Below, piece after piece: positions 1-64,000 of a stretch of 64,000 nt of DNA. The stretch comes from Chrysophaeum taylorii (taxonomy: Eukaryota; Sar; Pelagophyceae; Pelagomonadales; Pelagomonadaceae), in the NCBI GenBank assembly GCA_029834535.1, contig JAQMWT010000682.1, forward strand, positions 124,001 through 188,000, written 5' to 3'. Below the pieces are notes generated by a model, which saw nothing but the letters and a program-made list of their open reading frames with translations, was not told where the DNA came from and made no database searches. A program made the position numbers and the translations under genes. Each line of letters starts with the position of its first letter. The first letter of the stretch is position 1.

Positions 1-1735
1 CGGTCGTATTGCCGATCCAACAGACGATCAAAAGAAGACCACAGCGACGAAGCAGGGGAATAACGTGATGCGTTTGGCGGTGACGTAAAATACGTTGCGG
101 ATGAGCAGGGCCAACGGCCTGAATGGTGTGGCAATCGTAACTAACTTGCTCAAGGGCATGATCCGAAAGAATCCGTTTGTCACCAAGGCCAGGAGAGATG
201 AGGGTATGCGGGAACGCGACATGGATGCCATGAGGGGCGGAAAGAGTGGGTGCAGGAGAAGGAAGACCACGATTGTCAAGAGGACCAATTGAAGGGAACG
301 TTAAGTGAGCAGTGCCAGAACCAGAAACAGAGCCAGTGCCGATAGCAGAAGTGATGGAGTGCTGTTGACTGTTGTCAAGGTCAGTAAAACCAGCTGCGGA
401 ATTGAAGATACTGACGTTTGCGCCGATATCGTAGACGACGAGGCTAAGGTTGTTGCTGTGCAGGTAGTCGCGCTCACGAGCGGTGAGCAGAGCGGTAAGA
501 GCATTGGTGGAGGAAAGAACTTGATGAATGGAGGGGGAGATAGAAAGAAGATGGTAATTGAAAGACGGGTAGGTGGGTGCAGAAAGAGATGGGTCAGGAG
601 GGGAGATGGCAGTGGAAGGTGGGGCAGGGGGTGTGGTGGAGGGTGGCAAAGCAAGAAGTGGCGGAGAGGGTTGGGATGGGGGCAAGAGTGGGATGGCGGC
701 GGAAAGATAGTTTTGGTAGAATGGTGGATGGGGCCGAGGTGGGTATTGGGGATTGAGTCGAGGTGGGTAGTGGGGATTGGACCGAGGTGGGTATTGGGGA
801 CGAGGGCGAGGGCGGGCAGTGGCTTGTGAGAGCAAATAGCGCTGGCGCTTACGACAATCTTTCTGGTGATGGCCAGGAATACCACAAAAGTGACAAAGGT
901 CAGTAGGGCGTGGGCGCTTGCGATGGAAAGAACCACGGGAAAATGGAGGCGAAGGTCGGTTACGGAAAGATGGGCGAAAAGATGGGCGAGGGCTAGAACG
1001 TTGTTGGGAGCGCAAAGCATTGAGACGATGAAGGCATTTATCAGAAGGATGGTTGGTACGACCGCAAAAGCTGCAACGTTCACGATGGCGGGGACTTTCA
1101 CGGAACGTAGCATGGACAAGCGCAGACTTGGTCTGAAGATAATCGAAAACTTTACTGTTGAGGCGATCAACGAAACCATCATATGTGCGCAGTTTAGGGT
1201 CAAGTGCAATGAGATCCTTAGACAAGATCGAGTCGGGGATTTTCGTCTGAAGCAATTGCAATGCAAGAGTGTCAGGGAAATCTTGATGATGCCGACCAAC
1301 TTGAACACCAGTGATGAACTTGTTAAGAAAAGACTCAAGATCATCGATATTGTTGCATACCAAGGAATGCAAGGAGGCAATTGCAGACTAAGCGACACGA
1401 TCTCCATGGCCCATGTAAACATCAGTAATGTGCTTGTAAAGCCGCGTGAAGTTCATATATCGGCTTTCACGGATATCCGCACGATCAGTATCATGCATTG
1501 GTAGCGCCATGAACAGTGCAGAGTACCAACGTTGCTGCTTAACACCAAATTCTTCTTCAGAGCAGCCAGAGGCGGAAATGCTAGTCCAAGTGTCGTTGGT
1601 CAAGAAAATGCGATCACCGGTGGAAATGATCATGTTTTCCAGGCGCCGGGTCCATTGGTGAAAAAGACGTCGCTCACCGCTGAAGGCATCAATTTTTTGC
1701 GAAAGCTTGCTATCTTTAATTTCGATCGAGGACAT
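1..1735 (-). pseudogene. Copia-like Gag to protease start, interrupted by an in-frame TAG, cut by the window edge
   Basis: On the minus strand an ATG at 1735 opens a Gag of the copia (UBN2-like) type, with an N-terminal helical domain containing W-T-R-R-L-E. The frame meets TAG at 1388-1390 and then stays open in the same frame to the window edge. Past the stop I read two CCHC zinc knuckles (C-S-F-C-G-R-T-N-H-P-S-D-K-C and C-H-F-C-G-I-P-G-H-H-Q-K-D-C near 870-910), a P/S-rich linker, and a retropepsin-like segment Y-D-I-G-A-N-V-S-I near 420-440 where D-S/T-G-A is expected. RT and integrase would lie left of the window. The long 301-1422 reading frame on this strand is a different, spurious frame. 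The element is either dead or uses TAG readthrough. The Gag family is an inference from pattern; the zinc knuckles are directly visible. Confidence 0.75.
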
Positions 1736-1837
1736 GATAAACGATAACGAACCGAACACGTAGCAATGAACTGAAGCCGAGGAGGAGTCGCCACGAAGTC
1801 AAGCACAGGTTCGATCGGAACGAACGAACACTGCTGC

Positions 1838-1934
1838 CATGTTACAACTGGAATGGGGCTTTAGACTAGAGATAAGGGAATGACGTAGGGATACTAGATA
1901 CGTGGTGCAGGGGTAAGTGTCATAGCTTCCTCGG
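1838..1934. repeat. LTR- or MITE-like terminal sequence upstream of the copia Gag
   Basis: This stretch is about 80% similar to 12870-12935. Its right end (GTGGTGCAGGGGTAAGTGTCA plus TAGCTTCCTC) is the reverse complement of the left end of the copy at 12842. The two copies together imply an element of about 110-125 bp with inverted ends near TGACACTTACMCCTGC, which would suit a short copia LTR or a MITE. Neither copy is complete here. Confidence 0.45.
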
Positions 1935-1993
1935 ACGTCCAAGGTTACAAAAAAAAAAAATGGGTGATCCGGGCCTTGGCTTTGGGGTAAGGT

Positions 1994-3781
1994 ATGGAGG
2001 AGGATGTGGGGATCACGGCGTTCACGACGACGACGACAGGCATCGAGTGCGTGTTCCGCGAGCGGTACACCGACTTCGTCGTGCACGAGATCGACCTCGA
2101 GGGGCGGGTCGTCGCTCTGACCGCCACTGAGGCGCCGCCCTGTTGTGAGGAGGAGGAGGAGGAGGAGGAGGAGGCGACGGAGGGCGTCGAGGGCTTGATC
2201 GCGGCGCTGGCCGGGGAGGATGCCGGGACCGCTGCAGCGCTCCGCGAGGTGCTGGTTGACGGCCCCCCCGTGACTTTATGCGCCGCCTCGAAGGATGCGC
2301 GGCGTTTGCAGCACGAGAAGGTGGCGACTCTGGGGCTGTGCTCGGAGACGAGCGAGGGGCGCGTACGAGTGTTCCGGTCAACAAAAAAGGAGCAGCGGTC
2401 GCGAAGAAATCGGTGGCCGCGCGGCAAGCCGAAGCACGTCCGGTTCGCGTTGTACAAGGAGAACGCGGACACCATGGAGTGCGCGTCGTTACTGTCGCGG
2501 TTTCTGAGGTGCAAGAAGGTCGGGTACGCGGGTACCAAGGACAAGCGCGCCGTGACGACGCAATGGGCGACCGTGTCCAAGGTGCTGCCCTCCGAGATCC
2601 TGAGGCGCGGCGCGACCGCGAGACCTTTGATGCGCGTTGGGAATTTCTCTTTTGTCGAGTTACCCCTCGAGCTCGGTTCCCTCGGGGGGAACCGGTTCGA
2701 GGTCGCGCTGCGACGCGCGACGACAGACGAGGCGACCGTGCGGGCCGCGTGCGAGGCCGTGACGCGGTGCGGATTTGGGAACTTTTTTGGACTCCAGCGG
2801 TTTGGCTCGGCTTGCTCGAACGCTCAAATCGGCGAGGCCCTCCTCTCGGGCGATTGGCGAGCTTGCGTCGATCTGATTCTCGCGCCTCGCGATGGCGAGA
2901 CCGCACCGGCGGCCGAGGCCAAGGCCGCGTATGCCCGCGGCGACCTCGAGACAGCCCGGAAGGCGATCCCCCGGACCCTCAGAGTCGAGAAACAGGTTCT
3001 GGATAAACTCGCCAAGGCGCCGGCGGATTTTTCCGGCGCGTTTCACTCCGCCGTGCCCAAGAACCTCAGGCTCATGTATCTCCACGCTCACCAGAGCCTC
3101 GCCTGGAACACGCTGGCCTCGGAGCGTATCAACCGTCATGGCGTCGCGGTCGTCCCTGGTGACCTGGTTCTCGCGAATTCCACCGGTCTCACCGCCGACC
3201 TGACGTCGGCGGCCGGCGTCCGAGTTGTCACGGATCCCAAGAGCTACGCGCACTGGGACGTCGTTCTCCCGCTGCCCGGCCATGCGATCACCTATCCTGC
3301 CTTCGAGGGCGCCGCGGAGGCCCTCGCGCGCGCCGCCGTCCGAGACGACTACGCGCGCGCCGCCACGCCCGAGGCTTCCCTCGCCGGCGCCTATCGTCCT
3401 CTCTTCGTGAAGCCCTCCAACCTCCGCTGGCGCCTCGTTCCCTACAATTCCAAGGAAGAACAGCTCATCAAAACCGACCTCGATAAACTCCGCGATGTTG
3501 ATGAACCACCCTCAAAAAAAACCTGTCGCGTTGAGCCTTCGCAATCCGCCCTCATCCTCGAGTTCGACTTGCCTCCGAGCAGCTACGCGACAAGCTGCCT
3601 CCGCGAAATCACAAAATCATCCATGTCCAAGGGCTTCCACGCCGCGCGCACCTTAGAAGCAGCAGCAGCAGCAGCCGCCGCCGCCCAAGACGAATCTCCT
3701 CCACCCGCCGCGTCCTCTCCTGAAAAAAAAATGGCGGCGGCGGCGGCGGCGGCGGTTCAGAACGACGAACAACCTAATTGA
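1994..3781 (+). CDS. PUS7: tRNA/mRNA pseudouridine synthase of the TruD/PUS7 family
   Basis: Isomerises specific uridines to pseudouridine in tRNA and mRNA. The 595-residue ORF has the TruD hallmark G-Y-A-G-T-K-D-K-R-A-V-T near residue 178; the Asp in K-D-K is the expected catalytic nucleophile (family knowledge). The conserved G-N-F-F-G-L-Q-R-F-G motif follows near residue 260. Typical PUS7 elements continue to a C-terminal domain ending around residue 530. There is an acidic (GAG)n tract near residues 52-60 and Ala-rich runs at the C-terminus; these are low-complexity additions. ATG at 1994 precedes the conserved F-x-E-R-Y-x-D-F-x-V-x-E segment, so the start is sound. No intron is needed. 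It lies just outside the copia remnant, so the upstream region is only about 60 bp beyond repeat sequence. No nuclear or organelle targeting signal was obvious to me. Confidence 0.93.
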   Translation: MEEDVGITAFTTTTTGIECVFRERYTDFVVHEIDLEGRVVALTATEAPPCCEEEEEEEEEATEGVEGLIAALAGEDAGTAAALREVLVDGPPVTLCAASKDARRLQHEKVATLGLCSETSEGRVRVFRSTKKEQRSRRNRWPRGKPKHVRFALYKENADTMECASLLSRFLRCKKVGYAGTKDKRAVTTQWATVSKVLPSEILRRGATARPLMRVGNFSFVELPLELGSLGGNRFEVALRRATTDEATVRAACEAVTRCGFGNFFGLQRFGSACSNAQIGEALLSGDWRACVDLILAPRDGETAPAAEAKAAYARGDLETARKAIPRTLRVEKQVLDKLAKAPADFSGAFHSAVPKNLRLMYLHAHQSLAWNTLASERINRHGVAVVPGDLVLANSTGLTADLTSAAGVRVVTDPKSYAHWDVVLPLPGHAITYPAFEGAAEALARAAVRDDYARAATPEASLAGAYRPLFVKPSNLRWRLVPYNSKEEQLIKTDLDKLRDVDEPPSKKTCRVEPSQSALILEFDLPPSSYATSCLREITKSSMSKGFHAARTLEAAAAAAAAAQDESPPPAASSPEKKMAAAAAAAVQNDEQPN

Positions 3782-3957
3782 CGTATGTAATAATTCCACA
3801 ACCTACTTAAGGCAGTCCCGCGCACGTGCCACCATCTTCCAAGGGCCGAGGCCCTGTGATACTTGACCGGAGGGGTCTACTGCGGTCAACGAGGTCGACG
3901 ACGACGTCGACCAGCTGCATAAGAAAAAAGACGATTTTTTTGTACCCTAACCCTGCG

Positions 3958-4345
3958 ATCGTTAACCGGCGGTTGCGATGGAGGACGGCGCCTAACACGC
4001 TTGCTCCCTGCGGCGGCCCCGGCCGTCCCGGAGTGAGACGGTGCCTGCTCGCCTCCCGGGCTGGCCGGTTAGCACCCGGAAAGTCCGCGCTGGGATGGGG
4101 TTCGCTCGGTTGGGCAGAACGCGACGGACAGGTCGATTGTTCGTGGACCAACACGTCCGCGGCCTGCGACGCTTTCGCACGACCTCGCACAAGACCGCGC
4201 GCAGTGGCGGTCCACCATCAACAAGTCCGTCCTCGTCCCTCGCCTCTGCCCCAACTGCGTAATTTTCCTCTGTGATACCGTACCGGCTCCTGCCGGTCCG
4301 GCCTGGCTCCCATGCTCGGGAGAGGTCTGAAGTTAGTTAGTTTTT
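3958..4345 (+). repeat. Interspersed repeat B, copy 1
   Basis: Shares its core with 61335-61697 (same strand) and 59949-60309 (inverted). Shared blocks include GGTTGCGATGGAGGACGG, CTCCCGGGCKGGCCGGTT and the end CTCCCATGCTCGGGAGAGG followed by TCTGAAGTTAGTTAGT. The middle of this copy (about 4100-4260) differs from the others. No coding content is conserved. It is probably a non-autonomous element or fragment. Confidence 0.7.
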
Positions 4346-5190
4346 GTACTATGGGAACTAACAAACAAACAAACGAACAAACAAACAAACAATACGGCAA
4401 CAACAACTGGTAAAACTTCGACGTCGCTTTTTTTTCCCCGTCATTAATTAATTTTGGGGGTGTGCTTGTTGAGATTCCTTCGCGAATGTCGCCAAATCGA
4501 ACCGGCCAAATGCGTAGCAAGCAAATGTGTGGTGCCATGCAGCAGCCTTGGAGTGGCAGTATCTTATTTAAGAGTTTCATTGCAAAGAGCCGACGATCGA
4601 GGGGTAACACGACTACATATTTTTGTCGAAAAAAACACTTATTAGCGATGCTAAAAGCAAGCTTGTGCAGCGAGTGAGATTGAGCTCGCTCTCTAAGCTG
4701 CTCAGTCCTACCGTGTATCGCGACTCTTTCGCCTGAGAAGGGCAACGGCGGCCGACTTCGAGGCGGCGGCGGCGGAGGGGGCCACGAGCGCTGTTGGAAC
4801 ACAGTGAGGCGCCGGTTTGTTTGTTTGTTTGTTTGTTTCCAATGCCGCCTTCGTTTCGGTCTACTTCTCGAACAGGTCGCCCTGCCCGTTGTGTCAACTA
4901 ACCTTCTTGAGCTCGTTTTTAATACTAGCCGATTTCCAAACTTTGCGACCTGCGGCCAACGCAACAACGTGCGCTCGACTCTTGTCGTCCGAAAGTTGTA
5001 ACAGCAAGGGGCCACTGGACTCCAGCGCGGGTCAGTGCTTCTTACTATAAGTGGGTGGCTCCAGAGTCAGAGCCAAATGTTTAACGCAGGTTTGCATATG
5101 CCAATAGGGCGATTGTTTTCCTGCAACGACAATGGTACTTAGTCTTAGATGACGTGCCAGCGAGGACACTCAAGCGCCGGAATAAGGAGG
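4346..5190. other. Gene-poor stretch with inverted CAAA/TTTG microsatellites
   Basis: No convincing gene. It contains (AAAC)n at about 4361-4391 and the complementary (TTTG)n at about 4817-4841, roughly 450 bp apart in inverted orientation. Small ORFs on both strands lack coding character. Confidence 0.5.
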
Positions 5191-5266
5191 GGTGAGGTGC
5201 GGTACGCGCGGCGACGGAATGTTCGCCTCGTCTTTTGACGATGGCGCGGACGCTTTCGGAGCGTCG

Positions 5267-5557
5267 CTAACGAACGCGGCCGCGAGCGTCGTCGCGACCG
5301 CCGCGATCGCGAGAGTTGATGATGGAGCTCGCGAAAATAGCGAGGCCAATGATGGCGAGGCCGACGCCGACGCTAGTGCCGACGCTAGTGAGGCCAGTCG
5401 TGAGGCCGTTGGAGATGTTATTGCCAAGACTGGTGAGGCCAGTCTTGGCAATGTTTTCGAGTTGGTTGTTGAAATTCTCGCCGACGTCGCCTAGGCGATC
5501 GGCAATACACCGTGCGTCATTCTCGAACGCCTCGTCGGACACGAGCTTGAAGATCAT
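5267..5557 (-). CDS. Possible small membrane protein, function unknown
   Basis: A 96-residue ORF from ATG at 5557. It starts M-I-F-K-L-V-S-D-E-A-F, has an amphipathic Asn/Leu/Gly-rich middle with repeating T-G-L-T-S motifs, one hydrophobic segment (V-G-V-G-L-A-I-I-G-L-A-I-F-A) near residues 60-75, and a basic D/R-rich tail. The DNA has an internal short repeat (GCTAGTGCCGAC / GTGAGGCCAGTC), which also opens an acidic Ala-rich frame on the plus strand (ATG at 5219, stop at 5494). The composition looks protein-like, but I recognise no family. It could be fortuitous. Confidence 0.3.
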   Translation of the reverse strand: MIFKLVSDEAFENDARCIADRLGDVGENFNNQLENIAKTGLTSLGNNISNGLTTGLTSVGTSVGVGLAIIGLAIFASSIINSRDRGGRDDARGRVR

Positions 5558-5669
5558 CAAATTCGCGTTGCACAGGCTTGGCTTGTTCGTCTGCTCGCTT
5601 GGTCTCCTGCGTTCCACTTGTTAGCGTTCGAAATAGTACCGAAGAGGTGCACGCATAAGTTCACCTCTA

Positions 5670-6180
5670 ACCCCACTTCCATTCGCTAACCTTTGAGTTT
5701 ACTCCTAAACCCCACTTCCAATCTAAGCTGCTTTGATCAACGCACGTTCGCTAACCTTTCAGTTTACTCCTAACCTTACTTACACCTTACACCCCTTACA
5801 CCCTCCCGCCGCACTCCCATTTCAGCTCGACGCTCTCACCCCCGCCAATCTAAGCTGCTTTCATCAGCGCACGTTCGCTAACCTTTGAGTTTACTCCTAA
5901 ACCCCACCTCCTGCAACGGCATTACGCACTTCAGGGAGCGCCAAGACGTTTACAGAAACGCCAACGGCCCCTACGTCTCTCGGCTGCCGGGCCCTTGGCG
6001 GCGCCCGGACGGTTAGGCTTACGCCTTGCCGTCCTTGCTTACACCTTGCACCCCTTACGCCCTCCCACCCCACTCTCATTTCATCTCGACGCTCTCACCC
6101 CCGCCAATCTAAACTGCTTTGATCAGCGCACGCTCGCTAACCTTTGAGTTTACTCATAAACCCCACTTCTAGCAGGCCTC
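5670..6180. repeat. Degenerate tandem array (AACCTTTGAGTTTACTCC family)
   Basis: At least four copies of a block containing CGCTAACCTTTGAGTTTACTCC, TAAACCCCAC and CCAATCTAAGCTGCTTTGATC occur near 5684, 5751, 5876 and 6135, with variable spacing. Related but diverged blocks lie at about 57050-57110 and 58755-58815, where they accompany TAAGTTCACCTGGTCCC repeats next to helicase fragments. This is probably part of the same transposon family rather than a telomere array. Confidence 0.65.
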
Positions 6181-6290
6181 CAGTATGTCGAAGGCTGTGC
6201 AGCTGTGGCGGCAACTCCAGCTCGCTAAGGCTTACCCCCACTCCTTAATTTAATCTGAGGCTTAAAGCTTGTACCCGTTCAACGGGACGC

Positions 6291-6624
6291 TGTAGTGGTT
6301 TTTCTCAGACACCCGCCCCTCTTGGCCAGGCCAGAGGCCTCAACAACCCTTTCTCCCAACCCGAACCGCGGGTGAAACCACCACACGCCCGATCTCAGCG
6401 TAAACACTCACGCCATCACGAAAATCGGACAATCAAAATGAGGGTAATAGCAAGACGACAGTAAGAACGCAATACAAATGCCTGGTACATTGGGTTCAGT
6501 GGAAGCGTAGGTGAGGATGTCAAGATGACACCCCCCCCATAATTGCAAGGTCAGTACCAGGGCAACAATCAGGGTAAGTCATGTGGCAGGCAGGCAAGTG
6601 GGGGGAATGGGCGTTACTGCCACA
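6291..6624 (-). repeat. 3' LTR of gypsy-like copy 1
   Basis: 334 bp bounded by TGTAGTGG and CTGCCACA, so with TGT...ACA ends. On the element's minus strand it begins just after a purine-rich AAGTAGGGGG tract, in polypurine-tract position. Its two halves recur at 58396-58603 and 60311-60439, which supports LTR identity. Copy 2 keeps only about 18 bp of it at 48229-48246. Confidence 0.7.
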
Positions 6625-7022
6625 GGAGCCCCCTACTTGAGATGAAGTCGTCCTCGACTTCAAGGGTGACGAAGGTCACGCTCACGAATGGTACGATAAG
6701 CTCGGTCAGCTACATCAGCAAGAACTTTGTTGCTGTGGAGGCCGAAGTTACTGACGAGGACATCGATTTCATCCGGGCGAAAATCAGTCACACAGGGTTC
6801 ACAGCCCTCCATGTTTGGTCGTAGGCGTGTGAAGCTACCTCCGTCAGGGTCCTTGTATTCTGGTCTTAAGCGTCGCTCGGCCAGAGGCTTAGTAGGATCA
6901 AAAACACGAGGATCATCGCGCGGTCCCAAATCGGTATAGTAGTGAAGCGCAACTGTATCATTGTCGTGATCGTATTCTTCATAGACTTCGGCAACGTAGA
7001 TACGCTTCTTCCACGCGTTGGA

Positions 7023-8253
7023 TCATCCTTTAACCCTGAAAATCACGAACTTACCATGTTTGAAACGGTCGCGGTCTGAAGGTAAATGCAGCGGGGCTGA
7101 AGAAGTGTCGATGGTTGGCACTTTCAAAGGCACAATTTGTTGTACAGATGCTACAACCGACTCAGCATCATCGTCGTTGACGTCCTGAGTTTCGTAAACG
7201 ACGGGAGAGATCTTTCTGGTAACTATGTAAGGCCCGCGCCAAATGGGACGTAGCTTGTGGCGCGTCTTAGGCACGAAACGCAGAACATAATCACCTGCGG
7301 AAAACTGGAGGTCAATTTGGTGGGCATCATAGTTGAGTTTTTGGCTCTCCTGTGCTTCGCGGTGAGCTCGTGTAACGAGTCGACTATAAAATTCAAACTT
7401 GTTCTTAAAGTCCACCAAAATCTGCTGACGCGATTGCATTGGATCACGCTGTTCACTCAAAAGATTGCAATCGGGTGGTAACAGGGGTTGCTTGCCAGTA
7501 CGCATCATGAAAGGTGAAATCTTCGTTCCCCGAAAAAAAAATGTACATCCTATTGTACATGAATGCGACATATGAGAGGAAATTCGACCAATCTGGCTGA
7601 CGCTGTTCATCGATCGCAGCTCTCAAGAAGGCTTTCATAAATCGGTTGACACGTTCAGTGTGGTTACTCTGAGGGTGATACGAGAGGGTAGTACGACAAC
7701 GTACGTTGAATTGACGAACAACTGTGCGGAATAACTTGTTCGCGAACTCATTTCCAGTATCCGTGACTATGCACCGTGGGAGACATCCCGCAAGTAAAAT
7801 CTTGTCCACAAACGCGTTCAAAATTGAATAATAATGCTTGATGTTGATCAGAGCCAATTTCAAGAAATGCGACGCTGCATCGTACATCGCGAGTATGTAC
7901 GTGCACAGGTCAGCGCCTCGCAGAGGTCCAATCAGACCCATACCTAAGACATAGCAATCTCCGACGCGATTCGGTTGACAAAGCAAGCCATGATGCTTAG
8001 GCATGGTGGATCGAATCTTCTGGCAAATAATGCAGGCATTGACGAGCTCATTAACTGACGATGAGACGTTGGCCACCAATACCGTTCTAAGATTTGATTC
8101 GCGGTGGAGTCTCGTCCTACATGGCCTCCGAACAATCCTCGGTGATGCATGGCGATTACACGCTTTCGCATAGACAGAGGGACCACGATAAAACGGTAAG
8201 ACGTTGAGAATCCGAATCATCGACCTTATACAGCACGTTGTTGTCAATTTCAT
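7023..8253 (-). pseudogene. Integrase region of gypsy copy 1
   Basis: The HHCC zinc-binding part (H-H-R-G-L-F-G-G-H-V-G-R-D-S and C-I-I-C-Q) and the rve core are readable in two frames. The core has the second catalytic Asp (V-T-D-T-G-N-E-F) and Glu (H-P-Q-S-N-H-T-E-R-V-N-R-F). The first catalytic Asp is Gly here (V-L-G-M-G-L-I-G-P-L) while copy 2 has Asp, so this integrase could not catalyse strand transfer. A 1-bp difference near 8070 also breaks the frame. The C-terminal part (7023-7610) continues as a variable SH3-like region. Confidence 0.85.
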
Positions 8254-8454
8254 ACGGTACGGATGACTGCTCGTTTCTGCTCAGAATCCAGATTTCGTCT
8301 GATGCGTTTGCATGTGTCATCTTCAGCTTGCTCTTTCGCTATCTCATCGAGAGTGATCTCATCCCCCGCTTGATCCGCAGAAGGGAGACGTTCGACGGAG
8401 TCAACTGGCTCAGACTCGTACGAGAATTGAGGCGGTTGTACGTTCTGTCGCGTA

Positions 8455-10450
8455 CTAACTGCTGCCATAGCTGCGGTGGGTCCGCTGTCCGTCGATATAG
8501 GCATCGTCACCGAAGAGAAGGTGAAACAAGCTGTGCCAGGTACATCGGTGGGGATTTCTTGGAAAATCAAAAAAAGCCTCATTGATCGGTTCCCCGTCTT
8601 CGTCTTTCTCGATCAACTTGTCGATAGGGTTGCGCGACAGACAATCCGGGATGCGCATGCCAGGGGAATTTCCAGGCTTGTATCCGAGCTCCCAGTCGAA
8701 CGCAGCAAGCCGCATAGCCCATCGCGCTAACTGTCCAGACGTGTGATTCTAATCCCGAAGAAACGTTAAATTACGATGATCCGTCTCTAATTTCGTCTGA
8801 TGACCTTCGATATAAAATCGGAATTTCTCAAGAGCGGAGAGTACTGCGAGGAGTTCCAAGCGCCGAGGATCATACTTCCTCATCGACTTAGGCACGGTTC
8901 GACTCCAGTACTCAATAACTCTCTCTTTTATTCTTTCTCTTCCATCGTCGTCAACGACTGGTACCTTTTGAAATAGGTAAGCACCCAACCCATGCACGGA
9001 AGCATCAGTTCGAATGTAGAAAGGCAACGAGTAATCAGGATGGTAGACACCCTTCGAAGTGACAATAGCCTCGATGATGGCATCCCAAGCTTCCTGACAC
9101 TCTTTCGTCCACTCGAATTTTACGTCCGGCAACGTCAGTTGTCTTGATGGCTCTGCAACCTTCGCAAAATTCCTTACATATCGCCAGCAAAAACTCCCCT
9201 TTCCAAGGAAAGACCGCACTTGCTTCTTAGGGTCAGCATCCGACAAAGTGCCAGGGAATGGCATGTGTCTGATGGCTTCTAAAGACCTCGGTTATGGAAG
9301 AAGTCCGTTCGGGGTGGATAAATGACCCAAAAACTCAATGACTTCTTGCATAAAATGAACTTCTTGATCTTGGCGCTGTACCCTTTCAAGGCGAGATGGG
9401 GAATAACTTGCACAAGGCACTGCAAGTGATTCTTTGTATCTGTGTGACAAGCGAGAATATCGTCGATATATGCCACGAGATCACGATATAGCCATTGCGA
9501 CAAGTCAGTGTTCAACTGCTTGCAAAACAAACTTCCGGCTGGTTTGACTCCCAAAGGTAGACGCATGTAGCTGTACGCTCCCAGAGGACTAGTGAAGGTG
9601 ACCACATCTTGTGCATCTAGCGACAATCGTAAATTGTGATAGCCCCAACGAATATCCAAACTGGAACGACAAAACTTGTCAATGAGAAACATCAGCGCGT
9701 CAGCCATGCTCACGCTCGGCCAGCTATCATCCTTGAGCAATGCATTGAGGCGCCGTAGGTCGACAGCTGCTCTGTGAGCATTGGAAGTGCCAGGCTCGGC
9801 ACCTTTCTTAGGCAACATCAAAATAGGGAAACCCCATGGAGAATTCGCAGGACGAATAACTCCGTCTCGGGTCCATGCTTCAATCTGCATCTGCAAACAT
9901 TCAATCTTTTCTTTCGACAACCGATATGGCGAGAGTTTGAGGGGAGTCGGGTTCTCTTCTTTGAACCGGAGCGTCACTTCAGGTGAATCAACAGGTCTCA
10001 TCACATCATCGAAAAATGCCCACGAATACGAGATTAAATGCTTCATCATCAGCTTCTCGTCATCATCTAAAGCAGGATGCTCTGTAATACCCAATTTAGT
10101 CATCACCTCTTCGACCTGCGCGACGGTCGGAGGGATGACTTGCATGCTCTCCTGATCCGCTAAATGAGGAGGCGTCACCGGTGAAGGTTGACCATGTTCG
10201 TCGTGAGGCGCGTCCGCCCACGGAGCGCCGTACTTATTGAAATACGCAGGTCGCTCCTTCGCGGTGCATTCTTCTTCAGCAGTTGCGGAGGGCTGGTTGC
10301 CCGCTTGGCTGCTCTGCATAACCGCAGTGGCGACGGTGCCCCCTGCAATAGATTGAGCCGTCCCAGGCGATGTAAGCGAAGGTGGTGGCGGGGTGGTGGG
10401 GGCAGCAGCCGATGGTGCAGGACTCGCAGGAGAATAGAGTTCATCGGGCG
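8455..10450 (-). pseudogene. Reverse transcriptase and RNase H of gypsy copy 1
   Basis: Palm motifs include S-L-D-I-R-W-G-Y-H-N-L-R and the catalytic box V-A-Y-I-D-D-I-L-A (about 9450-9480). Fingers motifs include N-S-P-W-G-F-P-I-L-M-L-P-K-K. RNase H follows, with Y-I-R-T-D-A-S-V-H-G-L-G-A-Y, R-R-L-E-L-L-A-V and T-D-H-R-N-L. Reading needs at least two frames: a 1-bp loss at about 9358 separates the RT palm end from the connection, and a TAG follows F-L-R-D at about 8748 where copy 2 has Ser. Confidence 0.87.
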
Positions 10451-10589
10451 AAATCCATGACACACTTCGAGTGGCAGGGTCGAGCGTTGGAATGCGCGAC
10501 TCTACAGCAAAAGGTGAAAACCGTAGAATATGGTGATCGGGTTGGGCTATCGTAGTCGTCGCAATATTCCGCAACTTACCCAAATTTCG

Positions 10590-11465
10590 AAGTGAAGGGT
10601 CAAACGAATTGTGCACTGCTAGTGCGATCCGCATCATAGTCGCGGGTGGCACCATACTGCCAAGCATCTTCATAGCTGCTGTCTCTGAGACTTTCTCACC
10701 CCATTGCCACGTAGCAGGAACGGTCATAATTTCCTGGTGCATCTGCAACGTGAGTGGACGTGTGTTCGAGAAATGAGGTCCCATTTGCAATTTGTTGCGC
10801 GTCACTGTGAAGGCAGGGCCGGTAGCCGGGCGCGTAGATGAGAAACTGTTCACTATAATGAGCGGGTGACCACCTGTAAATCCTAACGCTGGCCCAAAAC
10901 GGTCCCGTAAATATATTCGGTGGTACACGCGATAATAACGGCAGTTCCAAGCGAACATTGCAAGCAAGTAGGCGCGTGCGCGAGCACAGCAATTCTGGTG
11001 TGACACTATAAAAATCGACAATGCGCGGCACATAAAATTGGTGATGCACAAAAGGGATCACTGATGGTTCCTGCTCGAGCGTCCATCGTCCAATTACATA
11101 AGGTGCGTTGCGGAAATGACGCAGGACCCAAGAAGTAATAGTAGCGCCCTCGCGTGCGTCCCTGTAGTGTAAATTGGCAGTCGACCCATAGATACACGGC
11201 GGACTTGCGTGAAAATAAGAATGCTTCCAAAAATCTGAATGTAAATACGACAACACCAAGTCGTATGTACGACGATGAGATTTCCCTAACTCACGCAAAA
11301 CATAGGGAATCTTCGGAAAATTGAGCTCAAAGGTGGCTCGGGCTTGAGGACAAGCATCCAAAGCCAGGACAATGCGAAATGAACTGCCATATAGCTCAGT
11401 GCATCGCCGGATACCCAACGTTGATCCTCCAGCGCCAGCAAAGTAGACGACGACAAAGGTGTAGG
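10590..11465 (-). pseudogene. C5-cytosine DNA methyltransferase-like domain inside gypsy copy 1
   Basis: Motifs run in canonical order. Motif I is F-A-G-A-G-G-S-T-L-G-I (11413-11445). The motif II acidic residue is in V-L-A-L-D-A. A downstream N-F-P follows the helix, as in many 5mC enzymes. Motif IV is H-A-S-P-P-C, with the catalytic Cys codon at 11194-11196. A motif VI counterpart is W-T-L-E-Q-E-P-S-V (about 11060-11085), with motif VIII-like C-S-R-T-R-L-L-A (about 10965-10990). A motif IX-like G-P-A-F-T-V-T is at about 10800, then R-P-L-T and motif X L-G-S-M-V-P-P (about 10650). Motif I to X spans about 280 residues, so there is little room for a target-recognition domain. A 4-bp insertion at about 10911 splits the frame; copy 2 lacks it. 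Family knowledge: the motif IV Cys attacks C6 of cytosine and motif I binds S-adenosylmethionine. Methylation activity is inferred, not shown. Confidence 0.82.
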
Positions 11466-11663
11466 TGATGGCTATCCAAACCAAGGAGGCGTGCTTAGAT
11501 AGCAGCTCCTTAGCGGTCGCCTCCATCTCCATTTCTGGTGTTTTTTTCACTTCTTCATCTGGAGGTGGCTCAGGAGGAGGTCTGTCACTCAAGACATCCT
11601 CCTCGACTTCATTCTCGTCAACAGCAGCCGTGAGAGTCGCATGACAAACGTCCTCAGTGGCTT

Positions 11664-12838
11664 CTAGCTGCATGTTGACACATCCTTCATGCGGCATGAT
11701 CTCGCCTTCGACCACCAGGACTTCGGGGTCGATACCAATGGGTTCGCGTCACCAATGTGCTCTACAGCCACATGAACTTCGTTGGGCTCGTCGGAGCAAT
11801 ACGATGAATAGGAGCCAGGTACGATGCGGAGATCTGGGAGGAATGAACGATGAGGTCGGAATACTCGACCCTTTTCCAGCGGCACATCGCACTCCATCTC
11901 CAAGAAGTACGGTTGGCTTGGAAGCAGAAATCCAGTACTCGCCACGTACGCGAAATGAGGGATGATATCTTCCTCGTCTGCAGGGCATTTAAGTTGGTCT
12001 TCCGCTTTTTCAGCAGTCTGATCACCGGGATGAGCATGATGGTGACTCACTCTGACACGAATAGAGCGCAGCAGACTGTCATAACTCCACGGTTTACCAA
12101 CTGGCGTCCAAGTTCGCATATTCCCGTCTTGTATGGCGAGCTTAGCTGTCGGGAACATCTGCACTACCTGCGGAGTCGCATCGAATGCATCATTGTAAAG
12201 GACAATTCCATGCTGGCCTTGTGGCGAAGCGGAAGTCCCATTCTTGAGAACTCCGATGGTCACTTCAGAACGCTGGAAAATAGCTCTCTCTGTTGCATAA
12301 TCCGAAATCGTACCCAAGAGTCGCAATTCTCGTGCTCCTAATAGTAACTGCCCATTGGTTTGACCAACAAAGAACATGAGCAGTATGGATGTCGTTGGCA
12401 CCAAAAAGACCCGGAGAATGGCTCATTCTCGAACAGCAGCTCCCGAACCTCCTGACCCATTAAGAGTGCGAATCATAGAGAGGGGCTGACGATAGATGAT
12501 TTTGGCGTCACGATCAAGTTTGCGATACAAGCGATGATCGATGTAGGGGGAATCAGCCATGCCATCCTAACCGGCAGCGATGATGGAATATTTCGAACCA
12601 TCTAGCGAAGAGACAGCCACAGGCACATACGTCAAAGAGGCGGATCTCGTGCCATCGTACCTCACGGCTTTATTTTCACGATGGTCGGCATCCTGAGTGG
12701 TATTCAACGCAGTCTGAGGGCAGAAACTCTCGAAATCCGAAGAGATGGAAGGGTGAGCGGCGTAACGCTCGGCGCAGTCGTCCCTCGATAGCACTATATC
12801 CATAGCAACCAAGGTATCTTGTCCCACACGAACGATCG
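11664..12838 (-). pseudogene. Gag C-terminus and protease of gypsy copy 1
   Basis: Matches the second half of the Gag-Pro ORF of copy 2. The protease signature (A-G-L-D-G-M-A-D in copy 2) carries a TTG-to-TAG change immediately before the Asp here. Downstream the frame reopens (11664-12404) through a long region that joins, without a stop in this copy, to the acidic linker ahead of the methyltransferase. This suggests the ancestral element had one continuous Gag-Pro-linker frame here. The 5' part of Gag is missing beyond about 12838. Confidence 0.8.
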
Positions 12839-12840
12839 TG

Positions 12841-12935
12841 TGAGGAAGCTATGACACTTACACCTGCTACCATGTTACGAATGGTATGAGGCGTTAGACT
12901 AGCGATAAGAGAATGACGTAAGGATACTGGATACC
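12841..12935. repeat. LTR- or MITE-like fragment, partner of 1838-1934
   Basis: Begins GAGGAAGCTATGACACTTAC, the inverse of the end at 1917-1934. It then follows the 1838-1905 sequence (CATGTTAC, GTTAGACTAG-GATAAG-GAATGACGTA, GGATACTGGATAC). It starts exactly where homology to gypsy copy 2 ends, so it marks the insertion or recombination that truncated Gag. Confidence 0.5.
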
Positions 12936-12961
12936 TTTTTTGTTTTTAGCTCCCATTGCAC

Positions 12962-13160
12962 AGGCGCCTCGTTCTGTATTTTCCGCAATTCGTTGCTCCA
13001 CCCCTCGTTCTGTATTTTCCCCTCGTCGTTGCTCCTCTCCTCGTTGTCTTTTCACCTCGTCGTTGCTCCCCTCCTCGTTCTGTATTTTCAGCTATTCGTT
13101 GATCCACTCTCCGTTGTGCATTTTCACCTATTCGTTGATCCACTCCTCGTTGTGCTTGTC
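12962..13160 (+). repeat. Minisatellite of about 30 bp units (TCGTTCTGTATTTTC type)
   Basis: Six or so degenerate units alternate TCGTTCTGTATTTTCC or TCGTTGTGCATTTTCA with TTCGTTGATCCACTCC or CGTCGTTGCTCC. It is non-coding. Confidence 0.7.
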
Positions 13161-13366
13161 GGTTTCGGTAAAACCAGCGAATCACGTTCCATCGCTCATT
13201 TCACCTGCCACAACTAAGCTGTGCCTGTCAATTTTTCGCGTGCGCAGTTTTCGTGCTTCCTATGTGGTTGGATCGCTCATCTTCGGGATCCTGCACAGAC
13301 GCTTCTTTGCTGTGTGATTTGTGGTTCTCCTTCACGCACTTTTCGCCACTTTTCTGACCTTAAGTT

Positions 13367-13422
13367 CACCTACAGTGCGCGTGTAGACGCCGGGAGGGGG
13401 CTTATCGGTATTGCGTAGCATG
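13367..13422 (-). repeat. Fragment of the helicase-repeat family
   Basis: Contains GTTCACCTACAGTGCGCGTG and then TAGACGCCGGGAGGGGGC plus TTATCGGTATTGCGTAGCA. This equals the C-terminal end of the helicase fragments at 57225-57270, 58933-58980 and (inverted) 61085-61140. It is a short orphan piece. Confidence 0.75.
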
Positions 13423-14831
13423 TGTGTGTGTGTGTGATACATTCGCGTTGCACCACGTCAGCAACGACGCCAAGACGCGCAAAAGTGCAGCTTCATGTAT
13501 GATTGAGCAGAGTTCGTTGGGGTGTGGATGCGGGGTAGTGGAGTTTTCTCTTTCTGGATGCTTTTGAGACTTTCCAAACATTTCGTAGTTTTCTTGCACT
13601 TGCACCTGTCAAGTGTAGTGCAGTCCTGGGCAATTATTGAGCATGCTGTGTGTATGAAGTTGAAGTAATAATCTGCTTTGTGCACTTTGGGATTATTATC
13701 CCGATGCTAGCGACAGCTTCGTCCGACCAGACGGCGAAGAAGAAAGACCACAGAAGACGGCGAAGAGAGAAGCAAGAAAAAAACACAATGAGGGGCGGCA
13801 GAAGGAGCGAACGGAAATAAAGGAGAGGAACAGAGGGGGAGAATGGCAAGGACAGCAATGAAAGAAGCAGGAAAAGAGGTGGAATAAGCCTTAGAGAACG
13901 AATGGGATGGGCGGGAGAAGATGCAAAGCAAACAGAAGGGATGACTCAAGAAAAACGCAGATTTTGGCGAAAGAGAAAAAGGACGAAGGGACAGGAGAGA
14001 AGCGACGAAGAAAAAGAGCACAGAGAGAGTGCGGAAGACGACGCTATGAAGAAAGACACAGAGAGACGATGCTAGGTAGCGGTAGCAGCACGATGCCATA
14101 CACTCCAGCCATAGTTTGTTCCGGGCGAGGCGGCGAAATGTCGCGGGAACACAGGATAGCCCCGCGTCATCAGCATAAGCTTTACGAGCAACAAGGATGG
14201 TAAGGACTCTTCCTAGCAACCAACCGCGCGAAGTATGTTGTAAGCAGCGCCGGTGCCATCGACGTGGGTGGAAGCAGAAGAACGCCGCGCCCGTAAATCA
14301 ACCACAAGGAAAGTCTGGCGAGCAGAGAAACGGGGAGTCTGCCAGTGCCGCAAAGTTGTGCTCGTAACGACAAAATGATGATGCAGCGATTTACAATTAG
14401 CCACATCAAAAACCCTGTCGCACGTTGAAAAATAAATGATTTGGGCGTGCTCTTGAGAGTTGGTGAAGCGACTCAGACGACCTAGGGCGGCGACAAGAAC
14501 GACAGTCATGATCATGAACGACAACCCCCCCGGCCGTAGAACGCTGCTTGTTAGCCAACTGCGCCTGAGGACCTTATTAATAACATATGTGCCAGGCGCG
14601 TGCAATAAAGGACATGCACGGTCGACAAAACAAACGCGAACAAGCAAACGTAACGGGGCTTAATCTGCGGGCTCCCATGCGCGAAGGCGCGCAACCACAA
14701 GCCGCATGTGCAAAGTACGCCATCAATAACACGAAGCCGCTTGGATGTTCACACGAGCAAACAAAGTGCCCCTCGAGACGTCGGATGTGACAGGCACGCG
14801 CTGCAAGGAGCCAGGATATACGAGCACAGCG
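13423..14831. other. Unassigned stretch, no supported gene
   Basis: 13700-14090 is strongly purine-rich on the plus strand, so the minus strand shows a spurious Phe/Leu/Ser frame. A 144-residue minus-strand frame at 14213-14647 has mixed composition that could derive from an old element, but I recognise no motif. The right edge leads directly into the (CTGT)n array. Confidence 0.4.
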
Positions 14832-16921
<2,090 letters not shown>

Positions 16922-16999
16922 TCATCACGGGGAGCCGAGTGCTACCTCGAGTGGTCGCTCAAGTAGACAGTGGACTTTCGCGATCGTCCTGAATCCACA

Positions 17000-18103
17000 T
17001 TATGCCCTATATCCTCGGCGATACGTAGGTATATCGCGCTGCTGGCGACAATACGCCGGCAAGGAGCCGAGACTGAAGCACGCGTAGTCCTGCGCGTAAA
17101 AAGCGCAGAATAGACGTCGGACTCGGGGGTCGGCGGCGATATAGTCCACGAGGTGAGCCGTGAGGTTGCGCGGCGTGGGGTTTAACTGCGGCATGGAAGA
17201 AGGAGATTGTCGCAACAATAAGGCGCGGGAGGCGGGTCTCCTATGTCTTTTTTTTCGCGGTGTAAAGGCTCTCGGGCCGTCGCGGCGGGAGTCGAGATAG
17301 TCGAACAACGCCTCGGATTGGGCGTCGAAGTCGTCGAGGAGACCGACATAGTCGAGAGAGTCGATGTACGGAGTGCCGTCCGGTGCGACGGCGCTGAGGA
17401 AAGTGGACTGCGAGAAGACGTGCTGGACGCCAGGAAAGCGAATTCCGGGGGGTTCGAGAACTCCTACGACGAACGCCTTGAAGCGCGTCACCTCGTCGTC
17501 GACCGCGCCGGTGCCGGGGACAGCAAAATCCTGGAGCCAGGCCCAGCGATGGCCATTCGCGATCGACCGCACGCAGGCGCGGTTCGCAGGTTTTCCGGCA
17601 AACTTGAGCGTCGAGTAATACGCGCCGACTAGACGACTCTCTGGCGACCGCACGAAGACGAATTTCACGTAGGTGCGCTGGACCTTGGTGAGTCCGCGCG
17701 GTGCGAGTCGGGCAGCGTAGCGCCTTCGAAGCTCTTGAATGAGCGTTCGCGAGGCGACCTTCCACACGACCACCGCAACGAACCGCGCCTCGTCGCTCAC
17801 CAACAGCTGGCCGAACAGACGATCGGTCCCGAGGAACCATTCGCCCGGCTTGGTCTGGACGCACGTCGGAGAGAGACGCGGCGGCTCCCCGAGCCACTCG
17901 TCTTCGATCGTCCGCAGACGCCCTAATAACCTCGAGGGACTACTCCTGCTGTACATTTGCCAGCACGTCGAGCTTCGGTTGTTGTATAGTGCGGTTCGCG
18001 CCATGGCCGCTTCACGCACGCTTTCGCCTTCCCACAACACTCCGTACGCCGACATCACGACGGCGGCTGCGGCCCCGACGGAGCGCATGCATGCCATCCC
18101 CAT
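17000..18103 (-). CDS. Secretory-pathway carbohydrate sulfotransferase-like protein
   Basis: Predicted to transfer sulfate from PAPS to a glycan in the Golgi (family: Sulfotransfer_2/HNK-1-like; inference). The 367-residue protein starts with a signal/anchor-like stretch ([14 protein letters not shown]). The 5'-phosphosulfate loop is [10 protein letters not shown] near residue 112. The 3'-phosphate site is [13 protein letters not shown] near residue 150. The [12 protein letters not shown] segment (cf. D-Y-I-G-x-x-E in the family) and a C-terminal [13 protein letters not shown] (cf. Y-x-x-D-F-x-x-F) complete the pattern. ATG at 18103 is used; further Met codons follow within six residues. It is divergent from, and only 136 bp from, the GT69-sulfatase gene, so the pair may be co-regulated. 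A basic low-complexity insertion (R-K-K-R-H-R-R) sits near residue 285. Confidence 0.8.
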
Positions 18104-18239
18104 TCCTGGGCTTTGTTCCGAATATTCTCAGCGAACCAACCCGGATACATCCTCAATCCTGTTCTTGCTGGTTGAATTCTCGTCGGAGTATATTATAGTT
18201 CGGCGGAGTTGACCGAAGTGTTGTTGTGGTTGGCCCGCC
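18104..18239. promoter_or_regulatory. Bidirectional promoter region
   Basis: 136 bp separate the divergent starts of the sulfotransferase (ATG 18103, minus) and the GT69-sulfatase gene (ATG 18240, plus). It includes an AT-rich TATATTATAG at about 18189-18198. A shared promoter is inferred from spacing only. Confidence 0.5.
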
Positions 18240-21200
18240 ATGCATGATATGGCTCGGGGTCCATCATCCGTAGTGGTTTTTCGGCTGGCGTCCTTATGCT
18301 TGTTTTCGGCAGTATTGGTGGTGTCCGAGGAGGTGGAAAGGTGCAAGGGCCTTCTTCTATCGCGTGGTGCAAAAAAGTTTTTCCACCTGGATGATGCGGC
18401 CGAATGTACGCGCCGGATTGCCGACGGGCCGCTCTTGACTAACTCCCACGCGGTCTCGTGGATCCAAGGGACGGTCACGCCGCCGCCGTTCGACCAGCGA
18501 GCAAACTTCCTCGTTGCGGCCGCGCTACGCAACGCCGGGAGGGTCATGCCGCGGTGGGCTGTCGAGATTGCCAAGCTCGCATCGACGTTGCGCGGCCGCG
18601 TCTTCGTGAGTATCTACGAGGACGGCTCGACCGACAACACGCGCACCGCATTGCGCAAACTCGACGAGAGCCTAGCAATGCAGGGCATTCCTCGTCGCGT
18701 TGTCTTGGACGACTATCCCCACCGCGAAGGCGATCGGATAGACCGCCTGGCACGAGCGCGCAACGCCGCTTTGGCTCCTCTTTACGAAGACCCCTCGCTC
18801 GCAGACTGGGTCATCTTCGTCAACGACATAGCCGCGCGTTGGGAGACCCTTGCCGAGCTCGCGGCGACGCCGGCCGCGTTCGACGTGGCTTGCGGTATGG
18901 ATCACGACCAGCGAGGCGGGTTGTTGCCGGAGAGATCCCGAGCTCGCCGCTTCTACGACGGGTGCGTTGTTGCTGTTGTTGACATGTGGTCGGTCCCTTG
19001 TTGTGTTTTTTGTTTTTGCGATGATGCGGCGCAGCAAGGTGTTGTGCTTTTGTTGCAAACATCTCATTTGTTGTTGTTCTTCTTCTTCTTCTTCGGCAGG
19101 TGGGTCGCTCGAGACCTCGACGGCCGGATCGCACATCGCGGACACCCGTACTGGGCGGCCTACGTCGATCAGGTTTTGCAGGCACGAGGCACGCCGTTCT
19201 ACGTCAAGTGCTGCTGGAACGGGGCAATCGTTGCGCGCGCGTCCATGTTGGTGCGCGTCCGATTCCGCCGAGCGGCCGATTCCGACGGCGAGTGCGACGA
19301 CTCGGAGTGCACCGTGTTGTGTCGCGACGCCCGACGGGCGAACTACACGCGCGTCGTAATCAACCCAGCCGTGTGGCACGCCTACTCGTATGGCGAAAGC
19401 GCCAGAGAGCGGCGGCGACAACCCCGCGCCATCAAGAGTGTGAGCGAAGCTGATCGCGCGCTCGCCGAGCTGTCGTACCTCGCGCGCGTCTCCAACCCCA
19501 CCTTTGCTTGCTGCTCGCTTCACCGCGGCGCGAATTACGGCTGGAAGGCGGGTCACTTTTTCGGCTGCGTCAACCAGAGCGTCGTCGTCGAGAACCCGAA
19601 AAATGAGGTCACCACCCCATTCGCCGTCGGCGTCGAAAGGCGGCGGCGCCGGCGGCAGCGGCGGCGGCGTCGCAGCCCGCCAGAAGAAGAAGAAGAAGAA
19701 GGAGGAGAAGGAGAAGGAATGAAAAATGCAAGGAAAAGAGGAAGAAGCGTCGTCATGATTGTCGCGGACGACTTGTCCCGCGAGGGCCTCGCGACGGCTT
19801 TGACGCCGCGCATCGACGAACTCGCCGCCAAAGGCGTGGCTTTGTCGAACGTGAGGATCCTCGGGTCGGACCGGCTGGGCGTGTGCGCGCCGTCGCGGGC
19901 CACGTTGCTGACCGGGCAGCCGTGGTTCAAGGTGACGTCGGGCACGCGACGTCGGCTGCTCCGCATCACGGGACCGACGATCGCCGAGCGGCTGCGGCAG
20001 TTTGGATATCGCACGGGCGGGGTGGGCAAGTGGCACGCGGACGAGGCGTCGTTCAGGGCGAGCTTCGAGGTTGGTCGCGCGGTGCTGTTGCGGGCGATGG
20101 GGCTCACGCACGACGCGGCCGCGCGGCGCGAAAGCGGCAGACCCGTTTTGGATCTCGTCGACGTCCATCAGGATCGAACCCGGAAGGTCGAAGAGAGTCG
20201 CGAGTGCGAGAACGCGAGGCTCGGTCTGTCCGCGTGCCGGTCGTCGCACGTTTTCGCGTCGGCCTCCGCGTCGCTCATCCGTAGGTTTGGGTCGTCGTCG
20301 CCGTACTTTCTGTATTGCGGGCTCACGGCGCCGCACGACCCCCTCGAGCCGCCGCCGTCGGGGGTTCCGCCGACGCTGGGCGTGGCGTTGCCGTCGAACG
20401 TCAAGTCGCATCATCCGTTCCGAATTCCCTTCGTCCAGAACGTCGTCGAGACCGACTCGCCGCCCGAGGTCGCGCATGCCCCCATCCGTGCGGCGGCAGA
20501 TACGGCGTCGCGCTACCTCGTGGGCGCGCGCGACGAGATTTTATTGCCCTTTCCCCGGACGGCGACGGACATCGAGGCTCGCGCGGCCAAGTACCTCGCG
20601 CTCGTCGCCGAGGTCGACGACGCCGTCGGCGCGATCGTCGACGAGGCGTGGCGCGACAACGACGAAGACACCATCGTCGTATTCACGGCCGATCACGGCA
20701 TCGCGGCCTTTGGAGAACACGGCTTGCTCGGGAAACAGAATCTCTACGAGCACTCGAACGCCGTCCCGCTCGTCGTTGCCGGCGCCGGCGCGGCCGCCAG
20801 TCGCGTCCCGCTCTACCTGCACGACCTCGCGCCGACCGTCCTCACGCTCGCGCTGGGCACCGCCTCCCACGGCAATCGGGAGGCACCGCCTCCCCCGGAA
20901 GACGGCCGAGACTTCGCCTCTCTCTTCCGCGCGAAAGTCCGTTCTTTTGTTATGGCGTTGAGAAAGAAATGTCGTCGCAGGCACCCGCCGACGCTTTGCC
21001 GTGGCGGCCGCGCGAGCGCATGTTTGTCGCGATGATCAACACGCAGCGCGGGGTCGTCGATCTCGGCCGACGACTTAAATTGCTCGCGTACTTCGAACCC
21101 GGCGCCAACCTCCGCGCCCGGGGCGGCCAGCTCCTCGCGCTCCAGCTGTTTTCGGTCGACGACGCTGCGGAGACCAACGACCTCCTCGCGCGCCGCTTTG

Positions 21201-21397
21201 CGACGCCCCAGGAGGCCGCAGTCTTCTACGCCGCCCGTCTCAACGACACTTCTTCTATTCTCGACGACGACGACGACGTCATGCGCCTGCTACGTTGGGG
21301 CTGCAGCTTCGAACTCTCGATGATACGCCGCTCCAAGCGCAACCGAAAAGAGAGGAGGGATGGCACCCCGCGCGCCTGCGACGCCTTCATCTCCTAG
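18240..21397 (+). CDS. GT69 (CAP59/CMT1-like) glycosyltransferase fused to a sulfatase
   Basis: The N-terminal half follows a signal/anchor (V-V-V-F-R-L-A-S-L-C-L-F-S-A-V-L-V-V) and matches CMT1-type alpha-mannosyltransferases: S-I-Y-E-D-G-S-T-D-N-T-R, a R-x-x-x-L-A-R-A-R-N-A-A-L-A-P-L stretch, V-I-F-V-N-D-I, W-V-A-R-D-L-D-G and C-C-W-N-G. After a basic then acidic linker (about 19640-19720) comes a sulfatase. It has V-A-D-D-L, signature C-A-P-S-R with the formylglycine Cys codon at 19884-19886, G-K-W-H, and T-A-D-H-G near 20690. Suggested joins: 18240-18961, 19100-20936, 20981-21397 (991 residues, all phases consistent). The first intron restores F-Y-D-G-W-V-A-R and has a pyrimidine-rich 3' end. 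The second (44 bp) or a frameshift is needed to keep the sulfatase C-terminus. Alternatively two genes: an internal ATG occurs at 19719. Confidence 0.78.
18962..19099 (+). other. Predicted intron 1 of the GT69-sulfatase gene
   Basis: GTGCGT...TTCTTCGGCAG, 138 bp, a multiple of three with no in-frame stop, so it hides inside the ORF. Its translation is Val/Leu/Phe/Cys-rich, unlike the GT69 family, and its removal gives G-W-V-A-R-D-L-D-G. Confidence 0.75.
20937..20980 (+). other. Predicted 44-bp intron 2 (or frameshift) near the sulfatase C-terminus
   Basis: GTCCGTTCTT...GTCGTCGCAG. Splicing joins A-K to A-P-A-D-A-L-P-W and reaches the stop at 21397. Without it the protein ends in a basic tail at 21035 and loses the sulfatase-like end. 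Confidence 0.5.
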
Positions 21398-22089
21398 TCT
21401 TTTTTATATAAAAACGAGAAGCGGCTTCTCTTTATTTGGCGTTTTCGAGCCTCGATGGCCAGGAGCTCGGCGCTGACGTCGTCGACGTCGCGGCGGCCCG
21501 AAGCGAGGAGATCCTGGAGCTCGCGCTTTCTTTCATCCAAGGCCCTCAGAGTGCGCTCGGGCGATTCGGGGGGAGCGGCTCGCGCGGGGAGGTCCCAGAG
21601 GCTCGGGCCGGGGTGCGCGGAGACGAGGGCCTCGAGGCCCGTCACCTCTTCCTCCTCCTCAATAAACTGGTCGTCGTCGTCGTCGTCGTCGTCGACGACC
21701 GGCAAGTCGTCGGCGGAGATGTCGAGGAAGTGGGCGTCGAGCTTCGAGGTAGCCTCCGCGGCGCTCGTCGACGGGTCCAGCTCGAGGGCCAGGGGGCCCG
21801 CGCGCACCGTCACCCTGTTCGCGAGCTCGCGCGCGACTCGCGCGCGATCTTCGCGCGCCAAAAGGTCTTCTTCGTCCTTGAAGCCCACGCGCGCTCGCAA
21901 TAGCGCGACGAGACCAGGAAACGCGCGCTCGACGCCATCGCGGACGCCGGGCTCGCAGTTCAGCACGAGGTACCCCACGCCGCCGAGCCCGGCCGCGCCC
22001 AACGCCCCGAAGGCCGCGAGGACAGATTTCGGCCACCCCGGATTAGAATTCGAAGCGGTGCTCATCATCGCTCGACGAATCATCATCAT
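21394..22089 (-). CDS. Single-pass membrane protein with acidic tail, function unknown
   Basis: About 231 residues. It has a Met/Arg/Ser-rich N-terminus followed by one hydrophobic segment (S-V-L-A-A-F-G-A-L-G-A-A-G-L-G-G-V-G-Y-L-V-L) near residues 22-45, which could be a mitochondrial presequence plus anchor. A charged central region contains an Asp-rich run near residue 140. The C-terminal helix, rich in E/R/L/D (A-L-D-E-R-K-R-E-L-Q-D-L-L), looks coiled-coil. No family recognised. True ATGs are at 22089, 22086, 22083, 22068 and 22065; the choice is uncertain. Its TAG stop overlaps that of the convergent sulfatase gene in one CTAG. Confidence 0.65.
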   Translation of the reverse strand: MMMIRRAMMSTASNSNPGWPKSVLAAFGALGAAGLGGVGYLVLNCEPGVRDGVERAFPGLVALLRARVGFKDEEDLLAREDRARVARELANRVTVRAGPLALELDPSTSAAEATSKLDAHFLDISADDLPVVDDDDDDDDQFIEEEEEVTGLEALVSAHPGPSLWDLPARAAPPESPERTLRALDERKRELQDLLASGRRDVDDVSAELLAIEARKRQIKRSRFSFLYKKD

Positions 22090-22113
22090 CACCGCGAGTG
22101 AGTAACTAACTAA

Positions 22114-22793
22114 CTAACCCTGCCTCTCTTCATCATACTCCTTACCCTGGCGGCGGCGAAGTTAGCGCCCGACGACGAGGCGGCGCTCTCGGCGCTCGCC
22201 GAGGCCGCGCTGCGCGAGGAGTCGTTGTTTTTTCCCGAGAAGGACTCCTTCTACGAGCCCGGCGCCACGCGGCTGGGGCTCGCCAAGCGCGTTGCCCCCC
22301 TCAAGGTCTGGGCTCTCCTCCACAAGCTAGCGTCGTCCTTGTCGCGCAGGGATCTCCGGTTCGTCGTGGTGGCGCAAATGGCCGACGTCGCCGCGGCCGC
22401 CGCGCTGGGTCGCATCGGCGCGGCAGCATCAAAGGCAGGAGACGCCGACGTGGCGACGGCGGCGCGGGAGGTCGCCGTCGGCGTCGCCTACAGCGCCCTC
22501 CGCCGCTTGCCCCATGCCTTCGAAAACCCGACGGCCGACCCGCGGTGGCGCTCCTGTGTTCTGACGGCCGCCGCTCGCGCAGCTGAGGCCGCCCCACCTT
22601 TTCTCCTGCGCCGCGCCCTCCGCCTTCCCGATGATGGCGCCCCCGACGAGGCCGACGACGCCCGGCGTCTCCGGCTCTTGCTCCTCGACGCGGGCCTCGC
22701 GCTGTGGCCGGGGAATCGGTCGGCAAGGCTTCTCCGCCTCGAGCTCGCCCGCGGCCGCGAGACAAGAGCCAGAGACCTCCACGCCCTCCGCGA

Positions 22794-22826
<33 letters not shown>

Positions 22827-23067
22827 TCCACTTGCGGGCAAGCACCAGCAACACCTCCGAGAAGGAGGAGGAGGAGGAGGTGGAGAAGGGAGGACGCCGA
22901 GATGTGGTGGCGACGACGCGTGCGTCGTCGATAATCCCACCGGCGTCGTCTTTGCGGCCCCGATCTACGAGGGGAGCGTCGAAGCGCGCATCGCCCAAGC
23001 CGCAAAAGCCCGACGACGCGACGAGCTGAGGACCAAGGAGGCGCGCGCGGCCACCACCGTATCGTAG
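22114..23067 (+). CDS. Ala/Arg-rich hypothetical protein, 5' end unresolved
   Basis: The frame is open from 22114 to 23067. No ATG precedes the conserved-looking N-terminal hydrophobic stretch (L-P-L-F-I-I-L-L-T-L-A-A-A), which resembles a signal peptide. The first in-frame ATG is at 22378. A run of TAACTAACTAAC followed by a pyrimidine tract at 22102-22145 looks like a branch-point region, so an upstream exon may exist. The body is helical and alanine-rich. It contains a Thr run encoded by (GAC)n near 22797-22827 and a Gly run, and ends in a charged helix. I do not recognise the family. It is divergent from the 21394-22089 gene. Confidence 0.5.
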
Positions 23068-23090
23068 ACGCTCTCCCCTGATAATAATTT

Positions 23091-24323
23091 TTAAGCCACG
23101 TAGATGTCGTGGGTGGGGTGCCAGTCGGGGATCATCCCCCTCAGTCTTTCGCGAACCCTCGCGCTCCCGTAGGCCCAGAGTCGGAGGACGGGGGGGTCTG
23201 TGGTCGAGCGGCGCGCGGCTGCGGGGAGGTTTGGTCGTCGCGAATCTCTCGAGGGTCGCCACTCGACGGCGTCGACAGCACGAGGTGGCGACGTCGTCGA
23301 TTTCCGGAGGTCGTCGGCCCAGGCGGCCAGCGTGGCGCCGACCGAAATGACAACGACTCTAGGGTGGTCCGGGAAGGCACGGAGGAGGAAGTGGAGCTTG
23401 ATACGACGGATATTTTCGATGCTCAGGCGGCCGTGAGCTCGAGTTCGCTGGCGGTCGTGTTGACGCCAGCCAAAGAAAGCGTTATCCGGCGGACGCGCTA
23501 AACCCTGGTCGTGCGGCGCCGAGGAGCCGACGACCCTCACGCAACGAAAACCAGCCTCGAAGAAGCTGAGCCACCACCACAAGTCGACGGGCGTGTCCAG
23601 GTCTGCGCCATGGTCGCCGGATCGCGGACCGTCGCGATACCCTCCTACCCTATCGACCGCGGATCGCCAAAACGCCGACGTCTGGTGCAACGCTGGGATC
23701 TCCACGAACCGCGCCGCGGCCATTTCAGACCAAGTCCGGAGCCCGTTCTGCCACTCAACGTATTCAATCATGTTGCGGCTTACCAAACCGCCGCCAAAGC
23801 AGTAGCTCTCCGTGCAACAGCCGTCGGCGTTCGACAGCGCCGCGACCATCGTCCGCAGCGCGTCGTCCCGCGGCCGCGCGTCGTCGGCTTCCATGTGCGC
23901 GATGATTTCGCCGCGAGACACCCGGAGCGCGAGCGACATGGCAGCCCCCTGGCCCCTGTTGGCGCCGTCGGCGTATCGCGCCGCGACGATCTCGTGTTCC
24001 GGTCGACACGCCGCCGCGACCTCCGCGACCGACGGAAAACTCTCTTCCCCCCCCCCCCCAAACAGCTCGTTGGTCCGCTCCTCGGCCGCGGGGCTGGTCC
24101 CCGCTTCCGCATCCTCTACAACAACGATTCTGCCGCGCGGGACGAGTGCCACGAGCGCAGCGAGCCATTCCCAGTCAGCGACGGGTCCGCCGTCCCACGA
24201 GCACACGACCTCCAAACCATCGCCGCCCCCGAGGTCCTGCTTGACCACGTCGCGCACCGCGACTGCGAGGTACGGCAGCGCGTTGTTGATCGGCAGCAAC
24301 ACGCTCACTTTTGGGGGGGGCAT
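23091..24323 (-). CDS. B3GNTL1: GT2 family glycosyltransferase, B3GNTL1-like
   Basis: 410 residues. The GT-A start is V-S-V-L-L-P-I-N-N-A-L-P-Y-L. The metal-binding acidic motif is H-M-E-A-D-D-A near residue 143. It is followed by W-Q-N-G-L, E-I-P-A-L-H-Q-T-S-A-F-W-R, Y-R-D-G, P-V-D-L-W-W-W-L-S-F-F-E-A-G-F and F-G-W-R-Q-H-D-x-Q-R-T. This set is characteristic of the B3GNTL1 family (putative N-acetylglucosaminyl- or hexosyltransferases, cytosolic or Golgi). No clear signal peptide is visible at the N-terminus. ATG at 24323 lies only 10 bp after the stop of the upstream HAD gene on the same strand. The 5'UTR must therefore lie inside that gene, or the two are co-transcribed. A (G)n run near 24050 encodes a Gly stretch. 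The exact donor and acceptor sugars cannot be read from sequence. Confidence 0.83.
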   Translation of the reverse strand: MPPPKVSVLLPINNALPYLAVAVRDVVKQDLGGGDGLEVVCSWDGGPVADWEWLAALVALVPRGRIVVVEDAEAGTSPAAEERTNELFGGGGEESFPSVAEVAAACRPEHEIVAARYADGANRGQGAAMSLALRVSRGEIIAHMEADDARPRDDALRTMVAALSNADGCCTESYCFGGGLVSRNMIEYVEWQNGLRTWSEMAAARFVEIPALHQTSAFWRSAVDRVGGYRDGPRSGDHGADLDTPVDLWWWLSFFEAGFRCVRVVGSSAPHDQGLARPPDNAFFGWRQHDRQRTRAHGRLSIENIRRIKLHFLLRAFPDHPRVVVISVGATLAAWADDLRKSTTSPPRAVDAVEWRPSRDSRRPNLPAAARRSTTDPPVLRLWAYGSARVRERLRGMIPDWHPTHDIYVA

Positions 24324-24333
24324 TTTATTATTA

Positions 24334-25164
24334 TCATTTTTTTTTATTAACTATAAGGGGGTTGTCGTCGTCGTCGAGGATCGGGATGATGGCGGCGAGG
24401 GTGTGGATGGTGTGGTCGCGGACGTCGTCGTCGCACTTGCCCGGATACTCGGGGCCGACGACCCAGTCCTGGAAGTTGGTGGTGCCACCCTTGCGGTCGA
24501 GGTAGAGGGCCTGGAGACCGGCAGCTCGGGCGCCGCAAAAATCGACAGCAAAATTGTCTCCGACGTGAAGGACCTCGTGGGGCGCGAGGTCGGGACACCA
24601 AAACTTGGCGAGGCCAACCGAAGCGTCAAACATCTTTTTCTCCGGCTTGTCGGCGCCGACGTCCTCGGAGCACGCGAACCAGTGAAAGTAAGTGTGGAGC
24701 CCAAGGAGGGGAAGCGTCGTCTCGACGGTGCGACTCGCGGTATTCGAGGTGACCCCAAGCACCAGTCCGCGGTCGGTGAGCGCGTCGAGGCACCCCCTCA
24801 CGTCCGCGAGCTCGGAGTACCCCCGCGGCGAGCCGTAGTGCTGGTAAATGCGCCGGAAACATCTCTCGAACTCGTCGTCGTCGTAGTCGCGCCCCGCGTA
24901 CTCCATCGTCAAACGAACCGCGTACTTCCACCACGCCCGGTCACCCTTACCGTCGTAGTGCCCAAACGACGGTTTTGTTGCCGAAGCTTCGCGGTAGGCC
25001 TTCTTGAACGCGGGCCGCAGCTCCTCTGCCGTCGGCGGGTCCCTCAGCTGCGCCCACCGCGCGCACTGCGCGTACGCCTCCGCCACCGCCGTCGTGTGCA
25101 CGACCAGCGTCCCCGTCACGTCGAACGAGATGGCGCGGATGCTCGCGCCGTTCAACACGGTCAT
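24334..25164 (-). CDS. HAD-superfamily hydrolase, HDHD3-like
   Basis: Predicted small-molecule phosphatase. From ATG at 25164 (the open frame extends to 25224 without an ATG) the protein has 276 residues. HAD motif I is F-D-V-T-G-T-L, motif II G-V-T-S-N-T, motif III Lys in G-A-D-K-P-E-K-K-M-F, and motif IV G-D-N-F-A-V-D-F-x-G-A. The second Asp of motif I is replaced by Thr, as in part of the HDHD3-like branch. The cap lies between motifs I and II. The end is D/N/K-rich. It sits 10 bp upstream of the B3GNTL1-like gene on the same strand, and shares a 301-bp upstream region with the giant PT-repeat gene. Confidence 0.85.
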   Translation of the reverse strand: MTVLNGASIRAISFDVTGTLVVHTTAVAEAYAQCARWAQLRDPPTAEELRPAFKKAYREASATKPSFGHYDGKGDRAWWKYAVRLTMEYAGRDYDDDEFERCFRRIYQHYGSPRGYSELADVRGCLDALTDRGLVLGVTSNTASRTVETTLPLLGLHTYFHWFACSEDVGADKPEKKMFDASVGLAKFWCPDLAPHEVLHVGDNFAVDFCGARAAGLQALYLDRKGGTTNFQDWVVGPEYPGKCDDDVRDHTIHTLAAIIPILDDDDNPLIVNKKK

Positions 25165-25213
25165 ACCCTTACCCTGGGGGACGGGACTTTTAAACTTTGG
25201 GAATCCTTCAAGT

Positions 25214-25393
25214 ATGGATTCCACCGCTTCACCCTTCGAAGACTTTGAAGAAGTATCTCAAGATACTTTACATACAGGAGTTGTTCTGAGTTCCGGTGCC
25301 GCAACGAACCGCCCCAAACTCCAGGGAGAAACAGAGAGAGGAGATACGCTTCGCGCAGTAGTCTTTCAAAACTTATTATCTTACTTTAATTAA
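25214..25393 (+). other. Possible 59-residue small ORF or upstream ORF
   Basis: ATG at 25214 to TAA at 25391-25393 in the gap between the HAD gene and the PT-repeat gene. The product has mixed, soluble-protein composition (S-P-F-E-D-F-E-E-V-S-Q-D-T-L-H-T-G-V-V) unlike the low-complexity neighbours. It overlaps the HAD gene's 5' leader on the other strand. It includes a perfect 8-bp hairpin (25251-25268). It could be an uORF for the PT-repeat gene, an unspliced exon, or chance. Confidence 0.25.
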
Positions 25394-25465
25394 AAGGGTC
25401 CGCAGCACGATGGAGGATAGATCTGTCGAGCAACAGCCGCAGCAGAGCGCACCGAGATTTTAACG

Positions 25466-28400
25466 ATGCGCTTCTACTATGGAAGATTTTTTTTCGCCAT
25501 GCTGGCGACGGTTGCGTGGGCAACCACGCCAACGCCCTCGTCGTGCCCGACGGCGGCACCATCCGGTGCCCCGACGATAACGCCCTCTTCGGTACCGAGC
25601 GCGCAGCCCACGGCTCTTCCAACTTCAATACCCTCGTCTGTCCCGACGACGAGTCCGACTGGCGCGCCCACGGCCTGCCCAACAAACGCTCCCACGGACG
25701 CGCCATCGCCAGCACCGTCGGGCCAACCTTCCGCGACTCCCACGGCTGGTCCGTCGTCGGCGCCAAGCTCAACACCGACGAGTTGGCCAACGGCTGCTCC
25801 CTCGGCGGGGCCAACGGCGGCACCTTCGTCGCAGCCGACGACGCTCCCAACGAATGCGCCCACGACAGTCCCGAGCGGGACGCCTTCGCCGCGACCGACT
25901 GCAGCGCCGACGTCCGTGCCCTCGGCACTTCCAACCAGTTTACCAACGTCGACACCGAGTGCCACGCCGACGAAACAGCCAACGAGCTTACCGAGTGCGG
26001 TCCCTTCCAACGAACCAACGCCACCACCGTCGTCGATACCCACGTCGTTCCCGAGCACTCGGCCGACGACGCTACCAACAGCGGTTCCAAGTGATGCACC
26101 TTCGTCCGCGCCGACCTCTCAACCTACCAGCTTCCCGTCGACGACTCCGTCGGCTCTGCCGTCGGCAGCTCCGACCGACGAACCGACGTCGATGCCGTCG
26201 TCGCGTCCTACGATTCCCCCTACTGGCGATCCGACGGCGACGCCAACGAAAACCCCAACCGGCGTCCCCACCAACCTGCCCACGACGACCCCGACCTCTC
26301 TTCCATCGTCGGTACCAACGACGGTTCCTACGACCGAACCCACGCCGCTGCCGACGGTTAGTCCGACAAACGTGCCTTCGGCAATCCCAACCGCTCGACC
26401 TTCGTCGCATCCCACGGCGGCGCCGTCGTCGGGGCCCACGTCGCAGCCCACCGCCAATCCCTCTGCAACGCCAACCAGGGTTCCATCATCCACCCCTTCG
26501 GCTCAGCCGACAAGCACGCCGAGTACTGGACCGACGTCGTCGCCTTCCTCTTGCCCCACGATCCTTCCTTCGAACCCGCCGACCGCCGTACCCACGACCG
26601 ATCCCACGTCGATACCCTCGTCGGTGCCGTCGGAAAGGCCGACAGCGTTTCCGACGAGCGAGCCGACCTCGTCGCCGACGTCACTTCCGACGAGATCACC
26701 TTCGTCGCAACCTAGTTCGGCGCCATCAACTTTTCCGACGGCCTCGCCCTCGCCAGCACCGACCGCGCAGCCGACCACCAATCCCTCTTCAACTCCAAGC
26801 ACCCTACCGTCGTCGACGCCGACCTCGCATCCATCTAACGCTCCGTCGTCGATTCCTTCGGCTTTGCCTACGAATACGCCGAGCGCCGAGCCAACGTCGA
26901 TGCCGTCTGGAATTCCAACGCGACAACCCACGGCGTTGCCATCGTCGAGGCCATCGTCAGAGCCGACGACTTTCCCCACGCCAATCCCAAGTAGCTCGCC
27001 TTCGTCACCACCGACCGCGGTACCCACGTCGAATCCCACTGTAACACCATCGTCGATTCCCACCTCACAGCCTACTATCGTACCTTCTGCAACTCCGAGT
27101 ACCGCGCCGTCTTCGGCCCCAACGTCTCTTCCAAGTGCCGGTCCATCGACGGCACCCACCGCCGTGCCGTCGCAAGCACCGACCTCACAACCTACCAGCT
27201 TACCGACATCTGGTCCCTCCGCACATCCTACAAGCGCGCCATCTCCGTCACCAACGTCGAGGCCTACTTCGAACCCGAGCTCTCTCCCGACTGGCGTGCC
27301 AACCGAAACCCCAACAGGATACCCAACGAGCGCGCCTACGCACAGTCCAACGGCACTTCCGACGTCACCACCGACCTCCACACCAACAACATCACCTAGT
27401 GGCGTGCCGACTCCATTGCCAACGGCGACCCCGAGCAGCGCACCAACGTCGCAACCAACTGCCGTCCCCTCGCCGCTTCCCACGGCGCAGCCATCGTCGA
27501 CCCCAACGTCGATTCCAAGTGCCGTTCCGTCAAAGGCACCTACTGCCATTCCTTCGCCCGAGCCAAGCTCCCAACCCAGCAGTTCACCATCATCTTGTCC
27601 TTCAACGCTTCCAACAACGGCGCCGTCTTCGTCGCCGACGTCGAAACCTACTTCGACCCCTAGCAGTCTTCCGACAAGCGCGCCGTCTGCATCACCGACG
27701 GCGACCCCGTCTTCGCGCCCTACCACGTGTCCTACTGACATGCCGACAGGAGGTCCCACGGGTTTCCCGACAAGCGTCCCAACGAGCAGGCCAACTTCAC
27801 TACCGTCGTCGATGCCATCCTCGACGCCGACAACATTGCCTACTGGTGAGCCGACGCCTGGGCCAACTGCAACTCCGAGTAGCGCGCCCTCGTCGCAACC
27901 TAGTACCGTGCCTTCGCCGCTTCCCACGGCTCAACCGTCATCAGCTCCTACTTCAGTTCCGACTGCTGTTCCATCATCGTTACCTACCGCAGAACCGTCA
28001 CCAGCACCGAGTTCGCAACCCACCAGTTCACCAACATCTGGTCCTTCCGCGCTTCCAACAAGCGCGCCGTCATCATTGCCAACGTCGAGTCCTACTTCCT
28101 GCCCTACTAATCTTCCGTCTGGCGCGCCGACAGGCGTTCCTACGGGCTCCCCGACGAGTGTGCCAACGAACGAGCCAACGCCACTGCCGTCGTCACTACC
28201 ATCTGCCGTGCCGACAGCATCGCCGACTGGCGGGCCGACTCCAGTACCAACAGCCATTCCAAGCAACGCACCCACGTCCCATCCCACTGCTCCGCCCTCG
28301 CCGCTTCCCACGGCGCAGCCGTCTTCAGCACCAACCTCGGTGCCGAGTGATGCACCGTCCTCGGCGCCTACTTCAGGACCGTCGCCAATTCCGAGTTCGC

Positions 28401-31400
28401 AGCCCACTGCTGTGCCCTCACCGTGTCCCACGGCGCAACCCTCGTCGGCTCCTTCCTCAGTTCCAAGCGATGCGCCGTCATCAGCACCTTCTTCGATGCC
28501 ATCGTCAGCACCGACTTCACATCCCACTAGTTCGCCAACATCTGTTCCTTCGGCGCTGCCGACAAGCGCGCCGTCTGCATCACCGACGGCGAGCCCGTCT
28601 TCGCGCCCTACCACGTGTCCTACTGACATGCCGACAGGAGTTCCCACGGTTTTCCCGACAAGCGTCCCAACGAGCAGGCCAACTTCACTACCGTCGTCGA
28701 TGCCATCCTCGACGCCGACAACATTGCCTACTGGTGAGCCGACGCCTGTGCCAACTACAACTCCGAGTAGCACGCCTACGTCGCTACCCAGTGCAATACC
28801 ATCACCTTATCCAACGACACAGCCATCGTCGACCCCAACATCAATTCCAAGTGTCGTTCCGACGTCGGCTCCCACCAACGTGCCATCGCCGGCACCGACC
28901 TTCCAACCTACCAGCTCACCAACGTCTGCTCCTTCGGCACTTCCAACAAGCGCGCCATCTTCGTTACCCACTTCGAGCCCTACTTCCTGCCCTACTAACC
29001 TACCGACTGGCATGCCGACGGGAGTCCCCACTGGATCTCCAACGAGCATGCCAACAAGCGAGCCATCTCCTCTACCGTCGTCGCGACCGTCTTCAGTGCC
29101 AACATCATCGCCTACTGGCAAGCCAACACCAGTTCCAACAGGGATACCAAGCAGCGCACCCACATCCCACCCCACTGCTGTGCCTTCAGCGCTTCCCTCG
29201 GCGCAGCCGTCATCAACACCCACTTCATCACCAAGTGCTGTTCCATCATCCGCACCCAGTGCCGTGCCGTCTCCAGCACCTACCTCGCAACCTACTGCTA
29301 TGCCGTCACCATTTCCCACAGCGCAACCGTCATCGGCTCCTACATCAGTCCCAAGCGCTGCACCGTCGTCCGTACCCACTGCCGTTCCATCACCGGCACC
29401 GAGTTCACAACCCACAAGTTCGCCAACATCTGGTCCTTCGGCACTTCCAACAAGCGCACCGTCTTCGCTGCCAACGTCGAGCCCTACTTCCTGCCCTACC
29501 AATCTTCCGACTGACGCGCCGACAGGAGTCCCAACGGGCTCCCCGACAAGTGTACCAACGAACGTGCCAACTCCACAGCCGACGTCAATACCATCTTCAG
29601 TTCCAACAACATTGCCTACTGGCGAGCCGACGCCAGCGCCAACCGGGAATCCAAGCAGCGCACCCACGTCCCAGCCCACTGCTGTGCCATCACCAATTCC
29701 CACGGTGGAGCCGTCGTCGGCTCCTACGTCAGGACCAAGCTCTGCTCCATCATCGACACCGTCTGCGGTGCCGTCGCCAGTACCCACTTCGATACCAAGT
29801 AGTACGCCGACATCTTTTCCTTCAGCACTTCCAACGAGCGTGCCGTCACCGCTGCCAACGTCGAGTCCCACTTCCTGCCCTACCAACCTCCCGACTGGTG
29901 TACCAACGTCGGTCCCCTCGAGTATCCCGACTTCTGTTCCCTCAAATGAGCCAACTCCACTGCCGTCATCAGTACCGTCTTCAATGCCGACAACATCGCC
30001 TACCGGTGATCCAACGCCGGTGCCAACAGCAACTCCGAGCAGCGCACCCACATCTCCGCCAACGGCTCAACCCTCATCGCTTCCCACAGCAAAGCCATCG
30101 TCGGTTCCGACCTCAGTTCCAACCGGCGCACCGACATCAACACCCACTCAAATTCCGTCGCCAGCACCAACTTCACAACCAACCGGTTCTCCCACATCCA
30201 TGCCTTCTGCACTTCCAACGAGTGCCCCATCGCCGTCACCAACATCGAGCCCTACTTCGTACCCGACCAATATTCCAACCAGCGCGCCAACGTCAGTCCC
30301 CTCGAGCACACCGACTTCCATACCCACCAACGAGCCCACGGCCGTGCCGACGCCTGTTCCGTCTTCAGCGCCGACAGCGGTGCCTACCGCCGAGCCGACC
30401 CCGGTGCCAACCTCGACTCCAACCAGTGCACCAACATCGCCACCAACTGCTGCACCTTCACCGGTTCCAACAACGCCGCCTTCCTCGACTCCGACCTCGG
30501 TTCCAAGTGCGACTCCCTCATCAGCACCCGCTGTAGTGCCGTCGTCAGAACCCACGGCAATGCCCAGCAGTTCGCCGACATCCACTCCTTCGGCGCTTCC
30601 GACAAGTGTGCCGTCCTCGTCACCAACGACGAGCCCTACGTCGTCCCCGACTAGTCTTCCGACTGGCGTGCCAACGTCGCTTCCTACGAGCATACCGACG
30701 TCAGTCCCCACGAATGATCCGACACCAATCCCAACGTCCGCCCCGTCGTCAACGCCGACAGCATCGCCTACTGGCGAGCCCACGTCTGTGCCGACGTCCG
30801 TTCCGTCTTCAGCGCCGACAGCGTTGCCTACCGCCGACCCGACCCCGGTGCCAACCTCGACTCCAACCAGTGCACCAACATCGCAACCAACTGCTGCACC
30901 TTCACCGGTTCCAACAACGTCGCCTTCTTCGACTCCGACCTCGGTTCCAAGTGCGACTCCCTCATCAGCACCCACTGTAGTGCCATCGTCAGAACCCACC
31001 GCAATGCCCAGCAGTTCGCCGACATCCACTCCTTCGGCGCTCCCGACAAGTGTGCCGTCCTCGTCACCAACGTCGAGCCCTACGTCGTCCCCGACTAGTC
31101 TTCCGACTGGCGTGCCATCGTCGCTTCCTACGAGCATACCGACGTCAGTCCCCACGAATGATCCGACACCAATCCCAACGTCCGCCCCGTCGTCAACGCC
31201 GACAGCATCGCCTACTGGCGAGCCCACGCCTGTGCCGACGTCCGTTCCGTCTTCAGCGCCGACAGCGTTGCCTACCGCCGAGCCGACCCCGGTGCCAACC
31301 TCGACTCCAACCAGTGCACCAACATCGCAACCAACTGCTGCACCTTCACCGGTTCCAACAACGCCGCCTTCCTCGACTCCGACCTCGGTTCCAAGTGCGA

Positions 31401-34400
31401 CTCCCTCATCAGCACCCACTGCAGTGCCGTCGTCAGAACCCACGGCAATGCCCAGCAGTTCGCCGACATCCACTCCTTCGGCGCATCCGACAAGTGTGCC
31501 GTCCTCGTCACCAACGACGAGCCCTACGTCGTCCCCGACTAGTCTTCCGACTGGCGTGCCAACGTCGCTTCCTACGAGCATACCGACGTCAGTCCCCACG
31601 AATGATCCGACACCAATCCCAACGTCCGTCCCGTCGTCAACGCCGACAACATCGCCTACTGGCGAGCCCACGCCTGTGCCGACGTCCGTTCCGTCTTCAG
31701 CGCCGACAGCGTTGCCTACCGCCGAGCCGACCCCGGTGCCAACCTCGACTCCAACCAGTGCACCAACATCGCAACCAACTGCTGCACCTTCACCGGTTCC
31801 AACAACGCCGCCTTCCTCGACTCCGACCTCGGTTCCAAGTGCGACTCCCTCATCAGCACCCACTGTAGTGCCGTCGTCAGAACCCACGGCAATGCCCAGC
31901 AGTTCGCCGACATCCACTCCTTCGGCGCTTCCGACAAGTGTGCCGTCCTCGTCACCAACGACGAGCCCTACGTCGTCCCCGACTAGTCTTCCGACTGGCG
32001 TGCCAACGTCGCTTCCTACGAGCATACCGACGTCAGTCCCCACGAATGATCCGACACCAATCCCAACGTCCGCCCCGTCGTCAACGCCGACAGCATCGCC
32101 TACTGGCGAGCCCACGTCTGTGCCGACGTCCGTTCCGTCTTCAGCGCCGACAGCGTTGCCTACCGCCGACCCGACCCCGGTGCCAACCTCGACTCCAACC
32201 AGTGCACCAACATCGCAACCAACTGCTGCACCTTCACCGGTTCCAACAACGCCGCCTTCTTCGACTCCGACCTCGGTTCCAAGTGCGACTCCCTCATCAG
32301 CACCCACTGTAGTGCCATCGTCAGAACCCACCGCAATGCCCAGCAGTTCGCCGACATCCACTCCTTCGGCGCTCCCGACAAGTGTGCCGTCCTCGTCACC
32401 AACGTCGAGCCCTACGTCGTCCCCGACTAGTCTTCCGACTGGCGTGCCAACGTCGCTTCCTACGAGCATACCGACGTCAGTCCCCACGAATGATCCGACA
32501 CCAATCCCAACGTCCGTCCCGTCGTCAACGCCGACAGCATCGCCTACTGGCGAGCCCACGCCTGTGCCGACGTCCGTTCCGTCTTCAGCGCCGACAGCGT
32601 TGCCTACCGCCGAGCCGACCCCGGTGCCAACCTCGACTCCAACCAGTGCACCAACATCGCAACCAACTGCTGCACCTTCACCGGTTCCAACAACGCCGCC
32701 TTCTTCGACTCCGACCTCGGTTCCAAGTGCGACTCCCTCATCAGCACCCACTGTAGTGCCATCGTCAGCACCCACCGCAATACCCAGTAGTGCACCGACA
32801 TCCACTCCTTCGGCGCTTCCGACAAGTGTGCCGTCCTCGTCACCAACGTCGAGCCCTACGTCGTGCCCGACTAGTCTTCCGACTGGCGTGCCAACGTCGC
32901 TTCCTACGAGCATACCGACGTCAGTCCCTACGAATGATCCGACACCAATCCCAACGTCCGTCCCGTCGTCAACGCCGACAGCATCGCCTACTGGCGAGCC
33001 CACGCCTGTGCCGACGTCCGTTCCGTCTTCAGCGCCGACAGCGTTGCCTACCGCCGAGCCGACCCCGGTGCCAACCTCGACTCCAACCAGTGCACCAACA
33101 TCGCAACCAACTGCTGCACCTTCACCGGTTCCAACAACGCCGCCTTCCTCGACTCCGACCTCGGTTCCAAGTGCGACTCCCTCATCAGCACCCACTGCAG
33201 TGCCGTCGTCAGAACCCACGGCAATGCCCAGCAGTTCGCCGACATCCACTCCTTCGGCGCATCCGACAAGTGTGCCGTCCTCGTCACCAACGACGAGCCC
33301 TACGTCGTGCCCTACCAACCTTCCGACTAGTGTGCCAACGTCGCTTCCTACGAGCATACCGACATCGGTCCCCACGAATAATCCGACACCGATCCCAACG
33401 TTTGTCCCGTCTTCTGCGCCGACAGCATCGCCCACTGGCGAGCCCACGCCGGTGCCAAGTGTGACTCCAACCAGCGCACCCACTTCTCGGCCCACTGCCG
33501 TACCTTCACCGGTTCCAACTACGCCGCCGTCGTCAGCTCCGACCTCAGTTCCGAGCGCTGTTCCGTCATCAGCGCCCACTGCAGTGCCGTCGCCAGCGCC
33601 CACCTCGAATCCGACTAGCTCACCGACATCCACTCCTTCGGTACTCCCGACAAGCGTACCGTCGCCGTCACCAACCTCAAGCCCTACGTCGTGCCCTACC
33701 AATCTTCCAACGGGGGTGCCGACGTCGGTCCCATCGAGCTTACCCACTTCAGTTCCCACTAATGTGCCGACTTCTGTGCCGACAATTATTCCGACTTCGA
33801 CACCCACGTCCCTACCGACACTTGACCCAAGCCCGGTGCCGACATCTGTTCCAAGCGGCGCACCGACTCCCATTCCTACGACGCCTCCTTCCCCTGTTCC
33901 AACCTTTGTTCCAACTTCAGCCCCGACCTCTATTCCTACGACAAGGCCATCGCCCGCACCCACCAGTTCACCGTCGTCTATGCCAACGTCTGTCCCGACG
34001 AGTACACCAACTTCGGTGCCTTCAGTACTTCCAACAAGTGTACCAAGTAGTCGGCCGACCTCGATGCCATCATCGTCCCCTACCAATCGGCCCACGAGCG
34101 CGCCAACGCAGACTCCTTCGGCCACGCCGACGTCCCTTCCTACAAATGAACCGACCTCTGCGCCAACGAGGGTCCCATCACCGTCACCCACGAGTCTGCC
34201 AACTACGGATCCGACGCCAGTGCCGACAGCGATCCCATCTTCCGCTCCTTCTCCGCTGCCAACGCTCGATCCCAGTCCAGTTCCAACGTCGGTTCCAAGT
34301 GGCACACCATCGTCGCAACCAACTAGCGTTCCCTCGCCGGTTCCTACGGCGACACCAACCTTGGCACCCACATCTACTCCAACAGCACTTCCGTCATCGT

Positions 34401-37400
34401 CACCGACGGGTGTTCCGTCGCCGGTGCCAACGTCGCAGCCCACGAACTCACCAACATCAGCTCCATCGGCGATCCCATCGAGTATGCCCACCAGCAATCC
34501 GACGTCGACGCCCACGTCCTGTCCGACCAATCTCCCCAGCGGTGTCCCGACGTCGTTGCCATCGAGCATGCCAAGTAGCGTACCCACCCACCTCCCAACA
34601 CCGATGCCAACGTCCACGCCATCATCTTCGCCAACAGCACGCCCTACTAACCTTCCCACGGGTGCGCCCACAGGACTTCCCACCAGCTCGCCAACTGGCG
34701 TGCCCACAAATGAACCGACATCCTCGCCGACGTCTGTGCCATCGTCCACTCCCACAGCACTGCCGACAAGCCAACCAACTTCGGCGCCAACGGCGGTCCC
34801 GTCGAGCTCGCCGACCTCGATGCCGACTTCTTTTCCTTCGCCGCTTCCTAGCTCAACTCCAACTGCGACGCCTACCCCGCTTCCAACTCCAATTCCCTCG
34901 TCGTCTCCCACCGAGATCCCGTCGCCAGAGCCCACATCGCACCCAACTAGCTCGCCAACGTCCGTACCGTCCGCAATACCGACCGAGTTGCCATCGAGTA
35001 CTCCGACGTCGACGCCCACAACCTCCCCGAGCAGTTTCCCGACTACAGAGCCTACATCGATGCCCACGGGCGCACCTACAAGTGCCCCTTCCCCGATTCC
35101 GACGCAGCTCCCTTCGCCAGTTCCGTCATCAACCCCAACGAGCTCGCCTAGCAACCTACCCTCTAGTCTCCCCAGTGCGGTACCCACAAGGCTCCCTTCG
35201 TCGTGTCCGACGGCAGTGCCATCAAACTTTCCGACGGCCATACCGACGCTTCCTCCGACGGCGCAGCCCACTTCGCACCCTTCTACTGTGCCAACGTCCA
35301 TCCCCACCATTTTGCCGACGTCGGTGCCCTCGTCCAGCCCCACAAGCGCGCCAACGTCCGTGCCAACACTGCCTCCGACGTCTCTGCCTTCGTCGCAACC
35401 TTCGTCCTCTCCGACGTCCGTACCCACGCTCCCGCCAACGGCCGCTCCGACGGTTCGACCTACGTCGTCACCTTCGTCGCAGCCAACATTTGTACCCACG
35501 AGTACGCCGACGTCGAGGCCCTCTGCTTCGCCAACATCAATTCCAAGTGCTTGTCCCACCGCACATCCAAGCTCTGTTCCTTCATCCACACCAACGAACG
35601 TGCCGTCTCTGTCACCGACTTCGGAGCCCACGAACTCGCCCACAGCCGTGCCTTCGACTCCTCCGAGCAGCTCACCAACGAGTATGCCGACATCGCGGCC
35701 GACATCGTTCCCGTCGAATGCCCCGACCAGTCAGCCAACGACACCCCCGACAAGTGTGCCGACGTCGCTTCCCACTAAGACGCCGAGTGCAATCCCATCG
35801 AATCTTCCAACAAGCTTGCCGAGCACGACGCCCACGGGTTCGCCGACGGGGGTACCCTCGGCCGCGCCCAGCCCCGCGCCGTCGTTCCCGCCAACAACAG
35901 CGGCTCCGACGCCTGCGCCGACCCGGTCGATGATCGGGCTCGCATTGAGCATGCTCGTCCAGGAATCGGCGGCGACGGCGGCGTCGTCAAGCAGCAGCAA
36001 CGAGACGTTCTACGAGTCGTACTGTGGCGATTTTGAAGATTTGGGGATGGAGACGTACCTGCGGCAGACCACAGCCTACATCCTGAACCTGACGCTGGAC
36101 CAGGTCGAATCGGTAACGTGCCAGAACGTCAGCAATAGCACGTCGGAGGCCACGTTGGTGACATCGTTCGAGGTCTACGCGACCGACTGGATGGACCGGA
36201 CCGAGGGCGAGGGCGTCGCGGACGTCGCGGACAAGATCACGGCGATCTTAGAGGCCTCGATCAACGGGACCTTTGCCCAAGTGCTCACCAGCTTCATCCT
36301 CGCGGACCTCAACAACAACAGCACTCGTCGTCGTCTCCAATCGCCCGGCGACGCGTTGGGATTTCTTGACTCGGGACAGGTGACGAGCGTCTCGACGACG
36401 GTGACGGATACCTTTAGTCCGACACAAACGCCGACGTCGGCGCCGTCGGCCGCGCCGACGCCGGGGCCCACGACGAGTGTACCGTCGTTTTATCCAACCA
36501 CTGTACCGACATCAGATCCCACGACCGACCTCCCTACGCCTGGACCCTCGGGCCTTCCAACGCCTTACCCCACGACCGACCTCCCGACGCCTGGACCCTC
36601 GGGAGTTCCGACACTACCTCCGACGACGACCGTCCCGTCAAGTCACCCGAGTCGTCGGCCGAGCTCGGTACCCACCCCCGTGCCCACAACCTCCGCGCCC
36701 ACCGCCTCGCCGCCTCCGACATCCGTGCCCACCGCGGCTCCAACCCAGTCGCCGTCTCTCTCGAAGCACCCGTCAAACTCGCCGTCGTCGACACCGACGT
36801 TCCACCCATCATCGAACCCGACGCTTCACCCCTCGAGCACGCCGTCGGGATCGCCGTCATCGATGCCGACCCCCCTACCGTGGAGCATGCCGACGTCTTC
36901 GCCGACAATCCCGCCGCCCACGAGTCCGCCTTCGACCTCGCCGACTCCCGGACCTTCGATGGAGCCTACGCCGGGTCCAAAGAGCTCGAACAAAAAGAGT
37001 CAGGAGCTGGCAATCTGGGTGCCCTTCGTCATCGTCCTCGCTGGTCTCGTGGCCGTGGCTAGTAGCTATTGGCTTGCGGTGACCTACTTCCAAGACGGCC
37101 CGTGCAAGTACGCCGTGAGGCCAATCAACAACAGACTTGAGACCAAGGACGAAGTCCAAGTTTCGTCGCCGATAAGCGAGAAGGTCCCGGAGATCCTCGT
37201 CGATAAGGCGGCGTCCCCCGCCCCCGCTGCCTTCTTCCCCACCTCTGCTAAGGTCTGCGTCGACGACCACGAACCCGCGGGGCTCGTCGACTCGAAGAAA
37301 GCACCATTCGAAGGCAAGTACCAGGTGCTCTCGCCGCTCGAAGTCCCCGGTAATGATGGCCAGGACTCTGCCTCTACCAAGGAGAAGACCGACGAACAGG

Positions 37401-37460
37401 CAAAGGCCGCGGTCGCCGCCGCCGCCGCCGCCGCCGCCGAGAAAGACAATACAAACAGCG

Positions 37461-37492
<32 letters not shown>

Positions 37493-38296
37493 TCGCCGTC
37501 GTCGCCTAAAACGTTCCTGAGCGAGCCGGCCCAGGCTGCTGAGCTACCTGCCGAGCTATCGGTGTACTTTTCTTGCATCAACGACGTCCGGACCTTCATG
37601 AAGGACAGCACGCAGACGCGCCGCTACCGTCCACCGCCACCGCAGCGGCCGCCGCCGCAGCTCCCGCCGCTCTCGAATACGACCTCGTCTCTCACGCGCT
37701 TGCCTTCGGGCGACAAGCTCCTCGCGCCGGGTCTATCATCTCGGAAGATGTTGAGCGATAGCCGCCGCCATCAGCAGCCGCCGCGGTTGGTCGGTAACTC
37801 GCAGCTCTCGTTTCACGGCCTTGAGCCAGTCAAAGCCTTCGAGCGTCTTTGCGACGAGCAGATTCGACACAGTGGTGACGGTCGCTCGGACGCCGCCGAC
37901 ACGACGCTTTGCGATGACGAGACGACGGCTGAGCGAGCATTGCGCGAGCACTCCACGAAAAACTCGGAAGTCCACGACTTTCTCGAAGAACTTGAACACG
38001 ACTGTCCGGACGACGACGACGACGACGCCCAGCACGGTGCATCGCCCACGCACCACGTCATGGACTCGAACGCGTCGCCTCCAAAGCCCCTGGACGCGCT
38101 CTTGAACGAAATCCAAGGAGAACGATATGGACGACGACAACAACAACAACAACAACAACGCGCGACACCAAAATCGGACGACCCGCCGAGCGGCCATCAC
38201 ATCGAGCGTCGCAACTCGCCGAGACGCGACTCGCTCGTTGTCCGAGACATACCGGCAACCCCGCCGGACCACAACGACGTCACCCAGGGACGTTAA
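25466..38296 (+). CDS. Giant secreted/membrane PT-PS repeat protein (4,276 residues)
   Basis: Signal peptide M-R-F-Y-Y-G-R-F-F-F-A-M-L-A-T-V-A-W-A starts the protein. From about residue 25 to 3,490 it consists of tetrapeptides P-(T/S)-x-x, mostly T-x-x-P-(T/S). A roughly 140-residue non-repetitive domain follows (about 3,490-3,630), with two Cys and several N-glycosylation sequons, possibly SEA-like. A shorter PT-rich stretch comes next, then one transmembrane helix near residue 3,847 (I-W-V-P-F-V-I-V-L-A-G-L-V-A-V) and a cytoplasmic tail of about 400 residues with poly-Ala, poly-Glu, poly-Asp and poly-Gln runs. The layout suggests a heavily O-glycosylated, rod-like surface mucin/adhesin anchored in the plasma membrane; function is inferred from composition. 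ATG at 25466 is right at the signal peptide. The 12.8-kb ORF has no stop, so the repeat is under coding constraint. Confidence 0.85.
25536..35925 (+). repeat. 12-nt coding tandem repeat encoding P-T/S-x-x units
   Basis: Almost every 12 bases begin with CC(G/A/T/C)(A/T)C(G/T). The array runs about 10.4 kb. Third positions vary while P and T/S codons stay, which fits purifying selection on the protein rather than recent DNA amplification, except in the 444-bp block. Confidence 0.9.
30397..33450 (+). repeat. 444-bp higher-order repeat within the PT array
   Basis: The landmark GACCCCGGTGCCAACCTCGA recurs at 30397, 30841, 31285, 31729, 32173, 32617 and 33061, exactly 444 bp (37 x 12 nt, 148 residues) apart, with near-identical sequence between. 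Older, diverged traces are visible upstream: the segment at 27673 recurs at 28561, 888 bp (2 x 444) apart. Confidence 0.92.
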
Positions 38297-38634
38297 TTAT
38301 TGACTTTGGGAATTAGTTATTACTATTGCCTTGTAAACACTTTTTGATGATCAGATCCTCCGGCCGCTTATTAATTTATTTCGATATTCGTAATCTACTT
38401 CACCGCGTACAGTAATTTTTGACCGTCATAGATTATGGATGACGCCTGGGTGCGAAATGAGCAAACGACACGGCGCAATAATTTGGGACCGTCACACACG
38501 ATAGATGATGAGACGCAGCGCCCGGACACAAAATAATGACCAAATCTTTGCCACACCGAGATGATTATTGTAAAACTTCCGTTGGCTCCTGCTAGTGCAA
38601 CAAATCAAGTCTTTATTTTATTTACCCTCTCGAG
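38297..38634. other. Intergenic, AT-richer, with a degenerate 66-bp duplication
   Basis: No gene seen. Two related units begin TAATTTTTGACCGTCATAGA (about 38413) and TAATTTGGGACCGTCACACA (about 38479). They may hold terminator or promoter elements between two plus-strand genes. Confidence 0.5.
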
Positions 38635-39525
38635 ATGAGGATGCGCGTCCTCGAAGATCTTGTTGGCGGGCAGGAGTTCCGCATCGCCGAGACGCTCGAC
38701 AAGGGGTTCAGCAACGCCGTGTACCGCGTCGAGGTCGGCGGCGAGAGCCTTGTCGCCAAAGTGTTCAGCGAGAGCGCCAAGGTGAGATGCCCGGCGGGGG
38801 CGCGCGGACTGTTCGACGAACTCGCCGGCGCCGCGCACCTCGGCCCCCGAGTGCGGAAGCGGACGCCCGACGGACTCCTGATGGAGTACGTCAACGGCGT
38901 CACGCTGACGGCCGAAGATTTGAAGCGAGATGCGTGGGCGGTGGCGGTGGAGAAAGTGGCGCCAAAGTTGGCCGCGGTGCATGCTCTGCCGGTCGAGGCG
39001 AGCGAGGCCGTGCTGTGGCGGGGCATCGACGCGATGCTCGCGCGGGTCGGGAACTTTGAGGGGTTTGGGGATCTCGAGGTGGAGGTCGCGCGGTCGCGTC
39101 GCGTTGTGGAGACAGAGCTCGGTCCGCCGGACGCGTGCGCTCACGGAGACCTAAAACCGTCGAACATCCTCCGCGTCTGCGATGACGTCCTCTTCGTCGA
39201 CTTTGAGCTCGCGGGGCCAGGCTACGCCGCCTACGACGTTGCCAAGCTCTTCCGGACCGAGCCCTACGACGCCCCCGCGGGGTTTTTGAGAGAGTACTTG
39301 CGAGCGCGCGGCATCCCCCGGCAGACGCTCGCGCACGCCCTCAAGGCGACCGCGCTCCTTGAGCCCCTCGCCTGGCTCGAGGCGGTCGTCTTCTTCCTCT
39401 TCATGGCCACCACCACCGCCGCGTCTCCGGACCCTGGTGGGTCCTCCTCCTGGATACGCCTGGCAAGGGACCGGTACCGCGCGTACGAGGCCGCGGTCCG
39501 GCGACAGCGGGTCCGGCGATGTTAG
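38635..39525 (+). CDS. Choline/ethanolamine kinase-like (APH-fold) kinase
   Basis: Predicted to phosphorylate a small amino alcohol such as choline (inference). The 296-residue protein has an N-lobe with G-F-S-N-A-V-Y-R-V and V-A-K-V-F. The Brenner motif is A-H-G-D-L-K-P-S-N-I-L near residue 165. The metal-binding segment is V-D-F-E-L-A-G-P-G-Y-A-A-Y-D-V-A-K-L-F near residue 188. The D-F-E with the following Y-A-A-x-D-(V/I)-A pattern is typical of choline/ethanolamine kinases rather than protein kinases. It is shorter than animal enzymes but complete in motifs. Its TAG stop ends at 39525, directly abutting the stop of the convergent DTD2 gene with no gap. Confidence 0.8.
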   Translation: MRMRVLEDLVGGQEFRIAETLDKGFSNAVYRVEVGGESLVAKVFSESAKVRCPAGARGLFDELAGAAHLGPRVRKRTPDGLLMEYVNGVTLTAEDLKRDAWAVAVEKVAPKLAAVHALPVEASEAVLWRGIDAMLARVGNFEGFGDLEVEVARSRRVVETELGPPDACAHGDLKPSNILRVCDDVLFVDFELAGPGYAAYDVAKLFRTEPYDAPAGFLREYLRARGIPRQTLAHALKATALLEPLAWLEAVVFFLFMATTTAASPDPGGSSSWIRLARDRYRAYEAAVRRQRVRRC

Positions 39526-40470
39526 TTAGGCTAGGACGTAGGGATGGTTGTTCGCGTCGAGAAAGGCTAGGAGCTCGGCGCGGTCGGCCCCCTTGAAGGC
39601 CTTCTTTTCGACGCGCGCGCACACGTTGGTCGCGCCGGGGAAGGCGGCGCGCGTCGCGTCGATCGCAGCCTGGACGGTGGTGCGCCAGGAGGCATCCTTG
39701 CGGAAGCCAGAAGAAGAAGAAGAAGAAGAAGAAAGGGCGTAGGAGGCGAGCATGTGGCCGAGGAAGACGTCGTCGTTGGCGGCGACGTAGTCGCAGAGCT
39801 TGGGCTGGTAGTGTCCGCCGCCCAAGCCGACGACAACCGTCGCCTGCCGCTTCTCGTCGTCGGCGAGGTCGCCCCAGCGACGACCCCCCCAGAGGACCTC
39901 GGCGAGGACTCGGGCCCAGAGGTCGGCGGGGCCGCGCTGGCCCCACTGGTCCCGGGTCGATCCAATTTCCACGAAGCAGCACGGCGCGTCGAGGACTGGA
40001 CCGTGGTGGGACGCTTCCAACGACGTCTCGAAGCGCTTGTCGGTCGCCTCGCAGGCGACGGGGATGCACTTGACAGCGCGCCGCAGCGCGCGGTAGGTCG
40101 GCGCGAGGAGGGGCGCGGGCGGCGGAAATCGGCCGGGCTCGCCGCCGTGCGACGCCTCGCTCCCGGCGGCCACCCCGATGGGGTGCACGCAGAGCGCTGG
40201 CGTGCCGCTCGCCGCTGCATGCCGCGAGAGGAAAACGACCTCGTCGGCGCGCACGCCGACGGCGCGCTCGAACCGCGAATCGACGCCGTCGAGTTGCGTC
40301 ATGCGCTCGCCGTTGGCGTAATGGACCCAGTACACATCCCGCGCGCGGAGGACCTCGCCTTCGGAAGACGCGACGGGCTCCCAGGGCGCGGCCTCGAGCA
40401 AGGCGTTCCGGAGGCTCACCGACGCAACGTCGGACGACACGCTCACGAGGAGCGTCGTGCGCAGCAACAT
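39526..40470 (-). CDS. DTD2: D-aminoacyl-tRNA deacylase, archaeal/plant type (DTD2/GEK1)
   Basis: Removes D-amino acids, and in plants aldehyde-modified amino acids, from mischarged tRNAs (family knowledge). From ATG at 40470 the 314-residue protein shows the D-T-D-2 pattern: V-F-L-S-R-H-A-A-A-S-G-x-P-A-L-C-V-H-P-x-G near residue 80, A-P-C-C-F-V-E-I-G-S-T near residue 170, G-G-G-H-Y-x-P-K near residue 225 and G-H-M-L-A-x-Y near residue 244. A Ser run encoded by (TTC)n sits near residue 250. The end (L-L-A-F-L-D-A-N-N-H-P-Y-V-L-A) is full length. The open frame extends upstream to 41223 across the ABC-F gene, but no homology supports that. Its ATG overlaps the ABC-F ATG in a CATG. Confidence 0.9.
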   Translation of the reverse strand: MLLRTTLLVSVSSDVASVSLRNALLEAAPWEPVASSEGEVLRARDVYWVHYANGERMTQLDGVDSRFERAVGVRADEVVFLSRHAAASGTPALCVHPIGVAAGSEASHGGEPGRFPPPAPLLAPTYRALRRAVKCIPVACEATDKRFETSLEASHHGPVLDAPCCFVEIGSTRDQWGQRGPADLWARVLAEVLWGGRRWGDLADDEKRQATVVVGLGGGHYQPKLCDYVAANDDVFLGHMLASYALSSSSSSSSGFRKDASWRTTVQAAIDATRAAFPGATNVCARVEKKAFKGADRAELLAFLDANNHPYVLA

Positions 40471-42557
40471 GAGGGTTAGTTTTTCGACAAGTCCTTTTGG
40501 ATTGATTATGTTGTTGCTGCCTGTTTTGTGTGCGGGTGTCCTGACGCCGGAGAAGAGCGTTGGAATCACGTACGGCGACACCGCGGGTGCCGCGCTGCGG
40601 CTCGAGGACGTGTCGATCCAGCGCGGGCCGGCCGAGCTCGTCCGCGGCGCGAATTGGGAGGTGATGCCGCGCGAGAGATGGGGCCTCGTCGGGTGCGTGC
40701 GGCGTGCGTGCGTGGTGACTGAGACGCAGGGCGAACGGGTGCGGGAAGAGTAGCCTGCTCGGGGTGGTGCTGGGGCTGTGGCCGGCGGCAAGCGGGCGCG
40801 CGGTCGTGAAGCGAGGGTGCGCGGTCGGGTACCTCGAGCAGACGGCGGCGTCGAGGTCGGAGCGGAGCGTACGTTCCGAGGCGATGTCGCGGATGGGCGG
40901 GGTGCGTCGCGCGATCGGCGCGCTGGAAGGCGCGAGCCGGCGGGTCGCCGAAGGCGACACGAGTCGCGCGGCTCTCGCGTCGCTGGGCGCGGCGCAGGAC
41001 GCGGCGTCGCGAGTCGAAGAAGAAGCCGAGGCGCGGGCGTCTCGCATCCTGTCGGGCCTCGGATTCGACGTATCCGTCGACCTCGAGAGACCCTGCGCGG
41101 AATTTTCCGGGGGCTGGCAGATGCGGATCGGGCTCGCGAGGTTGCTGCTCTCGGATCCCGAGCTGTGCGTGCTCGACGAGCCGACGAATCACCTCGACGC
41201 TGCCGCGCGACGCTGGCTGGCATCCTACCTGAGCGCCTACGACGGTACTCTGGTGATCGCGAGCCACGACGCGGCGATGCTTGGGGAGGTGTGCGACTCG
41301 ATCGCCGAGATCTCGGCCGCGGGCACGTTGGACGTCTACAAAACGTGCTCGTACGACGGCTGGTTGTCGGCGCGCGAGGCGCGGCGCGCGGCGGCGATCT
41401 CGGCGTACGAGCGCCAGGCCCGGCGTGCCGAGGAGCTCCGGACGTTCATCGACAAGTACGGGGCCAAGGCCTCCAAGGCCGCGCAGGCGAAGGACAGGGA
41501 GAAGAAGTTGGCGCGGCTCGAGGAGGCGCCCTCGGTCGTCGCCAAAGCCTGGCGGCCGTCGCTGGTGCTGCCCGAGCCGCCGGCTTGCGGCGACACGCCC
41601 GTCGCGCTCGTGGGGGCGAGCATAGCCTACGGCGAGGAGGTGGTCGTGTCCGGCGACGCGAGCATCGAGCGGGGGATGCGGCTCGCGGTGAGGGGCGCGA
41701 ACGGCGCGGGCAAGTCGACTCTAGCCAAGGCGATCGCGGGCGTCCATCCGGTCGCGCGGGGAGAGCGGCGCCTCGACGCGCGAGCGCGCATCGGGTACTT
41801 CGCGCAGGACTCCTCGCAGCACCTCGACGCGACGCGGACGGCCCTCGACGCGTGCGTATCGCTCGCCAGAACCGGAGGCGAGTCGCTCGCTTCCGAGGCG
41901 AGAGCGCGACAGGTTCTGGGGGCGCTCGGGATCCGCGGCGACGCGGCCCTCCGGACCGTCGGGTCTCTCTCAGGTGGCGAAAAGGCCCGCGTCGCCTTGG
42001 CGGTATTTGCGCTCCTTCCGTGCAACGTTTACGTCCTCGACGAACCGTCGAATCACCTCGACGTCGACGTCGCGAGCGCCCTCGCCGACGCGCTCAACGC
42101 CTTCCAGGGCGGCGCTCTAGTGGTCGTCTCGCACGACCGCGCCTTCGTCGACAAGCTCCGCCCGACCCACGTCGCGACCGTCAAGGACAAGAGGGTTTTT
42201 GTTGAAGCCCGCGGAATCCGAGATTCTGACTGGCTCGTGTCGTCCATCGACGAGCGGCCCCCTCGAAGAAGAGAAGAAGAAGAAGAAGAAGAAGAAGAAG
42301 GTCCGCGGCCCGCGAAGCCTGGAGACGCGGCCCGCCGGAGGCGACGCTACAACGCCCCCAAGCTCATCGCCAAGGTCGAAGCGAAAATCCAAACCGTCGA
42401 GGCCGACGCCGCCGCCCTCGACGCAGAGATGGTTGCTGCCGGCGCCGACGCCGGGAAGCTCCTCGACCTCGCCGAGAGACGAGACGCCCTCCAGCTCGAG
42501 TTGGACGCCCTCTACGCGGAATGGGAGGACCTCGAGGCCCTCCAGTTGGAAGGGTGA
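40469..42557 (+). CDS. ABC-F family ATPase, with a 37-bp intron in Walker A
   Basis: Soluble twin-ABC protein; members act on ribosomes in translation. Exons 40469-40692 and 40730-42557 give 683 residues. Splicing produces a complete first Walker A (G-A-N-G-C-G-K-S-S); unspliced, the frame ends at 40753. First ABC signature F-S-G-G-W-Q-M and Walker B L-C-V-L-D-E-P-T-N-H-L-D. A charged inter-domain linker follows (A-K-A-S-K-A-A-Q-A-K-D-R-E-K-K). Second domain: G-A-N-G-A-G-K-S-T, L-S-G-G-E-K-A-R-V and Y-V-L-D-E-P-S-N-H-L-D. The C-terminus is a basic/acidic low-complexity stretch and a coiled coil. The N-terminus (G-L-I-M-L-L-L-P-V-L-C-A-G) is signal-peptide-like, unusual for ABC-F and possibly the start of a plastid-targeting leader; ATG 40508 is an alternative start. 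Confidence 0.88.
40693..40729 (+). other. Predicted 37-bp intron in the ABC-F gene
   Basis: GTGCGTGCGG...GACTGAGACGCAG. It lies exactly between G-L-V-G and A-N-G-C-G-K-S-S; removing it restores Walker A in frame. TGACTGAG near the 3' end could be the branch site. Confidence 0.8.
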
Positions 42558-42627
42558 TTTTTTTAATTATCATAAGTGTGTTGTTGGAAAGAAGGAATAC
42601 TCCTCCATCCATGCCATGGGGAGTCTT

Positions 42628-45600
42628 TTAGTATTGGAACTCCTCGTCCTTGAAGATGTCATCGAAGATGAAGACGGCGCGCGCCTTATTAACCCCCCGA
42701 CTACTACTCCGACGTCCACCGTTTTGGTTTTGGTTTTGGTTTTTGTTTTGGGGGAGGTCGAGGTCCTCTTCGTCTTCTTCGATGGGAATAACACCACGCT
42801 CTTCAATCCGACTGGTGGTGCGAAGCACACTCGGCCTGCGGGGCCTGACCCGCAACGACGCCCTCTGACTCTCGACATCATCGTCGTCCTCGTGAAAGAC
42901 GAACTCGGCGTCGGCGCTCGGTCGGCCGATTTGTTGTTGCGGCGGCGGCGACGACATCATTCGACTTCGCCTCGGCGCGGGGCTACTGTGACGGCGGTCG
43001 TCGTCGTTTCGGTCATACCTGACGGGCTCGAAGAAGAAGCGGCGCCGCTTCGACGGTTTCGTGAATTCGCGTTTGTTGTCGTCGTCGTCGTCGTCGTCCG
43101 CGGCGAAAGATTCGGGGGCTTTGACCTCCTCAGCGAGCATCATGTGGACCTTGTGACTCCTCGGAGCGTCATCTTCCGCGTGGAACCGGTGGTGCCACGG
43201 AGCAGCAGCAGCAGCAGCGGCGGCGGCGGCTGCGGCGAAGCCCTCGCCGAACGCGGAGAGGCGCCGGCTCGGACGACGAAAACAGACGGCGTCTCGGGGG
43301 CTCTGAGGCTGCGAGGCGGCGGGAAAGAGCTTTAGAGCCGCGCTGAGGGTCGCCCCCCGGAGGCTCGGCGGCATCAAGCGCTGGAGGACTTGGTGATTGC
43401 GCCACGCGCGCTGAAGCAAGACGGCAAGCTTGGTGGCGCGCGCGCGGTCGCGGCGGCGGAGGTGCGTTGGGTTCGAAGAGACGAGCTTGTCGAAGAACGA
43501 GATAAAGTCGCGCCTTTGGGCCAAGGGACAATGGGTGAGCCAAAACAAGAGGCTCGAGCGGTCGATTTTCTCGATGCACTTGCTGTTTCGGAAGCCCTCG
43601 AAGTATTGGGAAAAGAACTCGGCCTTGGTGAGGAGGGCGAGCGCGCGTCCGAGGACGACGCGCTGGTCGTCCGTGCATTCGAGGAGCATGTCGAGGGTCG
43701 CTGGGAAGTTTTCGTCCAACTTTCTGTAAAATTTCGCCTCGTAGGAGTTGCTGTAGTTGTTGGTGGTTGAGGCGTCGGAAACGTAGGGCGCGACGAAGCG
43801 GTCCACGCGGCGCAGTTCGTCGACGTCGGCGTCGAAGGACGTGAGGTAGTTTCCCTTAATGGTTTCGAGGAGTTCGAGATGGCGACCGAGGCGCTGCTGG
43901 GCGTGCGTTCGATTCGCGACCTCGCGGGCTTCGAGTCGCGTGACGACGACAGCGCACGCGAGGTACGAAAGTTGCATCCCGAAAAAGACGGCCTGGAAGG
44001 CGACTTTTTCGCCGTTGGTTTCGTCGAGGGTAAACCAGCCGCCCAGGACGATGGTGACGATGCAGACGCAGAGTCCGCTGAGTTCGAAGATGTTTCGGAC
44101 TGGCTCGAGGCACGGTCGTACGCGCGAATGTTCCGTGGCGAGGAATAAAAGCACGACGACGGCGACGATGCCTTGGGTCAACGGGCTGAACCACAACATT
44201 ATGGATATGGTGCAGAGGATGCCCTGCTTGAGGAACTTGACGACCCCCCAGTAGAGGGCGTTGGCGTGGTAGGACTTGAACAAAAACCCGTAGACGTCGA
44301 GGGTCTCGACGTTGCAGAGTTGGTTTTTTGTCCATAATCTCGTGAGTTCGAGGACGACGAAGGTCGGAATGCCGATCACGACGACGAGCATGTAGCAGAT
44401 GGCGAAGATCTGGCGCGTTCTGGCCGAGGGAGTTCCGCATTTGAAGGCAGGTTGCTCGGCGAGGACGGGGTGGCGGCCGGAGAACTTGCGGCACGTAAAC
44501 GCGCTCTGGCACGTAGCGATGAGAGCGGGATAAGATCCGAACAAGAACGCGAGCGTCGAGCCGAGCGCCGACCGCCAATTCCCGCGCGCCACCAGGGCGG
44601 CCCAGCCAAACCTGACGATCGCGTAGACGATCGGCATTGCGAGCATGAGCCAGAAGGAATGGGCATACCCCCACTTGGGGATCGCGCAGTTGGGCGAGTA
44701 GGTGTCGACGTCGAACAAGCAGAGGAAGTAAAAGACGAAGTAATAGTTGATGGAGACGGGCCAGTTGAAGCGGAAGTTGGCGATGAGACCGAGGTCCTGG
44801 TATACGTCGAGGACGAGGTCGAGAAGGTGATAGGTCGGGCGGATGACCTCGGTGATGAGGATGAACGACGACAAGAGGACGAGCCAGCAAAAGACGGTGA
44901 AGACGTATCTGTTCGTGCCGGGAGGACACTTGATGTTGAGGTTAGCGATTTGGAAATATCGTCGTAGTCCCTCGCGGCCCCGCCCCCTCGTCGAGGTTGC
45001 TTCGCAGAGCGGGGCCTTGTGGGAGGCCCCGGGCGTGCACCAGGACCTCGCCGACGACTTGAGTCTGATCGCCTCGCCCGCGGCGTCGAGGCAGGTGTTG
45101 TTGTTGCGCGTGCTCGCGTACTCGCCGGCGCACTCGACGGGCCCCGTTCCTCCGGCGCAATAGAAGGAATATCGACATCGGTAGGTCGTTGCCTCCTTGT
45201 CGGTTTTTCGGTGGTCCATCCAGTGCGCGGACTTTGGGTACGGCTGCGTCAAGCCGCCGTCGCAGTTGGCCTCGAGGTTGCGACACGAGACGCAGCCCGC
45301 TGTTGGATCGATAGGCCATTGCCGCGAATAGGCGTTTTCCTGGCAGATGCACTCGGTGACGTTGGTGCTCCCGACCCCCGGGACCTTGGCAAACGGCCCG
45401 CACTCCGTGCACGAGGTCGCCCCTACGGTATCGCCGTAAGAGAACGAGTCGCACAGCGAACAGCTGTCCGAGCCGTTGTCCGGCTTGTAACGCCCCGCAG
45501 GGCAGACGACACACTCCCGGAACTCGCCGTAATACCCCGGGGGGCACTCGATCGACACCACGTCCGAGGGGGGTTCGGTTTTCCCGCTCGGAAACACAAA

Positions 45601-46905
45601 GGGTCCAGCCTCCGTCTCCGCCCACCCCGCGTCGAGCGTCCATCTCCCGACGCCGACGAGTTCTGACGCGTTCCGGACATTCTGGACCAGATACACCGCG
45701 TCCTGCGGGAGCCGGCTCCCGGAAGAATCGAACCGGATCGTCCCCGAGGTCCCCTGGAAGTTGGCCGCGTATATTTGAGCGAGGAGATCGTCGCCCGTGA
45801 AGGGCAGAATCGTTTTGTCGTCGAGGAAAGCAGTAAAGGAGCCGCACGCCGCCAACGCCATCGTGGCCGTCGCGTCGAAGGCGAAATTCGCCGCGTCGTA
45901 GGTCAAGCCCCGGTCGTAGAACAGGTCGTCGACGTGCGGCAACCCCACGGCCTCCGCGACGATTTTGTTGAACCGCGCCTCGTCCTGTCTCGCGTACGTC
46001 GCTTCCAGCGCAGTTTCGATTTTCTCGTCGATGTTTGCGGAAACAAAAATGCGCGCCGACCCCACCAGCGCACCTTCTTCCTTAAAACGACCAAAGGCTT
46101 CGGCCGTGACCGCCTCCGTGAAAATCCACATAAAGTCCGCGCCCATCATGTTTTTCTCGATAGCGAGTTCCACCATCGTCCAGAAATCGGCGTCGAACAG
46201 GATAGCGAGGATCACGGCGTACGCGTCGCGGTACAGCACGTCGAGGGCCGACCCGATATTATCGATGTTCCCGGACTCGAAACTCGCCGAGGTGCACGAC
46301 ATCTGAAACCTCGAGCACGACATCAAGACGGCGTCGGCGTATCCCATCCCGTATTCATCGGAGACGTGGAGAATTCCGACCCGCGACCAGCCGTTGCTCG
46401 CGACGAAATCGGTCACGGCCAACGCGGCGGCGTCGTCGGACGGGATCGTCCGCGTAAAATACGGGTACAAGCTCTTCTGGTCCAGGGTCGGCGAGCTGCT
46501 CCAGTAGCTAATTTGGGGGTAGTTGGTGATTATGGAGGCGACGGCGAGCGGCTGCGAGCACGACGACTTAGCCGCGCCTATGATAGCTTCCAACTTCGAC
46601 CCGTGCTCCCAGAGCGCCTCCAACGCCTTGTACGGCGTCTCCCGCGTGTCGAAGAACCGGATCGAAATATTCACGCCGCTGCAGTTGGCATCCCCAAACT
46701 CGGGGATGATCGCCCCATCCCGAGCGTTGAACAGGTCGGCGGCGAGCAGTGCTGCGGCGGCGACCTGCTCAAACAACTCGCCCGTGCTAAACCACATCTC
46801 CCCCGAGCTATCGCTGAACGGCACGAAGCACCCCGCATTCAGGGTCCTCGCGGGGGTCTCCTCGGCGAGGAGCAAGGCCCACCACACCAGCCCCCACCAT
46901 CTCAT
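42628..46905 (-). CDS. Receptor-like protein: PBP1-type ligand domain, Cys-rich region, multi-TM, long cytoplasmic tail
   Basis: 1,425 residues from ATG at 46905; the signal peptide M-R-W-W-G-L-V-W-W-A-L-L-L fixes the start. The open frame further upstream lies in transposon sequence. Residues about 30-430 resemble a type-1 periplasmic-binding/ANF-receptor ligand domain (K-A-L-E-A-L-W-E-H-G, W-S-R-V-G-I-L-H-V-S-D-E-Y-G). Residues about 448-560 are GCC2/GCC3-like (C-P-P-G-Y-Y-G-E-F, C-P-A-G-R-Y, C-x-x-C repeats). About eight hydrophobic helices lie between residues 660 and 985. The tail of about 440 residues is Arg/Asp-rich with poly-Ala, poly-Asp and Asn-Gln runs. The combination suggests a plasma-membrane sensor, class C GPCR-like in plan, but I cannot confirm a 7-TM GPCR fold. 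The 3' end converges with ABC-F, 70 bp away. Confidence 0.78.
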   Translation of the reverse strand: MRWWGLVWWALLLAEETPARTLNAGCFVPFSDSSGEMWFSTGELFEQVAAAALLAADLFNARDGAIIPEFGDANCSGVNISIRFFDTRETPYKALEALWEHGSKLEAIIGAAKSSCSQPLAVASIITNYPQISYWSSSPTLDQKSLYPYFTRTIPSDDAAALAVTDFVASNGWSRVGILHVSDEYGMGYADAVLMSCSRFQMSCTSASFESGNIDNIGSALDVLYRDAYAVILAILFDADFWTMVELAIEKNMMGADFMWIFTEAVTAEAFGRFKEEGALVGSARIFVSANIDEKIETALEATYARQDEARFNKIVAEAVGLPHVDDLFYDRGLTYDAANFAFDATATMALAACGSFTAFLDDKTILPFTGDDLLAQIYAANFQGTSGTIRFDSSGSRLPQDAVYLVQNVRNASELVGVGRWTLDAGWAETEAGPFVFPSGKTEPPSDVVSIECPPGYYGEFRECVVCPAGRYKPDNGSDSCSLCDSFSYGDTVGATSCTECGPFAKVPGVGSTNVTECICQENAYSRQWPIDPTAGCVSCRNLEANCDGGLTQPYPKSAHWMDHRKTDKEATTYRCRYSFYCAGGTGPVECAGEYASTRNNNTCLDAAGEAIRLKSSARSWCTPGASHKAPLCEATSTRGRGREGLRRYFQIANLNIKCPPGTNRYVFTVFCWLVLLSSFILITEVIRPTYHLLDLVLDVYQDLGLIANFRFNWPVSINYYFVFYFLCLFDVDTYSPNCAIPKWGYAHSFWLMLAMPIVYAIVRFGWAALVARGNWRSALGSTLAFLFGSYPALIATCQSAFTCRKFSGRHPVLAEQPAFKCGTPSARTRQIFAICYMLVVVIGIPTFVVLELTRLWTKNQLCNVETLDVYGFLFKSYHANALYWGVVKFLKQGILCTISIMLWFSPLTQGIVAVVVLLFLATEHSRVRPCLEPVRNIFELSGLCVCIVTIVLGGWFTLDETNGEKVAFQAVFFGMQLSYLACAVVVTRLEAREVANRTHAQQRLGRHLELLETIKGNYLTSFDADVDELRRVDRFVAPYVSDASTTNNYSNSYEAKFYRKLDENFPATLDMLLECTDDQRVVLGRALALLTKAEFFSQYFEGFRNSKCIEKIDRSSLLFWLTHCPLAQRRDFISFFDKLVSSNPTHLRRRDRARATKLAVLLQRAWRNHQVLQRLMPPSLRGATLSAALKLFPAASQPQSPRDAVCFRRPSRRLSAFGEGFAAAAAAAAAAAAPWHHRFHAEDDAPRSHKVHMMLAEEVKAPESFAADDDDDDDNKREFTKPSKRRRFFFEPVRYDRNDDDRRHSSPAPRRSRMMSSPPPQQQIGRPSADAEFVFHEDDDDVESQRASLRVRPRRPSVLRTTSRIEERGVIPIEEDEEDLDLPQNKNQNQNQNGGRRSSSRGVNKARAVFIFDDIFKDEEFQY

Positions 46906-46985
46906 GGTTTTTTTTCTACTGCACGCGCACGTATATATACATATATATATGTTACATATATATATGTGTTCCTTACTACTACTTT
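46906..46985 (-). promoter_or_regulatory. Promoter region of the receptor gene, TA-rich
   Basis: Upstream of the ATG at 46905 is an AT run containing TATATATAC and two copies of ACATATATATATG, in an otherwise GC-rich region. A core promoter is plausible. Transposon-derived sequence begins at about 46990. Confidence 0.45.
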
Positions 46986-46989
46986 TTTT

Positions 46990-48228
46990 TGGACGGCGAC
47001 ACACCCGACCGAAACGGCCAGGACGCCGACGGCAGCACGCCCGAGAACGATATCGACCTCGATTCAACGTCGAGGGCGACGCCGCACTCTCCCCAAGGGA
47101 ATACCCGCCGCAGACTCGGCCGCGAGGTCGGCAGGGGAAACAACAGCGAGTCGCCGCCAGTCGAGGAACCCGCCCAGGAACCAAACACGCCAGAACCGGA
47201 AGGATCGGAACAAAAAGCCGAAACCGACAGGGAACCCCCGCGCGAAGCTCGGGAAGAGAGAAGCCTTTCCCCGACCGAATCGACCCCCCAGCACGAAACC
47301 GAAACAAGACCCCAGACGGTGGCAGGGGCATCCCTCTACAAAAAGAGGAGAAGCCAATCGACAAAGAGCCCGAGCCACCCGAAGAACGAAAAGAGCATCG
47401 AAAAGACGAGAAACGAGGGTTTTCCGAATTCCCGGCTCGAGAGCGCGAAGAAAGAGGCCGTCGGTTGCAGCGGAGAATCCAAGAGCTACCCGTCGATCCG
47501 CGAACGAGCCGACAGAGCTGGTGGTCGAGAGCCCACCGATTCTTCGCGGGACGCGCGCACGTATCGATGCCGATGGCAAGGACGGAGGACGAAGCCATGT
47601 GCATGCACTCCTCTTTCGCCTCCATCAACGCCGAAACGATCGGCAGAGACCTGCGCGTAATTAACTGCTTGGAAGCCGGTAGCCTGACGTTCATGCCCAT
47701 CCACGTGTTCAATAAACCGGGCGACTCATCGTATGCCGCGGTGATCGGTGTGGACGGAATGGCCGACGTCACCTACATCTGTCGCGACCTCGCACGCCTA
47801 ACGCGAAGGAGAGGGATGTTGCTGGATAGCGGCAAGCTGCCTTTCGAGCGAACGCTCTTCGGATCGGGAAAGAACACGACCTCGATTTCAGAGTGGATCG
47901 CCCTGCGAGTATCCGTTTCGGACGAAATGGCCGTACCGGTATTCACAATCGCAGCTTCACCCGCACCGAGAAATTAACACCTCAGTGCACCCCTTGCGTT
48001 ACCGACTTCGCCCCGGACGAGATCGACGTCCTGGTTCCCCGGTTCAAGCTCCAGGGGAAATCAGTTCCTCCTCCGATCGTCCAGCGCGTCAAAGATATTC
48101 TCGCGCATCGCGCGCGCCAAGAACAAGAACAACTCCAAGCTCAACAACGCGCTCATCAGACGCGCACTCCAGTTCCGTCCCTCGACGGTCCGCGCCGAAA
48201 CTCTCGTCAGTCGCACCACCGCAGGGAT
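46990..48228 (+). mobile_element. Internally deleted gypsy-related element (Gag/protease joined to Pol C-terminus)
   Basis: 47600-47977 encodes a relative of the copy 2 protease region: S-L-T-F-M-P-I against S-L-T-Y-V-P-V, V-D-G-M-A-D-V-T-Y-I against L-D-G-M-A-D-S-P-Y-I, and S-E-W-I-A-L-R-V-S against R-E-W-V-I-L-R-I-S. From about 47985 the sequence matches the extreme C-terminus of Pol (P-C-V-T-D-F-A-P-D-E-I-D-V-L-V, with R for A in copies 1 and 2). Methyltransferase, RT, RNase H and integrase are absent. 46990-47600 is a charged, Pro/Arg/Glu-rich Gag-like region. It ends against copy 2 in tail-to-tail orientation at about 48228. Confidence 0.75.
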
Positions 48229-48279
48229 GGGCGTTACTGCCACAGGTGCCCCCTACTTGAGATGAAGTCGTCCTCGACT

Positions 48280-48753
48280 TCAAGGGTGACGAAGGTCACG
48301 CTCACGAATGGTACGATAAGCTCGGTCAGCTACATCAGGAGGAACTTTGTTGCTGTGGAGGCCGAAGTTTTTGACGAGGACGTCGATTTCATCCGGGCGA
48401 AAATCTGTCACACAAGGTTCACAGCCCTCCATGTTTGGTCGTAGGCGTGTGAAGCTACCTCCGTCAGGGACCTTGTATTCTGGTCTTAAGCGTCGCTCAG
48501 CCAGAGGCTTAGTATGATCAAAAACACGAGGATCATCGCGCGGTCCCAAATCGGTATAGTAGTGAAGCGCAACTGTATCATTGTCGTGGTCATATTCTTC
48601 GTAGACTTCGGCAACGTAGATACGCTTCTTCCGCGCGTTGGATCGTCCTTTTACCCTGAAAATCACGAACTTGCCATGTTTGAAACGGTCGCGGTCTGAA
48701 GGTAAATGCAGAGGGGCTGAAGAAGTGTCGATGGTTGGCACTTTCAAAGGCAC
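48280..48753 (-). pseudogene. Pol C-terminal domain of gypsy copy 2
   Basis: Reads H-G-K-F-V-I-F-R-V-K-G then R-I-Y-V-A-E-V-Y-E-E-Y-D, H-Y-Y-T-D-L and a Cys-containing tail (C-E-P-C-V-T-D-F-R-P-D-E-I-D-V-L-V). The first part could be a chromo/BAH/SH3-like beta fold that guides targeting; the tail motif is conserved in all three elements of the window. Function unknown. Confidence 0.6.
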
Positions 48754-48769
48754 AATACAGATACTACAA

Positions 48770-50176
48770 CCGACTCAGCATCATCGTCGTTGACGTCCTG
48801 AATTTCGTAAACGACGGGAGAGATCTTTCTGGTAACTATGTAAGGCCCGCGCCAAATGGGCCGTAGCTTGTGGCGCGTCTTAGGCACGAAACGCAGAACA
48901 TAATCACCTGGGGGAAACTGGATGTCAATTTGGTGGGCATCATAGTTGAGTTTTTGGCTCCCCTATGCTTTGCGGTGAGCTCGTGTAACGAGTCGACTAT
49001 AAAATTCAAACTTGTTCTTAAAGTCCACCAAAATCTGCTGACGCGATTGCGTTGGATCACGCTGTTCACTCAAAAGATTGCAATCGGGTGGTAACAGGGG
49101 TTGCTTGCCAGTACGCATCATGAAAGGTGAAATCTTCGTTCCCGGAATGTATATCTTATTGTACATGAATGACACATATGGGAGGAAATTCGATCAGTCT
49201 GGCTGACGCTGTTCATCGATCGCAGCTCGCAAGAAAGCTTTAATGAATCGATTGACACGCTCAGTATGATTACTTTGAGGATGATACGGAAGGGTAGTAC
49301 GATAACGTACGTTGAATTGACGAACAAACGTGCGAAATAACCTGTTCGCGAACTCATTTCCATTATCCGTGACTATGCACCGTGGGAGACATCCCTCAAG
49401 TAAAATCTTGTCCACAAACGCGTTCAAAATCGAATAATCATGCTTCGTGTTGATCAGAGCTAATTTCAAGAAATGTGATGCTGCATCGTACATTGCGAGT
49501 ATGTACGTGTACAGGTCAGCGCCTCGCAGAGGTCCAATCAAATCCATACCTAGGACATAGCAGTCTCCGACGCGATTCGGTTGACAGAGCAAGCCATGGC
49601 GCCTAGGCATGGTGGATCGAATCTTCTGGCAAATAATGCAGGCATTGACGAACTCATTAACGGATGATGAGACGTTTGGCCACCAATACCGTTCTAAGAT
49701 TTGATTCGCTGTGGAATCTCGTCCTACATGGCCTCCGAACAAGCCTCGGTGATGCATGGCGATCACACGCTTCTGCATAGACTGAGGACCACAATAAGAC
49801 GTTGAGAAGCTGAATCATCGACCTTATACAATACGTTGTCATCAATCTCATATGGTACGGATGACTGCTCGTCTTGATCTTTCTGTTCAGAGTCGAGCTT
49901 TTGTCTGATGCGATTGCATGTTTCATCCTCAGCTTGTTCTTTCGCTATCTCATCGAGAGTGATCTCATCCTCCGCTTGATCCGCAAAAGGGAGACGTTCG
50001 ACGGAGTCAACTGGCTCAGATTCGTACGAGACTTGATGCGGTTGTACGTTCTGTCGCGTACTAACTGCTACCATAGCTGCGGTGGGTCCGCTGTCCGTCA
50101 GCATAGGCATCATCACCGAAGAGAAGGTGAAGCAAGCTGAGCCAGGGACATCGGTGGGGATTTCTTGGAAAATCAA
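48770..50176 (-). pseudogene. Integrase and upstream linker of gypsy copy 2
   Basis: The linker ends in V-L-Y-K-V-D-D-S-A-S-Q-R-L-I-V-V. The zinc-binding H-H-R-G-L-F-G-G-H and C-I-I-C-Q follow, then an rve core with all three acidic positions: M-D-L-I-G-P-L, V-T-D-N-G-N-E-F and H-T-E-R-V-N-R-F. Small indels split it into frames 49763-50176, 49194-49778 and pieces below 49190. It keeps the catalytic triad that copy 1 has lost. Confidence 0.87.
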
Positions 50177-50179
50177 AAA

Positions 50180-51790
50180 ACTTCATTGATCGGCTCCCCG
50201 TCTTCATCTTTCTCGATCAATTTGTCGATAGGGTTGCGCGACAGACAATCCGGAATACGCATGCCAGGGGAGCTTCCAGGTTTGTATCCGAGCTCCCGGT
50301 CGAACGCAGCAAGCCGCATAGCCCATCGTGCTAACTGTCCAGACGTATGATTCGAATCCCGCAGAAACGTTAAATTACGATGATCCGTCTCTAACTTCGA
50401 TGACCTTCGATATAAAATCGGAAATTTTCGAGAGCAGAGAGTACTGCGAGAAGTTCCAAGCGCCGAGGATCGTACTTCCTCATCGACTTAGGCACAGTTC
50501 GACTCCAGTACTCGATAACTCTCTCTTCGATTCTTTCTCTTCCATCGTCGTCAACGACTGGTACTTTTTGAAATAGGTAAGCACCCAACCCATGCGCGGA
50601 AGCATCAGTTCGAATGTAAAAAGGTAACGAGTAATCAGGATGATAGACGCCCTTCGAAGTGACAATAGCCTCGATGATGGCATCCCAAGCTTCCTGACAC
50701 TCTTTCGTCCACTTGAATTTCACGTCCGGCAACGTCAGTTGTCTTAATGGCTCTGCAACTTTCGCAAAATTCCTTACATAACGCCGGCAAAAGCTCCCCA
50801 TTCCAAGGAAAGATCGCACTTGCTTCTTAGGGTCAGCATCCGACAAAGTGCCAGGAATTGGCATGTGTCTGATGGCTTCTAAAGACCTTGGTGATGGAAG
50901 AAGTCCGTTCGGGGTAGATAAATGACCCAAAAACTCAATGACTTCTTGCATAAAATGAATCTTCTTGATCTTGGCGCTGTACCCCTTCAAGGCGAGATGG
51001 GGAATAACTTGCACAAGGCACTGCAAGTGATTCTTTGTATCTGCGTGACCGGCGAGAATATCGTCGATATATGCCACGAGATCACGATATAGCCATTGCG
51101 ACAAGTCAGTGTTCAACTGCTTGCAAAACAAACTTCCGGCTGGTTTGACTCCCAAAGGTAGACGCATGTAGCTGTACGCTCCCAGAGGACTAGTGAAGGT
51201 GACCACATCTTGTGCATCTAGCGACAATCGTAAATTGTGATAGCCCCAACGAATATCCAAACTGGAACGACAAAACTTGTCAATGAGAAACATCAACGCG
51301 TCAGCCATGCTCACACTCGGCCAGCTATCATCCTTGAGCAATGCATTGAGGCGCCGTAGGTCGACAGCTGCTCTGTAAGCATTGGAAGTGCCAGGCTCGC
51401 ACCTTTCTTAGGCAACATCAAAATAGGGAAACCCCATGGAGAATTCGCGGGACGAATAACTCCGTCTCGGGTCCATGCTTCAATCTGCATCCGCAAACAT
51501 TCAATCTTTTCTTTCGACAACCGATATGGCGAGAGTTTGACGGGAGTCGGGTTCTCTTCTTTGAACCGGAGCGTCACTTCAGGTGAATCAACAGGTCTCA
51601 TCACATCATCGAAAAATGCCCACGAATACGAGATTAAATGCTTCATCATCAGCTTCTCGTCATCATCTAAAGCAGGATGCTCTGTAATACCCAATTCAGT
51701 CATCACCTCTTCGACCTGCGCGACGGTCGGAGGGATGACTTGCATGCTCTCCTGATCCGCTAAATGAGGACGCGTCACCGGTGAAGGTTG
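50180..51790 (-). pseudogene. Reverse transcriptase and RNase H of gypsy copy 2
   Basis: RT contains N-S-P-W-G-F-P-I-L-M-L-P-K-K, S-L-D-I-R-W-G-Y and Y-I-D-D-I-L-A. RNase H contains Y-I-R-T-D-A-S-A-H-G-L-G-A-Y and R-R-L-E-L-L-A-V. A 1-bp deletion at about 51398 breaks the fingers/palm junction. The layout RT then RH then integrase identifies a Ty3/gypsy-type order. Confidence 0.88.
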
Positions 51791-52189
51791 ACCATGTTCG
51801 TCATGAGGCGCGTCCGCCCACGGAACGTCGTACGTATTGAAATACGCTGGTCGCTCTTTCGCGGTGCCTTCTTCTTCAGCAGTTGCGGAGGGCTGGTTAT
51901 CAACTTGGTTGCTCTGCATAACAGCAGTGGCGACGGTGCCCCCTGCAAAAGATGAAGCCGTCCCAGGCGATGTAGCTGAAGGTGGTGGCGGGGTGGTGGG
52001 GGCAGCAGCTGATGGAGCAGGACGCGCAGGAGAGTAGAGATCATCGGGCGCAATCCATGATACACTTCGAGTGGCAGGGTCGAGCGTTGGAATGCGCGAC
52101 TCTACAGCAAAAGGTGAAAACCGTAGAATATGGTGATCGGGTTGGTATATCGTAGTCGTCGCAATATTCCGCAATTTACCCAAATTTCG

Positions 52190-53055
52190 AAGTGAAGGGT
52201 CAAACGAATTGTGCACTGCTAGCGCAATCCGCGCCATAGTCGCGGGTGGCACCATACTGCCAAGCATCTTCATAGCTACTGTCTCGGAAACTGTCGCACC
52301 CCATTGCCGCGTAGCAGGAACGGTCATAATTTCCTGGTGCATCTGCAACGTGAGTGGACGGGTGTTCGAGAAATGAGGTCCTAAGCGTTACCGTGAAGGC
52401 AGGGCCGATAGCCGGGCGCGTAGATGAGAAACTGTTCACTATAATGAGCGGGTGACCACCTGTAAATCCCAACGCTGGGCCAAAACGGTCCCGTAAATTC
52501 GGTGGTACACGCGATAATAACGGCAGGTTCAAGCGAACATTGCACGCAAGTAGGCGCGTGCGCGAGCACAGCAATTCGGGTGTAATACTATAAAAATAAA
52601 CGATACGCGGCACATAAAATTGGTGATGCACAAAAGGGATCACTGATGGTTCCTGCTCGAGCGTCCATCGTCCAATCACATAAGGTGCGTTGCGGAAGTG
52701 ACGCAGGACCCAAGAAGTAATAGTAGCGCCTTTGCGTGCGTCCCTGTAGTGCAAATTGGCAGTCGATCCATAGATACACGGCGGACTGGCGTGAAAATAA
52801 GAATGCTTCCAAAAATCTAAGTGTAAATACGACAACACCAGGTCGTATGTACGACGATGAGATTTCCCCAACTCATGCAAACATAGGGAATCTTCGGAAA
52901 ATTGAGCTCAAAGGTGGCTCGGGCTTGAGGACAAGCATCCAAAGCCAGGACAATGCGAAATGAACTGCCATATAGCTCATTGCATCGCCGGATACCCAAC
53001 GTTGATCCTCCAGCGCCAGCAAAGTAGACGACGACAAAGGTGTAGGTGATGGGTA
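52190..53055 (-). pseudogene. C5-cytosine DNA methyltransferase-like domain inside gypsy copy 2
   Basis: Same module as copy 1. Motif I F-A-G-A-G-G-S-T-L-G-I is near 53000-53025. Motif IV H-A-S-P-P-C is near 52775. The motif VI counterpart is L-E-Q-E-P-S-V, with motif VIII-like C-S-R-T-R-L-L-A and motif IX-like G-P-A-F-T-V-T. Motif X is L-G-S-M-V-P-P near 52250. A 1-bp deletion (about 52880) lies between motifs I and IV, and a deletion of about 20 bp (about 52385) precedes R-P-L-T. Copy 1 is intact at both places. The catalytic Cys and the glycines of motif I are retained in both copies. Confidence 0.82.
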
Positions 53056-53640
53056 TCCAAACCAAGGAGGCGTGCTTAGATAGCAGCTCCTTAGCAGTCG
53101 CCTCCATCTCCATTTCTGGTGTTTTTTTCACTTCTTCATCTGGAGGTGGCTGAGGACGAGGTCTGTCACTCAAGACATCCTCCTCGACTTCATCTTCGTC
53201 AACAGCAGCCGTAAGAGTGGCATGAGACACGTCATCAGTGGCTTCTAGCTGCATGTTGACACATCCTTCATGCGGCATGATCTCGCCTTCGACCACCGGG
53301 ACTTCGGGGTCGATACCAATGGGTTCGTCACCAATGTGCTCCACAGCCACATGAACTTCGTTGGGCTCATCAGCACAATACGATGAATAGAAACCAGGTA
53401 CAAGACGGAGATCTTGGAGGAGTGACCGATAAGGTCGGAATACGTGACCCTTTCCAGCGGCACATCGCACTCCATCTCCAAGAAGTACGGTTGGTTTGGA
53501 AGAAGAAATCGAGTACTCGTCATGTACGCGAAATGAGGGATGATATCTTCCTCGTCTACAGGGCATTCAAGTTGGTCTTCAGCTTTTCCAGCAGTCTGAT
53601 CACCGGGAGGAATGTGATGGTGATTCGCTCTGATACGAAT

Positions 53641-56496
53641 TTAACGCAATAGACTGTCATAACTCCACGGTTTACCAACTGGCGTCCAAGTTTGGACATT
53701 TCCGTATTGCACAGCAAGCTTAGCTGTCGGGAACATCTGCACTACCTGCGGAGTCGCATCGAATGCATCATTGTAAAGGACAATTCCATGCTGGTCTTGT
53801 GGCGAAGCGGAAGTCCGATTCTTGAGAACTCCAATGGTCACTTCAGAACGCCGAAAAATAGCTCTGTCTGTCGCATAATCCAAAATCGTACCAAAGAGTC
53901 GTAATTCTCGTGCTCCTAATAGTAACTGCCCATTCGTTTGACCAACGAAGAACATAAGCAACATGGATGTCGTCGGCACCAAGGAGATCCGGAGAATGAC
54001 CCATTCTCGAATAGCAGCTCCCGAACCTCCTGACCCATTTAGAGTACGAATCGTAGGGAGTGGCTGACGATAGATGATTTTGCCGTCACGATCAAGTTTG
54101 CGATACAAGCGGTGATCGATGTAGGGGGAATCAGCCATGCCATCCAAACCGGCAGCGATGATGGAATATTTCGAACCATCTTGCGAAGAGATAGCCACAG
54201 GCACATACGTCAAAGAGGCGGATCTCGTGCCATCGTACCTTACGGCTTTATTTTCACGATGGTCGGGATCCTGAGTGATATTCAACGCAGTCTGAGGGCA
54301 GAAATTCTCGAAATCCGAAGAGATGGAAGGGTGAGCAACATAACGCTCGGCACAGTCGTCCCTCGATGGCACTATATCCATGGCAACCAAGGTATCTTGT
54401 CCCACTCGAACAATCGCATACCCCAATTCGTCACGATTATCTTCGTCTTCCGAGAGAACTCGAGATGCAACTCCAGTCACTTCGGTACTTTGCTCCTGCT
54501 CCTCCACCCATGCATCTTCAGTGATGACCAAAAAGGAAGGAGGTTCCATGGGGTCACCAGGGGAATAGCCTTCTGCAGAGAAGCTATCATCATCGCCTCC
54601 AACCCCGTCATCGTCATACATGCTGCCCTCCATGAGCTCAGAATACTGCACAGTGCAGTAGTCCGCTCGCTTAGTGTCATCCTGATCTTCGCCAAGCACT
54701 TCAAGCCACTGAGCGGCGACACCATCATTGTGCTGGCTAGGGTTCGCTCTCTGAGACTGTCGCCCTCTACCCGGCAGAGCCGTCTGCTGTGCCTGACGAA
54801 TCAAGTTCATCGTGTTGAGAGCCGTAGTCAGATCCTCCAGGCGCACCGAGGTCTGAGCGGTCCGCTGCACTGCGGGCTGCCTTCGGACCACCTGTTGTTG
54901 AGAGCCTGCAACCAAACGCTGCTGAGTGCCTGCAACCAGCTGGTGTTGACCTGCACCTGGCACCAGTGCTGCTGTGTAGACCACCTGCGGCTGTTGCACA
55001 ACGCGCGGCGCCAGCTGAGTCACTGAAGCTTGTCCTGCTGCAGCTAAAAGCGTCCGTCGGTATTGCTCCTGTCCCTCTGGCGTTGCTGGAAAACCCGCAG
55101 TCGTCAACGTCTGAGCAGCACGCCTCTTTCTCGAGGGATTCTCCGGCACAGGACACACACCGTTGTCGTGGTTAAAACTACCATGCCGGCCGCAACTGAG
55201 GCACGTCTTAATTGCTTGACGCGCATGGTTATCTATCCCCTGAGGTAGCCAGGTTCCAACTCCCGAGTCAGTAACATAACCAACCCGTTGGACTGGCTGC
55301 AACTGCTGCCTCTGCTGCTCTCTCTTCATCCGTGGTGCGCGCTCCTTTCCTTTCTCCTTCTTAATCGCCTCTTCGATGTTGGCAGTAGGGTTGGCTTCCA
55401 GAATCTTGGAAATCTGGATAGTCAATTGAATGACATCGTTGAGGGTGAGAGTAGATGCTTTCATATGCGGTGAGGCCTGAGCAAGTTCGACGCTCGTCCG
55501 CAAGCGCTCAGAATTGAGACCAGCAATAAAGTGCGAACGGAACGCAGCCGGATCAGTATCGCGACCTGACATTGCTCTCCACTGGCCGAATTTCTGCACC
55601 CATCGCGCGATATACTTATTCAATGGCAAATTCCCTTGCCGTAAATTGAACCATTCACGTTCAAGCTCCTCAACCGTAGCCCGAGGTGGACAAGGAAGCT
55701 TCGTCGCCTCTTGCATAGCATCCAGACGGTCCTCATCATGCTGGCGCAACTCTTTCATTGTGATGGTCCCATCCTTGTATTGTTTCCACATCTGCGGCCG
55801 TTCAACTTCCCACTTGCGATAAGCTTCCATAGGGGCGAGTTGATACTCGCCTCCAATCACATTCATCGCTATTGAGGGTTTATCAATCTTTCCTTCCATC
55901 ATACGCCGCAATTGCATCCACCACGCGTCCACCTCATCACGGTCCTTGGTAATTGGCCCCGTGAGATTCGAAAATGTGATACGTGTCATACCAGCAGCTC
56001 CCTTCTTGACACGAAGTATCTTTTCTTCGTCACGAGGACGCGCCGAACCGGGGTCAGTATGATGGTGCGGTGTAGGCTCCGGTCGACTTCGCGGTGGCTG
56101 ATCGTCGGTCAATGCCGATACAGCGTCATCATCGTCGTCGGGCGTAACACGCGTAGCATTCGGAGAGGTTGGCCGTGCCTCTTGAGCATGCGCCCGCATG
56201 GATTCCTCCACCATTCGCCGAAGTCGATCGTTGTCGATCCGCTGCCGCTCCACTTCTGAGCGTTGTTGTTGAGCGTCGCGGCGGGTGTTCTCAAGTTCAC
56301 GTATGACTTGCTCAATCTGCGACTGGTACATCTCGAATCGTTCGTTGATGGTCTGCAGAACCTCGGGGTCGACATCCACGCGAAAATCTGTCGCTCTCGT
56401 ATTCGCAGATGGTGGCCTAGGAGGTGCACTCTCCTCTGGTCCACGCATCGCCGTAAACGGTCCGGGTTCCGCTCGAGATGACTCCGTAGCATTCAT
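53641..56496 (-). CDS. Gag-protease ORF of gypsy copy 2
   Basis: 951 residues from ATG at 56496. A Gln/Arg-rich coiled coil (about 40-100) precedes a retrotransposon Gag core with W-W-M-Q-L-R-R-M, E-L-E-R-E-W-F-N-L-R-Q-G and F-R-S-H-F-I-A-G-L. A variant zinc knuckle C-L-S-C-(x7)-H-(x4)-C lies near residue 430, then Gln-rich sequence. The C-terminal protease-like segment has A-G-L-D-G-M-A-D-S-P-Y-I where retropepsins have D-T/S-G-A-D, and a downstream hydrophobic L-L-L-G-A-R-E-L stretch resembling the retropepsin beta-strand region. The ORF ends with TAA at 53641, where copy 1 reads Ser. The native polyprotein may therefore have continued into the linker and methyltransferase. This is the only long intact frame of the element. 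Confidence 0.85.
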   Translation of the reverse strand: MNATESSRAEPGPFTAMRGPEESAPPRPPSANTRATDFRVDVDPEVLQTINERFEMYQSQIEQVIRELENTRRDAQQQRSEVERQRIDNDRLRRMVEESMRAHAQEARPTSPNATRVTPDDDDDAVSALTDDQPPRSRPEPTPHHHTDPGSARPRDEEKILRVKKGAAGMTRITFSNLTGPITKDRDEVDAWWMQLRRMMEGKIDKPSIAMNVIGGEYQLAPMEAYRKWEVERPQMWKQYKDGTITMKELRQHDEDRLDAMQEATKLPCPPRATVEELEREWFNLRQGNLPLNKYIARWVQKFGQWRAMSGRDTDPAAFRSHFIAGLNSERLRTSVELAQASPHMKASTLTLNDVIQLTIQISKILEANPTANIEEAIKKEKGKERAPRMKREQQRQQLQPVQRVGYVTDSGVGTWLPQGIDNHARQAIKTCLSCGRHGSFNHDNGVCPVPENPSRKRRAAQTLTTAGFPATPEGQEQYRRTLLAAAGQASVTQLAPRVVQQPQVVYTAALVPGAGQHQLVAGTQQRLVAGSQQQVVRRQPAVQRTAQTSVRLEDLTTALNTMNLIRQAQQTALPGRGRQSQRANPSQHNDGVAAQWLEVLGEDQDDTKRADYCTVQYSELMEGSMYDDDGVGGDDDSFSAEGYSPGDPMEPPSFLVITEDAWVEEQEQSTEVTGVASRVLSEDEDNRDELGYAIVRVGQDTLVAMDIVPSRDDCAERYVAHPSISSDFENFCPQTALNITQDPDHRENKAVRYDGTRSASLTYVPVAISSQDGSKYSIIAAGLDGMADSPYIDHRLYRKLDRDGKIIYRQPLPTIRTLNGSGGSGAAIREWVILRISLVPTTSMLLMFFVGQTNGQLLLGARELRLFGTILDYATDRAIFRRSEVTIGVLKNRTSASPQDQHGIVLYNDAFDATPQVVQMFPTAKLAVQYGNVQTWTPVGKPWSYDSLLR

Positions 56497-56544
56497 CGCA
56501 CGTTCGTAGGGTCGTGCGTACGGGAACGTCGGCTCACCCGGTCT

Positions 56545-56808
56545 TTAAGTTGCGTCTGGCGCAGCCGTAGCTCCCCCTTCGCCGCCGCGTGGATCCGGAA
56601 GGATGACCACGCTTGGGGGGCTGTCGAGGCTATCAGATGATCTTGCCTCTCTTCCTATGCCACTTTCCTCGGCTTCCGGCCGTTGAAAGAGCGTACTGAA
56701 CGGTGTTCTTCCAATAGACGCAAATGGAGTCCCTGCACTGAATCGTTGCAGACGCTCCTGTGCGTCCCGAAACCACTGCGATCGTTCTGTCATTGGCCTC
56801 TCTGCCAT
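56545..56808 (-). other. Leader ORF in frame with Gag, separated by TAA
   Basis: 87 codons from ATG at 56808. It is in the same frame as the Gag ATG at 56496 with one TAA (56545-56547) and 16 sense codons between. It could be an N-terminal extension of Gag lost by a nonsense mutation, or a uORF. It contains R-S-Q-W-F-R-D-A-Q-E-R-L-Q-R-F. Confidence 0.4.
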
Positions 56809-56870
56809 GATCGCGATTTGCCCGGATAATAGGTTTGTTCCGGACGTTCACAACTCACTTGTTGTATTCT

Positions 56871-57217
56871 TTTCGTCAGACGACAAGTGCAGGCCAGGAA
56901 GTTCACCTACTCCCAATCTCTAACCCCAGCAAAAAGTTCACCTGTTTCTGTCAAGTTCACCTAGTCCAATCTCTAACCCCAGCAAATTCGGCGTAAGCCC
57001 ACTCGTGTTCACACCCACTCACCCCACTCTCCTTCGAGCTCGTCGCTCTCACCTCCGCCAATCCAAGCTGCTTTGATCCGTACACGCCGCTAGCCTTTGC
57101 GTTCACTCTAAAAACCCCAGTAAGTTCACTTGGTCCCAGTAAGCTCACCTGGTCACTAAGTTCACCTAGTCCCAATCTCAAACCCCAGTAAGTTCACCTG
57201 GACCCAGTAAGTTCACC
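56871..57217. repeat. TAAGTTCACCTGGTCCC repeat array
   Basis: Starts GACAAGTGCAGGCCAGGAAG and consists of scattered AAGTTCACCT(G/A)(G/T)TCCC units and CCCAATCTCTAACCCCAG blocks. The same start and units occur at 58613-58940 and, inverted, at 61130-61230. It always adjoins the C-terminal end of a helicase fragment. Confidence 0.7.
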
Positions 57218-57815
57218 TACAAAGCGCGTGTAGACGCCGGGAGGGGGCTTATCGGTATTGCGCAGCACGCGTGGGGTAGGGTGGAGTCGTCGACTTAGAA
57301 GAGGATATCCTCGGGGTTGCCGATCGACAGAGAGCCACGTAGAGCTGGACGTGGCAGAAGACGGGCTTCGCCAAGAGGACGCCGACCTCGCGGGGCGTCT
57401 GGCCCTGGCTCTTGGTGATCGTTTGGCGTCGGCGGGCCTTACGGGATACAGGTTGGAGGAGCCTCGGTGACAACGACACGATCGATCATGTATCTGGTAC
57501 CATTGCAGTGGCCGTGCGACGGGTCGAGGTTGCGAAGACTTTAAGCTCGCGATCAAAGTCAGCATGCCGTTGGTTGTCAGGGAGTTCAAAACTCGACTGT
57601 AAAGAGCGAGGCGTCGTCTTCCGACCCAGCCTAGTCAGCCGAAAAGAACTCCGACGCCTCGTCTCCGGGAAAAAAAGGCCGCGGTCATGCGCGCGTTGTC
57701 AGCATCGACAACATCGTTTCGACGGGGCGTGAGAATGGCGCGCTGAAAGAGCCGCCGCGGGTCGTGGAAATAGTCTGCGAGGTCGCCGTAGACGGCTTGG
57801 AGGATCACTGTCTGG
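57218..57815 (-). pseudogene. Helitron/PIF1-like helicase C-terminal fragment, copy 1
   Basis: Minus-strand reading, with frame changes. A-V-Y-G-D-L-A-D-Y-F-type start, R-A-I-L-T-P-R-R-N-D-V-V (cf. R-A-I-L-T-P-x-N in PIF1/Helitron helicases), L-R-D-L-D-P-S-x-x-x-C-N-G-T-R type segment, S-Q-G-Q-T, and P-V-F-C-H-V-Q-L-Y-V-A-L-C-R (cf. P-V-F-S-H-G-Q-L-Y-V-A-L-S-R). Walker A and any Rep domain are absent. It is a decayed fragment. Confidence 0.75.
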
Positions 57816-57931
57816 CTCTCGCGCCTACCTGATCCTTACTCTCGCGCCTACCTGATCCTTACCCTAATTCGAGGGACGAACAGACTCCCCACACACACCC
57901 CCCCCTCTTAGCAGTCGACATTTAAAGACAA

Positions 57932-57978
<47 letters not shown>

Positions 57979-58005
57979 TCTGTCGATTAGTAGTTAAGAT
58001 TGCCG
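57816..58005. repeat. Tail of helicase repeat with CAGA microsatellite
   Basis: CTCTCGCGCCTACCTGATCC occurs twice, then CACACACCCCCCCC, TTAGCAGTCGACATTT, (ACAG)n at 57935-57975 and TCTGTCGATTAGTAGTTA. It is matched by 59526-59690 and in part inverted at 61698-61736. Confidence 0.75.
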
Positions 58006-58377
58006 GCAGCCGTCTGACTACTGCGCGCTGTACCGGTGCGCTGGTCTTACGGAAGCACTTGCCTTGCGCGTGAAGACTATGGACGGCCTTCCCGGTGTTG
58101 TCGCTCGCCGTCAGGGAGGTGGTCTGCCTCGCGCGAGCTAAGTTAGGCCTTACTCTGTCTTTGCCTCGTAAAAAGGTCTTACGATGTTTGCCTCAATGAG
58201 TCGTAGTGACTCCGCTCCCCGTTCGATCCGAATCACGTAAAATGAACCCCGCGGCGGTACCCGTGATCCTCTGGATCTTCACCCACAAATGCGTCGGCTT
58301 CGCACTCACTCGACCGTTACGAACCGACTCGCCGCCGAAAAACAGGAGATCGATAGTCCGGGAGTTGGACTATCGAT
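58006..58377. other. Probable leader sequence of gypsy copy 2, with hairpin
   Basis: No gene. A perfect 11-bp stem (58349-58359 with 58367-58377; ATCGATAGTCC/GGACTATCGAT) with a 7-nt loop lies next to the PBS-like site. The stretch lies between the helicase repeat and the LTR. Confidence 0.4.
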
Positions 58378-58395
58378 TCCCGTTTCTGAGACCAC
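58378..58395 (-). promoter_or_regulatory. Candidate tRNA primer-binding site of gypsy copy 2
   Basis: On the minus strand, one base after the TGT...ACA LTR end, the sequence reads TGGTCTCAGAAACGGGA. It begins with TGG, the complement of tRNA CCA, as PBS sites do. I cannot name the tRNA. Confidence 0.45.
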
Positions 58396-58603
58396 TGTAG
58401 TGGTTTTCTCAGATACCCGCCCCTCCTGGCCGGACCGGGGGCCTCAACAACCCTTTCTCCCAACCCGAACCGCGGGCGAAACCACCACACGCCCGATCTC
58501 AGCGTAATACCTCACGCCATCACGAAATCGGACAATCAAAAGAGGGTAATATCAAGAAGACAGCAAGAAATCAATACAAATGCCCGGTACATTGGGTCCA
58601 GTG
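58396..58603 (-). repeat. LTR half, proximal part of the probable 5' LTR of copy 2
   Basis: Matches 6291-6504 from TGTAGTGGTT to GGGTCCAGTG, then the homology jumps to 60311. The direct repeat CCAGTG flanks the interruption (58598-58603 and 60310-60315). Confidence 0.75.
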
Positions 58604-59942
58604 TAGGGTCGGACAAGTGCAGGCCAGTAAGTTCACCTACTCCCAATCTCTAACCCCAGTAAGTTCACCTGGTCCCAGTAAGTTTCATATAAGTTCACCT
58701 GGTCAGTAAGTTCACCTAGCTCACACCAACTACTTTGAGCTCGTCGCTCTCGCCTCCGCCAATCTAAGCTGCTTTGATCCGCACGCGCCGCCAACCTTTT
58801 AGTTTACTCTAAAAACCCTTTACTCTAAAAACCCCAGTATGTTCACCTGGTCCCAGTTTCACCTGGTCACTCAGCTCACCTAGTCCCAATCTCCAACCCC
58901 AGTAAGTTCACCTGGTCACAGTAAGTTCACTTACAGTGCGCGTGTAGACGCCGGGAGGGGGCTTATAGGTATTGCGTAGCACGTGTGGGGTAGGGTGGAG
59001 TCGTCGACTCAGAAGAGCATATCCCCGGGGTTGCTGATCGACAGAGAGCCACGTAGAGCTGGACGTGACAGAAGACGGGCTTGGGCGAGAGGACGCCGAC
59101 CTCGCGGGGCGGCTGGCCCTGGCTCTTGGTGATCGTTTGGCGTCGTCGGGCCTTAAGGGATACAGGTTGGAGGAGCCTCAGTGACACGACACGATCGATC
59201 ATGTATCTGGTACCGTTGCAGTGGCCATGCGACGGGTCGAGGTTGCGAAGACCTTAAGCTCGAGATCAAAGTCAGCATGCCGTTGGTTGTCAGGGAGTCG
59301 AAGACTCGACTGTAAAGAGCGAGGCGTCGTCTTCCGACCCAACCTAGTCTGCCTAAAAGAACTCCGACGCCTCGTCTCCGGGAAAAAATGGTCGCGGTCA
59401 TGCGCGCGTTGTCAGCATCGACAACATCGTTTCGACGGGGCGTGAGAATGGCGCGCTGAAAGAGCCGCCGCGGGTCGTGGAAATAGTCTGCGAGGTCGCC
59501 GTAGACGGCTTGGAAGATCACTGTCTGGCTCTCGCGCCTACCTGATCCTTACTCTCGCGCCTACCTGATCCTTACCCTAAATCGAGGGACAGACAGACTC
59601 CCCCCACACACCCCCCCTCTTAGCAGTCGACATTCCAAGACAGACAGACAAACAAACAGACAGACAAACATCTGTCGATTAGTAGTTAGGATAAGAAAAC
59701 GAGACTAGCCCGCGCCGCAACGACGGGTCCTACAACGCGTGGGCTTTTCCCTTTTTTTGCGTGAGGGGACGAAAGGATGCCGACTTCACTATGGGGACTA
59801 GTTCCATCGCGACGATCTCGCGGCGTGGCGGCACATACTGCTTGAGTACAAATGAACATAGCTCAGCGATCCGTTGAGTATGTCTTAGTACAAACTGAAA
59901 CATAGTTAACGGCTCGTACGAACTTTCTTATCCGACCCTGTC
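58604..59942 (-). mobile_element. Nested element with near-perfect 13-bp inverted ends and helicase remnant
   Basis: Ends are AGGGTCGGACAAG (58605-58617) and CTTATCCGACCCT (59927-59939): 12 of 13 bases pair as inverted repeats. Inside are the TTCACCT array, a helicase C-terminal fragment on the minus strand, the ACAG tract, and about 240 bp (59690-59930) of unassigned sequence. The inverted ends plus helicase recall Helentron-type elements, but the enzyme is decayed and the Rep domain missing. Confidence 0.55.
58943..59525 (-). pseudogene. Helitron/PIF1-like helicase C-terminal fragment, copy 2
   Basis: Same segment as 57218-57815: A-V-Y-G-D-L-A-D-Y-F-H-D, R-A-I-L-T-P-R-R-N-D, N-S-L-T-T-N-G-M, T-I-T-K-S-Q-G-Q, P-V-F-C-H-V-Q-L-Y-V-A-L-C-R. 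The frames are interrupted. Confidence 0.75.
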
Positions 59943-59948
59943 CAGTGG

Positions 59949-60309
59949 ACTAACTAACTTCAGACCTCTCCCGAGCATATGGGAGCCAGGCCGGACCGAC
60001 AGGAGCCAGTCCGAAATCACGGGCCTGGGGACGAGGAGCGCCGAAAGGCTCGGCCGGCGGAGAGTGACCATCAAGCTTGTCGCCATGCGACGAGGAGACC
60101 GCGATATGACTGACAACCAACTCGTCGATAACCTTCCGTCTTCACCCCCCGGCCATACCCCGTCCCACTGCGGACGTTCCGGCTGCCAACCGGCCCGCCC
60201 GGGAGGCGAACAGGCGAACAGGTGCCAACCTACGCCGGGAGGGCGGATGCCCTCGCAAGGCTCAGGATTCATGAGGCACCGTCCTCCATCGCAACCATGC
60301 GGTCGGCGA
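59949..60309 (-). repeat. Interspersed repeat B, copy 2 (inverted)
   Basis: Reverse complement of 61335-61697, starting GACTAACTAACTTCAGACCT. It is flanked by CCAGTG on both sides (59943-59948 and 60310-60315), consistent with insertion into the LTR with a 6-bp duplication. Confidence 0.75.
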
Positions 60310-60310
60310 C

Positions 60311-60439
60311 CAGTGGAAGCGCAGGTGAAGATGTCGAGATGACCCCCCCCCCCATAAATGCAAGATCAATACCAGGGCAACAATCAGGGTAAGTCAGGTG
60401 GCAGGCAGGCAAGTGGGGGAAATGGGTGTTACTGCCACA
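60311..60439 (-). repeat. LTR half, distal part of the probable 5' LTR of copy 2
   Basis: Matches 6502-6624 from CAGTGGAAGC to TACTGCCACA. With 58396-58603 it makes a full LTR of about 335 bp. Confidence 0.75.
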
Positions 60440-60442
60440 GGT

Positions 60443-60512
60443 GCATGAAGGATGTGGGTGGTGTTGTGGGGTAGGAGGGATGTGCCTGACGGGCGGAGAC
60501 TGCCCCCCGAAT
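60443..60512 (-). repeat. Fragment of the 3' end of the right-hand RT element
   Basis: GCATGAAGGATGTGGGTGG and GACGTGCCTGACGGGCGGAGA-like sequence match 61738-61800, just beyond the RT element's stop. It is an orphan 3' end. Confidence 0.65.
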
Positions 60513-60539
60513 CAGAGTAAGGCTCAGAAAGACCCGTGA

Positions 60540-61139
60540 GCCACGCATTGATCCTCCAAGCCTCTACGGCGACCACGCAGACTATTTCCACGACCCGCGG
60601 CGGCTCTTTCAGCGCGCCATTCTCACGCCCCGTCGAAACGATGTTGTCGATGCTGACAACGCGCGCATGATCGCGGCCTTTTTTTCCCGGAGACGAGGTG
60701 TCGGAGTTCTTTTCGGCCGACTACGTTGGGTCGGAAGACGACGCCTCGCTCTTTACAGTCGAGTTTTCAACTCCCTGACAACCAACGGCATGCTGACTTT
60801 GATCGCGAGCTTAAAGTCTTCGCGACCTCGACCCGTCGCACGGCCACTGCAACGGCACCCGATACATCATCGATCGTGTCGTGTCACCAAGGCTCCTTCA
60901 ACCAGTATCCCTTAAGCCCCGCCGACGCCAAACGATCAACAAGAGCCAGGGGCAGACGCCCCGCATTGTCGGCGTCCTCTTGCCCAAGGCCCGTCTTCTG
61001 CCACCTCCAGCTCTACGTAGCTCTCTGTCGAGTCGGCAACCGCGAGGATATCCTCTTCTGGGTCGACGACTCCACCCTACCCCACACGTGCTGCGCAATA
61101 CCGATAAGCCCCCTCCCGGCGTCTACACGCGCACTGTAG
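60540..61139 (+). pseudogene. Helitron/PIF1-like helicase C-terminal fragment, copy 3 (inverted)
   Basis: Plus-strand frames read A-D-Y-F-H-D-P-R-R-L-F-Q-R-A-I-L-T-P, then L-R-D-L-D-P-S-H-G-H-C-N-G-T-R-Y-I-I, then T-I-N-K-S-Q-G-Q-T and, one frameshift later, P-V-F-C-H-L-Q-L-Y-V-A-L-C-R. It gives the clearest helicase reading of the three copies. The TTCACCT array follows at 61130-61230. Confidence 0.78.
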
Positions 61140-61334
61140 GTGAACTTACTGGGGCCAGGTGAACTTACTGGAACCAGGTGAACTTACTCGGATTAGACCC
61201 TGGGACTATGTGAACTTAGTGACCAGGTGAACTTAGAGCCGTTCTCCACCGGCTTCGAATAATCGAAGTTGCAGGATTTGCTAAGTTCGATTTTGTCAAC
61301 TTTGATTTTCAGGCCCTTATTTTCGAGCCCTAAC

Positions 61335-61697
61335 CACCTTACCCTGATCGCCGACTGCGGTTGCGATGGAGGACGGTGCCTCATGAATCCTGAGCCTTGC
61401 GAGGGCATCCGCCCTCCCGGCGTAGGTTGGCACCTATTCGCCTCCCGGGCGGGCCGGTTGGCAGCCGGAACGTTCGCAGTGGGACAGGGTATAGCCGGGG
61501 GGCGAAGACGGAAGGTTATCGACGAGTTGGTTGTCAGTCACATCGCGGTCTCCTCGTCGCATGGCGACAAGCTTGATGGTCACTCTCCGCCGACCGACCT
61601 TTCGGCGCTCCTCGCCTACAGGCCCGTGATTCCGGACTGGCTCCTGTCGGTCCGGCCTGGCTCCCATGCTCGGGAGAGGTCTGAAGTTAGTTAGTTT
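61335..61697 (+). repeat. Interspersed repeat B, copy 3
   Basis: From GATCGCCGACTGCGGTTGCG to CTGAAGTTAGTTAGT. It is followed at 61698-61736 by the inverse of the CACACACCCCCCC/TTAGCAGTCGACATTT sequence seen at about 57885-57925. Confidence 0.75.
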
Positions 61698-61808
61698 TTA
61701 AATGTCGACTGCTAAGAGGGGGGGGTGTGTGTGGGGAGCATGAAGGATGTGGGTGGGTTTGTGGGGTATGAGGGACGTGCCTGACGGGCGGAGATAAGTA
61801 CGCGGGAC

Positions 61809-64000
61809 CTAGTCGGGGTCATCGCCGAGGCGTGGGGCAGGCGAAGAGAGGACGGGCCCCGCCCGTAGGTCGTACGCATGCTGCCGCCGGACGTATGTGC
61901 GACGAAGGGTGACGTCCTGCTGGGATCGGGCGGCCTGGGCGGGGTTCCCCGAGGCGGCGACATGGGTGAGGGCGGTGAGGGCACAGCGAGCCCGGCCTAA
62001 TGCGTTGGCGATCCCCCACTCACGGTAGATGCGGCGAGTTTGGGCCGCCTTTGCCTCTGTGAAGTTGGCGCAGCCGCTTGTCACCCAGGTTCGCGCAGCG
62101 ATGCGCTCTGCGCATGTTTGGGCGAGAGCGTGGCACGCCGCGCTGGCCTCACCGAAGGCACCAAAGACGAGGCCGGCGACGGTGCCGTAGCTACGTAGCC
62201 GCTGTTCGACAGGGCCCAAGAAGCCAGGCGGTGGTGCTGTACCCGGCTGGGGGATGATGGCGTCGATGCCGCGGGCGTGAGCGAGGTATTCGGAGTGGAC
62301 TTGCGCTGCGCGCCGATCGACAGGCGACGGGTGGGAGGGATGGAGGGCGTGGGCGGTGTACAACGAACCCCAAGCGAGGGTTTTGATGTCGTAGAGTTGC
62401 TCCTTGTTGTCGAGCGTGGTGAGGATGTCTGGGACGACTTGACGTCGGGCGAGATTGCCTCGGTACCGGCCGTAGAGGCGCGTGCGAATGGTAGGGGCGA
62501 CGACGTCAGCAAAGATGCCGAAAACCTCGGACAGGGCTGGGATGCCGGCCTCTTTGACGCTGCCGTGGACGCAGTCGAGCTGGCCGTCATGCCAGGTGGT
62601 CCGCGCTCCTCCGCGGTTGACAAGGTTGGCCTGCGTGAGAAGCACCTTGCCGTGAGCGTCGAGAACGACGTCAGTGCCCAGAATGCGAGTGCCCACGAGG
62701 CCCAAACAAGCTGGAGAGGGGTAGCCAAAGTACTGGGCACACATCTCAGCCCAGCAGCGGTTGGGGATTTGAAGGCCAGAGCTGGGCCACGAGCTGATGA
62801 ACGTGGTCGAGAAGCGATCCCACGAGGACGCCGCTACTCGAAGTGCTTCGGTGATGGGAAGGGTGGCCGCAAGGCGCTGGAGTGCAGTGGCCCGAGCTGT
62901 CTCGCGCTGGGAGGTTAGAGCACGCTGGAGTTGGGGTATGAGCACGGGTGTCGAGATGGTGGGGTCGACGAGGACGCCCATGGAGACGAATTCGTGGGAG
63001 AGAGGACCGTCGACGAGATGAACGTTGGCGGGTTCGCCGGAACCAGCGCCGCCGTGGGAAGCCAGCGTGGTACGGAGATCAGCCCGAAGTCCGTCCCACG
63101 CAGTCTCGAGTGCCCGCCCCAGGCGGCAACCGGATGCGAGGAGGTGGTGCCAACGGTGCAACTCGTTACCTGTGCGAAAAGAAGTGGCACCCAGGACCGA
63201 GGCGAGGCGGGGAGGTAGCCAGGGACCTCCAAGGCACCCGTAGGATCGCGAAGGTCGACGAGGTGTGGGAGGGCCTGGGCCGCCGTGCCAACAAAGGCGG
63301 CGGGGCTGAGGTCGGCGCAGGAGCGAATGCCGCCACCCCCACTTCGAGCAGGAAGACGGAGGCGTTGGAGGACGATGCCGTTGGAGTCAAAAACCTGACG
63401 CGGATCTGCGCCAAGTGCTGTGGCGACGAAGCTGAGGGCGGCAACGTCGAAGCGGCGGAGCGCGCTCAAGGCATTGGTGGGGTAGCAGTGTTGCGCGATG
63501 TAGTCCATGCGCGGGGCGATGCAGTAGCGGCCCAACGAGTACATGCAGTGGAGGGAGACGTTCTGGAGCTTGGTGCGAATACGGCTCATGTAGCTCACCT
63601 GAGCGTCAACCTCGCGTTGCAAGGTAGCTTCGACATAGGCATCTCCGGCGTGGCCGGGGGAGCCGATGGGCACACCGTAGATTACGAGGCCGTCGGCAAC
63701 AACGGGGATACCAGCAAGAGTACGCGTGCCGTCAGGCGCAACTTGGACGTGGTCGTGAACATCGGGGTGGTCGAGAAGCCCCATGCCAAGTGCCGGACAG
63801 AACGCCTCGCACTTGTCGAGGCGGAGCTCCTCGCCGCTAGCTTGGATGTCGCGGGCGTACTGCAGGAGGGCGTCGACAACCTCACGAGGGGAACCAGAGA
63901 TGACGCCGTCGTCCATGCCAAATCGGGCGTAGCCGGCACATGAACGTAAGCGGGTGTCAAGGGCCTGAGCGGCGTCATGCGTTGCCAGACAGTACGCCGG
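61809..64000 (-). pseudogene. Reverse transcriptase element, C-terminal half, frameshifted and cut by window edge
   Basis: Minus-strand frame from the window edge contains the catalytic segment R-F-G-M-D-D-G-V-I-S-G-S (about 63900), then L-R-L-D-K-C-E-A-F and G-V-P-I-G (RT palm/thumb), and R-M-D-Y-I-A-Q-H-C-Y-P. Between about 63150 and 63185 the homologous-looking reading moves to another frame, which runs to a stop at 61809. That C-terminal part contains R-Q-V-V-P-D-I-L followed by L-Y-D-I-K-T-L, the spacing of a PD-(D/E)XK nuclease core (D...D-x-K). This organisation fits a non-LTR-type RT with a restriction-like endonuclease; the class is uncertain. Its N-terminal half lies beyond 64000. 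The element ends in GC-rich GCATGAAGG sequence repeated at 60443. Confidence 0.65.

Follow-up and report, generated by a model that had tools for sequence, protein, structure and literature searches.

In a 64,000-nucleotide window of the genome of the pelagophyte Chrysophaeum taylorii, we found that a domain which is almost certainly a C5-cytosine DNA methyltransferase (MTase) is a regular component of the Pol polyprotein in a large clade of Gypsy-type LTR retrotransposons; its identity, its place in Pol, the selection acting on it, its spread and its occasional loss can all be read from the sequence. C5-MTases share a set of motifs comprising FxGxG (motif I), the catalytic cysteine (motif IV), a glutamate (motif VI) and RxR (motif VIII), followed by motifs IX and X. 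The window holds two decayed remnants, both from a single type of element ~9.7 kb long, and in each of them motifs I, IV, VI, VIII, IX and X occur in order on the minus strand. The domain of copy 1 (10551..11481) carries FAGAGG (11425-11442), ALDACPQ (11344-11364), ASPPC (11194-11208), LEQE (11068-11079), SRTRLL (10966-10983), RPLTLQ of motif IX (10743-10760) and LGSMVPP (10644-10664), and that of copy 2 (52151..53062) carries FAGAGG (53006-53023), ASPPC (52776-52790), LEQE (52650-52661), SRTRLL (52548-52565), RPLTLQ of motif IX (52343-52360) and LGSMVPP (52244-52264), the ends of both domains being set by comparison with an open copy elsewhere in the genome (L039). The preliminary description of this DNA had named such motifs in this order for copy 1 and the same module for copy 2; all of them were located, together with motif IX. 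Its statement that the target-recognition domain is nearly absent is roughly right, as copy 1 has ~68 codons between motif VIII and motif IX. A single frameshift (~10903-10926) interrupts the MTase of copy 1; copy 2 has two, near 52865-52885 and 52371-52391. Two pieces of copy 1 match the Pfam profile PF00145 co-linearly (profile positions 7-73, E 0.0045, and 260-321, E 0.0013) and the first and last pieces of copy 2 match it at E 0.015 and 0.071, all window pieces scoring lower than the curated cut-off of 22 bits; the middle piece of copy 2, which has the PPC, gave no PF00145 match.

Naturally open copies, unlike the single window pieces, exceed this cut-off. L039 scored 35.1 bits (E 1.3e-8), L040 37.4 bits (E 2.6e-9) and a piece of L041 25.1 bits, indicating that the MTase match is well beyond chance; these three are among several copies in open frames of 1800-2100 codons. 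A member of a sister clade, L059, scored 26.1 bits, and another sister copy, L060, taken alone gave no PF00145 match. Matches to C5-MTase models were also obtained in PADLOC and PHROGs. Regular expressions detected motifs I, IV and VI in 42, 42 and 43 of 44 stretches, respectively, motif VIII in 37 and motif X in 36, two copies being represented twice in this count. Across four Gypsy lineages, whose MTases are 37-83% identical, the motif cores F.G.GG, PPC, EQE, R.R and PP are invariant. The usual C5-MTase forms have ENV as motif VI and Q after the catalytic PPC; the Gypsy elements have EQE, and I or V after the PPC. In a search of solved structures the four-lineage Gypsy MTase set matched known C5-MTases weakly (E 0.025), and A2 and window copy 1 alone gave no match. 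A DNMT1-RFD search was empty and, as no control responded either, uninformative.

The order of domains in the element is gag, protease-like region, MTase, RT, RNase H and integrase (IN), and what marks it as Gypsy (Ty3) is the Pol order RT-RNase H-IN together with an rve-type integrase. In both window copies the MTase follows the protease region and precedes RT, supporting the placement between protease and RT of a Gypsy-type Pol that had been proposed from the window, with the protease assignment tentative (one motif and its position). The only copy examined for both ends, C421, has a direct LTR pair of ~332 bp, 93.4% identical and spanning 9.66 kb, with CACA on both sides as a candidate target-site duplication. 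Copy 1 (6289..12839, minus strand) is 5'-truncated and 93.3% identical to the C421 copy over 6564 columns; on the same strand it retains a 3' LTR (6290..6620; 91.1% identical to the C421 5' LTR across 337 columns), an integrase in two frames (7026..8280; matches under the cut-off to rve, E 0.017, and to Integrase_p58_C, E 8.8e-6), an RNase H (8752..9291; RT_RNaseH_2 87.4 bits, RT_RNaseH 76.1 bits) and an RT region (9282..10142; RVT_1 39.4 bits, with YIDD at 9450-9470). Copy 2 (48227..60435, minus strand) is 95.8% identical to the C421 copy over 8708 columns, with LTR and 5' pieces in addition, is interrupted by two nested insertions (~60310-58603 and ~57998-56895) and keeps only ~20 nt of its 3' LTR. 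Its gag and protease region on the minus strand is open over 967 codons (53644..56544; a weak Retrotrans_gag match, E 0.13, below cut-off) and includes the tentative protease-like motif LDGMADSPYID (54115..54147); the protease region of the open copies L039 and L040 had no Pfam match. Copies 1 and 2 share 93.6% identity across 6.2 kb. In L059 a single open frame, 2999 codons within the stretch examined, runs from the protease-like region through IN (Integrase_H2C2 66.9 bits, rve 46.0 bits). At 57145-60991, repeat units in direct and inverted orientation lie within and beside the two insertions of copy 2.

Matches were counted in the 70.8-Mb assembly of which the window is part. The window MTase has at least 159 matches (150 of 833 candidates scored; some elements counted more than once), and the L059 MTase of the sister Gypsy clade at least 125 (with 125 of 1035 candidates scored); an in-frame stop is absent from 100 of these 125. 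An RT search, in which 150 of 1010 candidates were scored, returned at least 150 matches, of which 96 show 77-100% identity and 54 show 64-66%; L059 and L060, the two members of the latter group that were examined, both carry the MTase. These genome-wide MTase and RT matches rule out an insertion private to the two window copies. L059 (3858-4811) and L060 (3940-4926) are 84% identical in RT and 46% in the MTase, a gap that may reflect fast divergence or domain exchange.

For 74 of the 96 RT copies in the 77-100% clade, an MTase match lies 300-2600 nt upstream of RT. Twelve of the remaining 22 were examined: three (L067, L068, L071) contain MTase pieces, three (L069, L070, L072) had no MTase in the stretch examined, L072 having an MTase match listed 4.3 kb upstream of RT, and in six (L061-L066) the protease side is joined to the RT side and the MTase is cleanly absent. 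The preliminary description would have given up its reading if a wider set of copies lacked the segment; the majority carry it, and the lack is real for at least six young deleted copies. A 5' breakpoint is common to four of the six and another to two, the 3' junction is common to all, and L062, L064 and L065 are in frame across the deletion junction. The comparison of junctions used eight L040-type copies (L073-L080, with a gap within L078) that were chosen at places where the MTase was listed and are not a sample. We read the absence in L061-L066 as secondary loss. Given that their RTs are 99-100% identical to that of L040 and among its closest RT relatives, such forms multiplied recently, and the loss of the MTase from six young Gypsy copies by in-frame deletion indicates that it is not strictly required in cis; these copies may depend on partner copies for the enzyme (trans-complementation). 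Splicing as the source of MTase-less copies is not supported, no GT-AG being present at the junctions. The 3' junction contains one base that fits neither side of intact copies.

The Gypsy MTase is very probably maintained by selection. Between L039 and L040, dN/dS (Nei-Gojobori) was 0.057 for the MTase (299 codons) and 0.044 for RT, it was 0.061 for the MTase of L041 and L040 and 0.062 for that of the sister pair L059-L081, these ratios being approximate since dS of MTase and RT in the main and sister comparisons is at least 1.5, near saturation. In the L039-L040 comparison the protease region gave 0.159 and the linkers 0.281 and 0.425, with dS saturated in gag. The close pair L039-L041, with 13 synonymous and 5 non-synonymous changes in the MTase, gave 0.121 for this domain. 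The constraint on the Gypsy MTase is nearly as tight as that on the reverse transcriptase.

A second family of elements (family B) is Copia-type, with the order PR-MTase-IN-RT, and carries after its protease a C5-MTase very unlike the Gypsy one. Two copies, L043 (2096-7951) and L044 (203-5806), are open over 1952 and 1868 codons, respectively, with a DGGAS protease motif recognized by eye, a C5-MTase (TLPCQ, VENV), an integrase and a Copia RT. PF00145 (36.3 bits) lies upstream of rve and RVT_2 (135.8 bits) in L043, the rve match being weak (E 0.0013, below cut-off), and no Pfam protease match was found in this copy. For family B at least 155 matches were counted, 150 of 638 candidates having been scored, and its MTase gave dN/dS of 0.087-0.245 (21 pairs from seven copies) and a weak match to known C5-MTases in the solved-structure search (E 0.011). 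A profile comparison of the Gypsy and Copia MTases gave no match, and neither did the control comparison of host DNMT2 with DNMT5. The two families are likely to have captured their MTases independently.

Among the 57 PF00145 matches listed genome-wide, 55 are family B places and the other two are host enzymes, a DNMT2 (L042; E 4e-39 to human DNMT2) and a DNMT5 (L002; E 2e-134 to Cryptococcus Dnmt5); the PF00145 search behind this list scored 123 of 474 candidates. Both are PF00145 enzymes like the element MTases, but they are cellular genes with ENV as motif VI, and the MTases of the elements have diverged widely from the two. The Gypsy MTase profile aligned with host DNMT2 across 146 columns (E 8e-5, probability 61%) and did not match host DNMT5 (E 0.3), a ranking of little weight because the same comparison detected nothing between DNMT2 and DNMT5 themselves. 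A gene for a chlorophyll-binding protein adjoins DNMT2, indicating that the host is a photosynthetic alga. In the account of PMC9998398, DNMT5 is tied to methylation maintenance, pelagophytes are among the stramenopiles that have DNMT5a, and DNMT3 is missing from most stramenopiles, diatoms excepted.

The element copies show no CpG hypermutability. In 32 alignments to L039, in which window copy 1 (L009, W1) and the C421 copy (L020, L041) were each entered twice, transitions affected 268 of 13628 CpG sites and 723 of 38764 other C/G sites. When L041 was the reference and no copy was repeated, 128 of 1171 CpG and 316 of 3073 other sites were changed in at least one copy; the corresponding counts were 15 of 868 and 31 of 2123 for the L040 type and 130 of 1042 and 361 of 2999 for family B. 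An excess that had seemed present at ACT and GCT shrank when every site entered the count a single time. The CpG test carries little information, as many copies are alike and the sampled GC-rich host stretches are mostly CpG-rich; its outcome argues against heavy mutagenic methylation of resident copies and has little bearing on cDNA.

For catalysis, substrate, timing and benefit we infer the following course, drawing for cDNA methylation in the particle on the analogy with SymbioDIRS-Dnmt3 of Symbiodinium. Pol would be packed into the virus-like particle, where the MTase, free or fused to RT, would methylate the element cDNA during or after its conversion to double strands; the new copy would then reach the nucleus with 5mC already present, host DNMT5 would maintain the mark, and the methylated copy would resemble resident DNA, making the insertion less harmful. 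We regard this whole explanation, in which the C5-MTase of the Gypsy Pol methylates particle cDNA and DNMT5 keeps the mark, as evenly poised between right and wrong, and that cDNA methylation is the role for which the MTase is selected as a reasonable proposal that stops slightly short of an even chance. Against the cDNA role stand the EQE of motif VI and the I or V after PPC, which depart from the usual forms, the continued spread of MTase-deleted Gypsy forms, for which trans-complementation could account, and the lack of a CpG-decay signature in the copies. It is a rather unlikely extension of this explanation that Gypsy and Copia elements, having separately captured different C5-MTases after the protease, are the main source of new 5mC in this genome, which DNMT5, a maintenance type and the only host DNA methyltransferase detected among the candidates scored, would copy.

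That the MTase marks the element's own copies for silencing by the host, limiting damage so that a few hundred copies persist, was raised as a possibility in PMC5890265 and would suit the many matches, a large share of them in open frames, in a 70.8-Mb genome with a DNMT5; but a purely restraining domain should vanish fast under competition between copies, and instead its dN/dS is ~0.06, so we consider such self-restraint unlikely, with the qualification that MTase-minus derivatives do arise. Somewhat less probable still is a DNMT2-like role in which the domain methylates or binds element RNA or primer tRNA and not DNA. The profile match to DNMT2 and not to DNMT5, the only two host enzymes compared, and the absence of a CpG decay signature from the DNA would agree with an RNA role, and RNA methylation is raised for SymbioLINE-Dnmt in PMC5890265; however, the failure of the DNMT2-DNMT5 control takes most weight from the DNMT2 match, and the position beside RT suits a DNA role equally.

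We are similarly doubtful that the domain is an inactive MTase fold serving Pol folding, nucleic-acid binding or polyprotein spacing. The variant motif VI, the short stretch between motifs VIII and IX and the spread of in-frame MTase deletions could be so explained, but the catalytic cysteine, the motif I glycines, the motif VI glutamate and the motif VIII arginines do not vary among the four diverged lineages, and the linkers of the same Pol are far less constrained than the MTase. That there is no methyltransferase at all, the motifs being a chance resemblance or an annotation artefact, is extremely improbable: single window pieces do fall under the PF00145 cut-off, but the scores of L039 and L040, the motif order, the conservation and the dN/dS fit a real enzyme domain and already contradict this reading at the sequence level.

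The MTase-bearing elements described here extend a known phenomenon, retrotransposons that carry DNMTs, to another algal genome. Captured DNMTs had been mentioned in the preliminary description for dinoflagellates and charophytes, and PMC5890265 does report them in dinoflagellate LINE and DIRS elements and in Gypsy elements of Klebsormidium, along with de novo CG methylation by retrotransposon DNMTs. The suggestion that an insertion at this position of a Gypsy-type element in a probable stramenopile seems new needs correcting to the extent that a DNMT in a Gypsy Pol, KnitGypsy-Dnmt3 of Klebsormidium nitens, has been published there. As here, KnitGypsy-Dnmt3 has a C5 DNMT within the Gypsy Pol ORF, occurs in several copies and is under purifying selection (Ka/Ks <0.2). 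It differs in having DIRS-like repeats in place of the ordinary direct LTR pair seen in one copy here (C421), in a domain assigned to DNMT3 (PMC5890265), ours, in another alga, being called C5-MTase only, and in that MTase-deleted derivatives exist in the present elements. SymbioDIRS-Dnmt3 and SymbioLINE-Dnmt of Symbiodinium resemble the present case in the hundreds of retrotransposon DNMTs per genome, and SymbioDIRS-Dnmt3 also in having DNMT and RT in one Pol ORF; SymbioDIRS DNMTs are reported to methylate CG (PMC5890265). The two are, respectively, a DIRS element with a tyrosine recombinase and a LINE, unlike the integrase-type (rve-type) LTR elements here. PMC12344493 (2025) mentions DNMT3 members in LTR Copia and DIRS elements of streptophytes and dinoflagellates; the Copia mention bears on family B, the 2018 paper cited for it says Gypsy, and the passage names no further hosts. 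A 2019 opinion article (PMC6338049) refers to Gypsy and DIRS elements with adenine or cytosine methylases in groups including stramenopiles. In the open-access literature searched we found no description of a single genome with MTase-bearing elements of both Gypsy and Copia type, nor of MTase-deleted sublineages. Candidate relatives in viral_contigs and genome_contigs were pattern matches, none of them confirmed, and as these are collections of viruses and prokaryotes, absence there says little.

Two Gypsy clades and a Copia family carry an MTase, and their matches number in the hundreds in a genome of just 70.8 Mb. The combination of tight selection with clean loss in a young sublineage offers a way to test whether self-methylation benefits the element and shapes the host methylome, with the MTase-deleted sublineages as natural controls, and hence a natural test of why parasitic DNA should carry a mark usually used for its silencing. 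If the host relies on DNMT5, the elements also bear on the source of new methylation in lineages without DNMT1 or DNMT3.

Other features of the window include a 4276-codon ORF at 25466-38296 in which repeats frequently recur at intervals of 384 or 444 nt and the first 945 codons match a PT disordered repeat, a CAP59-type mannosyltransferase and a sulfatase domain in a single frame at 18240-21035, and a strong AT skew (-0.47, -0.50) over 4 kb at 14001-18000.
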